DNA from: Siphlonurus alternatus
Taxonomy: Eukaryota > Arthropoda > Insecta > Ephemeroptera > Siphlonuridae
Length of the DNA: 64,000 nt
Direction: 5' to 3'
NCBI GenBank assembly: GCA_949825025.1
Contig: OX463787.1
Span: 18,633,482-18,697,481, forward strand
Shown here: in pieces, positions 1 through 64,000 of the stretch
Position numbering within the stretch: the first letter of the stretch is position 1
How the letters are laid out: each line of letters opens with the position of its first letter
Notes under the pieces: generated by a model
Databases searched by the model: none
The model's input: only the letters and a program-made list of their open reading frames with translations
Told to the model about the DNA's origin: nothing
Made by a program: the position numbers and the translations under genes

Positions 1-148
1 TTATATATGGACTGAACTATACTATTACTTTACTTTCTTGCATTTAATTTGGTACAGTTTTATCAAAATAAAAATACCACCGGAATTGATAAAAATTATA
101 ATTTATTTCAAAAACAGGGAAACTGCATTTTCAATACTTGATGTTAAC

Positions 149-290
<142 letters not shown>

Positions 291-605
291 TATTTATATA
301 TTTATTTCCTCGTGTGGCTGTACATAATAAGACATAGAGGTACAAAGGTTTTGATACTTACGTCTAAAACTTATGTCTAGAAATTAAATTACCCTAAGTG
401 TACATAAATATACAATTATAAACATTTAAACATAAAAAAATAATTGATAGTGATAGATGTATTATATAATAATTTAGAAGTATTTGCTTGTATTGCATTG
501 TCCTGGTGCAGAAATTTAAAAGTTAAATACTTCTTTAGTGAGTAAAATTGATTTACAAGTAAGAATTTCTCATTCATAAATTTCATAATTAACTTCTATT
601 ACAAT

Positions 606-904
606 GAATGGAGTATCGACCTCATAGTTTTTTACAGAAATGGATATAGGGTGCAAAGTTATGATATATTGATTTTTGTCAGATTTTTCTGACTGTGATT
701 GCAAGAAGTATGCTTAAAAAGTTTTGGCAATAAACCATGCTCATTTTTTTTTTTTCGTCTTTTTTTTCTGAAAATCGCATACATTCAATAATTTTTAAAA
801 AATACCTCTTGAGCTAAAAAACATCTGAAAGGAAATCAGAGTTGCATAACTTTGCTTCCTCTATGCATTTTGGCAAAAAAAAAAAATGAGTTCGGTACTC
901 CATT
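606..904. mobile_element. Family A fold-back MITE, degraded
   Basis: Ends AATGGAGTATCGACCTCA and TGAGTTCGGTACTCCATT are inverted, with the family's subterminal AGAAATGGATATAGGGTGCAAAGTTATG and its partner GCATAACTTTGCTTCCTC. The centre has lost the conserved TGACGTCA. Confidence 0.8.
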
Positions 905-956
905 CATTCATTCATTTAATTGAGACAATTCTTCACTGCAAAAACAACTAAATACC

Positions 957-1023
957 AAAGGCATTGAGAATCTCCACAATCACTTTTGCATCACCAAAAG
1001 TGTTTAGCTTCTCAATGCTTTTA
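957..1023. repeat. Short cruciform-like inverted repeat
   Basis: AAAGGCATTGAGAA pairs with TTCTCAATGCTTTT and encloses a second hairpin CACTTTTG/CCAAAAGTG. Confidence 0.6.
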
Positions 1024-2873
1024 TTGTTTACGGTCTTCATACCTATTGTAAAAAGCTAAAAAGTGCATGATCACAAATCTAACTACTCGCCAGCTTAACT
1101 TCGGTAATCACTTTCGATCATACCCTTAGACCCTTACCACTGCACTGCTAATGCTTTCTTAGTAGGAAGAGTATTATTGAGGTATATAAAATAAATAAGA
1201 GCTATGGTGAAATGACAAGGGTTCAAGGTTACACAAATTTCAACCCTAGGGTAAAATTTGATGACGGTTCTAATGGTGACCCTTAAATTTGCAACCCTTT
1301 GACCCCTAAGGGTCAAAAGACCCTGAATTTTTTTTTCGTGAAAAATTGCAAAATTGACATTAGCAATGTCCTTAATGCACTTTAGAGCTCTTATTTACGC
1401 ATTTTAAGGGTCGACCCTTGGGGTCTTACAGGGGTAATTTTTTATAAGTATACAAATATTTATAACAAAATGTGTCAAAAACTGTGAGGACTATGGATTT
1501 AGCATTGGCTTTAATTGATTCAGTAAGAATAATGAATAATGACCCTCTAAGGGTCGACCCCTAAAATATGTTACGATCTATTCCGCATATAATACTTCTA
1601 AATGCTATTAACATGCAATTTCTGAATGCTAATTCTATTAACAAAAATTAAAGGTATAAAACATTAGTTTTTAAATGGTAAAAACAGTGATTAAATAGCA
1701 AAGACATTTAGCTATTTTTCTAAATACTTTTAACGTTCAGTAAATGTTAAAAGCATGGAGGGTCTCAATACCGATTTTTTGCAAATACTTCCAATTTGTG
1801 CTATTTGCATAATTATTTTTTTATACTATAATTGCCTCAACCCTTAAACACATTCCAATATAATTAAGGTTAGGCTCAAATTACCCCTGATAAACGAAAT
1901 TCAACATTTGTTTTTTTCCTAGAAAAAGTTTTCATCCCATCTTTTTCAAAACTGTTACAGCTACTTTGCCATGTTAGTTAGTAATAAATTATAAACATTT
2001 TACGAGCAAGTTCATGGTAAATATTGCTTATTGAAGTAGATTGATTTGAATGAAATAAATATTGAATATTGATTATCAGATGGCGTGTTTAAATTTATTA
2101 AATTCGAGAACAATTTTCCTTAAACATGAATCAATCCACTTTTTTTCTTTCTTTTTATTTTCATATTGAGATATTAATATTTTGAAGACTCTGCAATATC
2201 TTTAAGAGATGTAATGGCAATAATTATTTAATTACGCAAATACTACTTCAAACATTGTAATAAATGGCATGGATGTTCAGCTTTAATTATACAAAGGTGG
2301 GAAGTATATTACCGTAGCATTATTAACCGCTTTTTGTCACACGCTTTAGTACCAAAAGTAAGGAGAAGGTGTGATTGATGCATCTTGTCATTTAAATAAC
2401 CTGTTATATGAAAAGCTTATGTGTCTTTTAAAAAAACAAATATAAGAGTATCAAGCTCATTTTACTGTAGTCGCGTCTGCTTTCAAATTATGTCTTGAGG
2501 CTACACACTAACCTTGAAAACAAGTATACTTACATGAATGCTGGTCAGACGGGAAGTAATTTAAACAAAAACCTGTGTAATTAAACTGCCAAATAATTAA
2601 ATATATTATAATATTATATACAAAAGTTACGTATATACAACCTTGCAATTAATACATGCGTCGTTTAAATGCTCCCAAATATAGAGTGTGTCATTTAATA
2701 AAAATAACTTTCAATTTCAGTACAATGTAGAATTTTTATTTCTTTCTTAATTCGTTATTTTGAATTTAAAATTATTTAAAATTGTGATTATTATCAAATC
2801 AGAATATGATAAAAATAGTGTCATTAAATAAATTAAAAAAAAAAGTTTAAAGGGACTCCAAATTTAATGAATT
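1024..2873. other. Intergenic, GGGTC-rich then plain AT-rich
   Basis: Between about 1120 and 1565 the motifs ACCCTT, GGGTCAA and AAGGGTCGACCC recur on both strands. The rest is AT-rich with no convincing gene. Confidence 0.5.
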
Positions 2874-3514
2874 TAAAGGCAGATTCACATGGCGATTTTT
2901 ACCAAGCGACGCGACGCGAATAATGCGCACTTGCTGTAACATCCATTGGCGGCAATATTTGGCGATTTAAAAAAAAAGAGCATCGCAATTAACGCGATTC
3001 CACTGACGCAGACTGTCGAATTCGCTCACCGCATAGGATTTCAACGCTTGTGTGACAAAATCTCGTCGTATTGCCGTTGTCGCCATCTGAATCCACCTTA
3101 AGGTGGATTTTCATGGGCGGCAACGGCGACGCGGCGCGATTTTAACTTAAAAGCTGCGAAATCCTATGCGGCGGCGAATTCGCAGGTAATCGCGTTAATT
3201 ACGATGCTCTTTTTCTTTTAATCGCCCAATATGGCCGCCAATGGATGTTACAGCAAGTGCACATCATTCGCGTCGCGTCGCATGGTAAAAATCGCCATGT
3301 GACTCCACCTTTAAGGTGGATTTTCATGAGCGATTTCCAGCCTGCGACGCGAATAAAGTGCACTTGCTGTACTATATCCATTAGCATCCATATTTTGCGA
3401 TAAAAAAAGAGCATCGTAATTAACGTGATATCCGGTGAATTCGCTCGCCGCATAAGATTTCCCAGTTTTACGTTAAAATCGCACCGCATTGCCATTGTCG
3501 CTCATGAAAATCCA
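2874..3514. mobile_element. Three head-to-head/tail-to-tail MITE copies upstream of gene A
   Basis: Copies at about 2874-3099, 3100-3312 (inverted) and 3313-3514 share ends like AAGGTGGATTTTCATG and interior GTAACATCCATTGGCGGC, GAGCATCGTAATTAACG and GCGACGCGACGCGAA. Junctions are palindromes CCACCTTAAGGTGG and CCACCTTTAAGGTGG. The block is much richer in GC and CpG than its surroundings. It ends about 90 bp before the gene A start codon. Confidence 0.85.
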
Positions 3515-3601
3515 TATTTATATGTTGGTTTCCTAAATTATGTTTTGCTGTTTTATTTAAGAATGTTACTCGCTCTCTATGTTGCCAGAGACTGCTGCAA
3601 G

Positions 3602-3688
3602 ATGTCTCTACACCGCCCATTACTTCTGCTGACATTTTATCTCGCAGTTGCGTACTGTCAATCGCAGACCTCTTCCGATTCTCTACCG
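3602..3688 (+). CDS. Gene A exon 1: signal peptide
   Basis: Twenty-nine codons starting at the first ATG after a short GC-balanced leader, with a hydrophobic LLLLTFYLAVAYC core and likely cleavage near YCQSQ. The donor is CCG|GTAGGT, phase 0. The start lies only about 90 bp after the end of a triplicated MITE, so the promoter must overlap or adjoin that repeat. Confidence 0.75.
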
Positions 3689-5320
3689 GTAGGTACAGTA
3701 CACCTATTTCATCAGTGATTCTAAACAATAAAATATTTTATCCTGCACCAATTACCTGTAATCTGACTTACAGCCCAGAATAATGAGAGTGAAAAAACGT
3801 GAAAAGGTTGCCAAGTTTATATGACCCCTAGATAGAAGATTTTAATCAGAAGAAACCGGAAAGCGAAACGTAAGGGGGGCTTTTAATCAGAAGAAACCGG
3901 AAAACGAAAATCGGGAGGAGGACTTAATTGACATTTTAATCGGAAGAAACCGGAAAGGAAAATTCGGAAGGGGGTCTTTTTAATCAGAAGAAATTAGAAA
4001 GCTTACAGTGTTGCCGGTTCTGTCCAGATCACACGTTTTTTCATCTCATCCTTCTTGGCTAAGGGAAATAATCAATTACCTGTTGTCACAATTCTTTAAT
4101 TTTAAGTAAATTATGATCACAGGTAAATTACTTCGTTGATAAAAAATGCTGGTAGATAATGTGCCTCAAAGTAAGGTAAATTTTCAGCCTTGCACAATAT
4201 AGTTAAAAAAAAAACGAAATATTATTATTATTTTTTTTTATTGGTCATTTGAAATGAAAATAATATCTATAGGTAATTTAGTATATTTCTGGAAACAAAG
4301 ATGTAAAATTCCTTTATGTTTACAGCTTTACATTTTTAAACAGATCCAGGATCCCATCATCACGTCTGAAAAATCCGTAACAAATATAAAATCAAACGGT
4401 GCAACCACAAGTGTAGCAACTTCAAGTGAACCAACATCAAACATACATGCAATTAACAAGTATAACAACGTCCAATTTAACTACTACAAATTCATCATTT
4501 AAAAGGACATCGTCGACAAATGTATCGATTACAGGTTTATCAAAAGCATGGATGCTGACTGCAAATATAACAACAACAAGGGTACAATTCACAGGCTCAA
4601 CAAAAGAAAATGCAATAACGACAAGTGAAACAACATCTTGGGTATTAACGGCAAGTGAACCTAACACAAAAGAAACATCAGCAAAAGAATTGATAAAAAT
4701 TGTACCAACAATAAATTCACAAACCACATCAGATTTAAGTACAAGTGTTCCAGAAATAATGACAACGGAAACGAGCACTAAATCTTTAAGTAAGTAATTT
4801 ATTATTTTGTAATTTTAATTCCATGCGACACATAAGCAGATTTAGACTTTAATTAGGCATTCATGATTTGAGAATGCTTGTAAATCAAAATAACATTCGG
4901 GCACTAGGTACGAAACGCTTTTGAATATTAAAGTTAACTATTTTTTATTAATTTATTGCACTTTATCAACTTTTATCAAAAATATAATAATAACTTTTCA
5001 CTTTTGCAATAAGCCCCCTTTTCCCCCTCCCCCCCCCCCATATAAAATTGTTCTCTATTCTATACTGCTAAGGAAAATATGAAAACACAATATTTGTTTC
5101 CTTGATTTGTGGTTGGAAATGCAATGACGACAATAAATACTATTTAATTTTTTCTAGTGAAAAGCTAAGTTGTTTGTTTTTCTGGTTTGACATTGTTTGG
5201 ATTATTGTGAATATTGCATGAGATGATGAATGAAATTAAAAACACATTTGTTACAAATATTATTATTATCTTCCTCTAGGTACTATATATATATATATAT
5301 ATATAATACGTTGCAAAATT

Positions 5321-5363
<43 letters not shown>

Positions 5364-7905
5364 AGAAATGATTTCAAGTCGCAGAGTTAGGCTAATTTGA
5401 TTTTTTTTTTTATTTCAATATTTTTGGATATTTGAAAAATTCTTAAAAGTATGGCATGAATGTGGTAAAACTCCCTACTCTTCCAAATAAAAAGATTATA
5501 AAACAAAGCATATTCTACAAACCTTATGGCGTTATAAATATTACAATAATACATTTAGATTTACATGTTTATTTCTTATAGTCTATATTCTATATCTATG
5601 CTATCAAATCTTTGCATTTTCATTTTTTTTTTTCATAAAAAAAAAATACGTTGATAAACCATTCCACAATTTCTGACTTAATTAACACCAGTTTACTATT
5701 AACCCATTGTTTCCCACGTGTGTTATAACACACGCCTTTTCACCCCTGAATACCTTTTCTCTTTAATTTTTTAAGGGTAGAAATAATTGTGTTAGAATTT
5801 TGGTTCAAATTACGCATTTTTAGCTGAAATGTTGAAGAAGTTGAAAAAAATCCACTAGATTGTGCGCGCTGTCGCTTTCGCTCAGCTGGGGCGGGAAAAT
5901 TTGAGAATACAGAAGTTCTAACTTTGGATGGGAAACAAAGGGTTTAATGTAAACTTCAAAATGTGAATAAGTGTCAACATGAATATTGATATGAAAAAAA
6001 GATTATATCAATTCAGTTAGTAAATTTTAGAAGTCAATAATAAACTCTTTTCAAAACGTTTTCTTTTGCTGGAATGGATATTACCGATCTCGTAGAATTA
6101 GTTTTTTTTTTTCGAAAATATAATTTTAAAAAAAGTATTGTCCTAGTTAATTAAGTTAATTTGATGTAAAATATAATCAGGTGGAAAAAGCAGTATTTTC
6201 CGGTGAAAGACGTTTGCGCCGATTTCCCTTAATGACTGGTCTTTTGCGCCCCAACGCGGACAAGTAAACAGGTCTTTTGCGCCGCGGTGGACAGGTCTTT
6301 TGCGCCCCTGCACATCAGGGTGCAAACAGGACGATTGCGCCGCCCGGTTTAGAGGCCGTGACTGTGGTCTATCTTATTTGTATTTAAATGACTGAACTCT
6401 TATTTAATAGAATAAAATATATATTATATTTAAATTTCATAAATAACTTTGAAATAAATATATGTAAAACATATTGAGGGGCATTCACAAAGCACTTTAA
6501 CCCCAACTTTAGCCCCAAGTTTTATCCCTGGTACTAAACATGGTGCTAAAGCAGGGGGCTAACCATACCATGTCTAGCTCCTAGTTTAGCACCATGTTTA
6601 GTACCAGGGCTAAAGTTGGGATTAAAGTGCTTTGTGAATGTCCCCCATTATATATTTAAATATACCGTATAATTAAATTTAAATTTGCCGCAACAAAGTT
6701 TTAGTATTTAAAATCTGCCCGAGTACAAATATTTGCCTTATAAGTGATATATAAGTGTAATAATGTTGCAATTACGCCGAAATTTCACCTATAACTGTAC
6801 TGAAATTGCAATGCACTGCCATAACTTGAGTTGGCTTCAAATTTCTCATTGCACTTTATTACTAAATTCAACATAATTTTGCAATATATTTGCTATACCA
6901 ATCAACAATGACAATATAGCACTTATAGGCTAAAATAATATCGCAACGAGGTGAATATTATCAACTATTCTTGCCATTTTTTCGTATGTATTCCGTGTGC
7001 CAAGTCTCCTAACTATAGTGCAGAATTATTTGTGTTTTAGACAGAGTCAATAAATAAATCAGCTATATTAGTGTCATAAGTACATGTTGCGTTTTATTTA
7101 CGAATATTGCACATTTAGTTAAACATTATGTAGTCGCCCAGTGTACTAAAATTGCAATTATTTTGACTTAAATGTTATTGGTGGCTAAACTATAAGTAGA
7201 ATAAAAATATTCCATCAGTATATTTTTATTGTAAGTATATTACATCTATAGTCATAAAATATACACGCTGTGTGTAATGAAAATGCTATATTTCTAAAAT
7301 AATTAATTACCCGAATAAAAATATTTGCCTTATGCTTAATATCTTGTGCACTATTGTTGTCATATATAACCTCAAAATTTTACCTATAACTGCACTAATA
7401 TTGCAATGCACTGCGTTACTGGATGGAGCTTTATGAAAAAATATTCATTTCACGATGCAACTAAATACAGCATATTTTTATAATATGTTTGCCATACGAA
7501 TTTGCAATTACAATATTACAGTTTTAGGGGGAAAATATTAATAGTGCTGGAGTTGAATGTAATGTTGAATGAATGTTGTTGAATGTTTTTGCTATATTTT
7601 TGTATTATCCGTGAGTCGAATCGTCTATCTAACAGTTATATACCTGCATACTTATTTCTTATTACATAAAATAATTTCAAATAATCGTGCGAGCTATGCA
7701 CAACGATTCTCTATGTAATACGTGTGTGATTTTGATTTGTTAGTGATTTTCACTTAATATGCATGATCCTCATAGGCATTTTCTTTTTCCAGCAACAATT
7801 AAGCTATTTGAATTTAAACTCAAGTACTGCTTCAATACATTGGCATACAGAATAACGTTACTAAAATTTATGCCATGATAACTATAATATAGGTATTAAT
7901 TAATT

Positions 7906-7987
<82 letters not shown>

Positions 7988-8867
7988 AGTTTGGGGCAGT
8001 TGAAACGTTTTGGTCAGTTATACACCCTTTATTAATGAAAAATACAAGTTTTGCAAACTCAAAACATCGATGGTATCTGTTTTACGTATAATATTGAGAT
8101 AGTGTATAAAAAGAGCACTATTAATCCAAGCGTGTATTAATGGATTTTATATTTAAATCTGAATTTTCTGCAACTCGGGTACGCTTGCATTGGGATTCTG
8201 AAGCATATATACGGTTATAGCTCCTCCTTTTTCTCACGTGCGTATAGGCGTCTAGTATTTCGATAGGCAGGTAGGCTAAGCATTCGGTAAAGAGAGGCAG
8301 GTAGGCTTAGCTGTAGGTAGGTAACGACATAATTCGATTTCTCGTTTCTGCTGCCCGTCTCTAAAAAACTTTTTGCCTTGGACCAGGTGCCAGGGACCAT
8401 ATACTTGTTATGTGCGTCTATTAAATATATGCCATAAATATAGCATAGAAAGAACAAAAATAGTTGATAAATATTACATTGCTTATATTTTTATCTCACT
8501 TTATTACAGAAATAGTACAATAATATACCACTTTTAGAGCATGCATTCTATATTCACTATATTATATTGCAAAAATATAGTTAAAATAGATTACATGGAA
8601 TGCGGTATTATAAAAATATGTTAGCAATATGTGAAAAATATTGAAGTGAATACCGAGATATAGCAAATATATAACAGCTGTTGGTATATTTCTACCATAT
8701 CACTACCACTATAAATGTCCTAAAAGCGACAGATTAACGACACTCTTAGTACACAACTATTGCAATTATAGTTCATTTTTCATTTCAGAAATATGCTATT
8801 TATATGGTGTTTTTTTTGTACTAGGGTGTAGCCACCACTTGCTACAGATTTTCTATTTTCTATTTTC

Positions 8868-8902
<35 letters not shown>

Positions 8903-11900
8903 CAATTTGAAAGTTTCCCTGAATTAATATTGCGAGTACATATGAACTTAAATGTTTACAATTTTTTCTGTACAAATTGTAAGTTATTTAAATATAATAT
9001 CTTAATTGTTTGCAGTTGGCACTCTCAATCTGACCAGACTTGGAGACAAATGTTATTACTTCGAGTTTGAAGACGAAAAGGTATTTTCAATTAACATTTT
9101 GTTTAGTCGTTATTGCAGCTTTAGTAGATGTTATTTCTTTTTCAGTAGATATTAAAGTAAATTTTCCTGCATGAAATATTATGATTTTTTATTATTTATT
9201 TTTACCAATTTAATTTTGATGACAATTATTTTGAATAAGGCGTAACTAAGATGGTTTCCGCAATGTAAGTTTTGGTTCGACGTAAAACTCTGCATTCAAG
9301 CAATATGAAAAACGCATGCACTTTCAGGATAGTTAATGCATAAAAAAAAGACCAATGTACGTACGTAAATGTAAAAAAAGGAGAGAATATGTAAAAGTGA
9401 AAAATAATATCACTGTACACTACATAATGGCTCAATTTTTTTTATTGCAGAAATGGATAGAGGGTGCAAAATTATGCTACCCTAATTTTTACAGTACTGT
9501 AAGTATTTTTAATAAATTATTAAAAGTAATTTTTGTGATGTCACGTGGAGGCAACTCCTACCTTTTTTTAAGAAGAGGCGCCTCGTGAAGTCACAAAAGA
9601 ACTTTCAATAAATTTAAAAAAAATAGTTTCTGGGGGGTCTTCAAATAACACAAATTACAACAATCTTAAAATTAGGACAGTCTTAGCGTATTCTTTATTG
9701 TTGCGCTAAGACAGTCTTAGGTTAAGTTTAGGTTAAGTGGTGTTATTTGAAGACCCCCCTGGTGTGTAAAAAATCTAAAAAAAAAGGATATATTAACTTT
9801 TCACCCTCTATCTATTTCTGCAAAATAAAAAAAAATCTATGAATCTCCATCAGTACGGGGGTGGAAGGCTCCATTTGGGCTCTTTTTGGACCCACCCCAA
9901 AATGGAGGTACCCCGGCCATTTCCTCAGGGTACTGACATTTTACAATTCAGGGTACGATACATGAAATCGGTGAAATGAATTTTTCAGGGTACTTGACAT
10001 ATATTTACATATCATGTAAATATATGAGCCATGAATCCTGAGTGCATATCAGGGTCCTCAGGGTACTTTGAGGGAATGGGTATTATCCCGATAACTAAAA
10101 ATCGGAAAAAAAGTAAGAACTCAACAAACATAACATTTATAATAGTCGTATTAAGAGGTCATTTCCGGTAACCTTTGACGCTGAATTTGACCTGAAATTT
10201 GTCAAATTATCATACAGAGCATTTTTTTATGCCAAATTTGAACTCACTATTTCCAAATTAGTAGGTTTTTATGCCTTGTATGTTTTCGTAGATGCATTTT
10301 GGACTTGACCCTTTTTCAGGGTCAAGAGGACCCTGACTTAGGTACAAACATAAATGATTGTTTAATACATCTTTCTTTACTAATTTGACCCTTCTGAATT
10401 AATATTTGAAGCTAGAAATGCTCTAAATACACATTAGAAACAAATCAGGGTCAACTCAGGGTCAAAAAGAAAGTTCAAAACCATTACAATGTCATATTTA
10501 GTTTTAATTTATGTTCAAGTAGTTACTCCCGAAAAATTGAAAAAATTCAAGACAATTTAGAGCCCACCCTGACCCTGAAAAAAGGTACGAGACATTTCAG
10601 GTACCTTTTTCCTAAAGAACAAGGTTTTTCCTATTTTTTGCCGAAATTTGAAAGCTCTTGGTAAAAATATGAGAATACAGGAATTTTTCAAATATAGTCA
10701 ATTTAAAGCTCAAATTTTTTGTAAAAAAGAAATTGAAATTTGTTGACAGATATTAATAGCATGTAAATAATCTCAAAATTTTGCATCTCATTAATGCTTT
10801 CATAATTCCAACTATCCCATGATTTTATGTACACAGAACTGGACGTCAGCCCAGCAGTTCTGTCAGACACACGGTCTGCAGCTGGCCAGCATCGAGACTG
10901 AGGAGGAGAGCGACTTGATGTTTGAACACGTCAGAGAGACGAATATCAGAGGCTGCAAAGGAACTATTTGTAAGTTGGGATAATAGATGAACTTAGACAG
11001 TGCGCAATCGGGTGTTAAGTAACTAATATTTACAATCCATTATTGCAAAATTCAAATTCAAATCTTATAATAATTTAATCGAATCGTAACCAGCTCTAAA
11101 AAGTGATGTTGGTTTCAATTAATTATTTAATGGATAAATTTAACTTGTTGACAATAACAGAATTATTACAATTCCAATTTGTCTGATGGATGATTTTGAT
11201 AAGTTTTGAATTTCAATTTCATACTAAAATAAAATAATATATTAGAAACTATACACAATTATGTTAGTAAAATTAGAGTTTTTAAGTTAAATAAAGGAAA
11301 TAAAATACTTGAAAAATAAAAATATGAAAAAGAATAAATTTTTTATATATTTTTAAAAAAATTAATTTTAGTTGTATTAATATTTAAAATATATAATGAA
11401 ACTAATGAAATATATTACATATATACATCATATAAATCCTCTTTATCCTCTATATGCACACAAATGGTTTTGCTCAATATTCGATCTCAAGAACTGTTTA
11501 CTAAGAGGACGGCCTAACTTTTTTGCCGCCAACCGGCTGACATTTCCTTAATCCAGTGACGTCACGACGTTGACTTTTCTAGCGCATTTGATTGGCCTAG
11601 AGTCACATACAAAGATACCGTGGTCAATGGTGCAGCTTTATTAGCCATCTATCAAATCTGTGAAGATGTCAAATCTTTGACGTCCTCAAAGAAACCGCCC
11701 GAGCACGTGGCTCATTTAGCGGACTTCCCCAAAGGTTGGCGAGAAATGTTGAGTATCAAGGTTCTTCAATTAATAAGTTGTTCTAGGCCGTCCTCCAGTA
11801 TATTTATAGTCGTTGATTCGATCTTACTGTTAGTCTTCTACAAACATCCCTCTACAACGCTCTCGTGATTGCAGCAGGTTTTTATTAGTCTGGTTCTTTT

Positions 11901-12146
11901 CCAGGGTGCTATATCTGGCTGGGAGGAACCTACTCTAAACAGGATGAAACGTGGCGGTGGCTGACTGGAGAAACAATTAATTACACTGAATATGGGCTAA
12001 AACCTTTGTTATCCTACCAAGTACCTTATTTTGACCAGGGCTACATAATTGGGTTGGTGGAGGTTGACTATTTTAGTTGGGATAAAGAAAAATCTCCAAA
12101 TAAAACTTCCGGATTCGTGTGCGAGCTAGAAAACGTCTGTACGTAA
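3602..12146 (+). CDS. Gene A: secreted or stalked C-type lectin (5 exons)
   Basis: Spliced gene, exons 3602-3688, 4344-4789, 9016-9080, 10837-10969, 11905-12146, stop TAA at 12144-12146. Exon 1 is a signal peptide (MSLHRPLLLLTFYLAVAYC). Exon 2 is a Thr/Ser-rich mucin-like stalk. Exons 3-5 form one C-type lectin domain: LGDKCYYFEFEDEK, then FCQTHGLQLASIETEEE, then WLGG, TWRWLTGE and a terminal GFVCELENVC. Phases fit (0, 1, 0, 1) except that exon 2 is 446 nt, one more than the frame needs, so its first third and its Thr-rich remainder lie in different frames. No EPN/QPD or WND calcium/sugar motif is visible, so glycan binding through calcium is doubtful. Intron 2 is about 4.2 kb and full of repeats. 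No AATAAA lies close to the stop. The CTLD call is firm; the exon 2 frame is the open problem. Confidence 0.8.
3838..4002 (+). repeat. Irregular tandem repeat TTTTAATCAGAAGAAACCGG
   Basis: Four diverged copies of 40-50 bp starting near 3838, 3879, 3932 and 3975, within intron 1 of gene A. Confidence 0.75.
4344..4789 (+). CDS. Gene A exon 2: Thr/Ser-rich mucin-like stalk, frame disrupted
   Basis: Acceptor TTTAAACAG|ATC, donor TTTAA|GTAAGT. From the acceptor, frame 0 reads IQDPIITSEKSV...TSSEPTSN and then stops at 4500-4502. The +1 frame is open from 4417 to the donor and reads a strongly Thr/Ser-rich run (TSITTSNLTTTNSS, STNVSITG, TTSETTSWVLTASEP, TTSDLSTSVPEIMTTETSTK). Neither upstream alternative acceptor (4326) nor any AG inside the exon rescues the frame. 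A one-base indel near 4440-4460 explains it. The composition predicts dense O-glycosylation. The disruption could be an assembly error, a polymorphism or real decay. Confidence 0.6.
5285..5362. repeat. (AT)n and poly-T tracts
   Basis: (TA)n at about 5285-5306 and a roughly 40-nt T run at 5322-5362, in gene A intron 2. Confidence 0.9.
5699..5947. mobile_element. piggyBac-like non-autonomous element
   Basis: TTAACCCATTGTTTCCCA at the left is mirrored by TGGGAAACAAAGGGTTTAA at the right, with TTAA at both boundaries as piggyBac requires. An 18-bp perfect palindrome CGTGTGTTATAACACACG sits just inside the left end. About 249 bp, no ORF. Confidence 0.55.
6206..6345. repeat. GC-rich degenerate minisatellite (GGTCTTTTGCGCC)
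   Basis: Five spaced copies of a CAGGTCTTTTGCGCC-like unit, GC-rich in otherwise AT-rich DNA. Confidence 0.7.
6477..6647. mobile_element. Fold-back MITE, 171 bp
   Basis: GGGGCATTCACAAAGCACTT is inverted as AAGTGCTTTGTGAATGTCCC and pairing continues through TAACCCCAACTTTAGCCC and the TTTAGCACCATGTTTAGTACC arms to the centre. GGGGCATTCACAAAG ends suggest a Harbinger-type MITE. Confidence 0.8.
6716..7535 (+). repeat. Diverged direct duplication
   Basis: 6716-6950 and 7312-7535 align in the same orientation (AATATTTGCCTTAT, TTTACCTATAACTG, ATTGCAATGCACTG, GCCATACGAATTTGCAAT-like blocks). No gene content. Confidence 0.6.
7906..7987. repeat. (GATT)n microsatellite
   Basis: About 20 uninterrupted GATT units. 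Confidence 0.97.
7988..9015. other. Intron 2 remainder of gene A
   Basis: AT-rich, with paired GGCAGGTAGGCTAAGC / GGCAGGTAGGCTTAGC near 8260-8315 and a poly-T run near 8868-8902. No gene seen. Confidence 0.5.
9016..9080 (+). CDS. Gene A exon 3: CTLD N-terminal strand
   Basis: Sixty-five nt, acceptor TTTGCAG|TTGG, donor AAAAG|GTATTT, phase 1 in and 0 out. It encodes IGTLNLTRLGDKCYYFEFED plus EK, carrying the first long-form CTLD cysteine. It has the same length and phase as 23812-23876 of gene B, which reads DALNMVRLGDKYYFFEFDEEK. Confidence 0.8.
9426..9850. mobile_element. Family A fold-back MITE carrying a nested MITE
   Basis: Left arm ATTGCAGAAATGGATAGAGG...ATGCTACCC and right arm CACCCTCTATCTATTTCTGC with central GTGATGTCACGTGG and CGTGAAGTCACAAAAG. 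The right arm is split by the element at 9632-9759. It lies in intron 3 of gene A. Confidence 0.85.
9632..9759. mobile_element. Nested MITE, 128 bp
   Basis: GGGGGGTCTTCAAATAACAC is inverted as GTGTTATTTGAAGACCCCCC, with inner GACAGTCTTAGCG/CGCTAAGACAGTC. It interrupts the family A arm. Confidence 0.85.
9860..10660. repeat. CAGGGTAC / TTGACCCTGA motif-rich region
   Basis: Repeated TCAGGGTAC, GACCCTTTTTCAGGGTCAAG and CACCCTGACCCTGA motifs on both strands, also a palindrome ATATATTTACATATCATGTAAATATAT-like core near 10000. The motif recurs in the large fold-back at 36-38 kb. Confidence 0.5.
10837..10969 (+). CDS. Gene A exon 4: CTLD helix region
   Basis: One hundred and thirty-three nt, acceptor TACACAG|AACTGG, donor ATTT|GTAAGT, phase 0 in and 1 out. 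It encodes NWTSAQQFCQTHGLQLASIE followed by TEEESDLMFEHV, the canonical CTLD helix 1, cysteine and L-A-S-I-E segment. The stretch is nearly identical at DNA level to gene B exon 8. Confidence 0.85.
11505..11796. mobile_element. Fold-back element with GAGGACGGCCT ends
   Basis: GAGGACGGCCTAACTT inverted as AAGTTGTTCTAGGCCGTCCTC. It contains AGTGACGTCACG near the left end and lies in gene A intron 4, about 110 bp before exon 5. The 82-codon ORF inside has no recognisable family. Confidence 0.55.
11905..12146 (+). CDS. Gene A exon 5: CTLD core and C-terminus
   Basis: Acceptor TTTTCCAG|GGTGC. It reads YIWLGGTYSKQDETWRWLTG, a long insertion where the calcium site normally lies (LKPLLSYQVPYFDQGY), then SGFVCELENVCT and a stop. 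WLGG, WRW and the final FVCE are CTLD hallmarks. The usual EPN...WND residues are absent. Confidence 0.85.
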
Positions 12147-12278
12147 CTTCAACCTTGCCTCCAAATGTAAGAAAAGAAACTTCTTGTCGTATTTTATATT
12201 TTATGTATGAAACCATGAAGTAGTGATGTTTGTATATTGTTCTTTATTATTATATAGAGGAATGAAAAAATAATTACC

Positions 12279-14430
12279 TATGAGGTTAAGTCAGCGTATA
12301 TCTTGTCCGCATTCTAGTCTAGATAATCTAGGTACTAGCCTTGCGGTAAAATATAGGCCTGGACTAGTGTTTGGATAAGTCAGTCTACACAAGTTGGTTG
12401 TCCAAATCTGTTGCCTAACCTCTCGTGGGCATCTCTTTCAACTGGATGTCTTTTTAATTAGGACGCCATCTTAAATTACCTTCTAAATACGAAGGTATTT
12501 GAACCTCCATGTATGATGATTTATTGCTAATTTTTTGGCAATTGCGTTCAAATTTGATTGAATCTCAATTTGTGTAGTTTTTACAAGACAAAGTTACGGT
12601 GAGTTTAAATTTAAGTGCATGTTATATTACCTTTTGTTTTATTTCTCTCCGATTTCTTCTCTCTTTCATTTGGAACAATAAAGAAGAGTCATATTTTGCA
12701 ACAAAATTGCACCTAATACGCAAGATTAAGGTTTAATATTTTATTTATATCATTACAAGATAATATTCTATTAAGATTAATGACGATAAGTGAAATAGCC
12801 ATTACAGAATTGTTTTTGTTGACGATATTTGAGATCTCGTTTACAACCTCGTTTATTTTAACTCGATATTTCCTGCCTGTTTTATTTTACTTATTTTTGA
12901 CATACGAGTTTGTATTTCTCCTTGAACTTAATCTACCAGCTAGGATAACAGATAACCCATACCGAGCTTTATTTTTAGTAATTGTACGTGTTTGAAAGTG
13001 TAAATGTGACATAAATAAACAGGAAGTCTCAGAAAAGGTAATTAACAGAGAAATTGTATCACAGAAAAAAAGGCCTCTCATAAATCGACGAAGTGAGTAA
13101 TTTAACGATAGATATTTCACTTACCTTTTTGATAAGGCATATAGTGTGTCCTTGGGATGGTTTTGTACAATTATTTTTTAACACAAATATTTAGTATTTA
13201 TGTTCTAATTATTAAACAATATATTATAGCACAGCAAATGTGTACTTCCGTTTAGAATAAGGATAGGCTTGTTGATGACGTAGAAAAAAGGCGGTACCAT
13301 AGCATTCTACCTATTATAGGGTGCTATGGCACAGAGCCGTCTCCTACAGGCCATCTCCTTCCCCTAACACTCTTTTTACTAGTCGTTTGACTGAGCGGCC
13401 GGTTTAAATGAATTCTAAAGGCAGACTGCCCTCACTTTGCGCCCGAATTAAGGTAATTTCACAGTGTATAGAGGTTTGAAATTAAAAGTATAAGTTGATG
13501 CTCATAATATGTATATAGTCTAATCTTGCTCAACAACTTTTTTCCTCCCGCAAAAACAATATTAATTCGTTTAAATATAACTTTTATAAACCAGACGACT
13601 AGTATGGAAAAAGTCTAAGCCATTTTTTACACGATGACGTAATATAGACTTCACATATCCTTTGCATGACTGTGGAATTTGACTGTACCTCATGGTAAAT
13701 TTTTAAATTATTTTAACATTAAATAAAGTTAATTCCTATAACCAAAATATTTATGAAGGTTGATTTTCTGTTTATTTGTGGTGTTGATATTCTGTGACGT
13801 CATACTACATTACGAGACTTATAAGATATAACTCAGTTACCGCCTTGCGTTTTTTTCGAGAAGTATATCATTTTAATCAATAAATAAAAATAATAGCATG
13901 TAGTAAGAAATAATTTATGAACGTCAGAATACAATATAGCTTCATTTCTCCAGGTCAATATTTAAAAATAAATATTTTCTTACATGGAGGACACATTCAT
14001 TTTTAAAATTCCGGACGACTAATATCAGTTCAGAAGACAGTTGAAAATCTAATGAGACGGCCTGTAGGAGACGGCTCTGTATGACGGTACTAACTGAAAA
14101 GAAGCGATAAATTCTATGAAATCGATCCTTTGTCTTCCGCAAACTACATTAAATAATATTAATTAAATTTTGATTTTTTTAACTATGTTGCAATAAATCA
14201 TCATATATGGCGGTCCAAATTCTTTCGTATCTAACACTTAATCCAAGATGGCGTATTAATTAAAAAGATATCCAGGTGAGAGAATTGTCCACAAGAGGTT
14301 AACAACAAGTGTGGCTAATTGACTTGTCTAGATCAACTTATCCAAAGTACCTAAGTTATCCAGACCAGAGTGCGGACAAGTTATCTGCTGGCTAAATATC
14401 GCGTATAAGTGTTTTTGAATTCCCCTCATA
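12279..14430. mobile_element. 2.15-kb fold-back element
   Basis: Imperfect inverted arms of about 240 bp. The left contains ATCTTGTCCGCATTCTAGTC, GGATAAGTC, TAACCTCTCGTGGGCA and ATGTCTTTTTAATTAGGACG; the right has their complements, for example CAGAGTGCGGACAAGTTAT and CGTATTAATTAAAAAGATAT. No transposase ORF. It begins about 130 bp after the gene A stop and fills the A-B convergent intergenic space. Confidence 0.75.
13329..14080. mobile_element. Inner fold-back within the 2.15-kb element
   Basis: CACAGAGCCGTCTCCTACAG inverted as CTGTAGGAGACGGCTCTGT. Further inside, ACTAGTCGTTTGAC and GACGACTAGTATGG are also mirrored. Contains GTGACGTCATAC near 13797. Confidence 0.65.
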
Positions 14431-15709
14431 TTAGATAACTTTAATAAAAGAAACGAGTAGAAAAAAATAAATTTAAGATACTATGATTATATTATACTAA
14501 TAAAATAAATTAATAAATATATTATATATATAAATATATAATTAAATAAACATAGCCTTGAAAGTTGAAAAAAATATTCAGAAAATAATTATAACTTAAC
14601 TATATAATATATTTTATGTGCTTCTTTAATAAAACGGCTACGCATAATTTTTTTGTTGCAAAATACTGTGTTTTTCATTAAATAGCCACAATAATATAAA
14701 TATGTATTTTTTTTTTTTTTACTTTTTTATCAATCCTAAAAATATTTTTCGTAAATAAATTTATTAAGCAGTTACCAGCACATAATAGACTTGATGCAAA
14801 ATCCAATTCTCCCTGTTTTAATAAAGTAAATATTTAACTGATGAGCAGCTATTACTTATAACTTCGATGTCTCATTTCAAGATTTAGATTGACGCGTTTC
14901 TCCTTTTTTTGCACTATAACTGTTTTTTTTTTATATTTTGACTCATCGCACACATACTATAAACATTGTAGGGTATGAAATATTTTTCTCTTTAGGAAAT
15001 CATGTAATCTAAATAAATTATTGTGGATTCAATTATAACATACAATGGCGTCCGCAACCCTATATAAAGGAGTGAAAAGAAGAAAGAATGACAACAACAC
15101 TCTACGCTTGTCAGACCCACATCTCTACTCGCTAATTGCCGTGGAGACTACTTCATGCTGTGATCAACAAATTTCATCTACTTGCTTCGGTGATTGACAT
15201 ACATAAGATTAGAAAAATATGAATAAAATAAATAATAATGTAAGAACTATTATACATACATGATTGAATAATTTAGTATCATACCTTAGCCTCCTGACAG
15301 AGCTAATAATCTAGTTAAGAATTGTAAAGCCGGCTATTATATTGGTGTTGAAAGTAAGTAATCATTTTGAAAAGTAAACTTAGCTATAAATCAGATTAGA
15401 GTTTAATTCTGGACTTATTTTCTATCGAAATCCACTCATAAAATCAATATTTAGTAATGCACTGGAAAAACAGGCAATCCTTTGTCGCAACTTATATTTG
15501 ACTAAATGTTCCAAAAGTTGGAGACTTTCTTACTATTTTCATTAAATATTATAATGAATATTTATGATTTTTTGGAAGTTATAACTTTGTAAGAAAAATT
15601 AAAGAAAAATAATATTTTAATTTAAATGCAGCTTAAAATAGCAAATATTTATTTATATTTGTAGGAAAAGGGTAAAGGTAAAGAAGGGAAAAGATGGCAA
15701 TTGAATAAG
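14431..15709. other. Intergenic AT-rich DNA
   Basis: No gene, RNA or clear element seen; AT runs around 14500-14560 only. Confidence 0.5.
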
Positions 15710-15775
15710 GATAATATTTTACTCTAGCCTACATCATCTTTGTAACATGTGTTCTTAAAATCAAATTCCAAACTC

Positions 15776-16142
15776 TTAAAGGCATACAGGCCTCAAATTA
15801 CAAATTAGATAGTCTCCAAGTGGGTTTAGAGTAAATAATCAACATTCGCATCATTTTTTTCCACGCGTGATGCATCCGTGCGAAGTCGCAGTTCAAAGTA
15901 AGAAATTTAGTCCTTGATGACGTCATGAAGTCCTTGATGACGTCATGAAGTCCTTGATGACGTCACAACTCAATGCTAATCGGTGCTAGCTGTGAGTTGT
16001 GACGTCAGCAAGGACTTTCTTTGTAGCTCGACTTCGCACAGTCGCACCGCGCGCATGTAAAAATAATACGAATGTTTATTATAAACTCGAGCAACACTTA
16101 ATGTCTGTCTAATTTGTAATTTGAGGCATGTATCCCTTTAAT
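15776..16142. mobile_element. Nested fold-back with tandem CRE sites
   Basis: AAAGGCATACAGGCCTCAAA with TTACAAATTAGAT is mirrored by ATCTAATTTGTAATTTGAGG-like right end and TATCCCTTTAAT. The centre holds three tandem 20-bp units AGTCCTTGATGACGTCATGA, then GTGAGTTGTGACGTCAGCAA, giving four TGACGTCA palindromes in about 120 bp. Confidence 0.8.
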
Positions 16143-16320
16143 ATATAATATATAAGTCTTCCTGGCGGACGTTCCAAGCGCGTCAAATCTTTGGCGCCTT
16201 GAGGTGAACCATAGTAGCAGTTTGCAATTTGACTCACAAGAGGGCAGCGGCATGAAGCATATAAAAAGTTTATGTTTTGTTCAAAGTCACTTTTCTTAGA
16301 CTGAATTGAGGAAGTAACAC

Positions 16321-16386
16321 TGTGGCGTAATTGGTAACAGAGTAGACTGGCAATCTAAAGATATGGGATCGTACCCCAGCGGTAAT
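16321..16386 (+). repeat. tRNA-derived SINE-like head
   Basis: TGTGGCGTAATTGGTAACAG resembles a pol III A box and GGGATCGTACCCC a B box at tRNA-like spacing, with GACTGGCAATCTAAAGAT between. The acceptor stem does not close, so it is not called a working tRNA gene. Confidence 0.5.
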
Positions 16387-16468
16387 AACTTTTTCAAAAG
16401 ATTTTGCAATTTGTTTTTTAAAAACACATATGTTACAAAGATGATGTAAGCCAGAGTAAAATATTATC

Positions 16469-16470
<2 letters not shown>

Positions 16471-16507
<37 letters not shown>

Positions 16508-17023
16508 CACTGAACTATATAATATGGAAGGCTAACGCTTGCTCTTTTACACGGCTCGCGTTGAATCCAATTTTGAGGAGAAGCAAGTAAGAAAAGTTTC
16601 TCCTTTCTGTCATATAGTGGGAAAAATAGCGGGAGAATATTTTTAAGAAGTGCCAATAGCCAATAGCAGAAGAGAAACTTTGAATGATACAATGTTGCCA
16701 AATTGTAGTTATCGACATGGTTAACGACTTGGCAACGCGAAACCTTCCTACTAACCTGAGTTCGCTCAGCTGCCAGCCAGGGAAAACTTGCTTCGAGCGT
16801 TAGAGCGCAGTCTCACCCCTTGATATATATAAATATATATCAAGGGTATCATTCAAAGTTTCTTTTCTGCTATTGGCTATTGGCACTTCTTTAAAAAATT
16901 CTCCCGCCATTTTTCCCAATATGACAGAAAGGAGAAACTTTTCTTACTTGCTTCTCCACAAAATTGGATTCAACGCGAGCCGTGTAAAAGAGCTAGCGTT
17001 AGCCTTCCATATTATATAGTTCA

Positions 17024-17086
<63 letters not shown>
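16471..17086. repeat. (AT)n microsatellites flanking a fold-back
   Basis: (TA)n at about 16471-16506 and again at 17028-17086, apparently one TA array split by the element between. Confidence 0.85.
16503..17033. mobile_element. 530-bp long-arm fold-back inserted in (TA)n
   Basis: Arms of about 210 bp: ATATCACTGAACTATATAAT...GGCTAACGC...CGGCTCGCGTTGAATCC is mirrored by GGATTCAACGCGAGCCGTGT...TTAGCCTTCCATATTATATA. The centre is GC-rich and includes GTTGCCAAATTG and a CTTGATATATATAAATATAT hairpin. Confidence 0.85.
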
Positions 17087-17091
<5 letters not shown>

Positions 17092-17100
17092 AATAATTTT

Positions 17101-17698
17101 GAACTTCTACCGTGTTTACCCACCATGACCAGAAAAGAAGATTTGTCAGAAACTTTAAAAGTCCACCGAGGTGGGACTCGAACCCACAACCCTCGCATTC
17201 ATGGCTGAGTGCGTTACCACTTAGATCATTCGGCGACCTTCAAATCTCTGCATGACAAATTCTCTTTACTTATACTACGCCAGCTGTGAAGTTGGCACAA
17301 AGAGGCCAGAACGCTAGCCGCGAACTTTTAAACTCTATGAGTAGCCTCCAAATTCAGGGTCTCTGCTCCAAATTTTAACTTGCACCCACTTAAGTGAAAT
17401 GATGAAGATGAAATATAGGCAACGTTTTTATATTCCGAAGCCGTTTTGCTTCCCACACCACTCCCTTCACCTCTAAGGTTGCATGTCAATGTTGGAGCAT
17501 GAAGACCGGTTTCTTCCGAATTTACTGCGCATGCGCATAGAGGCGCAAAAGGAGGGAGGGCAACCTCAGATATCAATTCGAGGAATAAAAAGACGTAGCC
17601 ATAGGGAGTTTTTTAACTTACAGACATTGTCAGTATTTTATAAATTTTTCATACTTCTACCGTGTTTATACCGGGGTGGGTAAACACGGTAGAAGTTT
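17101..17698. mobile_element. Composite element with tRNA-derived segment and inverted ends
   Basis: AACTTCTACCGTGTTTACCC at the left is mirrored by GGGTAAACACGGTAGAAGTT at the right, and a partial extra copy (17653-17672) forms a hairpin with the right end. About 600 bp with a tRNA-like part on the minus strand. Confidence 0.7.
17161..17238 (-). repeat. tRNA-related sequence (SINE head or tRNA pseudogene)
   Basis: Minus strand starts GGTCGCCGAATGATCTAAGT and has a perfect T arm (GTGGG TTCGAGT CCCAC) and B box. The acceptor stem has a mismatch and the anticodon stem (CTCAG opposite GCGAG) does not pair. Likely pol III-derived repeat, not a functional tRNA. Confidence 0.5.
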
Positions 17699-18137
17699 AA
17701 AATTATTGTAAAATACTGCCATTGGTCTGTAGGTTGAAAAACATACTATATATCATCATCATATATATGTATATATATATATATATATAATTATGATGGA
17801 ATATATTTAATATAAGTATGTTTTGTAGGGCCTTGTAAATGATTGATAATGGATGCTTAATTTGTGGGATGATTGTGTGTTAAAGGATGCCAGGTGATGA
17901 TGGAAGGGTTTTGCCTATAATATTCACACCACAATTTAATATGTATATAACAAACAAAACAGGGTTGCTGATGTGGCGTGTTGAATTGAGAAGGAATATA
18001 AATATATTGATAATGTACAGCCAACATGAAAAATGTCACAGGAACTTTAAAATTTTTAAAGTGTTTGAACTTGCAGCCCAACTGTGCCCATGGTCAAGTA
18101 TTATATTTATTGATTATGTGGAGATGATGAGGTAGAC

Positions 18138-18462
18138 AATGGAGTATCGACCACAATTTTTTTTATTGCAGAAATGAATAGAGCATTCAAGGTTATGCTC
18201 ACTGATTTTTTTCAGATTTATTTGAGCCCGGGGAAATATTTTTAAAAAAAATTATTGAAAGTACTATTTTTGACGTCACAAGGCAGCAAGTCCTATCTTT
18301 TTCTTAAGGTGCAGCGTTTCATGACGTCACAAAAAGTACTTTCAATACTTTTTTAAAAATAGTTCCCGATTTCTAAAAAATGTGAAATAAAATCAGGGTA
18401 GCATAACTTTGCACGCTATATCCATTTCTGCAACAAAAAAAAATTGAGGTCAATACTCCATT
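18138..18462. mobile_element. Family A fold-back MITE, well preserved
   Basis: AATGGAGTATCGACCACA / TTGAGGTCAATACTCCATT ends, mirrored GAGCCCGGGGAA and TTCCCGATTTC, two TGACGTCA sites around an asymmetric centre (GGCAGCAAGTCCTATC). Confidence 0.9.
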
Positions 18463-18812
18463 TATGGATCAAAATGCTTAAGCAATTGTATAAATCAATA
18501 ACATTTGTGAATATATGGGAAGAAAATAATAACCATGAAAGAAAAGACTATTTGAACGGAAAGTCACGTCGTGTTTGCTCATATTGGCACCCCATGTTGG
18601 ACTTCTCCAGCACAAGCTGACGGATAGCTCTTATAAGGTACATAAACCTTAAAAGACGAAAGTATTAAGATAATAAAATAAATTTATCACTTGAATGAAG
18701 GCCACTAAATTAAATGAAAGGAAACAAACATAACACAAATTTTTATTATTAGATTTATTGAATTGCATAAATTAAATAAAATTTTCAGATTTTAAATATT
18801 ATATAGTTAAGG

Positions 18813-19129
18813 ATTGACCTCAGTTGATTGAAATTGGCCCCCTTGAGTGCTACAAGATTAGCAGAGAATTAAGAACTCACCATCAATAGGTGGTATGTAA
18901 ATTTTGAATTGGATCGGTCTTATATTAGTTATGAGAAAACTGAGATAGAAGTTTATCATTGGCCTCATGGACGAAAACTAGAAAGAGAGCTATCGTGAAA
19001 AAACCGCCCTCTTTAATTTGCTCAAATCATAAGCAATTAACTTATAGAGCATTCTCGAATTTTTAAAATTTATTCCATTTTTTCAGTCTGACATTAAATT
19101 TCTTTGCTCGCGTAATAACTGAGGTCAAT
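18813..19129. mobile_element. Family E MITE, intact copy
   Basis: ATTGACCTCAGTT is inverted as AACTGAGGTCAAT. The interior (AAGAACTCACCATCAATAGG, CATTGGCCTCATGGACGAAA, AATTTGCTCAAATCATAAGC) matches the copy at 46031-49417 that a LINE has split. It lies just downstream of gene B. Confidence 0.85.
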
Positions 19130-19152
19130 GATACAAAGAAATAGACATATAA

Positions 19153-19158
19153 TTTATT
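19153..19158 (-). promoter_or_regulatory. Possible polyadenylation signal of gene B
   Basis: AATAAA on the minus strand about 155 bp past the gene B stop codon. The only support is position and motif in AT-rich DNA. Confidence 0.3.
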
Positions 19159-19314
19159 TATATGTTTAAAAAATATTGATGATTAAAAAGTTTATATTAT
19201 ATCTGTTTTAAAATTGCATTTCATAATCAAGCATAAAATATAAATAATCGATATAAATGTAATTGACAATTAAAATTATATATGACATTTATATATGTTA
19301 GAATAGATATTAAG

Positions 19315-19544
19315 TTACGAGCACGTATCCTCAAGCTCGCATACATAATTGCACATTTTTGAACAATGACGGGCTTTCCAATGGTGTTGGCCATCTTTAT
19401 ACACTATCATCTCCAAGCAGTCGAAATATTTCCTATAGTTGATTGGCTCTCCAGAATTCCAGTCGGTGAAGTTGAATTGCTGTCCATTGGTCCATCGCCA
19501 TGTTCCTTCCACTTCTGAGTCACTTCCACCCAAGCAGAAAGCCC
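19315..19544 (-). CDS. Gene B exon 9: CTLD core and C-terminus
   Basis: Acceptor TTTGTCTCCAG|GGGC. It reads CLGGSDSEVEGTWRWTNGQQ, then FNFTDWNSGEPINY, a Cys, HHWKARHC and CNYVCELEDTCS stop. WRW, GEP, the paired Cys and VCE are CTLD hallmarks. EPN is EPI and WND is WKA, so the calcium site is probably degenerate. The usual WLGG Trp is Cys here. Confidence 0.85.
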
Positions 19545-22500
19545 CTGGAGACAAAGTGGATGGTATTGACACCTGCGGATAACTGTGGTCATGTTAGAGT
19601 ATAAAGAGGGGGTCTTATAAAATTTATTTTTGGTTGTTTAGTGTAGTAATAAATAATATACTTATTATATATTTTTCTAGTGTTATATAAGAATTATTGT
19701 CACTTGTCTTAATATATTTTGAATCACTCTGAAAATTATAGTAAGCTTTCCTTACATTATAATGTCCAATATTTTCAGCAAAAAAAAAAAAAAAAAAAAT
19801 GAAGCAACAGTACAATTGCACAGAGTGATCATAAAGTTCTTGAAAATTGTAGCCGCAAATAAAACTAATAAAATCAATCTAAATGTACATTTAAATGCAT
19901 CAAATTGAAGCCCTGGATTCAACATTTTCAAAACTGGATTCAATTTTTTTTTACGAAATGGTTTTCTCACAAGTTGAAACAAGATGAAAATTGCGTTTTT
20001 TCAACTCTTTATCTTGATTTTTTGGATTGCAGCACCTAAAATTTAATGCATCAAAACTCTTGCTTCTTGATTTTTTTTTACCTTGAGGTTTCTCCACATA
20101 TGCTCCATTACCTATTAGTAATACAAAAAAAATTAAACACATGTAACCGCACCTCTAGCTCCCGCCAAAGGTTGCGTGATTCGCATGACAAGTGTGGTGG
20201 ATTAAAAAACGCTTCTGATGGGGTGCTTGAGTTGCAGTGTCTTGAATACTGTGTTCGTATGTAACTCAAAAGAAGAATTTGAGTGTAATGAGATCAAGGG
20301 ACTTTAGGGCCCAAGTTGTGGGACCTTCATAACGTCTGTTCAAGTGTCCGAGTAAGACCCCGTACAGACAAGAGCGCACGTTATTTCGTGACAGAGTGCA
20401 CCATTGTCTGTACGAGATCTTCCCCGCGGGTAACTTCCCCAAATGCGACGGTCCCGCAATGTGGGCTCCAAGGTCCCTTGACCCCACTCAAATTCTTCTT
20501 TGGAGAACAACGTGTTCAAGACATTGCATGGAGAAGAACACGTGCAACCCAAGAGCGCGCTTTTCAGTCCACTGCGCTTGCGAATCTTGCGACGCCACGT
20601 GATCTTTGGCGAGAGCTTGAGGTGCGGTTACATGTGTTTTGAGGTACGAGTGAAGTCAATGTGGAGAAACCTTAAGGTAATGGGGATAAAAATATTAAAC
20701 AAGCAAAAGTTTTGATGCATTAAATTTCAGGTCCTGCAGTCCAAATCATCAAGAAAAAGAGGTGAAAAAATGCAATTTTTAACATGTTTCAATTTGTGAG
20801 AAAACCATTTTGACAAAAAAAAATTTTGAGTCAAGTTTTGAAAATGATGAATCCAGCACTTCAATTTAATTTATAGAAAGTGTACATTCAGATTGATTTT
20901 AATAGTTTTATTTGTGTCTACAATTTTCAAGAACTTTATGATCACCACGTATTTTCATTACAATAAGTACAGATCGAGTGAGCCATTCTTTGTATTTAAT
21001 ATTTTGTCATGAACTTTGAAATGAAAGGTTGTTTGTAGAGCTATAAGAATTTGTACCATGATAGCTAAGATACTTTTGTTTATAATAATAATAATATTTG
21101 TTTATTGGGTTAAGTAATACAAAAGAATGGGGGAAAAGACATGAAAAAAAAAAAACAAAAAAAAAACAACAACAACAAAACAAAAGATGACTTAAGAGCA
21201 TAAATAAAAAATACATAATAAAAAAAAAAATATGAAAACAAAACCCAAACGGTGGTATGAGAAAGGCATAAAATCCATGCATAAATAATATATGATCAAC
21301 CACCAATAATTATCAGATAAATAACTACATCGTCAACATTTATACATTTGAATAAAATAATATAGCAAAAAAGAAATACAATATGCTATATTAACAAAGT
21401 AATAATAAATATATACATAATAAAAATAGTGAAAGATAGTAAAATAACTATCATTGTCAATACAAGCTTCTTGTTGTGACTTAAGGAATGGGGAAAGGAT
21501 ATTATAACGCAGTGTTTCAGGTAAATTGTTGTATGCATTTACAACACGAGGGAAGAAAGAAGAGAGGTAGGCAGACTGACTTCTAGGAGTCCCCAACACA
21601 GTACTAAGATATTATGATCTTGATAGAGAATTTTCGATGTGATTTTTTTCTTTAACAGCTTGACTAAAAACATAGAAGTTACTGTTCTTCATTACTATAA
21701 CATGTTTATATTAATTTAAGGTAATACATTAAATTAATTTAGTTTGCACGAAAGTATTATTTTAGAATTAAAATATCTTTTTGAATCTAATGGTGCTGTT
21801 TTAAAATTTTAGCTAGCGGAATTTTATTTTATAAAAAAAAAGCTCTTAAACAACAAATTAACAATTCAGCTTTCATTTAATCATTTTTTTATTTATATCT
21901 TTCTTTTTTTTCAGGAAGAGATTTTAATTTTTCAAATAGGCTTACATAAAGGATTTTCAAACTATGAGCTGAAAGGTTCGTTCCTTGCATTCAGATTCCT
22001 GATATGAACTGATAAAAAATTCAAATCTGTTCCTTCGTGTGATAAAAAAAGTAATTGCATGGCAGTCGGAATTATGCTTTTTCTAACTGCTATGGAATCA
22101 TTTTTTCTAGTTTCATTGTCAATGTTCCTGTTGTTACCACATCTCAAGCTACCCTAAAACTATTGTTACATATTGTACTATTTATTTTGCCATACCTTAT
22201 AACTTCTTAAATTATAAACAAATTTATTACACAATATGGAAAAAAATGTAAGAATCATATTGCATTTCGTATCATTTTCTTGCCTATATAGAAATATTAT
22301 TTAAATTTCTTAACTTTTTTCTTTACTAACTTATATATAATAAAAGGAATGATCGCTCGTCCATCCCCTTCAAGTTTCTATACTCACAACCAATATACAT
22401 TGTTTTTTTGTTTGCTCGCGTACTCCACGATCAATTCGTTTTTCTCCTCAGTCTCGACGCCTGCAAGTTGCAAACCATGTGACGCACAGAACTTCTCGGG

Positions 22501-22587
22501 AAAAAATCGATTCTTTCCGATTGTGTATTTACAAACAAACTTAATTTTCTCTCTTACCTTGGCGGGTAAACATGGTTTGGGTTTAAA

Positions 22588-22664
<77 letters not shown>

Positions 22665-24732
22665 CCATAACATTTTATTGCCAATGTAAATTTAATTAAT
22701 ATAAAATAAAAAGATTAATTTCTCTTTCATCCCCTTCAAATACTTATACTCACAACCATACGATGATTCTTTTTTGCCTGCGTATTCCACGATCAAGTTG
22801 TTCTCCTCCTCAGTCTCGATGCTGGCCAGCTGCAGACCGTGTGACTGACAGAACTTCTTTGCTTGCTTGTTGGTTAGCACCTGTTTACAATACATTAAAA
22901 CAGTGGGATCAAATAACTTCTTTAACATCACATGTGGATGAAACAAGAATTTTTATACTAAGTGGATCGGTAGAGTCACTGCTGTCGGTGTGCAGGAAAT
23001 GGGTGGCAAACAATTGAATGTCTGACAAATAATGCAAAAACATTGAGACAATCCATACACAAATAGAATATATGTACTTCTTGACCACACAGCTAGCTTG
23101 TAAGAAAGATGCACTTACTCAATGGTCAAGATGAAATGTAAATTTGACCATGAGATGTTTTATGTTTTTGAAAAAGAGCCAAAGTGTCTAATTCCTCCCA
23201 AAATATATTTTTGAGATTGACGCTAGTGCTTAAATTTTTATGATAAAATTCATCCTCATTCTCACCATTGCAAATAATATCATGAATTTTATATACATGT
23301 TATTCTCATAACTAAATTTTATTATAATTAAACTAGCTTTTGTTTGTTGATGCAAAATTAACGATAGGAACTTTTAATGTTTAATAAAATAAGACATTAT
23401 TTTCTAATTTACATATTTTTATCAGAATATTTTGACATATAAAATGTCGCTAGCATTTCCAAAATACATGCAATCGAATATTCATATTAATAGATGATTA
23501 AATATTATAATATTAAAAATTCGTTCAGGAATATTTGTACACATAATTTAAATGTTAACTGCATAACAAAATTCAAGCGAATAAAATATTAAAAAAATTA
23601 ATTTTTTTTCTCATTCTAATTAATTTTTCTATTTTCTGGCATAAATCAAGAAGTATTTGTATACTTAATTGGTTACAAAAATTAACAAAAGACAAAGTTC
23701 AATATAAGATATAAGTTCAATATTTTTTATAAGAAAATAAAAAAATCATATTATATATAAAGGAAACTAAATTACCTACTGCACTAATTTTCTATTTAAA
23801 ATGAAACATACCTTCTCTTCATCGAATTCAAAGAAGTAATATTTGTCTCCCAGTCTTACCATGTTAAGAGCGTCAACTGAAATAAAAATTATATTTTATA
23901 TTTTTATGTAATATCAATGATATCTCTGTAAATGAAACACATTGTATCATTAAAATTATTTAAATTTTTATAATTTTACTTTATTTCAGATTACATGTAA
24001 CCTATATACCTTGACAGTGAACATATAGTATTTTGGAATATTTTCAATTTTAACACAATAATGGACAATTTGCATGACATTTTTTAATTGCAGAATTAGA
24101 TAGAGGGTGCAAAGTTATGGCATCCTGATTTTTTTCAGATTTTTTTAGAGACCGGGAACTATTTTTAAAAATGATTGAAAGTCAATTTTATGACGTCACG
24201 AGAAGTCTGTTCTTAAGAAAAGGAAAGGCGCTAAACGTCCTTGACGTCATAAAACTCACATTCAATAATTTTTTAAAAATAGTTCCCGGTCTCTAAAAAA
24301 TCTAAAAAATTTCAAAGAAGTACCCTCTATCCATTTCTGCAATAAAAAAATGTCATGCAAATTGTCCATTGTAAGTAAAATGTGGCGGGATAAATGTGGA
24401 GACAAATGTTTTCATTAAATATATTTAATTTTAGTCAAATTAACTGAAAAAATGTCATAGAAATTCTTCCATAGTAATACGACTTTCGAGGAATTATATA
24501 CAAATAATGATTTTAAAAAATATTAAAAATTTTGAAAATTCGAATATTCTTAAATGTCTATTGTTACTACATATTCAAGCAATGGTATAAAATATCAAAA
24601 TAATATTATTTTTAATTTTTCTTTATTCACATCCTCTATTATTAGAAAAAAATAAATATGCGAGATTTTAATGTTGACTGCGTCAATTCAATTGCTTTTA
24701 TCAATTATTATTTCAATCATTTTTTTTAAATA

Positions 24733-24818
<86 letters not shown>

Positions 24819-27800
24819 TATATGTATAATATTATATTATATATTATTATGTTCCCCAATATTGTTTGTTAAAATTTTTCTTGAAAGACATAAAATCTTA
24901 AACTTCCAATGTTATAAAAAAACATTTCTTTTAATATTAATATATTATTTACAATAGTATATTTTATAAACAACGTTATTAAAAATAATTATTACTTTGA
25001 CCTATAAAAATGGTTTTAAGAAACGAATTGAGTGTAAGATGACACGAAACATCGATTGTTGTAGTTCAATTTGATTAAGATGTAAACCTTAGCAACCCCT
25101 TATAATAATTCTGAATTTTTTATGAAGACAGTTCTAAGGACCAAAAAAATTAAGAAAAATTTTCTAAAAAATTCGCTTAACTAATTTTTTAATATTAATT
25201 TCTTAGATTAGGTCTCCATGGAAAAGCCGTATATTGAAAATTTAAAAAATTAATTTTAAAAAATTCTGTCGTATTTTGTTTTGAAATTTTTACCACATTT
25301 TTTTGGTGCAAAGAACTGTCTCTCAAAAAAATTTGAAATTATTATTAGGTTGCGAATTTTTAAATGTTAATCAAATGAAACTAATAATATGATGTTTCAT
25401 GTTATGTTACCCTTAACAAAGTCTCATTAAAAAAGAAAACTGCAGTTAAAAGCTAATCCATTTAATTGTACTATTTTGAATACAAATATTAGACTCACAA
25501 GTTTGTGGATGTTTAAAGCTGCAAGAATTGTCTGTTATCCAAGGCTTTAAATTTGCCATGTCCGTAAAGACAATGTAGTTGAAGAGATCACATCCAGTAG
25601 TATCATTGTCAGGAATTAGTGAACGGCTGACTACTCCACGTAGTACCCAGGACTTTTCACCATTTGTTCCAGTACGAAGAACGACCATTCCACTTCCACT
25701 ATCTCCAGTGCATGGACCTGTACCTGCAAGTATATGAAGATTTTAGAAAAATATTATGAGACACAAACGCAATATTATTGTTTTGTGAAAATAATGATCA
25801 AGTACCATCTCTTTTTCCTGCGCAATATGCGTTGTCATTTACTATGCTTTTGAATTGTGCATTACTTTGAAGGCAAACATTTTTGTCAACAATTGGCAGC
25901 TCCGTCATCTTTGCAATCTCTGTTGCCGAATTAAAATTTTCATCTCTCCCCCAGCCAACAACCTGAAAAATTCCATTGGAAATCAGTTCTATCATTATAT
26001 AACTGTATTTTCTTCAACTTACTGTTCCAATCTCGCCAGTTAATTGATAGTCTACTGTGTTATTCCAGAGACAAACTGGAGTTACGTAATCAGTTAAGTT
26101 GACTGAGAAGTCAAGCTCTATGAATGCTAGATCAATGCCATTTATTCTAGATATTTCATAGGAAGGATGAATTTTCACGTTCTGAGCCTGTTAAAAAAAC
26201 AGAAAAACGTATTATAGCACGAAGAATTCTCAATTCTAATTATCTCTCTATCTGAATCTCTATGTTAATAAGAATTCCTATGACACAAGGACTATATACC
26301 TAACCTGAGGGACTATAAATCTGTCTTAAATAATAGACCGTATTTATCCTAAAATGGTACATTTTATTACAAAAATCTTAAAAACACGATGCATATGGTT
26401 TTCAGGATCAACTTACATTTTTGCCAATGCTGGCTCTGAACGTTGCTGTAGGTGGATCAGTCAGTATGTGCTGAAGGCAGCGAGCCTGAACATCACTGTC
26501 TGATGATGCAAAGGAGAGGTCGAAGGACAAGTCTCAGTAACAAAATGTGACAGAGTCAAGTGCAAAGACTGAGTGATCCACCTGGTACGTCATCTTTTAT
26601 AGTGCATATCAATACATAAAATGTTGCTCCGGAAGCTATTCATTTCATAACAAACATTTTTTACTGAAACACCATTGGCCAGCACCATTCAACAAAATAC
26701 AGGGCGGGTATGGTCTAATGAAAGGTTTTTCACCTCATAGGGGTTGCTGACAAGTGAGTACATTAAGAATAATTATTTGTATGCTGTCATGTAATTCATG
26801 GAGAGCGAGTACTATTGCTTCAATATCTTGAAGCAATAGTACTCAATTTAAACACAAATTGGGTTGTATAATAGAGATATTCTAATTTATTTAAATATAA
26901 ATTAGACTATCTTCACATTTTCCGATATAAAATGGAAGGTTCCTGACTTCCAATAATAAAATAATATATATAAAATATATATATATATATATTTATATGG
27001 GTATACATTATAGATATATAAATTTTTTTCATTAAAATTGCATTTTTTTTTCTATATTAAAATAAATGTAGCAATTTTACTTAAGACTCTGCCTCACCTC
27101 GCAGCGGCAATCCTTTGCGGAAGTAAAGTATGCAGCCTGCAGCTTCGTTCATTACTACGGAGTTGCATTTTACACTTATAGATGGCATATTTCATAATAT
27201 CCCCACGATTTGTTTAAAACGTTTCTTCAGATGGTTCGGGGTTTCAAGTTAGTATATAATTAGTAATTAGAAGTACCCAATAGAGTTTGATTTAAAAAAA
27301 AAAAGATAAAAAAACATATACTGATTTACTGCTCATAGTGCACTTTCCTGAAATAGCAGATAGCTCATTATTTTTGCAACGAAATCGTGGTATAGTTAGG
27401 CAGATGGCTCATTATTCCGGACGGTAGACGAATATGCCATTCTATATTATAACAGTTATATATTATGCATCAAATTAAAAAAGGAACGAGCTTACCATGA
27501 ATTTATAAATGAAATAAAAGAAAAGCCGTCCACTGTAAAAATGCATGAAGGTTCACTTTCAACACTCATGCATATACAGTAAAACCTTGACTTTACGAAA
27601 TTGAAGGGACCAAAAAATCGGGACTTCGTAAATTCGAGGTTCGTAAACTCGAGGTCCTTAAAAAAAATTAAAAAATGCCGTATGAATTAACAAATTATTG
27701 TAATAAAACTTCGTTTTTATAATTAATTCAGATTTATTCGAGTGGTAAAAGAGATTAAAACAGTAGAAAAATATGAAATAGCGTGATATAAAAAGATCAC

Positions 27801-30800
27801 GATTTACGCTTGTGATCGATCACGTATTATATATATAAGTCACGCGGTAATTCGAGACAACGTGAAAACAAAAAAAATAATCAAAACGTTACTAAGACAC
27901 ATATAATATATGCATATAAAAATACATTAACGGTGCGTTGTAAATTTACATCTCTTAGGAAATCGCAATTTTTACGTGAATATCATAACATCGCGGACGT
28001 GACATGAAGAGGTGGAAAAAAAAATAAAAAACTTCAATTTTGTGCATTTTAAGTCTTTTAGAAAATGAAAGAACTCGTATTAATTTTATTTTCGCAATTC
28101 GCAATCGACAATTGAAATGCAGTAAACGACGTTTTTTCTATTCGCATAGCCAATAAAATAAAAATACTGTTCATATACGCGGTTAATTTTCCATAACGAT
28201 GTGCATTTTATTTTATTTTTTTTTATGTTTTTTTTAATTTTTATTCTCTATCAATAATTTATTAAAAAAAAATTAAAATTGAATGAAGTTTTGAGGTATA
28301 TATATAATGTACTCCATTCATGCAGCAATGCGATTGGGTCATACAATCTGGCCGGACGAAGAGGATTCAACACTTTATTATTTTTAAGATCTTATTAACA
28401 ACGATATAGACCACGCATTTCCATACAAATAAAAGTTTTATCAATCAGTTATTGTTTTATAACTAATAAATAAAAAATCTTACGAGTTGACGCTATAAAA
28501 TAAAATGAATCTTGATTCTCGATCACAAATTTTACATTATGACGCGCGCGTAATTTACATTTAAAAGACGCTTTAAATGTCATTTTTATGATAAATATAT
28601 TCGTAAACTCGAGGTTAATGCGCTCTAGGGGCCATGTGAGCACTTTGTTATTTCGTAAAATCGAGTTTTCGTAAGTTCTAGGTTATTTAACATGCATTTC
28701 CCTATCTAAATATTCGGGACCGAGAAAATACTTCGCTAAATCGAAGTTCGTAAAATTGAGGTTTTACTGTACGCAATATAGTCAAATCAAATTCAACATT
28801 CCCACTGGAAGTGCCAGGAAGTTTTACGTATGTATTAACGTTTGATATTTGAAAATTTTGCAGAGAGCTTTTAGTATAAAAGCACACACCTTTTTGCAAA
28901 ATCTCAAAATTTAGATATGAGAAAGAAGGAGAAACCACTCATTTCAGGCTACTTCCGGCGTGATTATAAAAATTGTTTTACAGCACCGAAAATCAAGGAT
29001 CGTATAACAAGCAGCAGTTGAAAATGTTAGAGAAGAAAAAATATCAAGCAACAAGCCAAGAAGCAAGTCAAAGAGAAAGTTTGAGAGGGAGGGTAGCTGC
29101 TGTAGCTGGACTACCCTTCGCAGGTATAGAATTCACGCGCACATGCGTCTACCGTTACCTTTTTGCTTCTGCTGCTAAAGCAACACTATCTTAGAAGTTT
29201 TTAGAATTTCACCACTAGTATTCGCTGATTGTTACAAACTTTTTTTTGTTAAGTTGTAACAAATATGAGTTTCGTAACGATGATTAATTTCTTGAATACA
29301 TAAATTTCATTGAAAAATCATTTAACTAGCATTTAAGAAAATAAAATTATCTTGTGCATTAAATAAAGCAATTCGTAAAAAAAAAAAGAAAAAAAAGTGC
29401 AAAGACATTAATTTTTTATTTGAAATTTTAAATTTCCAAAATCGAAATTTTAAAACTGCAATTACAAAAGATTATGATTAAAATTAAAAAAAAAAAATAA
29501 GAAGACGATGTGCAATAGTCCGATAACTGAGCTTTTTTTAATGTAAATCCCACGTATATGCGCTTTTTGGTTGAATAAAACGATCAACATTGCGGATAGC
29601 ATAGAGAAGCATAGGAGCTTCCTAGAAGTGATGCAGAGTCTTAAGATTCAATATCTAAATACTCACGTTTCGTATCTGAACAGTGCTGTGATCTCGCCAC
29701 TTTTGAACCTTGGTTCTACCCATGACTAACGTTATATCTGCTGCTTCCAACGTGAATTTGAATTCATTCTCCTCCAAACAATGTGCAGCTGTAAAATGTG
29801 TCCACGTTACATGTAACAGAAAAACAACATTTCTCTTAGTTTTAACTGATATCGCTCAAATTTTATTTAATATAATTCGGAATAAAACTAGAAAATCACT
29901 TATTAAAATCATTGGGTGCGTTTCGCAAAGCAGTTAGCCAGGTTTCTAACCACGTTTCACAATACCTGTTTCACGTATTAAACGATGTTAGAAACCTGGC
30001 TAACTGGTTTGTGAATCTTGTCCATTGATAATAAATACAGAGATAATTAAGATGAAACTTGTTGTACTGTATTAATAGTATTTGTTCTTAAATTTATTAG
30101 AAGAAATTTATCCTGCATTATTATTGTGTAGGGCTTTAAATAACCAAGACAAATGTATAACCATTGACCGTCAACTTTTAACCGGTTTTTAATCAAATTG
30201 AATTTCGATTAAAAATAGCCCGGAATTTTGAAAATGTTTGATTGATTTAAAAAACCATCTAACTGTTATCATTTAATTTCATTCCAACGGTTAAGTATTT
30301 GAAATTATTTCATCAGATAATTTATACGTAACAGCTAACTCTACGCCATCGGTTAATTTTTGGCAATTTTCAAGTTAAATTAAGATAGATTAAATACAAA
30401 TTTGCCATTTCTATTGCATACATAATTGAATTTAGTTTATTCTTTTCCCTTTTATCAATTAATATTGTTTATTTAACTGGCATTATTGAATATGGTTTCT
30501 CATCATCTCATCACAGTGTCACAATTGCATTCAATTTTTTTGTGGGGGGGGGGGGGGGGGGGAGGTGCGGAGAGAGGGTGATGAATTGAAATATTAAAAT
30601 ATTTTCCAAACTGTTTTCAATGTATCATATTATATATTTTCGTGAATGACTCTCAAATTCCTTTTTTTCTTTGTCATAGTTCATAAAATATGTTTTTATT
30701 AGTTGAATACCAAAAACGCAAGTTGAACAATTGTGCAGTTGACATTGTCAAAAATATAAGTAAATGTTATAGGTAATATATATTTGAGAGGATTGTCAAA

Positions 30801-32562
30801 TACCTTAATATATCCTCAATGGCATTCATTTGTATTTTATAGTGTAGCAATATTCTATGAATAAAGACATAAATTTATACTAAACTACCTGCAGGTAGTA
30901 AGTGCAGGCTGGTCGATTGGTGCTACTAATAAACTTTGTATGATTTCAATCTCTAGTGATTTTCTCCTTTTTTCGCCCGTGACAAGACGCTCACTCCCTT
31001 CCCATCTCTTCAACTATTATATGAAGAAGAAAGTAAATGCATTAAGGTTCAACAAAATATTTAAAGGAAATAAAGATATAAAACAGTTTCTTAAGTTATT
31101 TTTTAATAATGTTATCTGATACGGTATGCAAAAAAAATCACCTCAAGTATTATTATTTTACTAAGTAAATAAAGAAAAATATATTCATGCCGAAATATTA
31201 ATTATAAAATATTTTCTTCAAACAGACTGAAGTAACTTAATAAAAATAAATTATAAGTGGTATATTAGCAATCAGTGCCATCAGTGCAATTATATTTTAA
31301 CGTAACTGTGAAAGTTTACTCAAAGTTAACTTGTTATTTTTTTTTCTTGCATACTTAAAAAATTAATAAAAAAAACTAACTGCGGTTTAAAGTTTATAAA
31401 ATTATGACATGGCTAGAAACGGTTAAAATAGAGTATTGTTTAATTTTCAATTTTAATCGACAATCGTTTAAATTAACCGTAACCTCGAGTTACAGTGTTT
31501 TATGAAAAGGATTAACTATGTGGTTTTAACCCAACGGTTATTCAACCAGTTAAAATTACCAGCCCTGTTATTGAGTGATTATAAAAATATAATATCAATG
31601 AAATGGAAGTAAGCCTAGTATACCAAGCTATTTTTTGTATCAGTCTTTAATACTTTCATCCCACTTTAAAAAAATTTGTGGGTTGTCCCCTTCCCCACCT
31701 TCCACTCTCCCAATCTCTCTCATAATGCTAAGTTAAATGCTTTCGTCTGAAAATTATATCATTATTATATTTATTAACGATTGAGAATCCTACAGCCTAA
31801 ATGCGAAGAAATGTTAACTTGCCTGTCACGACGACACTTCTGCTGATCAGTGTTCCTCCACACATGTAGACCGTAGATATTTGATCACGGTGGAACAGTC
31901 CAACAATCCAAGGCCAGGCTGAGGGGTCTACTACTGGCTCTCCCTTTGCAACCAAGTTCTGATAACCTTTGTATCTACCGCAGTCACTCGCTGTGAGTCC
32001 AGAGAGAGAAATATATGAGGCATCATTTTGTTGTGTCAACGTTGATCTTCAATAAATATATCTTATGATCTCCACAATTTGTATTTGTTTATTGGATGTT
32101 CATAAGTTCAATCCCAGGCACCGTCAAAATTTTTCACAAGTGGATGTTGTTACAGAACACCCACTAGTACAACCAGAAGGCGAATGAGTCCACCATCAAT
32201 TGTCGACCATCCTTTCTCAAATTTAAAATTTCATGACAGGTCTTAGTATGCAATTTGAAACTTAATAATTAGTCATTGACAAGTTTGTCATTTTTTTAAA
32301 GTATTATTGTTATTAACTGAAGAAAAAATACTAAAATTTGAAATGTGAAAAGCCAAATGAAATTTAATACTAAAAAGTATAATAATCGTACCATTAAAAA
32401 TGCAAAACTAATAAAACACACTTATCCCACTTGTTCCTTCTAAAATATTTTTTTATTTATATATAGCCAATCAAATTTCTTTTACTCACCATATATCCCA
32501 GTAGTCAAAAGGGACATTATGATAAAAGGTATCATATTTTGCATCCGTGTCATGCACAGCAT
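19315..32562 (-). CDS. Gene B: secreted S1A serine protease joined to a C-terminal C-type lectin domain
   Basis: Nine minus-strand exons: 32562-32490, 31990-31823, 29788-29667, 26187-26023, 25962-25806, 25723-25499, 23876-23812, 22880-22754, 19544-19315. All phases fit and the total is 1332 nt, 443 codons plus stop. In order: signal peptide; short Cys-containing prosegment (ASDCGRYKGYQNL); protease domain starting VAKGE with His in AAHC, Asp in GIDLAFIEL and Ser in GDSGSG; a short SCSFKHPQT linker; then a CTLD ending CNYVCELEDTCS. Gly precedes Pro-Cys at the S1 position 189, so trypsin-like specificity is unlikely. The SxxxxRGVVSRSL...CDLFNYIVFTDMA part resembles arthropod modular/gd-like proteases. 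That protease and lectin exons form one transcript is inferred from phase, order, strand and the absence of a start or stop exon between them; two adjacent genes remain possible. Confidence 0.7.
19824..20946. mobile_element. 1.1-kb near-complete palindrome in gene B last intron
   Basis: GAGTGATCATAAAGTTCTTG is mirrored by CAAGAACTTTATGATCAC; matching continues through TTAATGCATCAAAACTCTTG, CTTGAGGTTTCTCCACAT, ACATGTAACCGCACCTC and CAAGGGACTT to a centre hairpin CGTACAGACAA/TTGTCTGTACG near 20385. Arms are about 530 bp. The inner 500 bp is GC-richer than the outer part. No protein family in its ORFs. Confidence 0.85.
21075..21610 (-). mobile_element. 5'-truncated LINE 3' fragment
   Basis: Minus strand encodes the reverse transcriptase C-terminal tail SQSAYLSSFFPRVVNAYNNL then PETLRYNIL, followed by a 3' UTR ending in a (TAT)n tail (AATATTATTATTATTATAAA). 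Same orientation as gene B, within its last intron. Confidence 0.7.
22388..22512 (-). pseudogene. Decayed duplicate of gene B lectin exon 8
   Basis: Minus strand reads NRFFPEKFCASHGLQLAGVE then TEEKNELIVEYASKQKNNVYW, clearly homologous to 22754-22880, and ends at the same TTGGTT|GTGAGTAT donor context. The duplication includes downstream flank (CCCCTTCAA...TACTCACAACCA in both copies on the plus strand). Length is 125 nt, so it leaves phase 2, whereas the next exon needs phase 1. Its acceptor (GGAAAG) has a poor pyrimidine tract. A long (AT)n separates the copies. Most likely a non-functional duplicated exon; mutually exclusive use would cause a frameshift. Confidence 0.65.
22590..22663. repeat. 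(AT)n microsatellite
   Basis: Long AT run separating the two copies of lectin exon 8. Confidence 0.95.
22754..22880 (-). CDS. Gene B exon 8: CTLD helix region
   Basis: One hundred and twenty-seven nt, acceptor GTAAACAG|GTGC, donor GGTT|GTGAGT, phase 0 to 1. It reads VLTNKQAKKFCQSHGLQLAS followed by IETEEENNLIVEYAGKKE. A duplicate lies 370 bp further on at 22388-22512. Confidence 0.85.
23812..23876 (-). CDS. Gene B exon 7: CTLD N-terminal strand
   Basis: Acceptor ATTTCAG|TTGACG, donor GAGAAG|GTATGT, 65 nt, phase 1 to 0. It reads DALNMVRLGDKYYFFEFDEE. The incoming phase 1 matches the outgoing phase of the catalytic Ser exon at 25499. The Cys present at KCYY in gene A is Tyr here. Confidence 0.8.
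24060..24370. mobile_element. Family B fold-back MITE
   Basis: AATGGACAATTTGCATGACA is mirrored exactly by TGTCATGCAAATTGTCCATT. Interior is the shared ATTAGATAGAGGGTGCAAAG and GGGAACTATTTTTAAA with two TGACGTCA sites. It lies in the gene B intron between the protease and lectin exons. Confidence 0.92.
24736..24816. repeat. (AT)n microsatellite
   Basis: About 40 AT units in the gene B intron between protease and lectin exons. The rest of that intron (24817-25498) is AT-rich with no Cys-rich exon visible. Confidence 0.95.
25499..25723 (-). CDS. Gene B exon 6: catalytic Ser exon
   Basis: Two hundred and twenty-five nt, phase 1 to 1. It reads GTGPCTGDSGSGMVV with catalytic Ser in GDSGSG, then SWVLRGVVSRSL, CDLFNYIVFTDMANLKPW and a SCSFKHPQT tail. 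If the donor ACTT|GTGAGT were not used, the intron would add SNICIQNSTIKWISF and stop at 25446, a possible protease-only ending. Confidence 0.85.
25806..25962 (-). CDS. Gene B exon 5: protease VVGWG segment
   Basis: One hundred and fifty-seven nt, phase 0 to 1, identical in length to gene C exon 5. It reads VVGWGRDENFNSATEIAKMT, then LPIVDKNVC and YCAGKRD. The donor GATG|GTACTT is weak but is placed by homology. Confidence 0.85.
26023..26187 (-). CDS. Gene B exon 4: catalytic Asp exon
   Basis: One hundred and sixty-five nt, phase 0 to 0. It reads AQNVKIHPSYEISRINGIDL with catalytic Asp in IDLAFIEL, then YVTPVCLWNNT with the light-chain-bridging Cys. Length is identical to gene C exon 4. Confidence 0.85.
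26807..26844. repeat. Perfect 17-bp hairpin
   Basis: GAGTACTATTGCTTCAA, loop TATC, TTGAAGCAATAGTACTC, in gene B intron 3. Confidence 0.85.
27577..28769. mobile_element. pogo/Tigger-like non-autonomous element
   Basis: CAGTAAAACCTTGACTTTAC at the left and the inverted TAAAATTGAGGTTTTACTG at the right, with TA on both outer sides (27575-27576 and 28770-28771). Subterminal TTCGTAAACTCGAGGT repeats occur in both ends. No transposase frame survives in about 1.19 kb. Confidence 0.75.
29667..29788 (-). CDS. Gene B exon 3: catalytic His exon
   Basis: Acceptor TTTTACAG|CTGCACATTG, donor CGAAAC|GTGAGT. It reads AHCLEENEFKFTLEAADITL followed by VMGRTKVQKW. Catalytic His is in the AAHC formed across the splice. 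It is 122 nt against 116 in gene C, two codons longer. Confidence 0.8.
29919..30017. mobile_element. Short MITE (family F)
   Basis: CAAAGCAGTTAGCCAGGTTT is mirrored by AAACCTGGCTAACTGGTTTG in about 99 bp. A relative is at 54085-54203. Confidence 0.75.
30129..31567. mobile_element. hAT-like element with 8-bp target duplication
   Basis: Left end TAGGGCTTTAAATAACC and right end GGTTATTCAACCAGTTAAAA...AGCCCTG, flanked by TTATTGTG (30121-30128) and TTATTGAG (31568-31575), seven of eight matching. The interior has repeated AACCGGTT/AACGGTTAA-like motifs near both ends and a poly-G run at 30543-30562. No transposase ORF. Confidence 0.6.
31823..31990 (-). CDS. Gene B exon 2: prosegment and protease N-terminus, GC donor
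   Basis: One hundred and sixty-eight nt, exactly the size of gene C exon 2. It reads ASDCGRYKGYQNLVAKGEP, then SAWPWIVGLF, MCGGTLISRSVVVT. The Cys of SDCGRY is the one expected to bridge to Cys in PVCLWN. The donor is GACAG|GCAAGT, a GC-AG intron; gene C has GT at the same place. Confidence 0.8.
32490..32562 (-). CDS. Gene B exon 1: signal peptide
   Basis: Reads MLCMTRMQNMIPFIIMSLLT then TGIY, with donor TATG|GTGAGT, phase 1. Three in-frame ATGs are possible; the outermost is taken. The hydrophobic core and the small residues after it fit a secreted protein. Confidence 0.7.
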
Positions 32563-32866
32563 CTATAATATTAATTTATTTTAGTAATAGGTATTCTACT
32601 TCCAATTATTTTACATTTCCCTATTAAAATATAAATGGCATATTTTCAGCATGTTTTTCATTTTATTGTTTTTGATGTATTCACTCTTAAGATTGTGAAT
32701 CTCCAAGAAAACATTGTGTTAGTAATTCTTTATATGGATTAAATTAAATTGTATTTTTTTTTAATATTTTTCACCGGTTTTCATTTTTTAAACTAATTAT
32801 TATTTTTAAAATAATTGTTATTGAACAATTATTATTAACATTGTTATTATATAGCTGAAAATGAAC

Positions 32867-33415
32867 AATGGGGAATTCTCTTACAACTTAAATTTTAATT
32901 TAACTACTATATTATGATAGGGTACATATTAATAATAAGTTTGACTTAAGTTTCAACTTTTTAAACTCAAATTTGGGGACTCTGAAGGGATTATTAGAAT
33001 AGGGGCAAAGTATGCAACCTGCGCGCAAAACTGAAAATTGTGACGTAGAAACTCCCTAGTTAACACACAACGACTGCCTGATATCATAATTTGAGCGTCA
33101 TGGAGTGATTGGCTATAAATTTTAGTAACACGATCGAAATCAGCGGGGTTTTCTACCCTAGTATCAATAGTTTTGTTTCTAATATCAGTTTATTTTAAGA
33201 GTGATAATCGAATATATAAATTTATTGCAGGAAAATTTCGCCTGCTAGGCAGTTTCTACGTCACGTTTTGGCGCTAAATTCAAAAGAAGGAAGATTTTTA
33301 AAAAATTCCCTTGTCTCCAATTTTGAAGATTGAAACTTTTTTTTTTGGGACATTTAATTTCAAGGCATCGAGCATCTGAAAAAAAATTAAAATGAATGTA
33401 GGAGAATTCCCCATT
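32867..33415. mobile_element. Fold-back element upstream of gene B
   Basis: AATGGGGAATTCTCTTAC is mirrored by GTAGGAGAATTCCCCATT; inside, TGACGTAGAAACTCCCTAG pairs with CTAGGCAGTTTCTACGTCA. About 300 bp upstream of the gene B start, so it may overlap its promoter region. Confidence 0.75.
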
Positions 33416-33756
33416 TCTTATTAAAATTACAAACTGTTAGAATAATTTACAGCATAAAAAACACAGACGGCTTCATGTAGCTTAGGCCAATTATCAAATA
33501 AAAAATTCAATCGAAAGTTTAATTACACAAATGTGTATACAAATTACTTTCCGCCTACCCGCCTCACAAGTTTTACAAGGTCAGCGAGTATATAGCCTCA
33601 AGACATCGTTTTAGTGTGCGACGTGACTACAGTCAGATTAGTGCGACATTCTCACCGGAAGCATCCGGAAGTGAGAGTTTTTTCCTTTTTTTTTCATATT
33701 CAGAGTTTAATAGAAATCGCAGATATGTTTCTAATAAGGTGATAGGTTTGTGTACC

Positions 33757-33874
33757 CTCGTCGACTTAGAAAATTCCACTTTGCAGCTTTGTTAATCACT
33801 ACATACCGTATGAATAACATGGGACATGGTGATTAACAAGTTTGCAAGTGGGAAATTTTCTGAGGCGACGAGAC
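33757..33874. mobile_element. Short fold-back
   Basis: CTCGTCGACTTAGAAAATTC...GTTAATCAC is mirrored by GTGATTAACAAGTTTGCAAG...GACGAG. Confidence 0.7.
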
Positions 33875-33983
33875 TTTCAAAACTCAGATATAAACAAGAA
33901 AACTAAAAACACAATAATTTATGCCTACTTTCGCATGGAATTTCAAACACATCTGACTGTACATTTATGTTTGTCTTGAGGGA

Positions 33984-34355
33984 AGTTTGTACAGAGGCGG
34001 TCTTCAAAATGTATTCACCCCAATAGAGCATTATTATGGACGGTAAAAAGTTCAACTCTTCCTCCCATGCTCATAGAGCGGTCGGCGGCTCTTGCTGCTT
34101 GTCGAAAATAAAAGGTTTCTAATATCTGTCTCGGCCTATCTAGCTCCTTCTTTCTGTGTATGAAGAAAAATTTAACATCCTAAAAAGTAGTTGATAACAT
34201 GGGACCGTCACCATTTTTGTCATTTTTTAAGACGTGTATTTTCGACAAGCAGCACGAGCCGCCGATCGCTGAGAAAGCATTGGAGGAAGAGTTGAACTTT
34301 GTACCGCTTATAACAATGTTCTATTATTGAATACATTTTGAAGAACAGTACAGTT
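33984..34355. mobile_element. Fold-back, about 370 bp
   Basis: TCTTCAAAATGTATTC, AGTTCAACTCTTCCTCC and CTTGCTGCTTGTCGAAAATA on the left have inverted partners GAATACATTTTGAAGA, GGAGGAAGAGTTGAACTT and TATTTTCGACAAGCAGCACG on the right. Confidence 0.75.
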
Positions 34356-34464
34356 CTTTTATGTGAAAGTGTAACACATAGCTTTTTTTGTCAGCTCGAC
34401 TAAACGAACGAATCTTCATCGTGTGTTGGAAAGTGACAAAACACTGAGTATATGTAAAGAGGTT

Positions 34465-34700
34465 TCAAGGATGTTGTATACTATAGATAGGTGTGGGCAC
34501 TTTTGTCAGTAAGGCAAGGTCGTGAAGAAGAAGTGGGTGGTCGAACAATAGAATGTCCGCCATCTTACCTTGACCTGTAAAGCCAAAACAATACAAAATG
34601 TGGTGCTCAGCTGCCATGATGCCATGGACTTTTGCCTCAGCACCTATAATGCTATTGATATAGACATAGCATAGTATACAAGATCCTTGATAGGTATGAT
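34465..34700 (-). repeat. Unclassified dispersed repeat, copy 1
   Basis: The minus strand (AAGATGGCGGACATTCTATT, GACCACCCACTTCTTCTTCA, AGTATACAACATCCTTG) matches 52005-52600 on the plus strand. Conceptual peptides also match (HPLLLHDLALLTKVP / HPLPPHELASLTRVP), but no known family is recognised. 34700-35817 beyond it shows nothing. Confidence 0.6.
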
Positions 34701-35930
34701 ATCCATGACAGAGCAAAAGGGAAGGAAACGTTCTCTACAAACTCATCTAGGCCTGGTGTGCTCGGTACCTACCCCTCGCACTCTACGCAGTGTTGTCACA
34801 TTGATTTACACGGCATGGCCTTGATTGTATAGTGGATACTCGAGCACACATGCAAAGCAAAGTGTTTTAATTTGATATACAAACTTACAAAGGCTGTATG
34901 TACATAGTGGATTAATACTGACACTAGAAAAAAATGACAGGAATAAAGTCAGTTGCCTCATCAATCTAAAGTTTGCATTTTTGCTGATTTTCCTTTGACT
35001 TTACTACATTTTTTAATATTTTCCTAATGAAATTATAGGTATAAAATATAATGTTTAATCATTATAATTTAAGTACATATTATATTGATAAAAGTAAAAA
35101 ATATAAAAATAACGTAAAATATGATGTATTTCGCGATTGAAATCATGCAAAGTATAGAAGTTGAATATATACTTAAATTCTGACAAAAATCGTGGCTGTA
35201 CTTATAAGTATAGCTTCGGTATAGAAAGCACAAATCGAATTATCAAATTCATCAGCAACTACTACATTTCTTATGTTCTTATGAATTTATGAAAACATCA
35301 CAAACTCGTATTTATAGAAAAAAAAAATTATCTCCGTACGCCTGCTAGGAGTTTCAACAATGATGCAAGGCTTAGGTCTTCCTACGCGCTCGTGACCAGA
35401 TAAGCCCTACATCTCACAGTCAGTTGAAATTCCTAGAAAGTAGAGGATGGTGATGTGACTTTTTGTGTATTAGTGAGTTTGACATTATTTATTATAAAAG
35501 ATATAAATTGAAAAGAAGATAAAAACTAAGGCCATTTCCCTTTAATGAAGTGAATATCTTTTTGATGCATTAAATTTAGTATCTTCCGTTGGTACTTTTT
35601 TTTTAATAAAAGCAATAAACTTAAAAAATCATTTTTTGAGTTTTTTTAATCACATTCAAAATCATATTATACAATTAAAATTAAAAGTATGAATTGATGG
35701 TTAATTGCTTACAATATAAATTAGAAAACTTTTATTAAAAAAAGAAAAATTACTTTCTACTTCTCGCAAGTATTTTAATATTACTTTTCTTTTCACTATA
35801 GAATCTATGCAGACATTTATTTAATAAATTTTTCGGACTTTTACCTTTGCCGGTTTTTCATGTAATCCTTCTATGGTATGTTGCGAAATTCATTTAATAA
35901 TCATGCACATCAATACTACATATCTTGAGC

Positions 35931-35959
35931 TTTCGAGAGTCAATCGCTATCTTCCTCAG
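35931..35959 (-). ncRNA. Hammerhead-core-like motif, left arm
   Basis: Minus strand reads CTGAGGA, a short stem-loop (AGATAGCGATTGACTCTC), then GAAA, the order of conserved hammerhead ribozyme boxes. The rest of the ribozyme has not been verified by folding; it may only be a terminal motif of a Penelope-like or related retroelement. Confidence 0.3.
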
Positions 35960-36633
35960 TTGATCTGAGGGACACTCACGAGGTGTAAATCGCAAATCTC
36001 ACTGAAACCTTCAGGGTTGGTTGTCCTAGCCGAGTGATGAAGAACGGTACCAATTTTATCGGCAACCGTCAATATTTACCCATAGAACGGGCAGGGAGAA
36101 CCCATTTAAATAACATGGGAGACATAGGGCTATAGGAATAAAAAAATAATTTTGACCAAATTGTCCCAAAATTTTTTTATGGGTTAAAAATAGCAATACT
36201 TGGAAGGGAAAAATATTTAAAAATTTAATTTTCATTTTGACCCTGATTTCAGGGTCATGCCTATACTTGCAGTGTTCAAAATGCAAATTCGTTATAAAAT
36301 TTTGAAAATTTGGAAATAAATTAAATGTAACACCTGATTTACAGAAAAAATAATGAAAAAAATTCAGTTTGAGTTTTGATCCTGATTTCAGGGTAAATAA
36401 ATTAAAATTTCACCGATCTTCATAAAAATTTGCAAAAGGAATGCTTTAGAGACCTTAAAGACTAAAAAAATAGTAAAAAAAAATAGTTTTGAATTTTGAC
36501 CCTGATTTCAGGGACATGCTTATAGTGGTACCTTTCAAAATGCAAATTGGTTGTAAAATCTTGAAAATTTGAGAATCATTTCTGCATTACATCTTATTTA
36601 CAGGAAAAATAAAGAAAAAATTAATTTAAAATT

Positions 36634-37225
36634 TTGACCCTGATTTCAGGGTAATATGAGGATACCTGACCGATGTTTTTAAAAATTTGTAAAAAGTCTG
36701 CTTATGAGACCCTTATAACAGGAAAATTAATGAAAAAAATTAGATTGTAATTTTGACCCTGATTTCAGGGTAATATGAGGATACCTGACCGATGTTTTTA
36801 AAAATTTGTAAATAGACTGCTTATGAGACTCTTATAACAGAAAAATTAATGAAAAAAATTAGATTGTAATTTTGACCCTAATTTCAGGGTAATATGAGGA
36901 TACCTGACCGATGTTTTTAAAAATTTGTAAATAGACTGCTTATGAGACCTTTATAACAGGAAAATTAATTAAAAAAATTAGATTGTAATTTTGACCCTGA
37001 TTTCAGGGTTATATGAGGATACCTGACCGATGATTTTAAAAATTTGTAAATGGACTGCTTATGAGACTCTTATAACAGAAAAATTAATTAAAAAAAATTA
37101 TATTGTAAATTTGACCCTGATTTTAGGGTAAAATGAAGATACTTGGCCGATAAGTTTAAAAATTTGGAAACAGACTGATTATGAACCTCTTATTAAAGAA
37201 AAGATAGGGTCAAAACTAAAATTGA
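36634..37225 (+). repeat. Tandem 117-bp repeats inside the fold-back
   Basis: Five head-to-tail units starting near 36634, 36752, 36870, 36988 and 37106, each with TTTTGACCCTGATTTCAGGG, GAGGATACCTGACCGATG and GACTGCTTATGAGAC. Units are nearly identical except the last. Confidence 0.9.
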
Positions 37226-38532
37226 ATTTTTTTTTATTATTATTATTTTTCCTCTCATAAATGTCTCAATGTCTCATAAGTAGATCGATTCCAAATATTT
37301 AAAAATATCAGTTTATTATTTAATTTTTACTCTGAATTCAGTGTCAATTTTTTTTTTATTATGTATAATATTTTTCCTATCATAAAGATCTCATAATCGG
37401 TCAATTTCCAAATTTTACATAAAACATATAGATGTAATATGTAATAGATTTATTCAGTTCTTTAGGCTATACCACAAAAGATAATAGCATTCTCTACATG
37501 GCTATAACAACATGAATTTATAATACATAGATTTTAACACCGATTCAGACACGTTATTATGCAGGGATTGAAGCGAATAAACCCCTTTGCATAACTTTGA
37601 ATTGAGTGCACTAGCTATATGCAATACAAATTCTTAAAAATAACATCGGTCAGGTATCCTATTATTACCCTAAAATTAGGTTCAAAATTACAATATAATT
37701 TTTTAAATTAATTTTTCTGTTATAAGAGTCTCATAAGCAGTATATTTACAAATTTTTAAAATCATCGGTCAGGTATCCTCATATTACCCTGAAATCAGGG
37801 TCAAAATTTTAAATTAATTTTTTTCTTTATTTTTCCTGTAAATAAGATGTAATGCAGAAATGATTCTCAAATTTTCAAGATTTTACAACCAATTTGCAAT
37901 TTGAAAGGTACCACTATAAGCATGTCCCTGAAATCAGGGTCAAAATTCAAAACTAATTTTTTTTACTATGTTTTTAGTCTTCAAGGTCTCTAAAGCATTC
38001 CTTTTGCAAATTTTTAAAAAGATCGGTGAAGTTTTTATTTATTTACCCTGAAATCAGGGTCAAAACTCAAACTGAATTTCTTTCATTATTTTTTCTGTAA
38101 ATCAGGTGTTACATTTAATTTATTTCCAAATTTTCAAAATTTTATAACGAATTTGCATTTTGAACACTGCAAGTATAGGCATGACCCTGAAATCAGGGTC
38201 AAAATGAAAATTAAATTTTTAAATATTTTTTCCTTCCAAGTATTGCTATTTTTAACCCATAAAAACATTTTGGGACAATTTGGTCAAAATTATTTTTTTA
38301 TTCCTAAAGCCCTATGTCTCCCATGTTATTTAAATGGGTTCTCCCTGCCCGTTCTATGGGTAAATATTGACGGTTGCCGATAAAATTGGTACCGTTCTTC
38401 ATCACTCGGCTAGGACAACCAACCCTGAAGGTTTCAGCGAGATTTGCGATTTACACCTCGTGAGTGTCCCTTGGTGAGACTGATTCTGTACCTTTTTTAC
38501 TTACAATAATTGAATATAAATAAACAATACTT

Positions 38533-38751
<219 letters not shown>

Positions 38752-38999
38752 GCACTTTGAGTTAAGTTAGAAGTTGTTCCCGGCGACAGCTTGCCAAGCA
38801 AAGCAGGGAGGTTTATGCCACCCCGTAGCTATAAAATTGGTCAATACCTCCTCCCCCACCTCCTTCTGCAAATCTCTCCCTTTGCTTCTTCACTCCATTT
38901 ACAAATCGTCCCTCCTCTACCCTCCCTCCTCAATGTCTTACTTTAGGAAATTAACTCAAAGTTTCTCTAAGAACAATAGTTCAATCTGTCTCAGATCAC

Positions 39000-39028
39000 C
39001 TGAGGAAGAGAGCGGTTGTCTCTCGAAT
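39000..39028 (+). ncRNA. Hammerhead-core-like motif, right arm
   Basis: CTGAGGA, stem GAGAG...CTCTC with a 7-nt loop, then GAA(T). Mirror image of 35931-35959. The compensating stem bases differ between copies. The GAAA box is GAAT here. Confidence 0.3.
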
Positions 39029-39639
39029 AAAGCTCGTGATGTGAAGTATAAGCTTTAGTGACGTTCATAAAAACTAACTGTAAGTGATTATCGCAACATA
39101 CTACATAAGAAGGATTATATCGAACACCGGCAAAGGTAAAAGTCCGATAAAATAATTTACAAATGTAAAAAAAAAAAAAAAAAAAAACACAATACAATAA
39201 AAAATTAAGCAAAAATGTACATTTTTTTAGTATTTATTTAAGTAATTATAATTTTTCTTTGAAAAATTAATTAATGTCTGATATTTATAACATTTTGCTG
39301 CAGTTCCCTAAAACCCTAACTATATTTAACGATATTATCAAATAAAAATAAAATCTCACCTTGGCTATAGTTGCTCCGCAACTCCAAAAACTCTGTTTTC
39401 TGAGCCGTAGCCAGTTGCTGACTGAAGAGCTAGCCAGGTATGTACATATATTATAGTGGCATTTAAAATACTTAAATATGGTAAAATGAATCTCGTTTTA
39501 ACGTCTTGTTTGACCTTTCCTTTAAACATGTTTGTTTTTACTAATTTTATTTTTGCAGACGACGTTGAAAATATCTAAAGAGTAATGACCTTTTAAAATT
39601 ACGTGCTTAGAGATTCAAGGTTCATTGTTTTTTTATTGA

Positions 39640-39992
39640 AATGGACAACATACATGAAAAATTTTTATTGCAGAAATGAATAGAGGGTACCAAATTATGC
39701 TACTCTGAATTTTTTTCGAATTTTTTGAAACCTAGAACTATTTTTAAATAATTATTGAAAGTGCGGCCACGCCCCCTGGAGACGTCAATAGGCGTCCAGT
39801 CTCTATCTTTTTATTAAGAATTCAGAGGTTCCAACTGAAATCACAGGACTTTCAATAATTATTTAAAAATAGTTCCAGGTCTCAAAACAATCTGAAAAAA
39901 AAACAGATTAGCATAATTCATTTCTATTCATTCATTATGCCCTCTATTCATTTCTGCAATAAAAATTTTTCATACCATGTATGTTGTCTATT
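39640..39992. mobile_element. Family B fold-back MITE
   Basis: AATGGACAACATACATGAAA is mirrored by TACCATGTATGTTGTCTATT. The centre reads CCCCCTGGAGACGTCAATAGG; only GACGTC survives of the CRE motif. Confidence 0.85.
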
Positions 39993-40311
39993 ATCAGCTA
40001 TAATTTATTGATTCTATAAGCATAATCATATACTACTCTACAACATAAAAATTCTAAGTTGTCGCCTAATTATATGGCACCATATCTCAGCCTTGTTACA
40101 ATGTAAAAGATTGCCACAACGCGCAGTCAATTACTCGTCAACTAATATCTACAACTGTATAATATATGATTTAAATATTTTATTTCCATTGAACAAAATT
40201 AATATTAATTTTATTTTTTAATTTAAAAAATTAAAATTTCTTCATCTATTTAACCCTTTGACGCTTTTGTGGATCATATTAGAGCATATTACAAATTAAA
40301 ATAACATGTAA

Positions 40312-40313
<2 letters not shown>

Positions 40314-40405
<92 letters not shown>
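40314..40405. repeat. (AATC)n microsatellite
   Basis: About 23 ATCA units; the complement of the GATT array at 7.9 kb. Confidence 0.97.
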
Positions 40406-40408
<3 letters not shown>

Positions 40409-40743
40409 ATTGTTTCATTAATTCTATACTTAAACAATGCTTCAAAACATTGTACATTATATAATTAAACTTTTTAATATAATTTGCATTTTTTTTTTGT
40501 CAGGTAAATGAAAATATATTTTGCAAAAAAAAAAAAACAAATAATTGTATACCTTACTTTATTACTCAACTTGTTTCTTCTTCGCTATTATATTTACGGG
40601 ATATTACTTTCTACATAACATAATAAATATTATTACATTTTAATTTTTCCACCTAAATTGTAATTGGTATAGTAATAATAATCCTTTTATGGATGCAAAG
40701 GGTGGGGAGACACAGAAATTAAAAGCCACTTCTCTTCCTTCAT

Positions 40744-41183
40744 AATGAACAATTGGCATCAACTTTTTTTAGTAGCTCAATCGAAAGAAGAGGTTGAAAA
40801 ATACACCTGTGAATTTTATGCGATATTTATTCGTACTGCCTCATGGCTAAAAGATAGATCACGTGACCTGGAGCTGGCGCCCGTGACGTCATTGAACTGT
40901 CTGGTCAAGCAAGCAATTGTCTATATAACGCTTTTAAACAATAAATTAATTGTTGCTTGTTTCCATAGCAACGTGGTTGTTTGCAAGCGTTATAAAGTCG
41001 ATCGTTTGTTTGACGGAACAGTTAAGTGACGTCACGGGCGACACGGGCGCCGGCTCCAGGTCACGTGACCTCTCTTTTAGCCATGATGCAGTATGAATAA
41101 AAATCGCATATAATTCACAGGTGTATTTTTCGACCTTCTCTTTCGATTGAGCTAGTAAAAAAAGTTAATGCAAATTGTCCATT
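40744..41183. mobile_element. Family D fold-back MITE
   Basis: AATGAACAATTGGCATCAAC mirrored by GTTAATGCAAATTGTCCATT; arms of about 160 bp include AAATACACCTGTGAATTTTA and GATCACGTGACCTGGAGC. Two TGACGTCA sites and inner GTTTCCATAGCAACG. The 94-codon ORF is an arm artefact. Confidence 0.88.
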
Positions 41184-41239
41184 ACGTTGCTAACTGAACC
41201 ACCATCCTCTTATATGGTGTTATTAATACGTGACCAAAA

Positions 41240-41496
41240 CACTTATATTGTTTGTACTTTATAATTAGATATCTCATTTTGTACAGGTAGAATATTCCAT
41301 ATATAATAAGTTGCCTAGTGATATAAGGTGTGAACAAAGTGTTTCTGTGTTTAAGAAGACAGTGACACAATTTCTATTTATTAAGACGATTTCTTTAAAG
41401 ACTGATTATTAAACTCGAAGAAAACTATTAAATATGTATATGTTGACTTATCTTTATGTAAGATGAATAAAATTTTGAATATTGAAATTTTGAATT
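41240..41496 (+). mobile_element. LINE 3' fragment
   Basis: Plus strand encodes NKLPSDIRCEQSVSVFKKTV then TQFLF, a LINE ORF2 C-terminal tail, and ends with an AATAAA-like TGAATAAAATTTTGAATATT tail. Confidence 0.55.
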
Positions 41497-41965
41497 CTTA
41501 TAAAAAATAATAAAGACACAAAAATTTTATGACTTAGGCAAAAGAGTATCCATTCGTCATACTCGTGGCAATCAAGAACTTTTTACTATCAAGTAAGAGG
41601 ATGGATTAAGTTTAAAGCTGGCTTTTTTTCTGCAAAAACGCCACAATTTCTAAACCCAGATACGTCACACCGCTGAATTTTAAAATGCACTTGATTGGTT
41701 AGTTGCTATGTTAGTGGCGGTAAACATTAATATAAAGACGTGGACAAAGTTTCACAGCACAGAGCGCGCCAAAAAATGTTTCACTTTGTGTTCATTCACC
41801 GAGCGTAATTGCTGTTACGTGAGAAAATTTACACCTTTTCATTGAATGTGCATTATAAATGGGCCTTATTCGTATTCGTGTCTTTTCCCCTCCTAAAACT
41901 CTTTAGTTTTTCTGCACATTAGAATATTTAAAAATGTTGAATTTTTCTTTAAAAATACGCACATT

Positions 41966-42339
41966 TTAAGGTAGATAAAATGCCAATCAGCTGTTCGCCG
42001 TACTCTCCATTATGTAAACCTTAGAAAATTCACAAAAATTCTTAATTTTTTTTTAGAGGCAGATATTAATGACTAAAAGCCATAGAAAAACTTTCAAAAT
42101 AATTAAACGAGCTGATTTTTTTTTAACTAAATTTTTAGTTTTTCTCTCCGATAAAAATAATAAAAATAAAAAAATAAAAAAAAAATAAAAATCAGCTCGT
42201 TAAATGTTTTAAAATGCTTTCTTTGCATGCTTATGCACTAATATCTGCCTCTCAAAAAATTTTAGAATTTTTGTGAATTTTCTAAGGTTAATCAAAGGAG
42301 GGTACGTCAAACAGCTGATCAGCGTTATCACTACCTTAA
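41966..42339. mobile_element. Fold-back, about 375 bp
   Basis: TTAAGGTAGATAAAATGCCA with CAGCTGTTCGCCGTACTC is mirrored by the right end ACAGCTGATCAGCGTTATCA and CTACCTTAA. Pairing continues through GAAAATTCACAAAAATTCT to AACGAGCTGATTTTT/AAAAATCAGCTCGTT. Confidence 0.8.
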
Positions 42340-42926
42340 AGGCCCCCATTGCCTTTCACTACATGCCTACTGAAATACATTTAGATACCTGTATTGATCC
42401 TAATAGTACATTTTTTGTTTTACTTTGGGTCAATTAAAAAAAATAAAAAAAAAATAATCAAATAAATATCGCCGAAAGCACGCAAGAGGGAGTTGCAACG
42501 TTGCAGGTAGGAGGAGATTAGGGGATGTAGGGGAAGTTGGAGGTGGGTGACAGGCTGGGCGGGAGGAGGAGGCTACTACCCTACTACCTGCTATGAGCTG
42601 CTGGCTGCAGTAAAATATTATAAAAAAAGAGAAACTAAACTTTTACCAAACTTTGACAGTATTATTTTGTTGCTGAATACATAATAAGATGGAGGATAAG
42701 TTACAGACACTAATTTATATATTCGTTATATATTAATTAAATTTATTATTTATTTACTAAATCATTTTACATATACAGACAACAATTATTGTTTCATTTT
42801 TTAATCACAGTATTTTTCCATTTTTTTTTTTTTTTCAATGTACGTTGAAAATATTGGTAATATAAATAGTATACATTTAAAATGCAGCAAAGAGTTTTAA
42901 ATTATTTCGTAACACTATACATATAA

Positions 42927-43250
42927 GGTCGAGCGTGCGTGGCGCAGTGCATTGACCGGTTCTCGTTAGATCACCGAAGTCAGGCTACGTCAATCGTGGT
43001 TAGTACTTGGATAGGTGACAGTTTCAAGTAAAAATACACTGCTCTCTCCCTGGGGAGAATTCGTCTCGCTTTCCACCCATTGCAGTGATGCACTTGTGTC
43101 TGGTTCCCCAGGCTTTGGACATCACTTTGGTCTATTGATAAAAAGTAGAGGTGTCCGTGTTGACTGGAGTTTTCTACGGTTCCCTCAGTCTCACCTCAGC
43201 GAATACTGGGACGCGTAACAGGCCGTGGCCACCATCCTTTCCTTACCTTA
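42927..43250 (+). mobile_element. 5S rRNA-derived SINE
   Basis: GATCACCGAAGTCAGGC and GTGGTTAGTACTTGGATAGG correspond to the internal promoter (box A to box C) of metazoan 5S rRNA. An unrelated body follows (CTGGTTCCCCAGGCTTTGG, CTACGGTTCCCTCAGTCTC, GGCCGTGGCCACCATCC). The 5' part of 5S is not conserved, so it is a SINE and not a 5S gene. Confidence 0.75.
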
Positions 43251-43443
43251 TGCTTACACATTACACTGCCGCGAGCTGTAAGTCAAAACAATTTAACTTG
43301 CATTATTTCTAATTTAAAGTGTTATGTATTAGCTATACTTATCTATTGCAAAACCGTTTTTCTACTAAACGTAAAGAAGAAATAATTATAAGCGTCGTAG
43401 CATATGCTCATTCAACAAACATTAAATTGTGTGTCTGATTGTT

Positions 43444-43745
43444 GCAGTAAAATTTACAACAGTAGGGCCATACTGCAAAAGTGTATAGATTAGCAGAGTT
43501 TTGCCACTCTGATTTGTTTCAAATCTTTCAAAGGCACGAAAATTCAAAATTTCACCTGAACGTCACGAGGCGTCTCTTCTTAGGAAAAGGATACTACTTG
43601 CGTACGCGTGACGTCACAAAAAATACTTTCAATAATTTTTTAAAAATACTTCCGAGGCTGTAGAAAATCTGAAAAAATATCTGGGTACCACAATTTTGCA
43701 CCATCTATCGATTTCTGCAATAATAAATTGCTGTCCATACTTCAT
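43444..43745. mobile_element. Degenerate family A MITE
   Basis: The right half is clear: GTGACGTCACAAAAAATACT, TTTTTAAAAATACTTCC, CTGAAAAAATATCTGGG, CACCATCTATCGATTTCTGC. The left arm is eroded. Confidence 0.65.
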
Positions 43746-44079
43746 TTTGCTAAAAATTTTGCCGAAGGCAGGTTTGAATTTTAAAAGCCCCTTTTAGGTC
43801 CTATTTTTTATTATGAGATGCATCAAGCAACTGAAATTTCTCTGTAATTTAAAAAAAAAAAAAAAAAATCAAAAATATTTTCGGGACTAAAAAAAGTTTG
43901 AATAAATTGAAAGTAGTGTAACTATTCTGGATTGTTAATCTAATAGAAATTATATACACGGAACATGTTGATAAATATCATCTTTATTTATGTATCATGA
44001 ATAATACATGTAAACAAGAGTATAGGAAATTACATTCAAATCTGATGATCCCCCCTACCCTGAATACCCTCTTTTATAT

Positions 44080-44335
44080 AATTCTTAGGAGTGCCAGAAC
44101 AGCCTATAAGTAAGATCCACGTGCGGCTCTCTGACACTCCTAATTATTACATAATTGACGCAATCACATGACGTCACATCGGTATGTTATAGTGGATTGC
44201 ACAATAACATGCTGAGGTATTATTTAGCCAAACTGCATTCTGATGTGTCTGATGGACACATCTTACATCATAATACAGTAGCATAATTTGGTACCATGTA
44301 TACATTTCTGCAATACTAACATTTTCATTTATAAT
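44080..44335. mobile_element. Remnant MITE sequence
   Basis: AGGAGTGCCA/TGACACTCCT hairpin ends, one TGACGTCA at about 44170, and a family B right arm (AGCATAATTTGGTACCATGT, ATTTCTGCAATA). Confidence 0.4.
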
Positions 44336-44354
44336 TTGTGCAATTTTAGTAAAA

Positions 44355-45795
44355 TGAATATATTAAATTTCAAATTTCCCCGCCATCTTTATTTGTTCAT
44401 CGTGCCAGGTAGTCCACCTTCCTAACATCTGAGAGACGCAGGTTGCAGACTTCCTGCAGAGTGGGGGGGGGGGGGTTAAAGAAAAAGATGGCGCGAACGG
44501 GCAAACAGCCCTTAGCGTCACTGTGTGAGAAAAATTAATTTGTTGATCTACAACGCGAAGAAAGTATTTGTAACTGTGCAAGGTGAATCTTAAATAAATT
44601 AGCAATGGATACCAGTGAAATGATGGACTATTTTAGAAAGGAATTTGATGTACTGAGAAATTTGTTGTTCGACGAGCGTGCTGAGCGTATTGCTCTGCAA
44701 GCTCAGTTCAACCACGAAGTAAGCTGCCTGAAAAGGGCCAACGACGAACTTCAACGAGCATTGGACGCACAAGAAAGTAAGAACAGAAAAAATAACATTA
44801 TAATTTTTGGTGTTGATGAAGCCTCTGATCAGACATGCGAGGAGACTGTGACTGACATTTGCATGTCATTAAAAGTAGATATGGGTGAAAATGGAATTTC
44901 GGAGGCATTCCGTGTTGGCCGCAACCGAGGTAAACGACCAATTGTATGCAAGATCGCAAATTTTAATAAGAAATGTGAAATAATGAATAAAAATAAGCAA
45001 TGTGGAAACTTCAAAATACTTCATGACCTAACAAAAAAAGAGCGACGCGATCGCAAAGAACTCCAGCACCACCTCAACATAGCTAGAGGCAAAGGCAAGC
45101 ATGCATTTTTTAGACACGGCAACATAGTGGTAGATGGCTTCACATATACAAAAGAGCAGTTGTCAAGTGCACCATCACACAACAACGCAACAATGGCGGT
45201 GGACGAGGCAGAATGCAGCAAAAATGACAAACCGACAACATTGCAGTTTTCCGAAACACATGGCTCTGACGTCAGTGTTTCATCAGTTAGGGGAGCAAGC
45301 TCTGAGAAATGCATCCCTTCAAACGTGCGACCTTGGGAACTGAGGAGCCGAGATTGCACCGCGGCGAGTAACGTGAGACCAGCAGCAGCAGAAATCCCCC
45401 GCCCCCGTCAACCAGCTCCAGCTGGCAAAACTGTGCCACGAGATACACTGTACAAAATTAAACGTGCGCCCACCACTCATTCACATGTTGTGCAAAGAAA
45501 AAAAATGATAAATCGTTCAATTAATTAAATCAATTAAAACAAATTAAAAATTTTATTAGCGTACAATGAGTGAATCAACAAATTGGACTAAGAGACTTAC
45601 TTTGGACACTGTGGAATACTTGAGACTTTTAAATTTATATTTTTAAGCAAATAATAAAAAAAAATAAAAAAATCCAAAAAAATTGTAAAACCCCGCAGGT
45701 AGAGATGATATAAAAAGACTTAATTGTTTTGAATCCTAACTCTGTATTTGTATTATGTGAATTTGAATAAAACCTATTCTGAATCTGAATCTGAT
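44355..45795 (+). mobile_element. ORF1-only LINE copy
   Basis: Contains an intact ORF1 (44605-45528) but goes straight to a 3' UTR with AATAAA at about 45766 and a (TCTGAA)n tail ending near 45795. No endonuclease or reverse transcriptase frame follows. The 5' limit is approximate. Confidence 0.65.
44605..45528 (+). CDS. LINE ORF1 protein, RNA-binding/chaperone type
   Basis: A 307-codon intact frame. Residues about 10-55 form a Leu/Glu-rich coiled coil (LRNLLFDERAERIALQAQ...). About 60-170 is an RRM-like transposase-22 type region: NNIIIFGVDEASDQTCEETV, SEAFRVGRNRGKRPIVCKIA, LHDLTKKERRDRKELQHHLN, ARGKGKHAFFRHGNIVVDG. The remaining 130 residues are polar, Ser/Pro-rich. This arrangement is that of ORF1 proteins of arthropod LINEs, which coat the element RNA. 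No CCHC knuckle is seen. Orientation is opposite to the ORF2 element that follows at 46-49 kb, so the two are not one element. Confidence 0.8.
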   Translation: MDTSEMMDYFRKEFDVLRNLLFDERAERIALQAQFNHEVSCLKRANDELQRALDAQESKNRKNNIIIFGVDEASDQTCEETVTDICMSLKVDMGENGISEAFRVGRNRGKRPIVCKIANFNKKCEIMNKNKQCGNFKILHDLTKKERRDRKELQHHLNIARGKGKHAFFRHGNIVVDGFTYTKEQLSSAPSHNNATMAVDEAECSKNDKPTTLQFSETHGSDVSVSSVRGASSEKCIPSNVRPWELRSRDCTAASNVRPAAAEIPRPRQPAPAGKTVPRDTLYKIKRAPTTHSHVVQRKKMINRSIN

Positions 45796-46139
45796 ATGCC
45801 ATGATATTTTCTAGTAAAAGCCTTTTTGAATTGAATTGAATTGGAAAATTTAGCTGCTGTTGCATAATACAATTTTTATATTTATTAAATGTATGATTTT
45901 CCGTTACAAGGAAATATTAACCAAGGAAAAATTATCAATAAAAATATATTAAAAACAATCAAACAAACATTAACTCCGTTTGACTGTATGATGTATTTTA
46001 TTTTGTAAGGAAAAAGCATATTTCAAGGATGAATCTCAGTAGATTGATATCTCGTAATCGTACCGCCGGAATGCAACAAGACTTGCAGGGAACTTAGAAC
46101 TCGCCATCAATTGGTGGCATACAAATTTTGAAGCGAATC

Positions 46140-49100
46140 TGTCTTAGAATAGAATAGAATAGAATACTTTATTTGACCACAGGCGGTACATACAGTGACA
46201 ATAAATTGTCACAATACAGCATTAGTCTTGTCAATAAATAATTAATAACTAAATACAACAACAAACATAAAAAACAGTGTCAAATGAACATTTCAGTCTT
46301 GTCAAATACAATGTTTGTAAAAACCAGGCAACTATAGGAGAACACAATGCATATAGGATTACTTATTTAAATTAATGAAACGTTATAAAAATATTACGAA
46401 TGCATCCTAATATTTTTCTTAGACGTATGTTTTAAAATGTCTCTTTCCGTTATTTTAAATTCATTATGGAAAAACAAATGCATCTCATAATACTCTTTAC
46501 ATACAAGTACTTTTTTTAGCAAATTTTTAAACAGAGTGTCACTTTTTATATTTTTTAACAAGTTTGGAAGTTGATCATAAAATTTTGCTGTTTGATAATA
46601 CGAACTTTTCTCTGTGATTGATTTACTATGACTTGGAATGACAACCTTACAACTATTTCTTGTATTATATGAGTGGACATCATGAAGTATTTTATATGAA
46701 TCGGGATGCTTTCTCTTATACATAATACAATTAAAAATATACACTGAAGGCAATGTCATCAACCCCAAAGATACAAAATGAGTCCTGCAAGATTCCTTTT
46801 GCTTTAAATTTTTCAATATTCTGACTGATCTCTTTTGAAGTGTAAAAATATTTTTAATGTTAACTTCAGTAGTCCCCCAGAATATTATGTTAGCTGAAAG
46901 ATGGGGATAAGCGTATGCATAGTATATTGTTAACATAATTTCCAGAGATACAGAATTTCTAATTGTAAAGAGTACAAAATTCGCAGAATTTAATTTCTTA
47001 CTTATTTGATTCATATGAGATTGCCACTTTAAATTCTCTTGTATATTCAAACCTAAAAATTTAGTACTATCTGTGCGGTGAATTGTTTTATTTTCAATTT
47101 TTAACAGAATGCTACTATCCGGACATTTAAAATCAGTATGGAATTGCATATATTTCGTTTTATTTAGATTTAACATCAATCTAGTTTCATTGCACCAAGT
47201 TTGAAATTTATTAATTGTATCCTTTGCTTTCTCAATTAATTTTTTATTACTACTAGCTGATATAACTACACTTTTATCATCTGCAAATTGATTTAATACA
47301 ATATCTGGTAATTTTTCACTTAAATCATTTGTAGCAATTCCATACAGATCCGGAGACAACCCCGCCCCCTGAGGGACCCCTAATGTCACCCTTAATTCAG
47401 GGGAATTTATAGTCTGATTAATATCATTTTCATCTTTATAGGTTAATTGCACATATTGTCTTCTATCTGTTAGATATGATCTAAATAACTGCAAAACATT
47501 ATTTTCACAACCCATATTCGCTAATTTTGTAACAATAACATCATGATTCAAGGCGTCAAATGCCTTTTGCATGTCAAAATATAGTCCAATGCATACATTA
47601 TTATTCTCAATATTATTATAAATGGGATTTAGAAAATCAAAACATGCCGTGGTCGTAGATTTATTCTCAACAAAACCATGCTGACTCTTACTTATCAAAT
47701 CATTTGATTTTCTAAATTCATTTAGTTGGGGTTGAACAACTTTTTCAAATATTTTTGAAAAAACAGATTGCAGTGAAATTGGTCTATAGTTTGAAACATT
47801 TTTTTTACAACCTATTTTATGCAAAGGAATCACTTTTGATAGTTTTAGTTGCTTTGGGTAAATGCCAGATTTAATTGATTTATTTATTAAGTAGCATAAT
47901 GGGCCCGCAAAAAGACTATCACAATACTTTACAAGGGTGTATGGAATTTCATCTGGACCAGCTGCATTTTTATTAGGTAAAGATTTAATAATTTTTAATA
48001 ATTTTTTTTCTGTTGTTAATTCAATATTAAATTTAGGCTTATTAATATTTTCTGCGTTGGTATGAGGCTGAGAAACCGGATCCGGAAATTTTTCTTCAAC
48101 TAAAGTTTCTACAGTTTTTACAAAAAAATTATTACATTCCACAGAAATATCATGTGGGTTATTTATTACAACACCATCTTTAATAATTTCATTGATAAAT
48201 AAAGAATTTTTTGGTTTTAAGGCACAGTCCATATTAATTACATCCCATATAGCTTTACTTTTATTTTTAGATTTTTTTAAATGTAAATTATTTAGATTTT
48301 TTTTTGCAGCTTTAATTTTATCTTGGTACCTTTTCCATAATATTTTGTACTTGGGCATAAGTTCCGGGTTTTTAAATTTAGCATTTTTATGAAGGTCTCT
48401 CAGATAGTCACCTTCCGCCAATAAATGAGGGTTATTTTTTAACCATGGTGGGGTATTTCTAACATTTCTTAGCCTTTTCTTTATTTTAGGAATAGCACTA
48501 TTCAAATGTTCTTTTACTATTTCAAAAAAAGCATCCCATTTTTGTTCTATATTAAAATTTTCATTATGTAAATCATCCCAATTTTCCTTCAACAGTAAAT
48601 TAAAAAAAGCATCTTTATTACATTTACTAAAAATTCTGCGGTAATTAAATTTAATATTTTTCTTTTTCGGTTGTTGATAACCCGTAACATTTATATTTAC
48701 AATAGTGTAATTATGGTCAGTTATATTTGTACTCTTTGTTTCAGTTTTTATGTGTTCCAATTTATTATTGGTAATGACATGATCAATTAACGTTGAAGAC
48801 TTTTTTGTTACTCTTGTATTATCCTTATTTACTACCTCCAAATTATAGGACTGAAGCAATGAATTATATTTATTAACATTTGCATTTGTAGAATTTACAT
48901 TTATATTCATATCACCACCAAGAATAATTGTTTCATTTATCTTATTTTTTGAAATTTTTATTAAGAATAATTCAAAAAAATGAAAAAAACTTTTTAAATA
49001 TTTTACATCCGGAGACCTATATACTGACCCAACAACAAAAGACTGGTTAGAAATTGTAAATCTGGCACCAACGCACTCAAAAGCATTTTCTGAACATTTT

Positions 49101-49200
49101 ATTTGACTTATATTATGCAGCTGCATATTTTTTCTTGCAAATATAGCCACACCACCACACTTCTGCCTTTTTCTGGAAAAATAAGTAATTAAATTGTAGT
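46140..49200 (-). mobile_element. 5'-truncated jockey/CR1-like LINE
   Basis: Minus-strand element with a 3' UTR ending in AATAAAGTATTCTATTCTAT (pentanucleotide tail). The 5' junction falls within the endonuclease domain near 49170-49205, where the sequence changes into the host MITE. Confidence 0.8.
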
Positions 49201-49318
49201 TTGTAATCAGTTTTGTGAAAACTGAGACCTGTAGAAGTTTTTCATTGGCCTTATGGACGAAATCCGGAAATGGAGCTGTTGTAAGAAAACTGCAAGACCG
49301 AATTTGCTCAAACCACAA
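46394..49318 (-). CDS. LINE ORF2: endonuclease-reverse transcriptase (5'-truncated, frame runs into flanking MITE)
   Basis: A 974-codon intact frame. The first 40 or so residues are translated from the flanking MITE and are not part of the LINE protein. APE-type endonuclease remains from GGVAIFARKN through LGGDMNINVN, STLIDHVIT and ITDHNYTIV, but its N-terminal catalytic part is missing. Reverse transcriptase motifs follow: NAAGPDEIPYTLVKY, VIPLHKIG, NYRPISLQSVFSKIFEK, SQHGFVENKSTTTA, YFDMQKAFDALNHD, GVPQGAGLSPDLYG and FADDKSVV (active site FADD), then LGLNIQENLKWQSH. No stop codon, so insertion is recent or selection recent. Jockey/CR1-type by motif style; the exact clade is not determined. 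Confidence 0.88.
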   Translation of the reverse strand: MWFEQIRSCSFLTTAPFPDFVHKANEKLLQVSVFTKLITNYNLITYFSRKRQKCGGVAIFARKNMQLHNISQIKCSENAFECVGARFTISNQSFVVGSVYRSPDVKYLKSFFHFFELFLIKISKNKINETIILGGDMNINVNSTNANVNKYNSLLQSYNLEVVNKDNTRVTKKSSTLIDHVITNNKLEHIKTETKSTNITDHNYTIVNINVTGYQQPKKKNIKFNYRRIFSKCNKDAFFNLLLKENWDDLHNENFNIEQKWDAFFEIVKEHLNSAIPKIKKRLRNVRNTPPWLKNNPHLLAEGDYLRDLHKNAKFKNPELMPKYKILWKRYQDKIKAAKKNLNNLHLKKSKNKSKAIWDVINMDCALKPKNSLFINEIIKDGVVINNPHDISVECNNFFVKTVETLVEEKFPDPVSQPHTNAENINKPKFNIELTTEKKLLKIIKSLPNKNAAGPDEIPYTLVKYCDSLFAGPLCYLINKSIKSGIYPKQLKLSKVIPLHKIGCKKNVSNYRPISLQSVFSKIFEKVVQPQLNEFRKSNDLISKSQHGFVENKSTTTACFDFLNPIYNNIENNNVCIGLYFDMQKAFDALNHDVIVTKLANMGCENNVLQLFRSYLTDRRQYVQLTYKDENDINQTINSPELRVTLGVPQGAGLSPDLYGIATNDLSEKLPDIVLNQFADDKSVVISASSNKKLIEKAKDTINKFQTWCNETRLMLNLNKTKYMQFHTDFKCPDSSILLKIENKTIHRTDSTKFLGLNIQENLKWQSHMNQISKKLNSANFVLFTIRNSVSLEIMLTIYYAYAYPHLSANIIFWGTTEVNIKNIFTLQKRSVRILKNLKQKESCRTHFVSLGLMTLPSVYIFNCIMYKRKHPDSYKILHDVHSYNTRNSCKVVIPSHSKSITEKSSYYQTAKFYDQLPNLLKNIKSDTLFKNLLKKVLVCKEYYEMHLFFHNEFKITERDILKHTSKKNIRMHS

Positions 49319-49574
49319 GCGATTAAGTTTTAAAACATTCTCAATTTTTATTGAAATTTATTTCATTCGATTCGTTTGCAGGGAAATATTCTTTGACTCC
49401 GAAGTAACTGAGATTAATCGTTAAAAACAAATTTAACCGTAGGATTAAATCGTTTAATTTGGCTTTCGTATTTATTTGCTTACTAAATCCAATACGTATG
49501 TAGTAAAATGAAAATCTTATTGTTCTTACTTCCAACATTAGTAACCTTATACCTGCAGTAACTGAATATAATAG

Positions 49575-49894
49575 AGTGGAGTATTGATCTCAATTTTTTT
49601 TATTGCAGAAATGGATGGAGGGTGCAAAGTTATTCTACCCTGATTTTTTTCAGATTTTTTAGAGCCCGGGAACTATTTTTAAAAAAATATTGAAAGTTAT
49701 TTTTGTGACGTCATGAGACGCCGCTCCTTAAGAAAAAGATAGGACTTGCCGCCGCGTGACGTCACAAAAAGGACATTCAATATATTTTTACAAATATTTC
49801 CCGTTCTGTAAAAAATCTGAAAAAAATCAGGTTAGCATAACTTTGCATGCTCTATCTATTTCTGCATTAAAAAAATTGAGGACAATACTCCGTT
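49575..49894. mobile_element. Family A fold-back MITE, well preserved
   Basis: GTGGAGTATTGATCTCAA mirrored by TTGAGGACAATACTCC, full subterminal arms (AGAGCCCGGGAACTATTTTT) and two TGACGTCA sites. Confidence 0.92.
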
Positions 49895-51145
49895 GAACAG
49901 GAAACAGGTAGGTGTTCAGTTAAAATTAAATATCATTTTTCGTTGTGTCTGTATTTTGCAGTATTTTTTTTTTTACTTTCTTACAAGTCAGTTGTAAACA
50001 TCTGAATTTTAAAAGAAGACAAAATTAAGGAAGTTTAATTAATGCATTCCAGTGCTTTTATTTTTTGATATGCTTCACAATGTTTTTTACGGTTCCATGA
50101 ATCACATTTTTTTCTAAAATTTACATAATATAACATACTTAATAAGATAGTGTTCATGCAGAACTTACAATTTCTTTTCATAATTAACATTTACCAGATT
50201 ATAAATTTCTATAAAAAATAATTCTAATTAATAAGCATTATTGTTTTTAATTGAATGATTAAGTAATACATCTAAATAATACAATTATATAACCTTCATG
50301 GATGATTAAACAATCAACAGTAAACAATATTTTTTTATATTTTAACGTCGCGTTCAAAGTACATCAATCGTTGACGACAAAAAATACGAACCTATCAAAC
50401 TGCTTAAACTTCAACTTGCCCACAAATTATATCGATATAACGTTTTGGTCTCGCGCGGTAATACTATGGTTCAAATATATACTATATCTAATACTTTCAA
50501 AACTTTTTATTTTTGGTAAAGCTAGGCTCGTATTTAAAACAATTAAGTTTCATAAGAATGTATAAAACATTTGATTAAGGATTATTTTCACTAGTTTAAT
50601 TAATTTTTGATGGTAAAAAAAATAAAAAAAATTCTAACATATATAGAACCAAATTACTGTTCATTTTCTGAAGTAAAAAAAGTAATTATTCAGTCCAGGT
50701 TTTGAGATATTAATTTCTTTAGTTCAAAAAGATGCTTATTTGACTTGATTTGAAAATAGCCGCCAGATTTCCAATGATATTCCCACTATTTATATCTTGA
50801 TTATCTCAAAAACTAGAATGAATTTTGCTTCATTTTTTTTTTTTTTTTTTTTTTTTGCTGAAAATTTATGTTATAATGTAAGGAAGGTTTACTACAATTT
50901 TCAGAGTGATTCACCATCTCCTAAGACTAGTAACAATAATCCTTAATGTATGATTATTAGTATTATTACTATTGCAAAATATCATTGAATTTTGAACTTT
51001 TAAATAAGCTTGTGTCAACTGTCAACACTACTGCAATGTTTTTCGAATTTTGATATAATTGTATTAAACATTTAGGTTATATAATTATATTATTAATAAA
51101 TATTATACTGACTATACTATGATATACGTATAATATATTATATTT
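49895..51145. other. AT-rich intergenic DNA
   Basis: Poly-T run near 50830-50855; no gene or repeat family recognised. Confidence 0.5.
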
Positions 51146-51502
51146 TTGTTTAATACATTTTATTTAAATATAAGGAAGAATAATGAGAAATTTTGGATAG
51201 GAAAAAAATTAAATTTTTTGCAAGCAAAGAAAGACGTAAAACCAATAATATTGACACACTGTGTATATAATAGCACTATATCGTCCTTTGTCCGCAATAA
51301 AAAGCTATCTGCCTACCAAGATCTCGTTGCAGTAATGATCTATGTACGGGAGCGTGAAATTTTATACTTATTCAGAGCTCATATTTGCGCTCACTGGAAA
51401 GAGAAGATAGCTCAATATTGCAATGAAATCGTGATAAGAGAAAGCTCAATATATACAATAATAGCTCCACTTCTTTATTTAATACTTAGAAATTACATAT
51501 AA
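51146..51502 (+). CDS. Unrecognised 118-codon ORF
   Basis: Contains SAYQDLVAVMIYVREREILY, LFRAHICAHWKEKIAQYCNE and a hydrophobic C-terminus. No family recognised, no splice or promoter context, and it abuts a MITE at 51503. It may be a chance frame or a repeat remnant. Confidence 0.15.
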   Translation: MFNTFYLNIRKNNEKFWIGKKLNFLQAKKDVKPIILTHCVYNSTISSFVRNKKLSAYQDLVAVMIYVREREILYLFRAHICAHWKEKIAQYCNEIVIRESSIYTIIAPLLYLILRNYI

Positions 51503-51806
51503 ATAATTATGGTTTTCTCAATTTTTTCAGATTTTTTGAATGGAACAAATTAAAAAAAATATAAATTTAAAATTTCATAAAGAGGTTGGTACCGATGGGA
51601 CAACCGTGATGTCATTTTCTCACGCTATGATTAGCTATTGATGACGTCACGGTTGTCCTATTAGATAGTACCACCTTAATTTAGATGTTTTTAATATTTT
51701 TTTTTAAATTAGTTCCTTTAAAAAAATCTGAAAAATGCAGAAACACATAATTTTATATACATTTCCTAATTATGATATAAAAAAATGCAACCATTAATGT
51801 CTATTC
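51503..51806. mobile_element. Family C fold-back MITE, diverged
   Basis: Left AATTATGGTTTTCTCAATTT and right AAAATGCAACCATTAATG; inner GGACAACCGTGATGTCATTT and GATGACGTCACGGTTGTCC are mirrored. Confidence 0.75.
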
Positions 51807-52004
51807 CAGATGAGGGTCGATATAATTAATAACAAATTCATCCTGAAATTAATAATTTTATAACTTACAGTCCACGTCATAAAAAGCTGGTCATTCCACT
51901 GTCTATCATCCTCATATCTTATCTGCATGCGAGTAGCCTGGGAGTAAAGGTCAATAGGTCAGCAAGCAAGCATTTATGATGAGTGAGAGGAGACCAAGGG
52001 TCTT

Positions 52005-52600
52005 GTAATATATGGATAGGTTAGCTTCATGTCAATAGTATCATAGCTGTTGATGCAAAAATCCATAGTATCATGGCCGCCGAGCGCAACCTTCTGTTTA
52101 TACAATAATGGTTGCATTTTCTATTTCGTAAATAGAAAATATACATAACATTATGCTTTTCTGATTTTTTTCAGATTTTTTGGAGTGCGGGAACTAATTT
52201 TAAAAAAAATATTTAAAATATCTGAATTAGGGTGTTACACCTGATTGGACAACCGTGACGTCATTTTGCCATGCTGTGATTGGCTATTGATGACGTCACG
52301 GTTGTCCAATCAAGCGTATCACCCTAATTCAGATATTTTAAATATATTTTTTTAAATTAAATTAGTTCCCGTACTCCAAAAAATCTGAAACAATTCACAA
52401 AAGCATAATTTTATTTATATTTTGTAATTATGAAATAAAAAAAAATGCAACCATTATTGTCTATTGTCTCGCTTCATATTGTCATGCTAAGATGGTGGAC
52501 ATTCTAATGTTCTACCACCCACTTCCTCCTCATGAACTTGCCTCACTGACGAGAGTGCCCTCACTTATCCACAGTATACAACATCCTTGGAGAAGAATAC
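52005..52600 (+). repeat. Unclassified dispersed repeat, copy 2, split by a MITE
   Basis: 52005-52108 and 52467-52600 match successive parts of the copy at 34465-34700 (opposite strand); the family C MITE at 52112-52466 lies exactly between them. Confidence 0.65.
52112..52466. mobile_element. Family C fold-back MITE
   Basis: AATAATGGTTGCATTTT mirrored by AAAATGCAACCATTATT. Arms include GCGGGAACTAATTTTAAA, GATTGGACAACCGTGACGTC and TTGATGACGTCACGGTTGTC, giving two TGACGTCA sites around GCCATGCTGTGATTGGC. Confidence 0.92.
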
Positions 52601-53163
52601 TCTCGATTCATCAAAAATTTCAATATAAAAAAACACGTAGTGTAACGAAAGATTTGTCTTTAGCTGTACAGGTACAAAACACTAAAACGATATAATTTTA
52701 CTTATACATAGCCGTATATTATAAATATATCTGCATAACTTATATCCATATAAAATTAACAGCTGATAAGTGCGAGAAAAATATTATCATCTTCAGCGTC
52801 GTGTATTTCCTTGAAACGTTCATACTTCAGTTGAAAGTTAGACGTCAAAAGAGACGTTGCTTTCTGCTTGAAGTTTTTTCTTCAGAGTTTACAGAGGGTC
52901 ATCTTCAGATCTTCAGGTTGTGAAATTACAAGTTTTGTTTTGTTTATATCATTAAGGTGTGCTTGTTACCATTAATATAATTTGTTAAATTTTTATTTAT
53001 TTTTCATTTCTTGTACTAAACATAAAATTAAAGAGATAATTAGGACCTAGTCCAGATAAAAATATTATGAAGAAAATTTTGCATTTTTCATTAACCCTCG
53101 CATTTCCTAGCTAATTTTTTGTTTAACGCTTTATCAAATTGGGGGGGGGGGGATGTCCTACTA

Positions 53164-53593
53164 TTTGAGGGCATTGGGTGTAGCACCGGTAGTTGGCAAC
53201 ACTGACGTATCTTCACCATGTTAATTTTTCATCCCCGTTCCTCGGAGTAATTTTTATGCTAGAGCTAAGCTGATTGCAGTAGTATCAAGATAATTAGTAA
53301 CCCAAGTGCACAATTTGGCTAAATAAAGCCTGATTTAAAGGAAATTGTTTTTTTATATTTTAAAAAAATGCATGTAAATTTAAAAATACTAAAAATACTT
53401 TTCTTTAAATCAGGTTTTAGTAAGCCAATTGGCTCACTAAAACTTGGGCTACTAATTACCTTGATACTACTGCAATCAGCTTAGCTCTAGCATAAAAATT
53501 ACTCACATCACAGGAGTGGGGTTGAAAAATTAACATGGTCAAGATACGTCAGTGTTGCCAACTAACGATGCTACACCCAATGCCCTTAAATCA
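53164..53593. mobile_element. Fold-back, about 430 bp, upstream of gene C
   Basis: AGGGCATTGGGTGTAGC, GTTGGCAACACTGACGTATC, TGCTAGAGCTAAGCTGATTG and CTGATTTAAAG have inverted partners to GCTACACCCAATGCCCT. Ends about 350 bp before the gene C start codon. Confidence 0.88.
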
Positions 53594-53752
53594 CATGTTA
53601 AAAAAATTAAAAAAAAATTTTGCGGCAATTTATTGCTGGGTGGCTAATTAAGGACTACAAAATTTTACAATTTTTTTAGGGTAATATTTTACACTTTTTT
53701 ACGCTTTTAAAGATTTACTGGTATTGACCCTATCCCCCCCAAACCCCCACTA

Positions 53753-53782
53753 CCACCACCACCACCACCACCACCACCACCC
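53753..53782. repeat. (CCA)n tract
   Basis: Ten CCA units about 160 bp upstream of the gene C start, next to C-rich runs. Confidence 0.9.
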
Positions 53783-53943
53783 CACCTTTGGTAATGCTGG
53801 GTTCAATTACATATTAAAAAAAAGTAAATATAAAGCACATGTGTACAATGATGCTAGTTTAAATTTTACGTTGTGAAAATGTTTTTGACAAATTTAAATG
53901 TCCATATTTTATAACAAAAGTGTACTCAATGTAGGTCAATGAA

Positions 53944-54001
53944 ATGAAGTGGCAGGGGTTGACCTTCATCGCAATATCATTTGTGGTATCAGGAGCACTT
54001 G
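53944..54001 (+). CDS. Gene C exon 1: signal peptide
   Basis: ATG at 53944 begins MKWQGLTFIAISFVVSGAL, donor CTTG|GTGAGT, phase 1, matching the phase of gene B exon 1. An ATG a few bases upstream is immediately followed by TGA out of frame and is not used. Confidence 0.75.
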
Positions 54002-57000
54002 GTGAGTACGATTTTATATTTTCAATGTACGTGGATAATTATGGTAGCTACTATCTATAATGGATGTGATTTATGAAATATTTAGCCAAGTTTCTAACCA
54101 TATTTAGCTTACTCACGATTAACTATAACTGGCTTACGTTTATATACGTATTTAAACGTAGTTAACAACCTGGCGAACTGCTTCGTGAATCACGCCCATT
54201 ATAACTATAATACAAAAACAATTTCAAATTCATAAACTATACTATTTGTAAACATTCATTTGCAAATATTATGTATTGATAATCGATTTAGAAAAATAAA
54301 GTTGATTAATCATGTTAAAAAAAATGTAACTAATTTTGTAATCACCTTTCTTTCAAACATTATGGATAATGTATTAACTTTACGACCGGGGAAAAAATGT
54401 TTTTTGTTATTATTTTACATTATAAATACCATATCTGATTAATATTTTTACTAATCAAAATGGGTTACGATAATATAATTATGTCGATGCTATGATTTAA
54501 ATTGTCTGCATTTGGTTTCCTAGAAATATATTCTGAAACCTACTCTCTTTGTGCTAACAAAAATAACTACATAATTGATACATTTATTATTTTAATAATA
54601 GTTTTTTATTGGTTAATGATAGCAAAAAAAAATGACAAACAAAATTTCATTCCAGCTTGTTTTACCTATAGTAGATTCATAGTAGATTATTGAAAGTGAT
54701 GTCACGCACCCTGGAGACGTCAATAGGTGTATAGCCCCTATCATTTTTTATTAAGGATTCAACGTAACTTACAGAATTCTCAATAATTATTTTAAATAGT
54801 TCCGGGTCTAAAAAAAAATCATAAAAATTTCAGTGTTGAACAATTTTGTGCCCTTTATTTATTTCTGCAATAAAAAATTTTCAATTTGGTCCATATAGTA
54901 ATATATATGTTCATATAGTCCATCAATAATTAAAAAAAAAAAAAAAAACAATGAACAATATGCATGAACAATTTTTATCACAGAAATAAACAGAGAGTAC
55001 CAAATTATGAAACTTCGAATTTTTTCAGATTTTTTTGAGGCCCGGAACTATTTTTAAAAAAATTAATTGAAGTTCTGTAAATTAAGTTAGCACCCCTGAA
55101 TCCTCAATAAAAAAAGTCTTATTGACGCCACCAAAAGGCATGGCTACACTTTCAATAACTACTATTTTACCCCAGCGTGTTGTTACTATAAATTTTGATG
55201 TTGCAAGGACACTTAGGGTACTGCGTTTAGCAGCCTATGGCTTGAAAAAATGAAGTGATCGGAATTTTTTCCCTTATAAATATTATAAGACCATCCATTT
55301 CTGAACAACGTTATGCTATTTTCTAATCATGAAAATGTTTTTTGTTTCTCTCAGGAATTCATTTTCAAAATAATCATTTCACCGTAAAATTTACAGAGAC
55401 CGTTTTCTAAGTAGGGCTGTAGAAATCTCGAAAAACTTTCAGCTCGCTCTTGAAAAAAAAAAAGCTCGAGTTGGCTCAAAACCTGATATTTTGAGACGAA
55501 GCTCAAAAATCGAGCAGGCTCAAAAATCGAACCAAGTTCGAAAATCGAGCCAAGCACAAAAATCGTGCCAAATCTTGAAATGGCTCAAAATCGTGTCAAA
55601 GCTCGAAAATATTATTTTTTGCTTTATAAATAACTGTGCAATAATCTTGATAGAATCCATGAATACGCAAATTAATCATAACAAGAAATAAGAAATAAGA
55701 AGTTTATTAATCTTCCATAAAGACAAGTCAATAATACATACATAAATAATGGTGGTTAATTCATTTCAGTCTTTAAAAAAATCGTCCATCTTGTATATCT
55801 CTTTTTGAAGAAGATATTCTTTCACTTTCTTCTTAAACATGGGCAAACTATTACAAACAAACTAAGAAGAAATATTTTTAAATTAATTTTATGTTCCCTT
55901 TCAATTTGTGTGTGCTATAATTTAGTAAAAAAAAAAAAACAGCGGAACTACAAGATTTTTTTTCTGTTTAATTGAGGACCTTAGATTATAAATTGTCAAT
56001 TGAATTAACCATATTAAACCATCTGAAACACGCCTACTTCATAGTCAAGAAATTTTATTCTTAAATTTATTTTATTTTATTTTTTTTCCACTATGTTAAT
56101 GATGCTATATTAGTTCTGCTATTAGCGTAAACATTGAAGCATTCAAAGTTAAACATGGCATTGTTATAATTAAGTCGTGTGAAGAAGTTTTAAGAATTAG
56201 TTGAGATAAAAAAATATATATTTATAAATACCTCATTCTCATGCTAAACTTTTTGACCATTTTTCAATCGCAGTGGGATAAAAGATTTCCAAGAAAGAAC
56301 TTAACATTGGCAGAAAATTAAGGGACGCGTTTATTTTTGTATTAAATAAAAATTTTAAAGCAAATCTCTTTATTTACATTTTTAAATGTCAGTCAACCTT
56401 AAATACCGCTACTTCCTCCCTGCGTGTCTGTCCATCGGTGTTGGACCCTCCAGGTAGTATTTTTAATAGGTCAACAACCCCACAACACAAGTTAAATAAC
56501 GTATAAGTATAAGAGAATATTCAACTAAAACTTCCATTAAGGGAACAATGTGCAGTACTTAATTATAGCGTATAATAGTAAATAAGTATATTATTATAAA
56601 ATATATTTTTTTTTCTGAATTTACATGGTAAAAATAAATTAACAATTCAAGCAACGGCCCAATACTTGAAAAGCTTGGATTTGGTTCGAATCTCGAGAAT
56701 TTCGATTTCGGCTCGAATGTCGAAAAGCTCGATTTCGGCTCGTAACTCGAAAAAGTCGGTTTGCTGTACACAATTAAATCGAGATCCAGAAAATTTTGGC
56801 TCGATCCGACTCGAATCTCGAGATCGATTTCACAGCCCTATTTCTAAGATGCCAGTTTTTGTAAAGCCCTGCTTCTTCCTACCTCCAGTTACAAAAATGA
56901 GGGTTGCAAAGGTAATAAAAACCACTCTAAAGGCTTTCCTTTTGTGTAAGAAGATAATTTCTATACTTATTATTACTTTATGGTATTTTGGTGCCTTCAA

Positions 57001-60000
57001 AAAAAATTGAGAACAAACCAAAGGACATCATCTTTAATGCTAAAAATAGTATTTGATGAATCCTCATAATTAAGCTGATCAACCAATCATTCTGATTTTT
57101 ACCTAGCTGTTGTAAGTTATTAGGGGTTATAAAAACTAAAAAAGTCACAAACAATTCAACAATTTTAACCAATAATATTTTTAGATATATGAATACAAAG
57201 ACGCAATAGGACACATGAATGTGTCCCTGTTTTGTCGTGATAGGGATTAAATTAGTTTAAGGACTCCAAAAAATATGAAAAAATTTAAAGTAGCAAAATT
57301 TGGTACCCTCTTCATTTCGGCAATAAAATAATTTCATGCAGGTTGTGAATTAAGTGTAATTATGTATACATTTTTATACCTATCTTAACAGCCAACAACT
57401 GTGGAAGATACAGGACTCATACGGACTTAATTGTTCGAGGTGAAAAATTAGTTGACACGACTGCGTGGCCGTGGATAGTTGGACTGTTCCATCGAAGTCA
57501 AACTTCCACCACCTTAAGGTGTGGTGCTTCCTTGGTGAACAGATACGTGGTTGTCACAGGTAAGCTTACATTGTTGGCATAGAACAATATTTATTACGTT
57601 ATTAATAAACTAGAAACACTATGTAATTAAAAGTCATTTATAATTTAATACTTTTATTTTGAGAGACATTTGAGAACAAATATGAATGATCATTTCGATA
57701 TAATATAAAGAAGTGAGAATAAGATGAGGAAGCCAATACTGTATTTCAAAAACTTTTTCTAATTCATAATTCTTAAATTTTCCATTTCCTTCACGACCAT
57801 GTGGATTGATTAAATAATGGAGTATTGACCTCAAATTTTTATTACAGAAATGGATAGAGGGTGCAAAGTTATGCTACCATGAATTTTTTCAGATTTTTTT
57901 ACAGCACTGGAAGAATTTTTAAATAATTATTGAAAGTCCTTTTTATGACGTCATTGGTTGGCAAGTCCTATCCTTTTCTTAAGGAGCTGCACCTCGTGAA
58001 GTCATATAAAGGACATTCAATAATTTTTTAAAAATACTTCCATTGCTGTAAAAAATCTGAAAAAATTAGGGTAACGTAATATTGCACCTTCTATCCATTT
58101 CTGTAATAAAAAAATTAAGGTCGGTACTCCATTATATAAAGAAAATATGAAATAACAAAATAATTATTGTGTTTCAAAGCCGCACACTGCGTCGAGGAAA
58201 ATGGGTACACGTTGGATGCAAGTGATATATTGTTGGTGATGGGCAGATCGAGAGTCCAGGCATGGCAACATGACAGGAACGTCCAAATTAGAAGTGTAAG
58301 AGCTTTTAAACTTTTTCATAAAAATTAAAAAAAAAGTAAAAAAATAATAAAAGAATAAAAAAAGTATATTAAATAATTAATTAAATATATAATATTCTTT
58401 TCTCCATTTAATAATTATACAAATAATAATCCATGTAGTACTTTTACAACAACTTTTTATCAATATATTTATGAAAGTCACAAATTTAATTTTATTTAAA
58501 TTATTACAGAAGTCATGTTATTAACTTATGACTAGGTTTACGAGAGTAGGAGCTAAACAAAACCATGCCCTTTTATTCCAAGCTGTAACCCACTTGTCTC
58601 AACTTGTCCCAGCACCTTGCTTCTTTCTCATTTCCTCCCCAAAAATCACATTTCTAAATTACGACTTCTTTTGTTCCTTACGTACACAAGTCATGACTTA
58701 GGCAATACTACATAAATAATTCCGTATAACATAAAATACTGCTGTAAGAAAAAAGCAGGTTAATTATGTAAATAGTTTCTCAAGAATCTTATTCTAGTAA
58801 ATAAATCGTGGTTGTACACAAGGTGGGTAAAGGTAGAGAAGGAAGAATTACTTGACAGGTAGAGAAACTGGAATATAAAGTAGAGTGGGGAGCCGGATGT
58901 TTGGTCGCAGGATATTTGGTCGCAGGATGTTTGGTCGCGGTATTTTGGTCGCAAGGATGTTTGGTCGCAAGGATGTTTGGTCGCAAGGATGTTTGGTCGC
59001 AAGGACGTTTGGTCGCAAGGATGTTTGGTCGCAAGGATGTTTGGTCGCAAGAACGTTTGAGTGATGTAGAGTGATGTCATTGGGGGCGAAAGGGAAACAT
59101 CAGCCAGAGGGAGGAGTTTAAGAGGGTCAGGGAAAGGAGTCATACAAAGCGAGTGACTGTAATGCAAGTGCACGCGCATATGTTAGAGGGAAGCCGGTCT
59201 GCAGTGGGAATCAAGTCAAATTATTAGACATTTCTTCCGGAAGAAGCCGAAAATAGGAAATTTGCTGCTCTTCTGTCAGTGATTTTAGTTTTGAAAATTT
59301 ACAGACTGCTTTAAAGTAAAAATATTAAGCTATGTGTGAAAATTTAATGCAGAAATACGAATAGGAAGACCAGAATTCTTACAGTTCCGGAGGGATTCAA
59401 ATGGTAATTTTTTTTTAAAGTTTTTTATTAATCAATTGTGTACAAATACAGTCCAACCAAGGCCCTAAATGAAGCCCTATTGGTTGGAACTGAGATACAT
59501 ACAATTATTCAACACGTATAGTAAGCTTAAACAAAATTACCTATATTTAATTAAAATAACAATACAAAACAATACATTAATAACATTAACAAAAGATAAA
59601 AACAAAAACAAACAAAAATAAGCACGAACAAATTTAAACCCTTCAACTTAAACAGAAGCACAAATACTATTAATAGAATGGTAGTACAGCTCACATTTAC
59701 TGTAGCGTTTGCAACGCCCAATGACGCTGACGGAGCTAGACGATCCTGTGCCCAGCTTGAAGTTTTTTGAAGTATGGAGTCGTAGTCGACAAAAACTTTA
59801 AGTAATTCCACCTTCTGCATTTACCCACCTTGGTTGTACATATTTTAGAAAAAATATACAATCTTATATGCAGCTTGAAAGCTCGCTTGCTAGGTATTGT
59901 TAAGAAAGAAATAATCGCGGTTTCAGTTCAAGGTTAAAAATTTTTGTCTATGGTACACAATTAAAACAGGATCGAAAACAATTGTGTTTGAACCTTACTG

Positions 60001-63000
60001 AAGCTCTGTTTCAATTTGCAGCCTTAAACAAATAGGGTACCTTATGTTATGAACAATAAGACATGTATTAGTTTTGTGTACGTCCGTCCCTTTACTCTTT
60101 GAAAATGCAAGAGTCCATAAAAACATTAAAATTTCAATTTATTTTATATCAACAGGCCAAAAACGTGGTGATCCATCCATCGTATGAAATTTCAAGAATT
60201 TCAGGCGCTGACTTGGCTTTAATCGAGCTAGAGACACCAGTAACTTATACTGAGTATGTAGCTCCAGTTTGTCTTTGGAACAGCACTACAGACCATGAAT
60301 TTATTGGCAGCAATGGAACGGTAGGTGATAATTTGCCCCTCACATTTCACCTAATTATATTCCTTTTCTTATTTTTTCAGGTTGTTGGTTGGGGTAGAGA
60401 TGAGACCGGAACTGACGTCACAGAAACTGCAAGGAAGACCAAGTTACCAATTGTTGACACAGATGTTTGTTTTGCCAGCAATAGAAAGTTTAGAGACCTA
60501 GTCAATGAACATAAATTTTGTGCAGGAAATAGAGATGGTATGCAAAAAAATAACAAAGGAGTATTGACCTCAGAATTAGGTTCCTGCATTCCATTTTTTT
60601 AGAAGCTCATTTAAAAAAAAAGGGGTTGAGAAATACACCTGTAAGTTTTATACATTTTTTTATGTACTGTATCTTGCCTATAATGGAACTCCAAAAATTC
60701 ACGTGACCTGGAGGCATCTTCTATGACGGCACATTGCTATGGAAACAAATATAATAAACGATATAAACCTTTGTTAATTATTGCTTGTTTATTACTTGTT
60801 TCCATAGCAACGTAACGTCATAACGTTCCAAATCACTCATTTTTACGAAAAATGTCGAATCAATGTTTTAAAAGAAATATTTATCTTAAGTTTCTTGGGC
60901 TAAAAATTAGTGAATATTTAGACTGGACTGAACATGTTAATGATATATGTAAAAAAAAATTTCAGCTTAATTCATGCATGTTATATACAATGAGGTATAT
61001 CGCAAGAAACTCTATTATTAGTTTATTATGCTTCTGTGTTTCCACACCTGTCATATGGAATCATTAACTGGGGTAATAATAAAACTCACGTCAGTTAAAC
61101 AGACTTTTTGTGTAACAGAAACGTGCTTTGAGAACTATACTTAAATTTAAAAAGAGAGATTTATGTGTCACTTGGCTTTTAGAGCTAATACAATTTTAAC
61201 TGTACATTCATTGTATATTTTAAAATGTGCGTTGTTCAAGCGGCAAATTTCTGGGATGTATGTTCAAAATAATAACTACCATTCATACCATACACGAAAC
61301 AAAAGCAAAGTGGCAATAAATGCACACAATTCTGTATTTTCATACAACTAATATAACTAATCAGAATTCCTTTAAAAATATATAAAAAAATTTTTTAGTA
61401 TATAAGGAATATTATACAGTGAAATCATATCTTAGCAATATATTGCCAGAAAGTATTGTTCCAATGTTGAATATATTATAATATATTTGTGGATAATTTC
61501 AAATTATGTATGTATCTTGGTATGTATATGTTCTTGTGTTTCGTTTATTAGTTATAGAAAGAAGAGTATGTCTTGACTTGATCAATGTTAGTCTATGTAC
61601 AACCAAATGTTCCAATAAACTTAAAATAAATAAAATAAAATGCCTCTAGGTCAAGTGAATATTTAAAGCTCCATTTTAGGCAAGTCGCGGTACTGAAACA
61701 AACTGCATAAAATTCAAAGATTTATTTTTCAACCTTCTCTTTCAAATGAATTACTGAAAAATGGCATGCATGAACCTAATAGTTTATTGCAGAAATGGTA
61801 CAAGATGCAAAGTAATGACGGTGTGAATTTTTTAAAATTTTTAGACTCCGGGAACTATTTATAAAAATATATTGGATAATCTACGTTTCTAAATGTGGAA
61901 ATTGGTCCTACTAGGGGCGTAAATTCAAACCTAACATTGTTTAAAATTATAAGGAAAGTTTTTTGAGCTTAAAAAAGAGAAAAATATCAGAGTATCATCA
62001 ATTTGCATCTAATTTTCATTTCTTTACCAAGAAAAGTAAGGATTGTACTCCATTGATTTTTTTTAAATGTTTTTGCAAATAGTTTATTTACACATAGATA
62101 ATTTCATATGTTTTTTTTTTTTTACATATTTGGGAATCTAAAAATTATTTTGTTACGCGCCGGCTTGAATAGACTTCAATCAGCCAAATTTTTTTTTCAA
62201 CTTTACTTTTCAAACTTAATAATTAATTGTAAATTAATTTGACATCGTGCGAAAACATTGAGCTACAGTGATACCAAAATAATTATTTGGTAAACGAATA
62301 ATATAATAATATAAAAAATATTTACTTTGGTACCCCTTTAAAAAAAATTGTAATTGCAGGTACAGGCCCATGTAATGGCGACAGTGGATCTGGAATGTAT
62401 GTACGTCGAACCAATGAAGATGGTGACAGATCCTGGGTGCTACGTGGGCTAGTCAGTCGATCAGTTGTTCGAGATGACGACTCTGGTTTATGTGACCTTA
62501 CCAACTACATTGTCTTCACTGATCTGGCAAAATTAAAAACTTGGCTATCTTTTACTTCGTGCAGCGTAATTTTCAATCACACAAGTGAGTACATTATTTG
62601 AGAATTATCAATATATAATTTGTGCTTGTGTCTTGATGCTATATTACAATATTACAAAAAAATGCATATAACTGAAATTTCGTAATATCTTACCCTTTCT
62701 TAAGGGTAAGGTAAATGGGTCAGCTTACCCATTACTAAAAGATCCCACTCATGAAAATTATGAAAAAAATAATTTTTCTAAATAAATAAATAAATAAATA
62801 AATGTTCTTCTGCATCCCCTAGATATCAGTGGCTAAAATGTCAGATATTCTAATTCAAGCTAGTTTTTTATTTATGAATTGTTATAGTTTAATAATTTAA
62901 CATGGAAAACTTAAAATTCCATGTTCAATTAGTCAACTTTAAAAATTCATAACTCAAAAACTAGCTCGAATATGTGTATCTGATAATTTAGATATTGATA

Positions 63001-63478
63001 GGAAATGTAGAGGAGAATATTTTATTCTTTTTTTTTTTTTTTTTCATAATTTTAATGTGTGGAAATTTTTTAGCATTGGGTTAGCAATTCCGTATTACCT
63101 TAACATTTAAATTCATCTCTTTCTGCAAATTATAACAACAAATCGATTATATTGTTTATTCTCAATAATCCACTTGTTCCGTAATACGAAATATTCAGAT
63201 TAGAGAAATTCTTTAATGCCATACATATGGATTGTTTTCACTTGTTTTTTTAGCAGGTGCTGTCCAAAATTGTACTACAGGTCAGACCATGTGTCAAGCC
63301 CTAACTGAGCTCAATTGCTGTGAGTTTGGTTTGGAAACCTGGGTAGATTCAGATGATTGTGAACGATGCCGATGCAATGATCCCTGCCGCAAACACTCGT
63401 GCCCTGAAGGAACCATTTGTGCCGTTGGACGACAACAGTCCATTGAAGTGAATCGTTTCCAATATGTATGCAGACTAG
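53944..63478 (+). CDS. Gene C: secreted S1A serine protease with C-terminal Cys-rich module (3' end outside window)
   Basis: Exons 53944-54001, 57392-57559, 58180-58295, 60156-60320, 60381-60537, 62360-62584, 63257-63478; all phases fit and the last exon leaves phase 1 with a GTAGGA donor, so the gene continues. It has a signal peptide (MKWQGLTFIAISFVVSGAL), a prosegment ANNCGRYRTHTDL, and a protease starting IVRGE with His in AAHC, Asp in ADLALIEL and Ser in CNGDSGSGM. A module with 14 cysteines follows. Position 189 is Gly, arguing against trypsin specificity. The RGLVSRS...CDLTNYIVFTDLAK block resembles modular/gd-like arthropod proteases. Exons 2, 4, 5 and 6 have the same lengths as in gene B, so B and C are paralogues. 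By analogy with B, a lectin domain may follow beyond the window; that part is inference. Confidence 0.8.
54085..54203. mobile_element. Short MITE (family F)
   Basis: GCCAAGTTTCTAACCATATT mirrored by GTTAACAACCTGGCGAACTG and CTTCGTGAATC, related to 29919-30017. Lies in gene C intron 1. Confidence 0.65.
54682..55335. mobile_element. Two partial family B MITEs
   Basis: 54682-54900 keeps the right arm (GGAGACGTCAATAGGTG, TTTATTTCTGCAATAAAAAA); 54948-55080 keeps a left arm (AATGAACAATATGCATGAAC, GAGGCCCGGAACTATTTTT). Confidence 0.65.
55412..56840. mobile_element. hAT-like element with perfect 8-bp target duplication
   Basis: TAGGGCTGTAGAAATCTCGA at the left and TCGAGATCGATTTCACAGCC with final CTA at the right, flanked by identical TTTCTAAG at 55404-55411 and 56841-56848. 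Subterminal GCTCAAAAATCGAGC / GGCTCGAATCTCGA repeats occur at both ends. No transposase; a LINE fragment lies inside. Confidence 0.85.
55682..55870 (-). mobile_element. LINE 3' fragment inside the hAT element
   Basis: Minus strand reads SLPMFKKKVKEYLLQKEIYK then MDDFF, an ORF2 C-terminal tail, and ends AATAAACTTCTTATTTCTTA. Confidence 0.6.
57250..57345. mobile_element. Family B MITE right-arm remnant
   Basis: GGACTCCAAAAAATATGAAA, AAAATTTGGTACCCTC and TTCATTTCGGCAATAAAAT just upstream of gene C exon 2. Confidence 0.5.
57392..57559 (+). CDS. Gene C exon 2: prosegment and protease N-terminus
   Basis: Acceptor TCTTAACAG|CC, donor TCACAG|GTAAGC, 168 nt. It reads NNCGRYRTHTDLIVRGEKLV then TTAWPWIVGLFHRS and RCGASLVNRYVVVT. 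The residue before the conserved Ile is Leu, not Arg or Lys. Confidence 0.85.
57816..58133. mobile_element. Family A fold-back MITE
   Basis: AATGGAGTATTGACCTCAAA mirrored by TTAAGGTCGGTACTCCATT. One TGACGTCA; the other arm has GTGAAGTCATAT. It lies in gene C intron 2 and ends about 45 bp from exon 3. Confidence 0.92.
58180..58295 (+). CDS. Gene C exon 3: catalytic His exon
   Basis: Acceptor TTTCAAAG|CC, donor GAAGT|GTAAGA. It reads AHCVEENGYTLDASDILLVM then GRSRVQAW; His sits in AAHC formed with exon 2. Confidence 0.85.
58893..59057. repeat. 16-bp minisatellite (GGATGTTTGGTCGCAA)
   Basis: Ten near-identical units in gene C intron 3, GC-richer than surroundings. The minus strand is open (ATKHPCDQTSLRPNIL periodicity) but there is no gene context. 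Confidence 0.95.
59405..59830 (-). mobile_element. Possible retroelement 3' end
   Basis: The minus strand ends with ACAATTGATTAATAAAAAAC followed by an A-rich run, like a poly-A signal and tail of a retroposed RNA. The ORF above it (QKVELLKVFVDYDSIL) is not a recognised family. Confidence 0.35.
60156..60320 (+). CDS. Gene C exon 4: catalytic Asp exon
   Basis: Acceptor ATCAACAG|GCC, donor GGAACG|GTAGGT. It reads AKNVVIHPSYEISRISGADL, ALIELETPVTY and APVCLWNST. The following intron is only 60 bp. Confidence 0.9.
60381..60537 (+). CDS. Gene C exon 5: protease VVGWG segment
   Basis: Acceptor TTTTTTCAG|GTTG, donor AGATG|GTATGC. It reads VVGWGRDETGTDVTETARKT, LPIVDTDVCF and FCAGNRD. It contains a coding TGACGTCA by chance of codons (Thr-Asp-Val-Thr). 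Confidence 0.9.
60575..61784. mobile_element. Family D MITE nested in family A
   Basis: ATTAGGTTCCTGCATTCC mirrored by GGCATGCATGAACCTAAT, with GAGAAATACACCTGTAAG and TTCACGTGACCTGGAGGC as in the copy at 40744-41183. The right arm is separated by a LINE fragment. Confidence 0.75.
60850..61641 (+). mobile_element. LINE ORF2 C-terminal fragment nested in family D
   Basis: Reads FLGLKISEYLDWTEHVNDIC, similar to FLGLNIQENLKWQSH in the 46-49 kb ORF2, then stops and frameshifts. Ends in AATAAACTTAAAATAAATAA-type tail. Confidence 0.7.
62360..62584 (+). CDS. Gene C exon 6: catalytic Ser exon
   Basis: Acceptor TAATTGCAG|GTAC, donor CACAA|GTGAGT. It reads GTGPCNGDSGSGMYVRRTNE, SWVLRGLVSRSV and CDLTNYIVFTDLAKLKTWL, then a SCSVIFNHT linker. 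Confidence 0.9.
62676..63105. mobile_element. Imperfect fold-back in gene C intron 6
   Basis: ATTTCGTAATATCTTACCC and TTAGCAATTCCGTATTACC-type ends; TGTCAGATATTCTAATTCAA and CTAGTTTTTTATTTATGAAT pair with ATTCATAACTCAAAAACTAG and TATCTGATAATTTAG. Confidence 0.6.
63257..63478 (+). CDS. Gene C exon 7: Cys-rich module, NAGNAG acceptor
   Basis: Reads AVQNCTTGQTMCQALTELNC, CEFGLETWVDSDDCERCRC, NDPCRKHSCPEGTICAVGR and YVCRL. The DPCxxxxCPxGxxC part resembles follistatin/FOLN or antistasin-type small modules, and WVDSDDCERCRC is antistasin-like; no firm family is claimed. The acceptor is TTTTAGCAG, so splicing at either AG adds or drops one codon. No counterpart exon is visible in gene B between its Ser exon and its lectin exons. 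Confidence 0.75.
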
Positions 63479-63839
63479 GTAGGATATAATTTTACTTTCT
63501 TATACATGTTTCCTTTGTTATATGAAGTATAAAAATACATTTGAAAATAATTTATAATAATAACAGAAAACACAGATTTTATGTTACAAATATCTGCTTT
63601 TTCCCATTTTGAACAAGACAGTAATATTTTATAAATATGTGTTCTAAAATTACGTAAACCACAAGACGTACATGATGTGGTGTTACATTATTTTACGTTA
63701 AGTCATGTTTGTATAATATGAGCGTATTTCATTGTTTATAAATAGGCGTTGTATATTACAAAACAGATCGTGACGCTGTGGTACACGCCAAACATTTTTC
63801 ATCGGATATTAGTTTAATCACACTCAAACGCTACCATGG

Positions 63840-64000
63840 AGAGGCGTCGCTTTAAGAAAAAAGATAAGACTTTTCACACATTGACGTCACAAAAGGGACT
63901 TGTAATATATATTTTTTTTAAAATACTTCCTGATCTCTAAAAAATATGAAAAAAATCAGGGTACCCTCTATTCATTCCAGGAATTAAAAAGTTGAGGTCT
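63840..64000. mobile_element. Family A MITE, right arm, cut by window end
   Basis: GAGGCGTCGCTTTAAGAAAA, TTGACGTCACAAAAGGGACT, AAAAATCAGGGTACCCTC and AAAGTTGAGGTCT at the last base. Confidence 0.75.

Follow-up and report, generated by a model that had tools for sequence, protein, structure and literature searches.

A predicted gene family of gd-type serine proteases with a C-terminal C-type lectin domain in Siphlonurus alternatus

Known protease-lectin proteins and the new gene model

Factor C of Limulus and Tachypleus joins a C-type lectin domain (CTLD) and an S1 protease within one secreted protein, the CTLD being placed ahead of the protease, among other domains. The opposite order has been described in mosquitoes. 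Aedes CLSP2 carries an elastase-like protease at the N-terminus and a CTLD at the C-terminus, is cleaved upon fungal challenge and damps the melanization and Toll responses, according to PMC4461313. CLSP1 and CLSP3 have a like architecture, EPN and QPD variants occur within this CTLD-SP family, and in 2018 the architecture was known from culicine mosquitoes only (PMC6070988). In wasp venom, according to PMC3091792, a lectin and a protease are separate proteins. As for the gd type of protease, PMC1761132 places gd in the embryonic dorsoventral axis pathway, lists the pocket of honey bee SP46 as GSI and predicts elastase specificity for this gd-type enzyme.

We have analyzed a window of 64,000 nucleotides from the mayfly Siphlonurus alternatus in which nine exons of the minus strand (32562..19315) splice in phase into 1332 nt, that is 443 codons and a stop. 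The sequence-only reading had proposed this chain, and we reproduced it with every exon at the same position. The entry phases of exons 1 to 9 are 0,1,1,0,0,1,1,0,1, all eight introns have an AG acceptor, and the donors are GT in seven and GC in one (after 31823). The protein starts with a signal peptide, followed by the S1A protease and then by the CTLD, so the order of factor C is not the one found here. Exon 1 (32490..32562, minus strand, like all exons of this gene) holds the start codon and the predicted signal peptide MLCMTRMQNMIPFIIMSLLTTGIY, with a hydrophobicity maximum of 2.60, and leaves in phase 1. Exon 2 (31823..31990), the one with the GC donor, codes for a propeptide Cys, the presumed activation region QNL/VAKG and the start of the protease. 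The catalytic His (TAAHC) is located in exon 3 (29667..29788), the catalytic Asp (DLAF) in exon 4 (26023..26187) and further protease sequence (VVGWGRD) in exon 5 (25806..25962). Exon 6 (25499..25723) provides the catalytic Ser (GDSGSG), the pocket G189/S216/I226 and a Cys-containing tail, and ends at the phase-1 donor GTGAGT. Protease and lectin are separated by intron 6 (23877..25498, minus strand), which contains a repeat copy at 24350-24080. Exon 7 (23812..23876) codes for the first strand of the CTLD, exon 8 (22754..22880) for the part containing KFCQSHGLQLASIETEEEN, and exon 9 (19315..19544) for the remaining CTLD, with the ligand loop GEPINYRKYFDCLEM...HHWKARHC and the stop. A degenerate second copy of exon 8 (22390..22497, minus strand) has a donor phase mismatched to exon 9.

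The exact exon bounds confirm that the Ser exon leaves in phase 1 and that exon 7 enters in phase 1. Of the ATG frames listed in intron 6 (25498-23877), 11 with at least 12 residues, none has a phase-1 donor of the sought pattern, and a stop closes the frame entering exon 7, no ATG lying behind it in this intron. Inspection of both thus revealed no first exon belonging to the lectin in 23877-25498, in agreement with the original proposal that it lacks one. At the level of the gene model, order and length (443 aa) place the protein in the CTLD-SP (CLSP) class: CLSP1-3, as far as described, also consist of signal peptide, N-terminal S1 protease and C-terminal CTLD, in 429-450 aa. The suggestion that a protease-then-lectin order would be unusual is not supported, since these mosquito proteins already have it (PMC4461313 and PMC6070988).

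The protease and lectin domains and their neighbours

Pfam Trypsin (PF00089) matched residues 46-291 (E 6.3e-36, 124.7 bits vs a cut-off of 20.6) and the triad is complete (H83, D140, S237), as in S1A serine proteases. The GDSGSG motif and the non-tryptic pocket G189/S216/I226, GSI as listed for SP46, are shared with the gd family and mark a gd-type catalytic domain. In our tree the window protease belongs to a gd-like clade (46 rows, support 100/100). Unlike the gd family, the 443-aa model gave no GD_N (PF16030) match in a Pfam scan, and a CTLD stands behind the protease. By description CLSP, labelled elastase-like, are set apart from the gd-type window protease, but the label alone does not discriminate, because SP46 is of gd type with a predicted elastase specificity (PMC1761132).

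Head-to-head with the window gene (gene A) there is a paralog of its protease part, gene B (53944..62584, plus strand), with the same phases and with exons at 53944-54001, 57392-57559, 58180-58295, 60156-60320, 60381-60537 and 62360-62584. The comparison of both proteases gave a dN/dS of 0.19 with a dS of 1.5. CTLD-like exons appear about 15 kb downstream of the gene B Ser exon, past the window end. We rejected gene B as clean proof that another module can follow the same donor: the next exon (63257-63478) precedes Kunitz, LDLa and PLAC domains, which lie beyond the window, and may therefore belong to a nested papilin-like gene.

Pfam Lectin_C (PF00059) matched residues 328-437 (E 2.1e-14, 54.6 bits vs a cut-off of 22.6). 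In PDB the CTLD matched 117 sequences at E <=0.001, and all 60 matches listed were of CTLD type. The canonical motifs of Ca2+-dependent sugar-binding CTLDs are EPN or QPD, plus WND. The window copy, with EPI in place of EPN/QPD and WKA in place of WND, has lost most of the canonical Ca2+/sugar ligands, so that it is not expected to bind sugar in the canonical Ca2+-dependent manner; its CTLD may have a protein ligand or no ligand at all. Loop variants across the copies are EPN, QPN, QPD, EPS and others. Among 28 exon-9 copies linked to a protease, 5 carry EPN and 6 carry QPD; this set omits the unlinked lectin C10_18724, and also gene B and C10_20394, which are both linked (the latter with a partial exon 9). 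C10_20907, with an in-frame stop in exon 9, was dropped from the loop counts. Both EPN and QPD thus occur in this family as they do among CLSP (PMC6070988). The idea of a lectin tail aimed at glycans is therefore weakened for the window copy, although several paralogs could bind sugar in the canonical Ca2+-dependent way.

Gene C (9016..12146, plus strand) consists of CTLD exons at 9016-9080, 10837-10969 and 11905-12146, with no protease match nearby. Its lectin and that of the window gene differ with a dN/dS of 0.30, dS being about 1.5-1.7 over this comparison and that of the proteases of genes A and B. Upstream of gene C, at 3602-4793, we observed a signal-peptide-like exon and Ser/Thr-rich frames.

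Genome-wide copies, loop evolution and rival explanations

Searching the same assembly we found at least 56 related Ser exons and at least 97 lectin end exons, hand-picked by query coverage from at least 146 and at least 150 matches; the sequence itself was read for 41 Ser exons (40 plus the window gene), the other 15 being known from match positions. Among the matches listed, 31 of the 56 are followed, within 25 kb and on the same strand, by a CTLD end exon of their own, and three control arrangements gave 3, 2 and 0. At seven further loci exons e2-e9 are collinear with compatible phases, in models that begin at exon 2 and for which phase-compatible splice sites only were sought. These pairs and loci indicate that protease-then-lectin is a multigene family. 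The distances between Ser exons and between CTLD end exons are correlated in a comparison of 26 genes (Mantel r 0.58, a value that none of 2000 permutations reached), as expected where both exons duplicate as a unit.

Over the whole tree omega was 0.75 for the ligand loop, 0.28 for the CTLD frame and 0.21 for the Ser exon. In a young quartet the loop omega rose to 4.1 (lnL -362.54 vs -366.48 at omega 1, 2 delta lnL 7.9), in a test of four genes and 37 codons chosen after the alignment was seen, with standalone lectins outside the sequences compared. The Ser-exon omega of the same quartet was 1.3, a value that does not differ from 1, and two young pairs had a non-synonymous excess in the Ser exon as well (8 to 0 and 10.5 to 0.5), so relaxed constraint or selection extends beyond the loop. 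The copies C1_5124 and C1_5063, by contrast, differ in exon 9 at loop positions only. Such fast-changing predicted binding loops suggest a varied set of insect recognition proteases.

Neighbouring protease and lectin genes that were co-duplicated as pairs and never fused would also produce the 31 collinear pairs and the distance correlation, and in 39 of 40 copies a frame read on past the Ser exon does meet a stop inside the stretch examined; in the window gene such a stop stands at 25446. We nevertheless find this explanation very improbable. With no phase imposed, a phase-1 donor is fixed at the same place behind the Ser exon in 28 of the 40 other copies read, whereas the read-through tails vary in length and sequence. 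The six of 40 copies in which the frame continues to a stop and no donor-type match is seen also have no CTLD end exon within 25 kb among the matches listed. Where modelled, the exon-6 donor stood at its predicted site in all 10 loci and the phase-1 acceptor of exon 7 in all 9. A possible lectin start exists in two of the six protease-lectin gaps inspected, two candidate spliced exons in that of C1_4863k (823 bp, background 0.217 per kb) and a hydrophobic ATG frame running unspliced into exon 7 in that of C10_20934k, but the other four, one of 729 bp and the window gene's own among them, have no candidate of either kind. Three of the 28 donor-bearing copies (L001, L006 and L013) have no CTLD end exon within 25 kb among the matches listed; L018 and L015 also conserve the donor, with a CTLD end exon that is partial in the former and contains an in-frame stop in the latter. 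The gene model together with this genome-wide evidence backs the claim of one secreted protein with the protease first, and supports the exons 32562..19315 as one gene for a predicted zymogen, a gd-type S1A protease that carries a CTLD at its C-terminus. It is likewise supported that about 30 genes arose by duplicating a pre-fused protease-CTLD unit in the source insect lineage. Could the window copy be a decaying member of a genuine fusion family? Its lost CTLD ligand residues, the repeat in intron 6 and the broken exon 8 duplicate would fit, but the frame and the catalytic triad are complete, all splice sites are present and dN/dS is 0.19 for the protease against gene B and 0.30 for the lectin against gene C, making decay unlikely.

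Taken as a whole, one fused gene, a family of about 30 members and a recognition-arm mechanism are in our judgement the probable explanation. The CTLD would act as the recognition arm that brings the zymogen to its partner or to a surface, and the protease, once cut at the NL/VAKG site, might then act in or modulate an extracellular cascade of the melanization or Toll type. By analogy with mosquito CLSP2, the protease and CTLD parts may separate. Duplication and fast ligand-loop change could have given a conserved protease a wide range of binding specificities, and copies lacking the catalytic Ser may be decoys or regulators. More tentatively, with chances somewhat short of even, the insect would have a diversified recognition repertoire: duplication and positive selection on the loop would have created new specificities over a kept protease and CTLD frame, and every lectin tail would direct one kind of protease, or pseudoprotease, to a target of its own. 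A role as an effector beyond immunity (in digestion, seminal fluid, eggs or venom), with a loop that changes under conflict with molecules of a host, of prey or of a mate, is less likely although a real contender: fast loop evolution fits immunity and other conflicts alike, and gd itself works in embryonic patterning of the dorsoventral axis (PMC1761132). Against it, CLSP2, the functionally studied protein of like architecture that we found, is a haemolymph immune regulator (PMC4461313).

Relation to CLSP and other gd-like proteins

Two things are new relative to CLSP, the size of the family and a CTLD whose ligand loop varies: three genes are described in Aedes vs about 31 loci here, a minimum among the matches listed. 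The fusion seems likely to be separate from that of mosquito CLSP, known here by description, and would be a further, probably independent, case of the design known from culicine mosquitoes. In a protein search none of 87 hits had PF00059 or a CLSP name, though mosquito gd proteins matched, and none of 22 candidates was significant in a search with the CTLD stretch. A lectin-profile search matched 3 of 32 candidates (P0088 at E 4e-12, the other two near 1e-3), two from a jgi source and one from Mytilus, with no insect relative named. Our literature search found no gd-type protease-CTLD fusion, although one may still be in print. The claim of a one-off fusion has become one of a gene family, with about 30 natural variants of a single protease-lectin design in one genome and with an internal control, which makes it testable whether insect immune proteases diversified through the recognition domain.

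Other gd-like proteases with no GD_N match and an extra C-terminal module are the SP-LRR proteins P0044/P0048 of Clunio marinus, P0058 and the SP-GH18 proteins P0049/P0062; LRR or GH18 stands behind the protease where the window protein carries the CTLD. In the tree, P0044, P0048, P0058, P0049 and P0051 form a clade separate from the proteases of genes A and B with support 97/95 (P0062 being outside the tree).

Gene A and its paralogs

The sequence-only reading had chained nine minus-strand exons at 32562..19315 into one gene (gene A), and these exons are indeed present; their phases all agree, and spliced together they give 1332 nt, or 443 codons plus a stop. The product has a predicted N-terminal signal peptide, a Pfam Trypsin domain (S1A protease, residues 46-291, E 6.3e-36) and a Lectin_C domain (the C-type lectin domain or CTLD, residues 328-437, E 2.1e-14). 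The catalytic triad is whole (H83, D140, S237) and the predicted specificity pocket is G189/S216/I226, the set also listed for honey bee SP46, which that source groups with Gd in one place and with Stubble in another (PMC1761132). A single donor is GC rather than GT, and the paralog C7_4839k has GC at the corresponding exon too. Counting cysteines, the extra ones of gene A (NSC in the protease tail; AFC, MCN and DTC in the CTLD) could form additional disulfides, one of them perhaps linking the two domains. Lectin exon 8 occurs again at 22497-22390 on the minus strand (77.6% over 170 bp including flank); the donor phase of this extra copy is incompatible with exon 9, and it is either a relic or an alternative exon.

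If protease and lectin were two genes, a start exon for the lectin would be expected in intron 6 (25498-23877). In line with the earlier claim that there is none, our scan of this intron located no start exon. Most of the doubt between one gene and two is removed by paralogs in the same genome. Searching the assembly with the protease part gave at least 146 exon matches, at least 56 of them over exon 6, which carries the catalytic Ser, and the lectin gave at least 150 matches, at least 97 being end exons (exon 9). For 31 of the 56 listed Ser exons, a listed lectin end-exon match lies downstream on the same strand within 25 kb, each Ser exon having its own. These include gene A, its head-to-head protease paralog gene B (53944..62584, plus strand), C10_20394, whose end exon is partial, and C10_20907, whose end exon contains a stop. 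The control counts for the same 56 exons and distance were 3 (same strand, upstream), 2 (opposite strand, downstream) and 0 (opposite strand, upstream). At least one same-strand lectin-exon match appeared in 16 of the first 20 downstream stretches taken, with an end exon among them in 9.

Reading through 40 Ser exons besides that of gene A, we found a phase-1 donor at the same position, after a Cys-containing tail, in 28, and a phase-1 donor-type match elsewhere in 6. The 6 without such a match run to a stop 68-122 residues past the exon start, and none of them has a lectin end exon within 25 kb among the matches listed. The catalytic Ser is replaced in five of the 40 (L018, L033, L040, L043 and L046, with Gly, Tyr, Arg, Leu and Asn); these are protease homologs, each followed downstream by lectin-exon matches, partial for L018. 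Another related Ser exon, L035 (C10:5332782), continues into a long Pro/Ser/His-rich tail, with no lectin end exon within 25 kb among the matches listed.

Exon models were built at ten loci, gene A included, and exons 2 to 9 were found at eight. C10_20934k has exons 4-9, an in-frame stop falling where the model begins exon 8, and the model of C10_19820k comprises exons 6, 8 and 9. With the script restricted to phase-compatible splice sites, the exon-6 donor was at the predicted position in 10/10 modelled loci and the exon-7 acceptor in 9/9; the script set the exon-5 donor of C2_4729k six codons early and the exon-7 donor of C10_19511k two codons early. Four of the six protease-lectin gaps inspected had no candidate lectin start. 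The gap of C1_4863k (823 bp) has two spliced start candidates, the background being 99 of 600 random 1-kb pieces of the window with such a candidate, and that of C10_20934k has an unspliced ATG frame continuing into exon 7. Gene structure, family size, conservation and loop change are what the data support.

Protease type and known relatives

A protein search with the 443-aa model found 87 proteins with E values no higher than 0.001, none of them with PF00059. The ten top hits were from insects (33-40% identity), mostly called serine protease gd (gastrulation defective) or with gd-type domains. Genes A and B went into a 77-row tree with 75 of the 87 hits, selected by coverage. There they were sisters with full support inside a gd-like clade that spans 46 rows (100/100), several long branches being flagged. 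A Pfam scan of the 443-aa model found no GD_N domain. Among the ten hits scanned for domains, three carry LRRs C-terminal to the protease (P0044, P0048, P0058) and two carry GH18 there (P0049, P0062), which indicates that gd-like proteases gained C-terminal modules more than once.

The order protease first, lectin last had been taken as unusual; it is in fact already known from the culicine mosquito proteins CLSP1-3, and as of 2018 such proteins had been found only in culicines (PMC6070988). The gd-type fusion here may be independent of that in CLSP, with which it is compared by description; the "elastase-like" label of CLSP is compatible with a gd-type protease. The authors of the 2018 paper hypothesize that duplication of a single fused gene was followed by exchange of its EPN lectin for a QPD one (PMC6070988), a small-scale parallel to the present family. 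Our literature search found no precedent for a gd-type version in about 30 copies with a diversifying loop.

CLSP2 is reported to be split by fungal challenge into a 33-kDa protease and a 14-kDa lectin part; the lectin attaches to fungal material, and loss of the protein leads to stronger melanization and higher expression of Toll-pathway genes (PMC4461313). By analogy, in the present proteins the zymogen would be positioned by its lectin half, leaving its protease half to act on a cascade. Secretion, activation, cleavage, targets and an immune role are what we infer for this family.

The binding loop of the CTLD

We read exon 9 in 30 lectin copies, of which 29 are protease-linked; one linked copy is interrupted by a stop, leaving 28 to be counted. 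The triplet at the EPN/QPD position was QPD in 6, EPN in 5, QPN in 4, EPS in 3 and EPD, EPI, HPD and VPN in one each; the remaining 6 do not follow the X-P-X pattern. The surrounding CTLD frame is far more similar among copies than the triplet. The loop of gene A consists of GEPINYRKYFDCLEM and HHWKARHC, in which few of the second-Ca2+ ligand residues of sugar-binding CTLDs remain.

The pair C1_5124/C1_5063 has no changed codons in the Ser exon (0/74) or the CTLD frame (0/39) and 8/37 in the loop, where 9 changes are non-synonymous and 1 is synonymous. Three disjoint young pairs taken together have 35/108 changed codons in the loop versus 25/339 elsewhere (Fisher p 8e-10), and their loop changes number 43.5 non-synonymous versus 2.5 synonymous (binomial p 0.01). 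Across the whole tree of 26 genes, omega came to 0.75 in the loop, against 0.28 in the CTLD frame and 0.21 in the Ser exon (too few codons, according to the program). In a young quartet the loop reached 4.1 (2 delta lnL 7.9 versus omega 1); the Ser exon (1.3) and CTLD frame (0.8) were not distinguishable from 1. Non-synonymous changes also exceeded synonymous ones in the Ser exon of two young pairs (8 to 0 and 10.5 to 0.5), which counts against an effect confined to the loop. Since pairs and quartet were selected once the alignment had been seen, and standalone lectins were not among the sequences compared, these data support positive selection on the loop rather than prove it.

Other features of the window

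In the region C10:18695800-18714300 (L019/L069), which continues past the window end, the Ser exon of gene B is followed on the same strand by a Cys-rich exon (63257-63478), then by Kunitz, LDLa and PLAC domains and then by CTLD exons. The domains in between are either part of a papilin-like gene nested in gene B's intron 6 or phase-1 modules gained between the protease and the lectin.

Gene C (3602-12146, plus strand) comprises a signal-peptide-like exon, Ser/Thr-rich frames that seem to be broken near 4459, and CTLD exons (9016..12146), with no protease match nearby; it is possibly a mucin-lectin or a decaying gene. Its exon 8 (10853-10930) and that of gene A (22858-22781) are 90% identical over 78 bp, while the lectins share 43% of residues, a likeness that looks like gene conversion. 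A short interspersed repeat family occurs in introns of A, B and C and elsewhere (24350-24080, 57836-58115, 9437-9832, 54780-55071, 607-904). A 313-aa frame (44587-45528, plus strand) and a 987-aa frame that by eye resembles a non-LTR reverse transcriptase (46394-49357, minus strand) together occupy 44587-49357.
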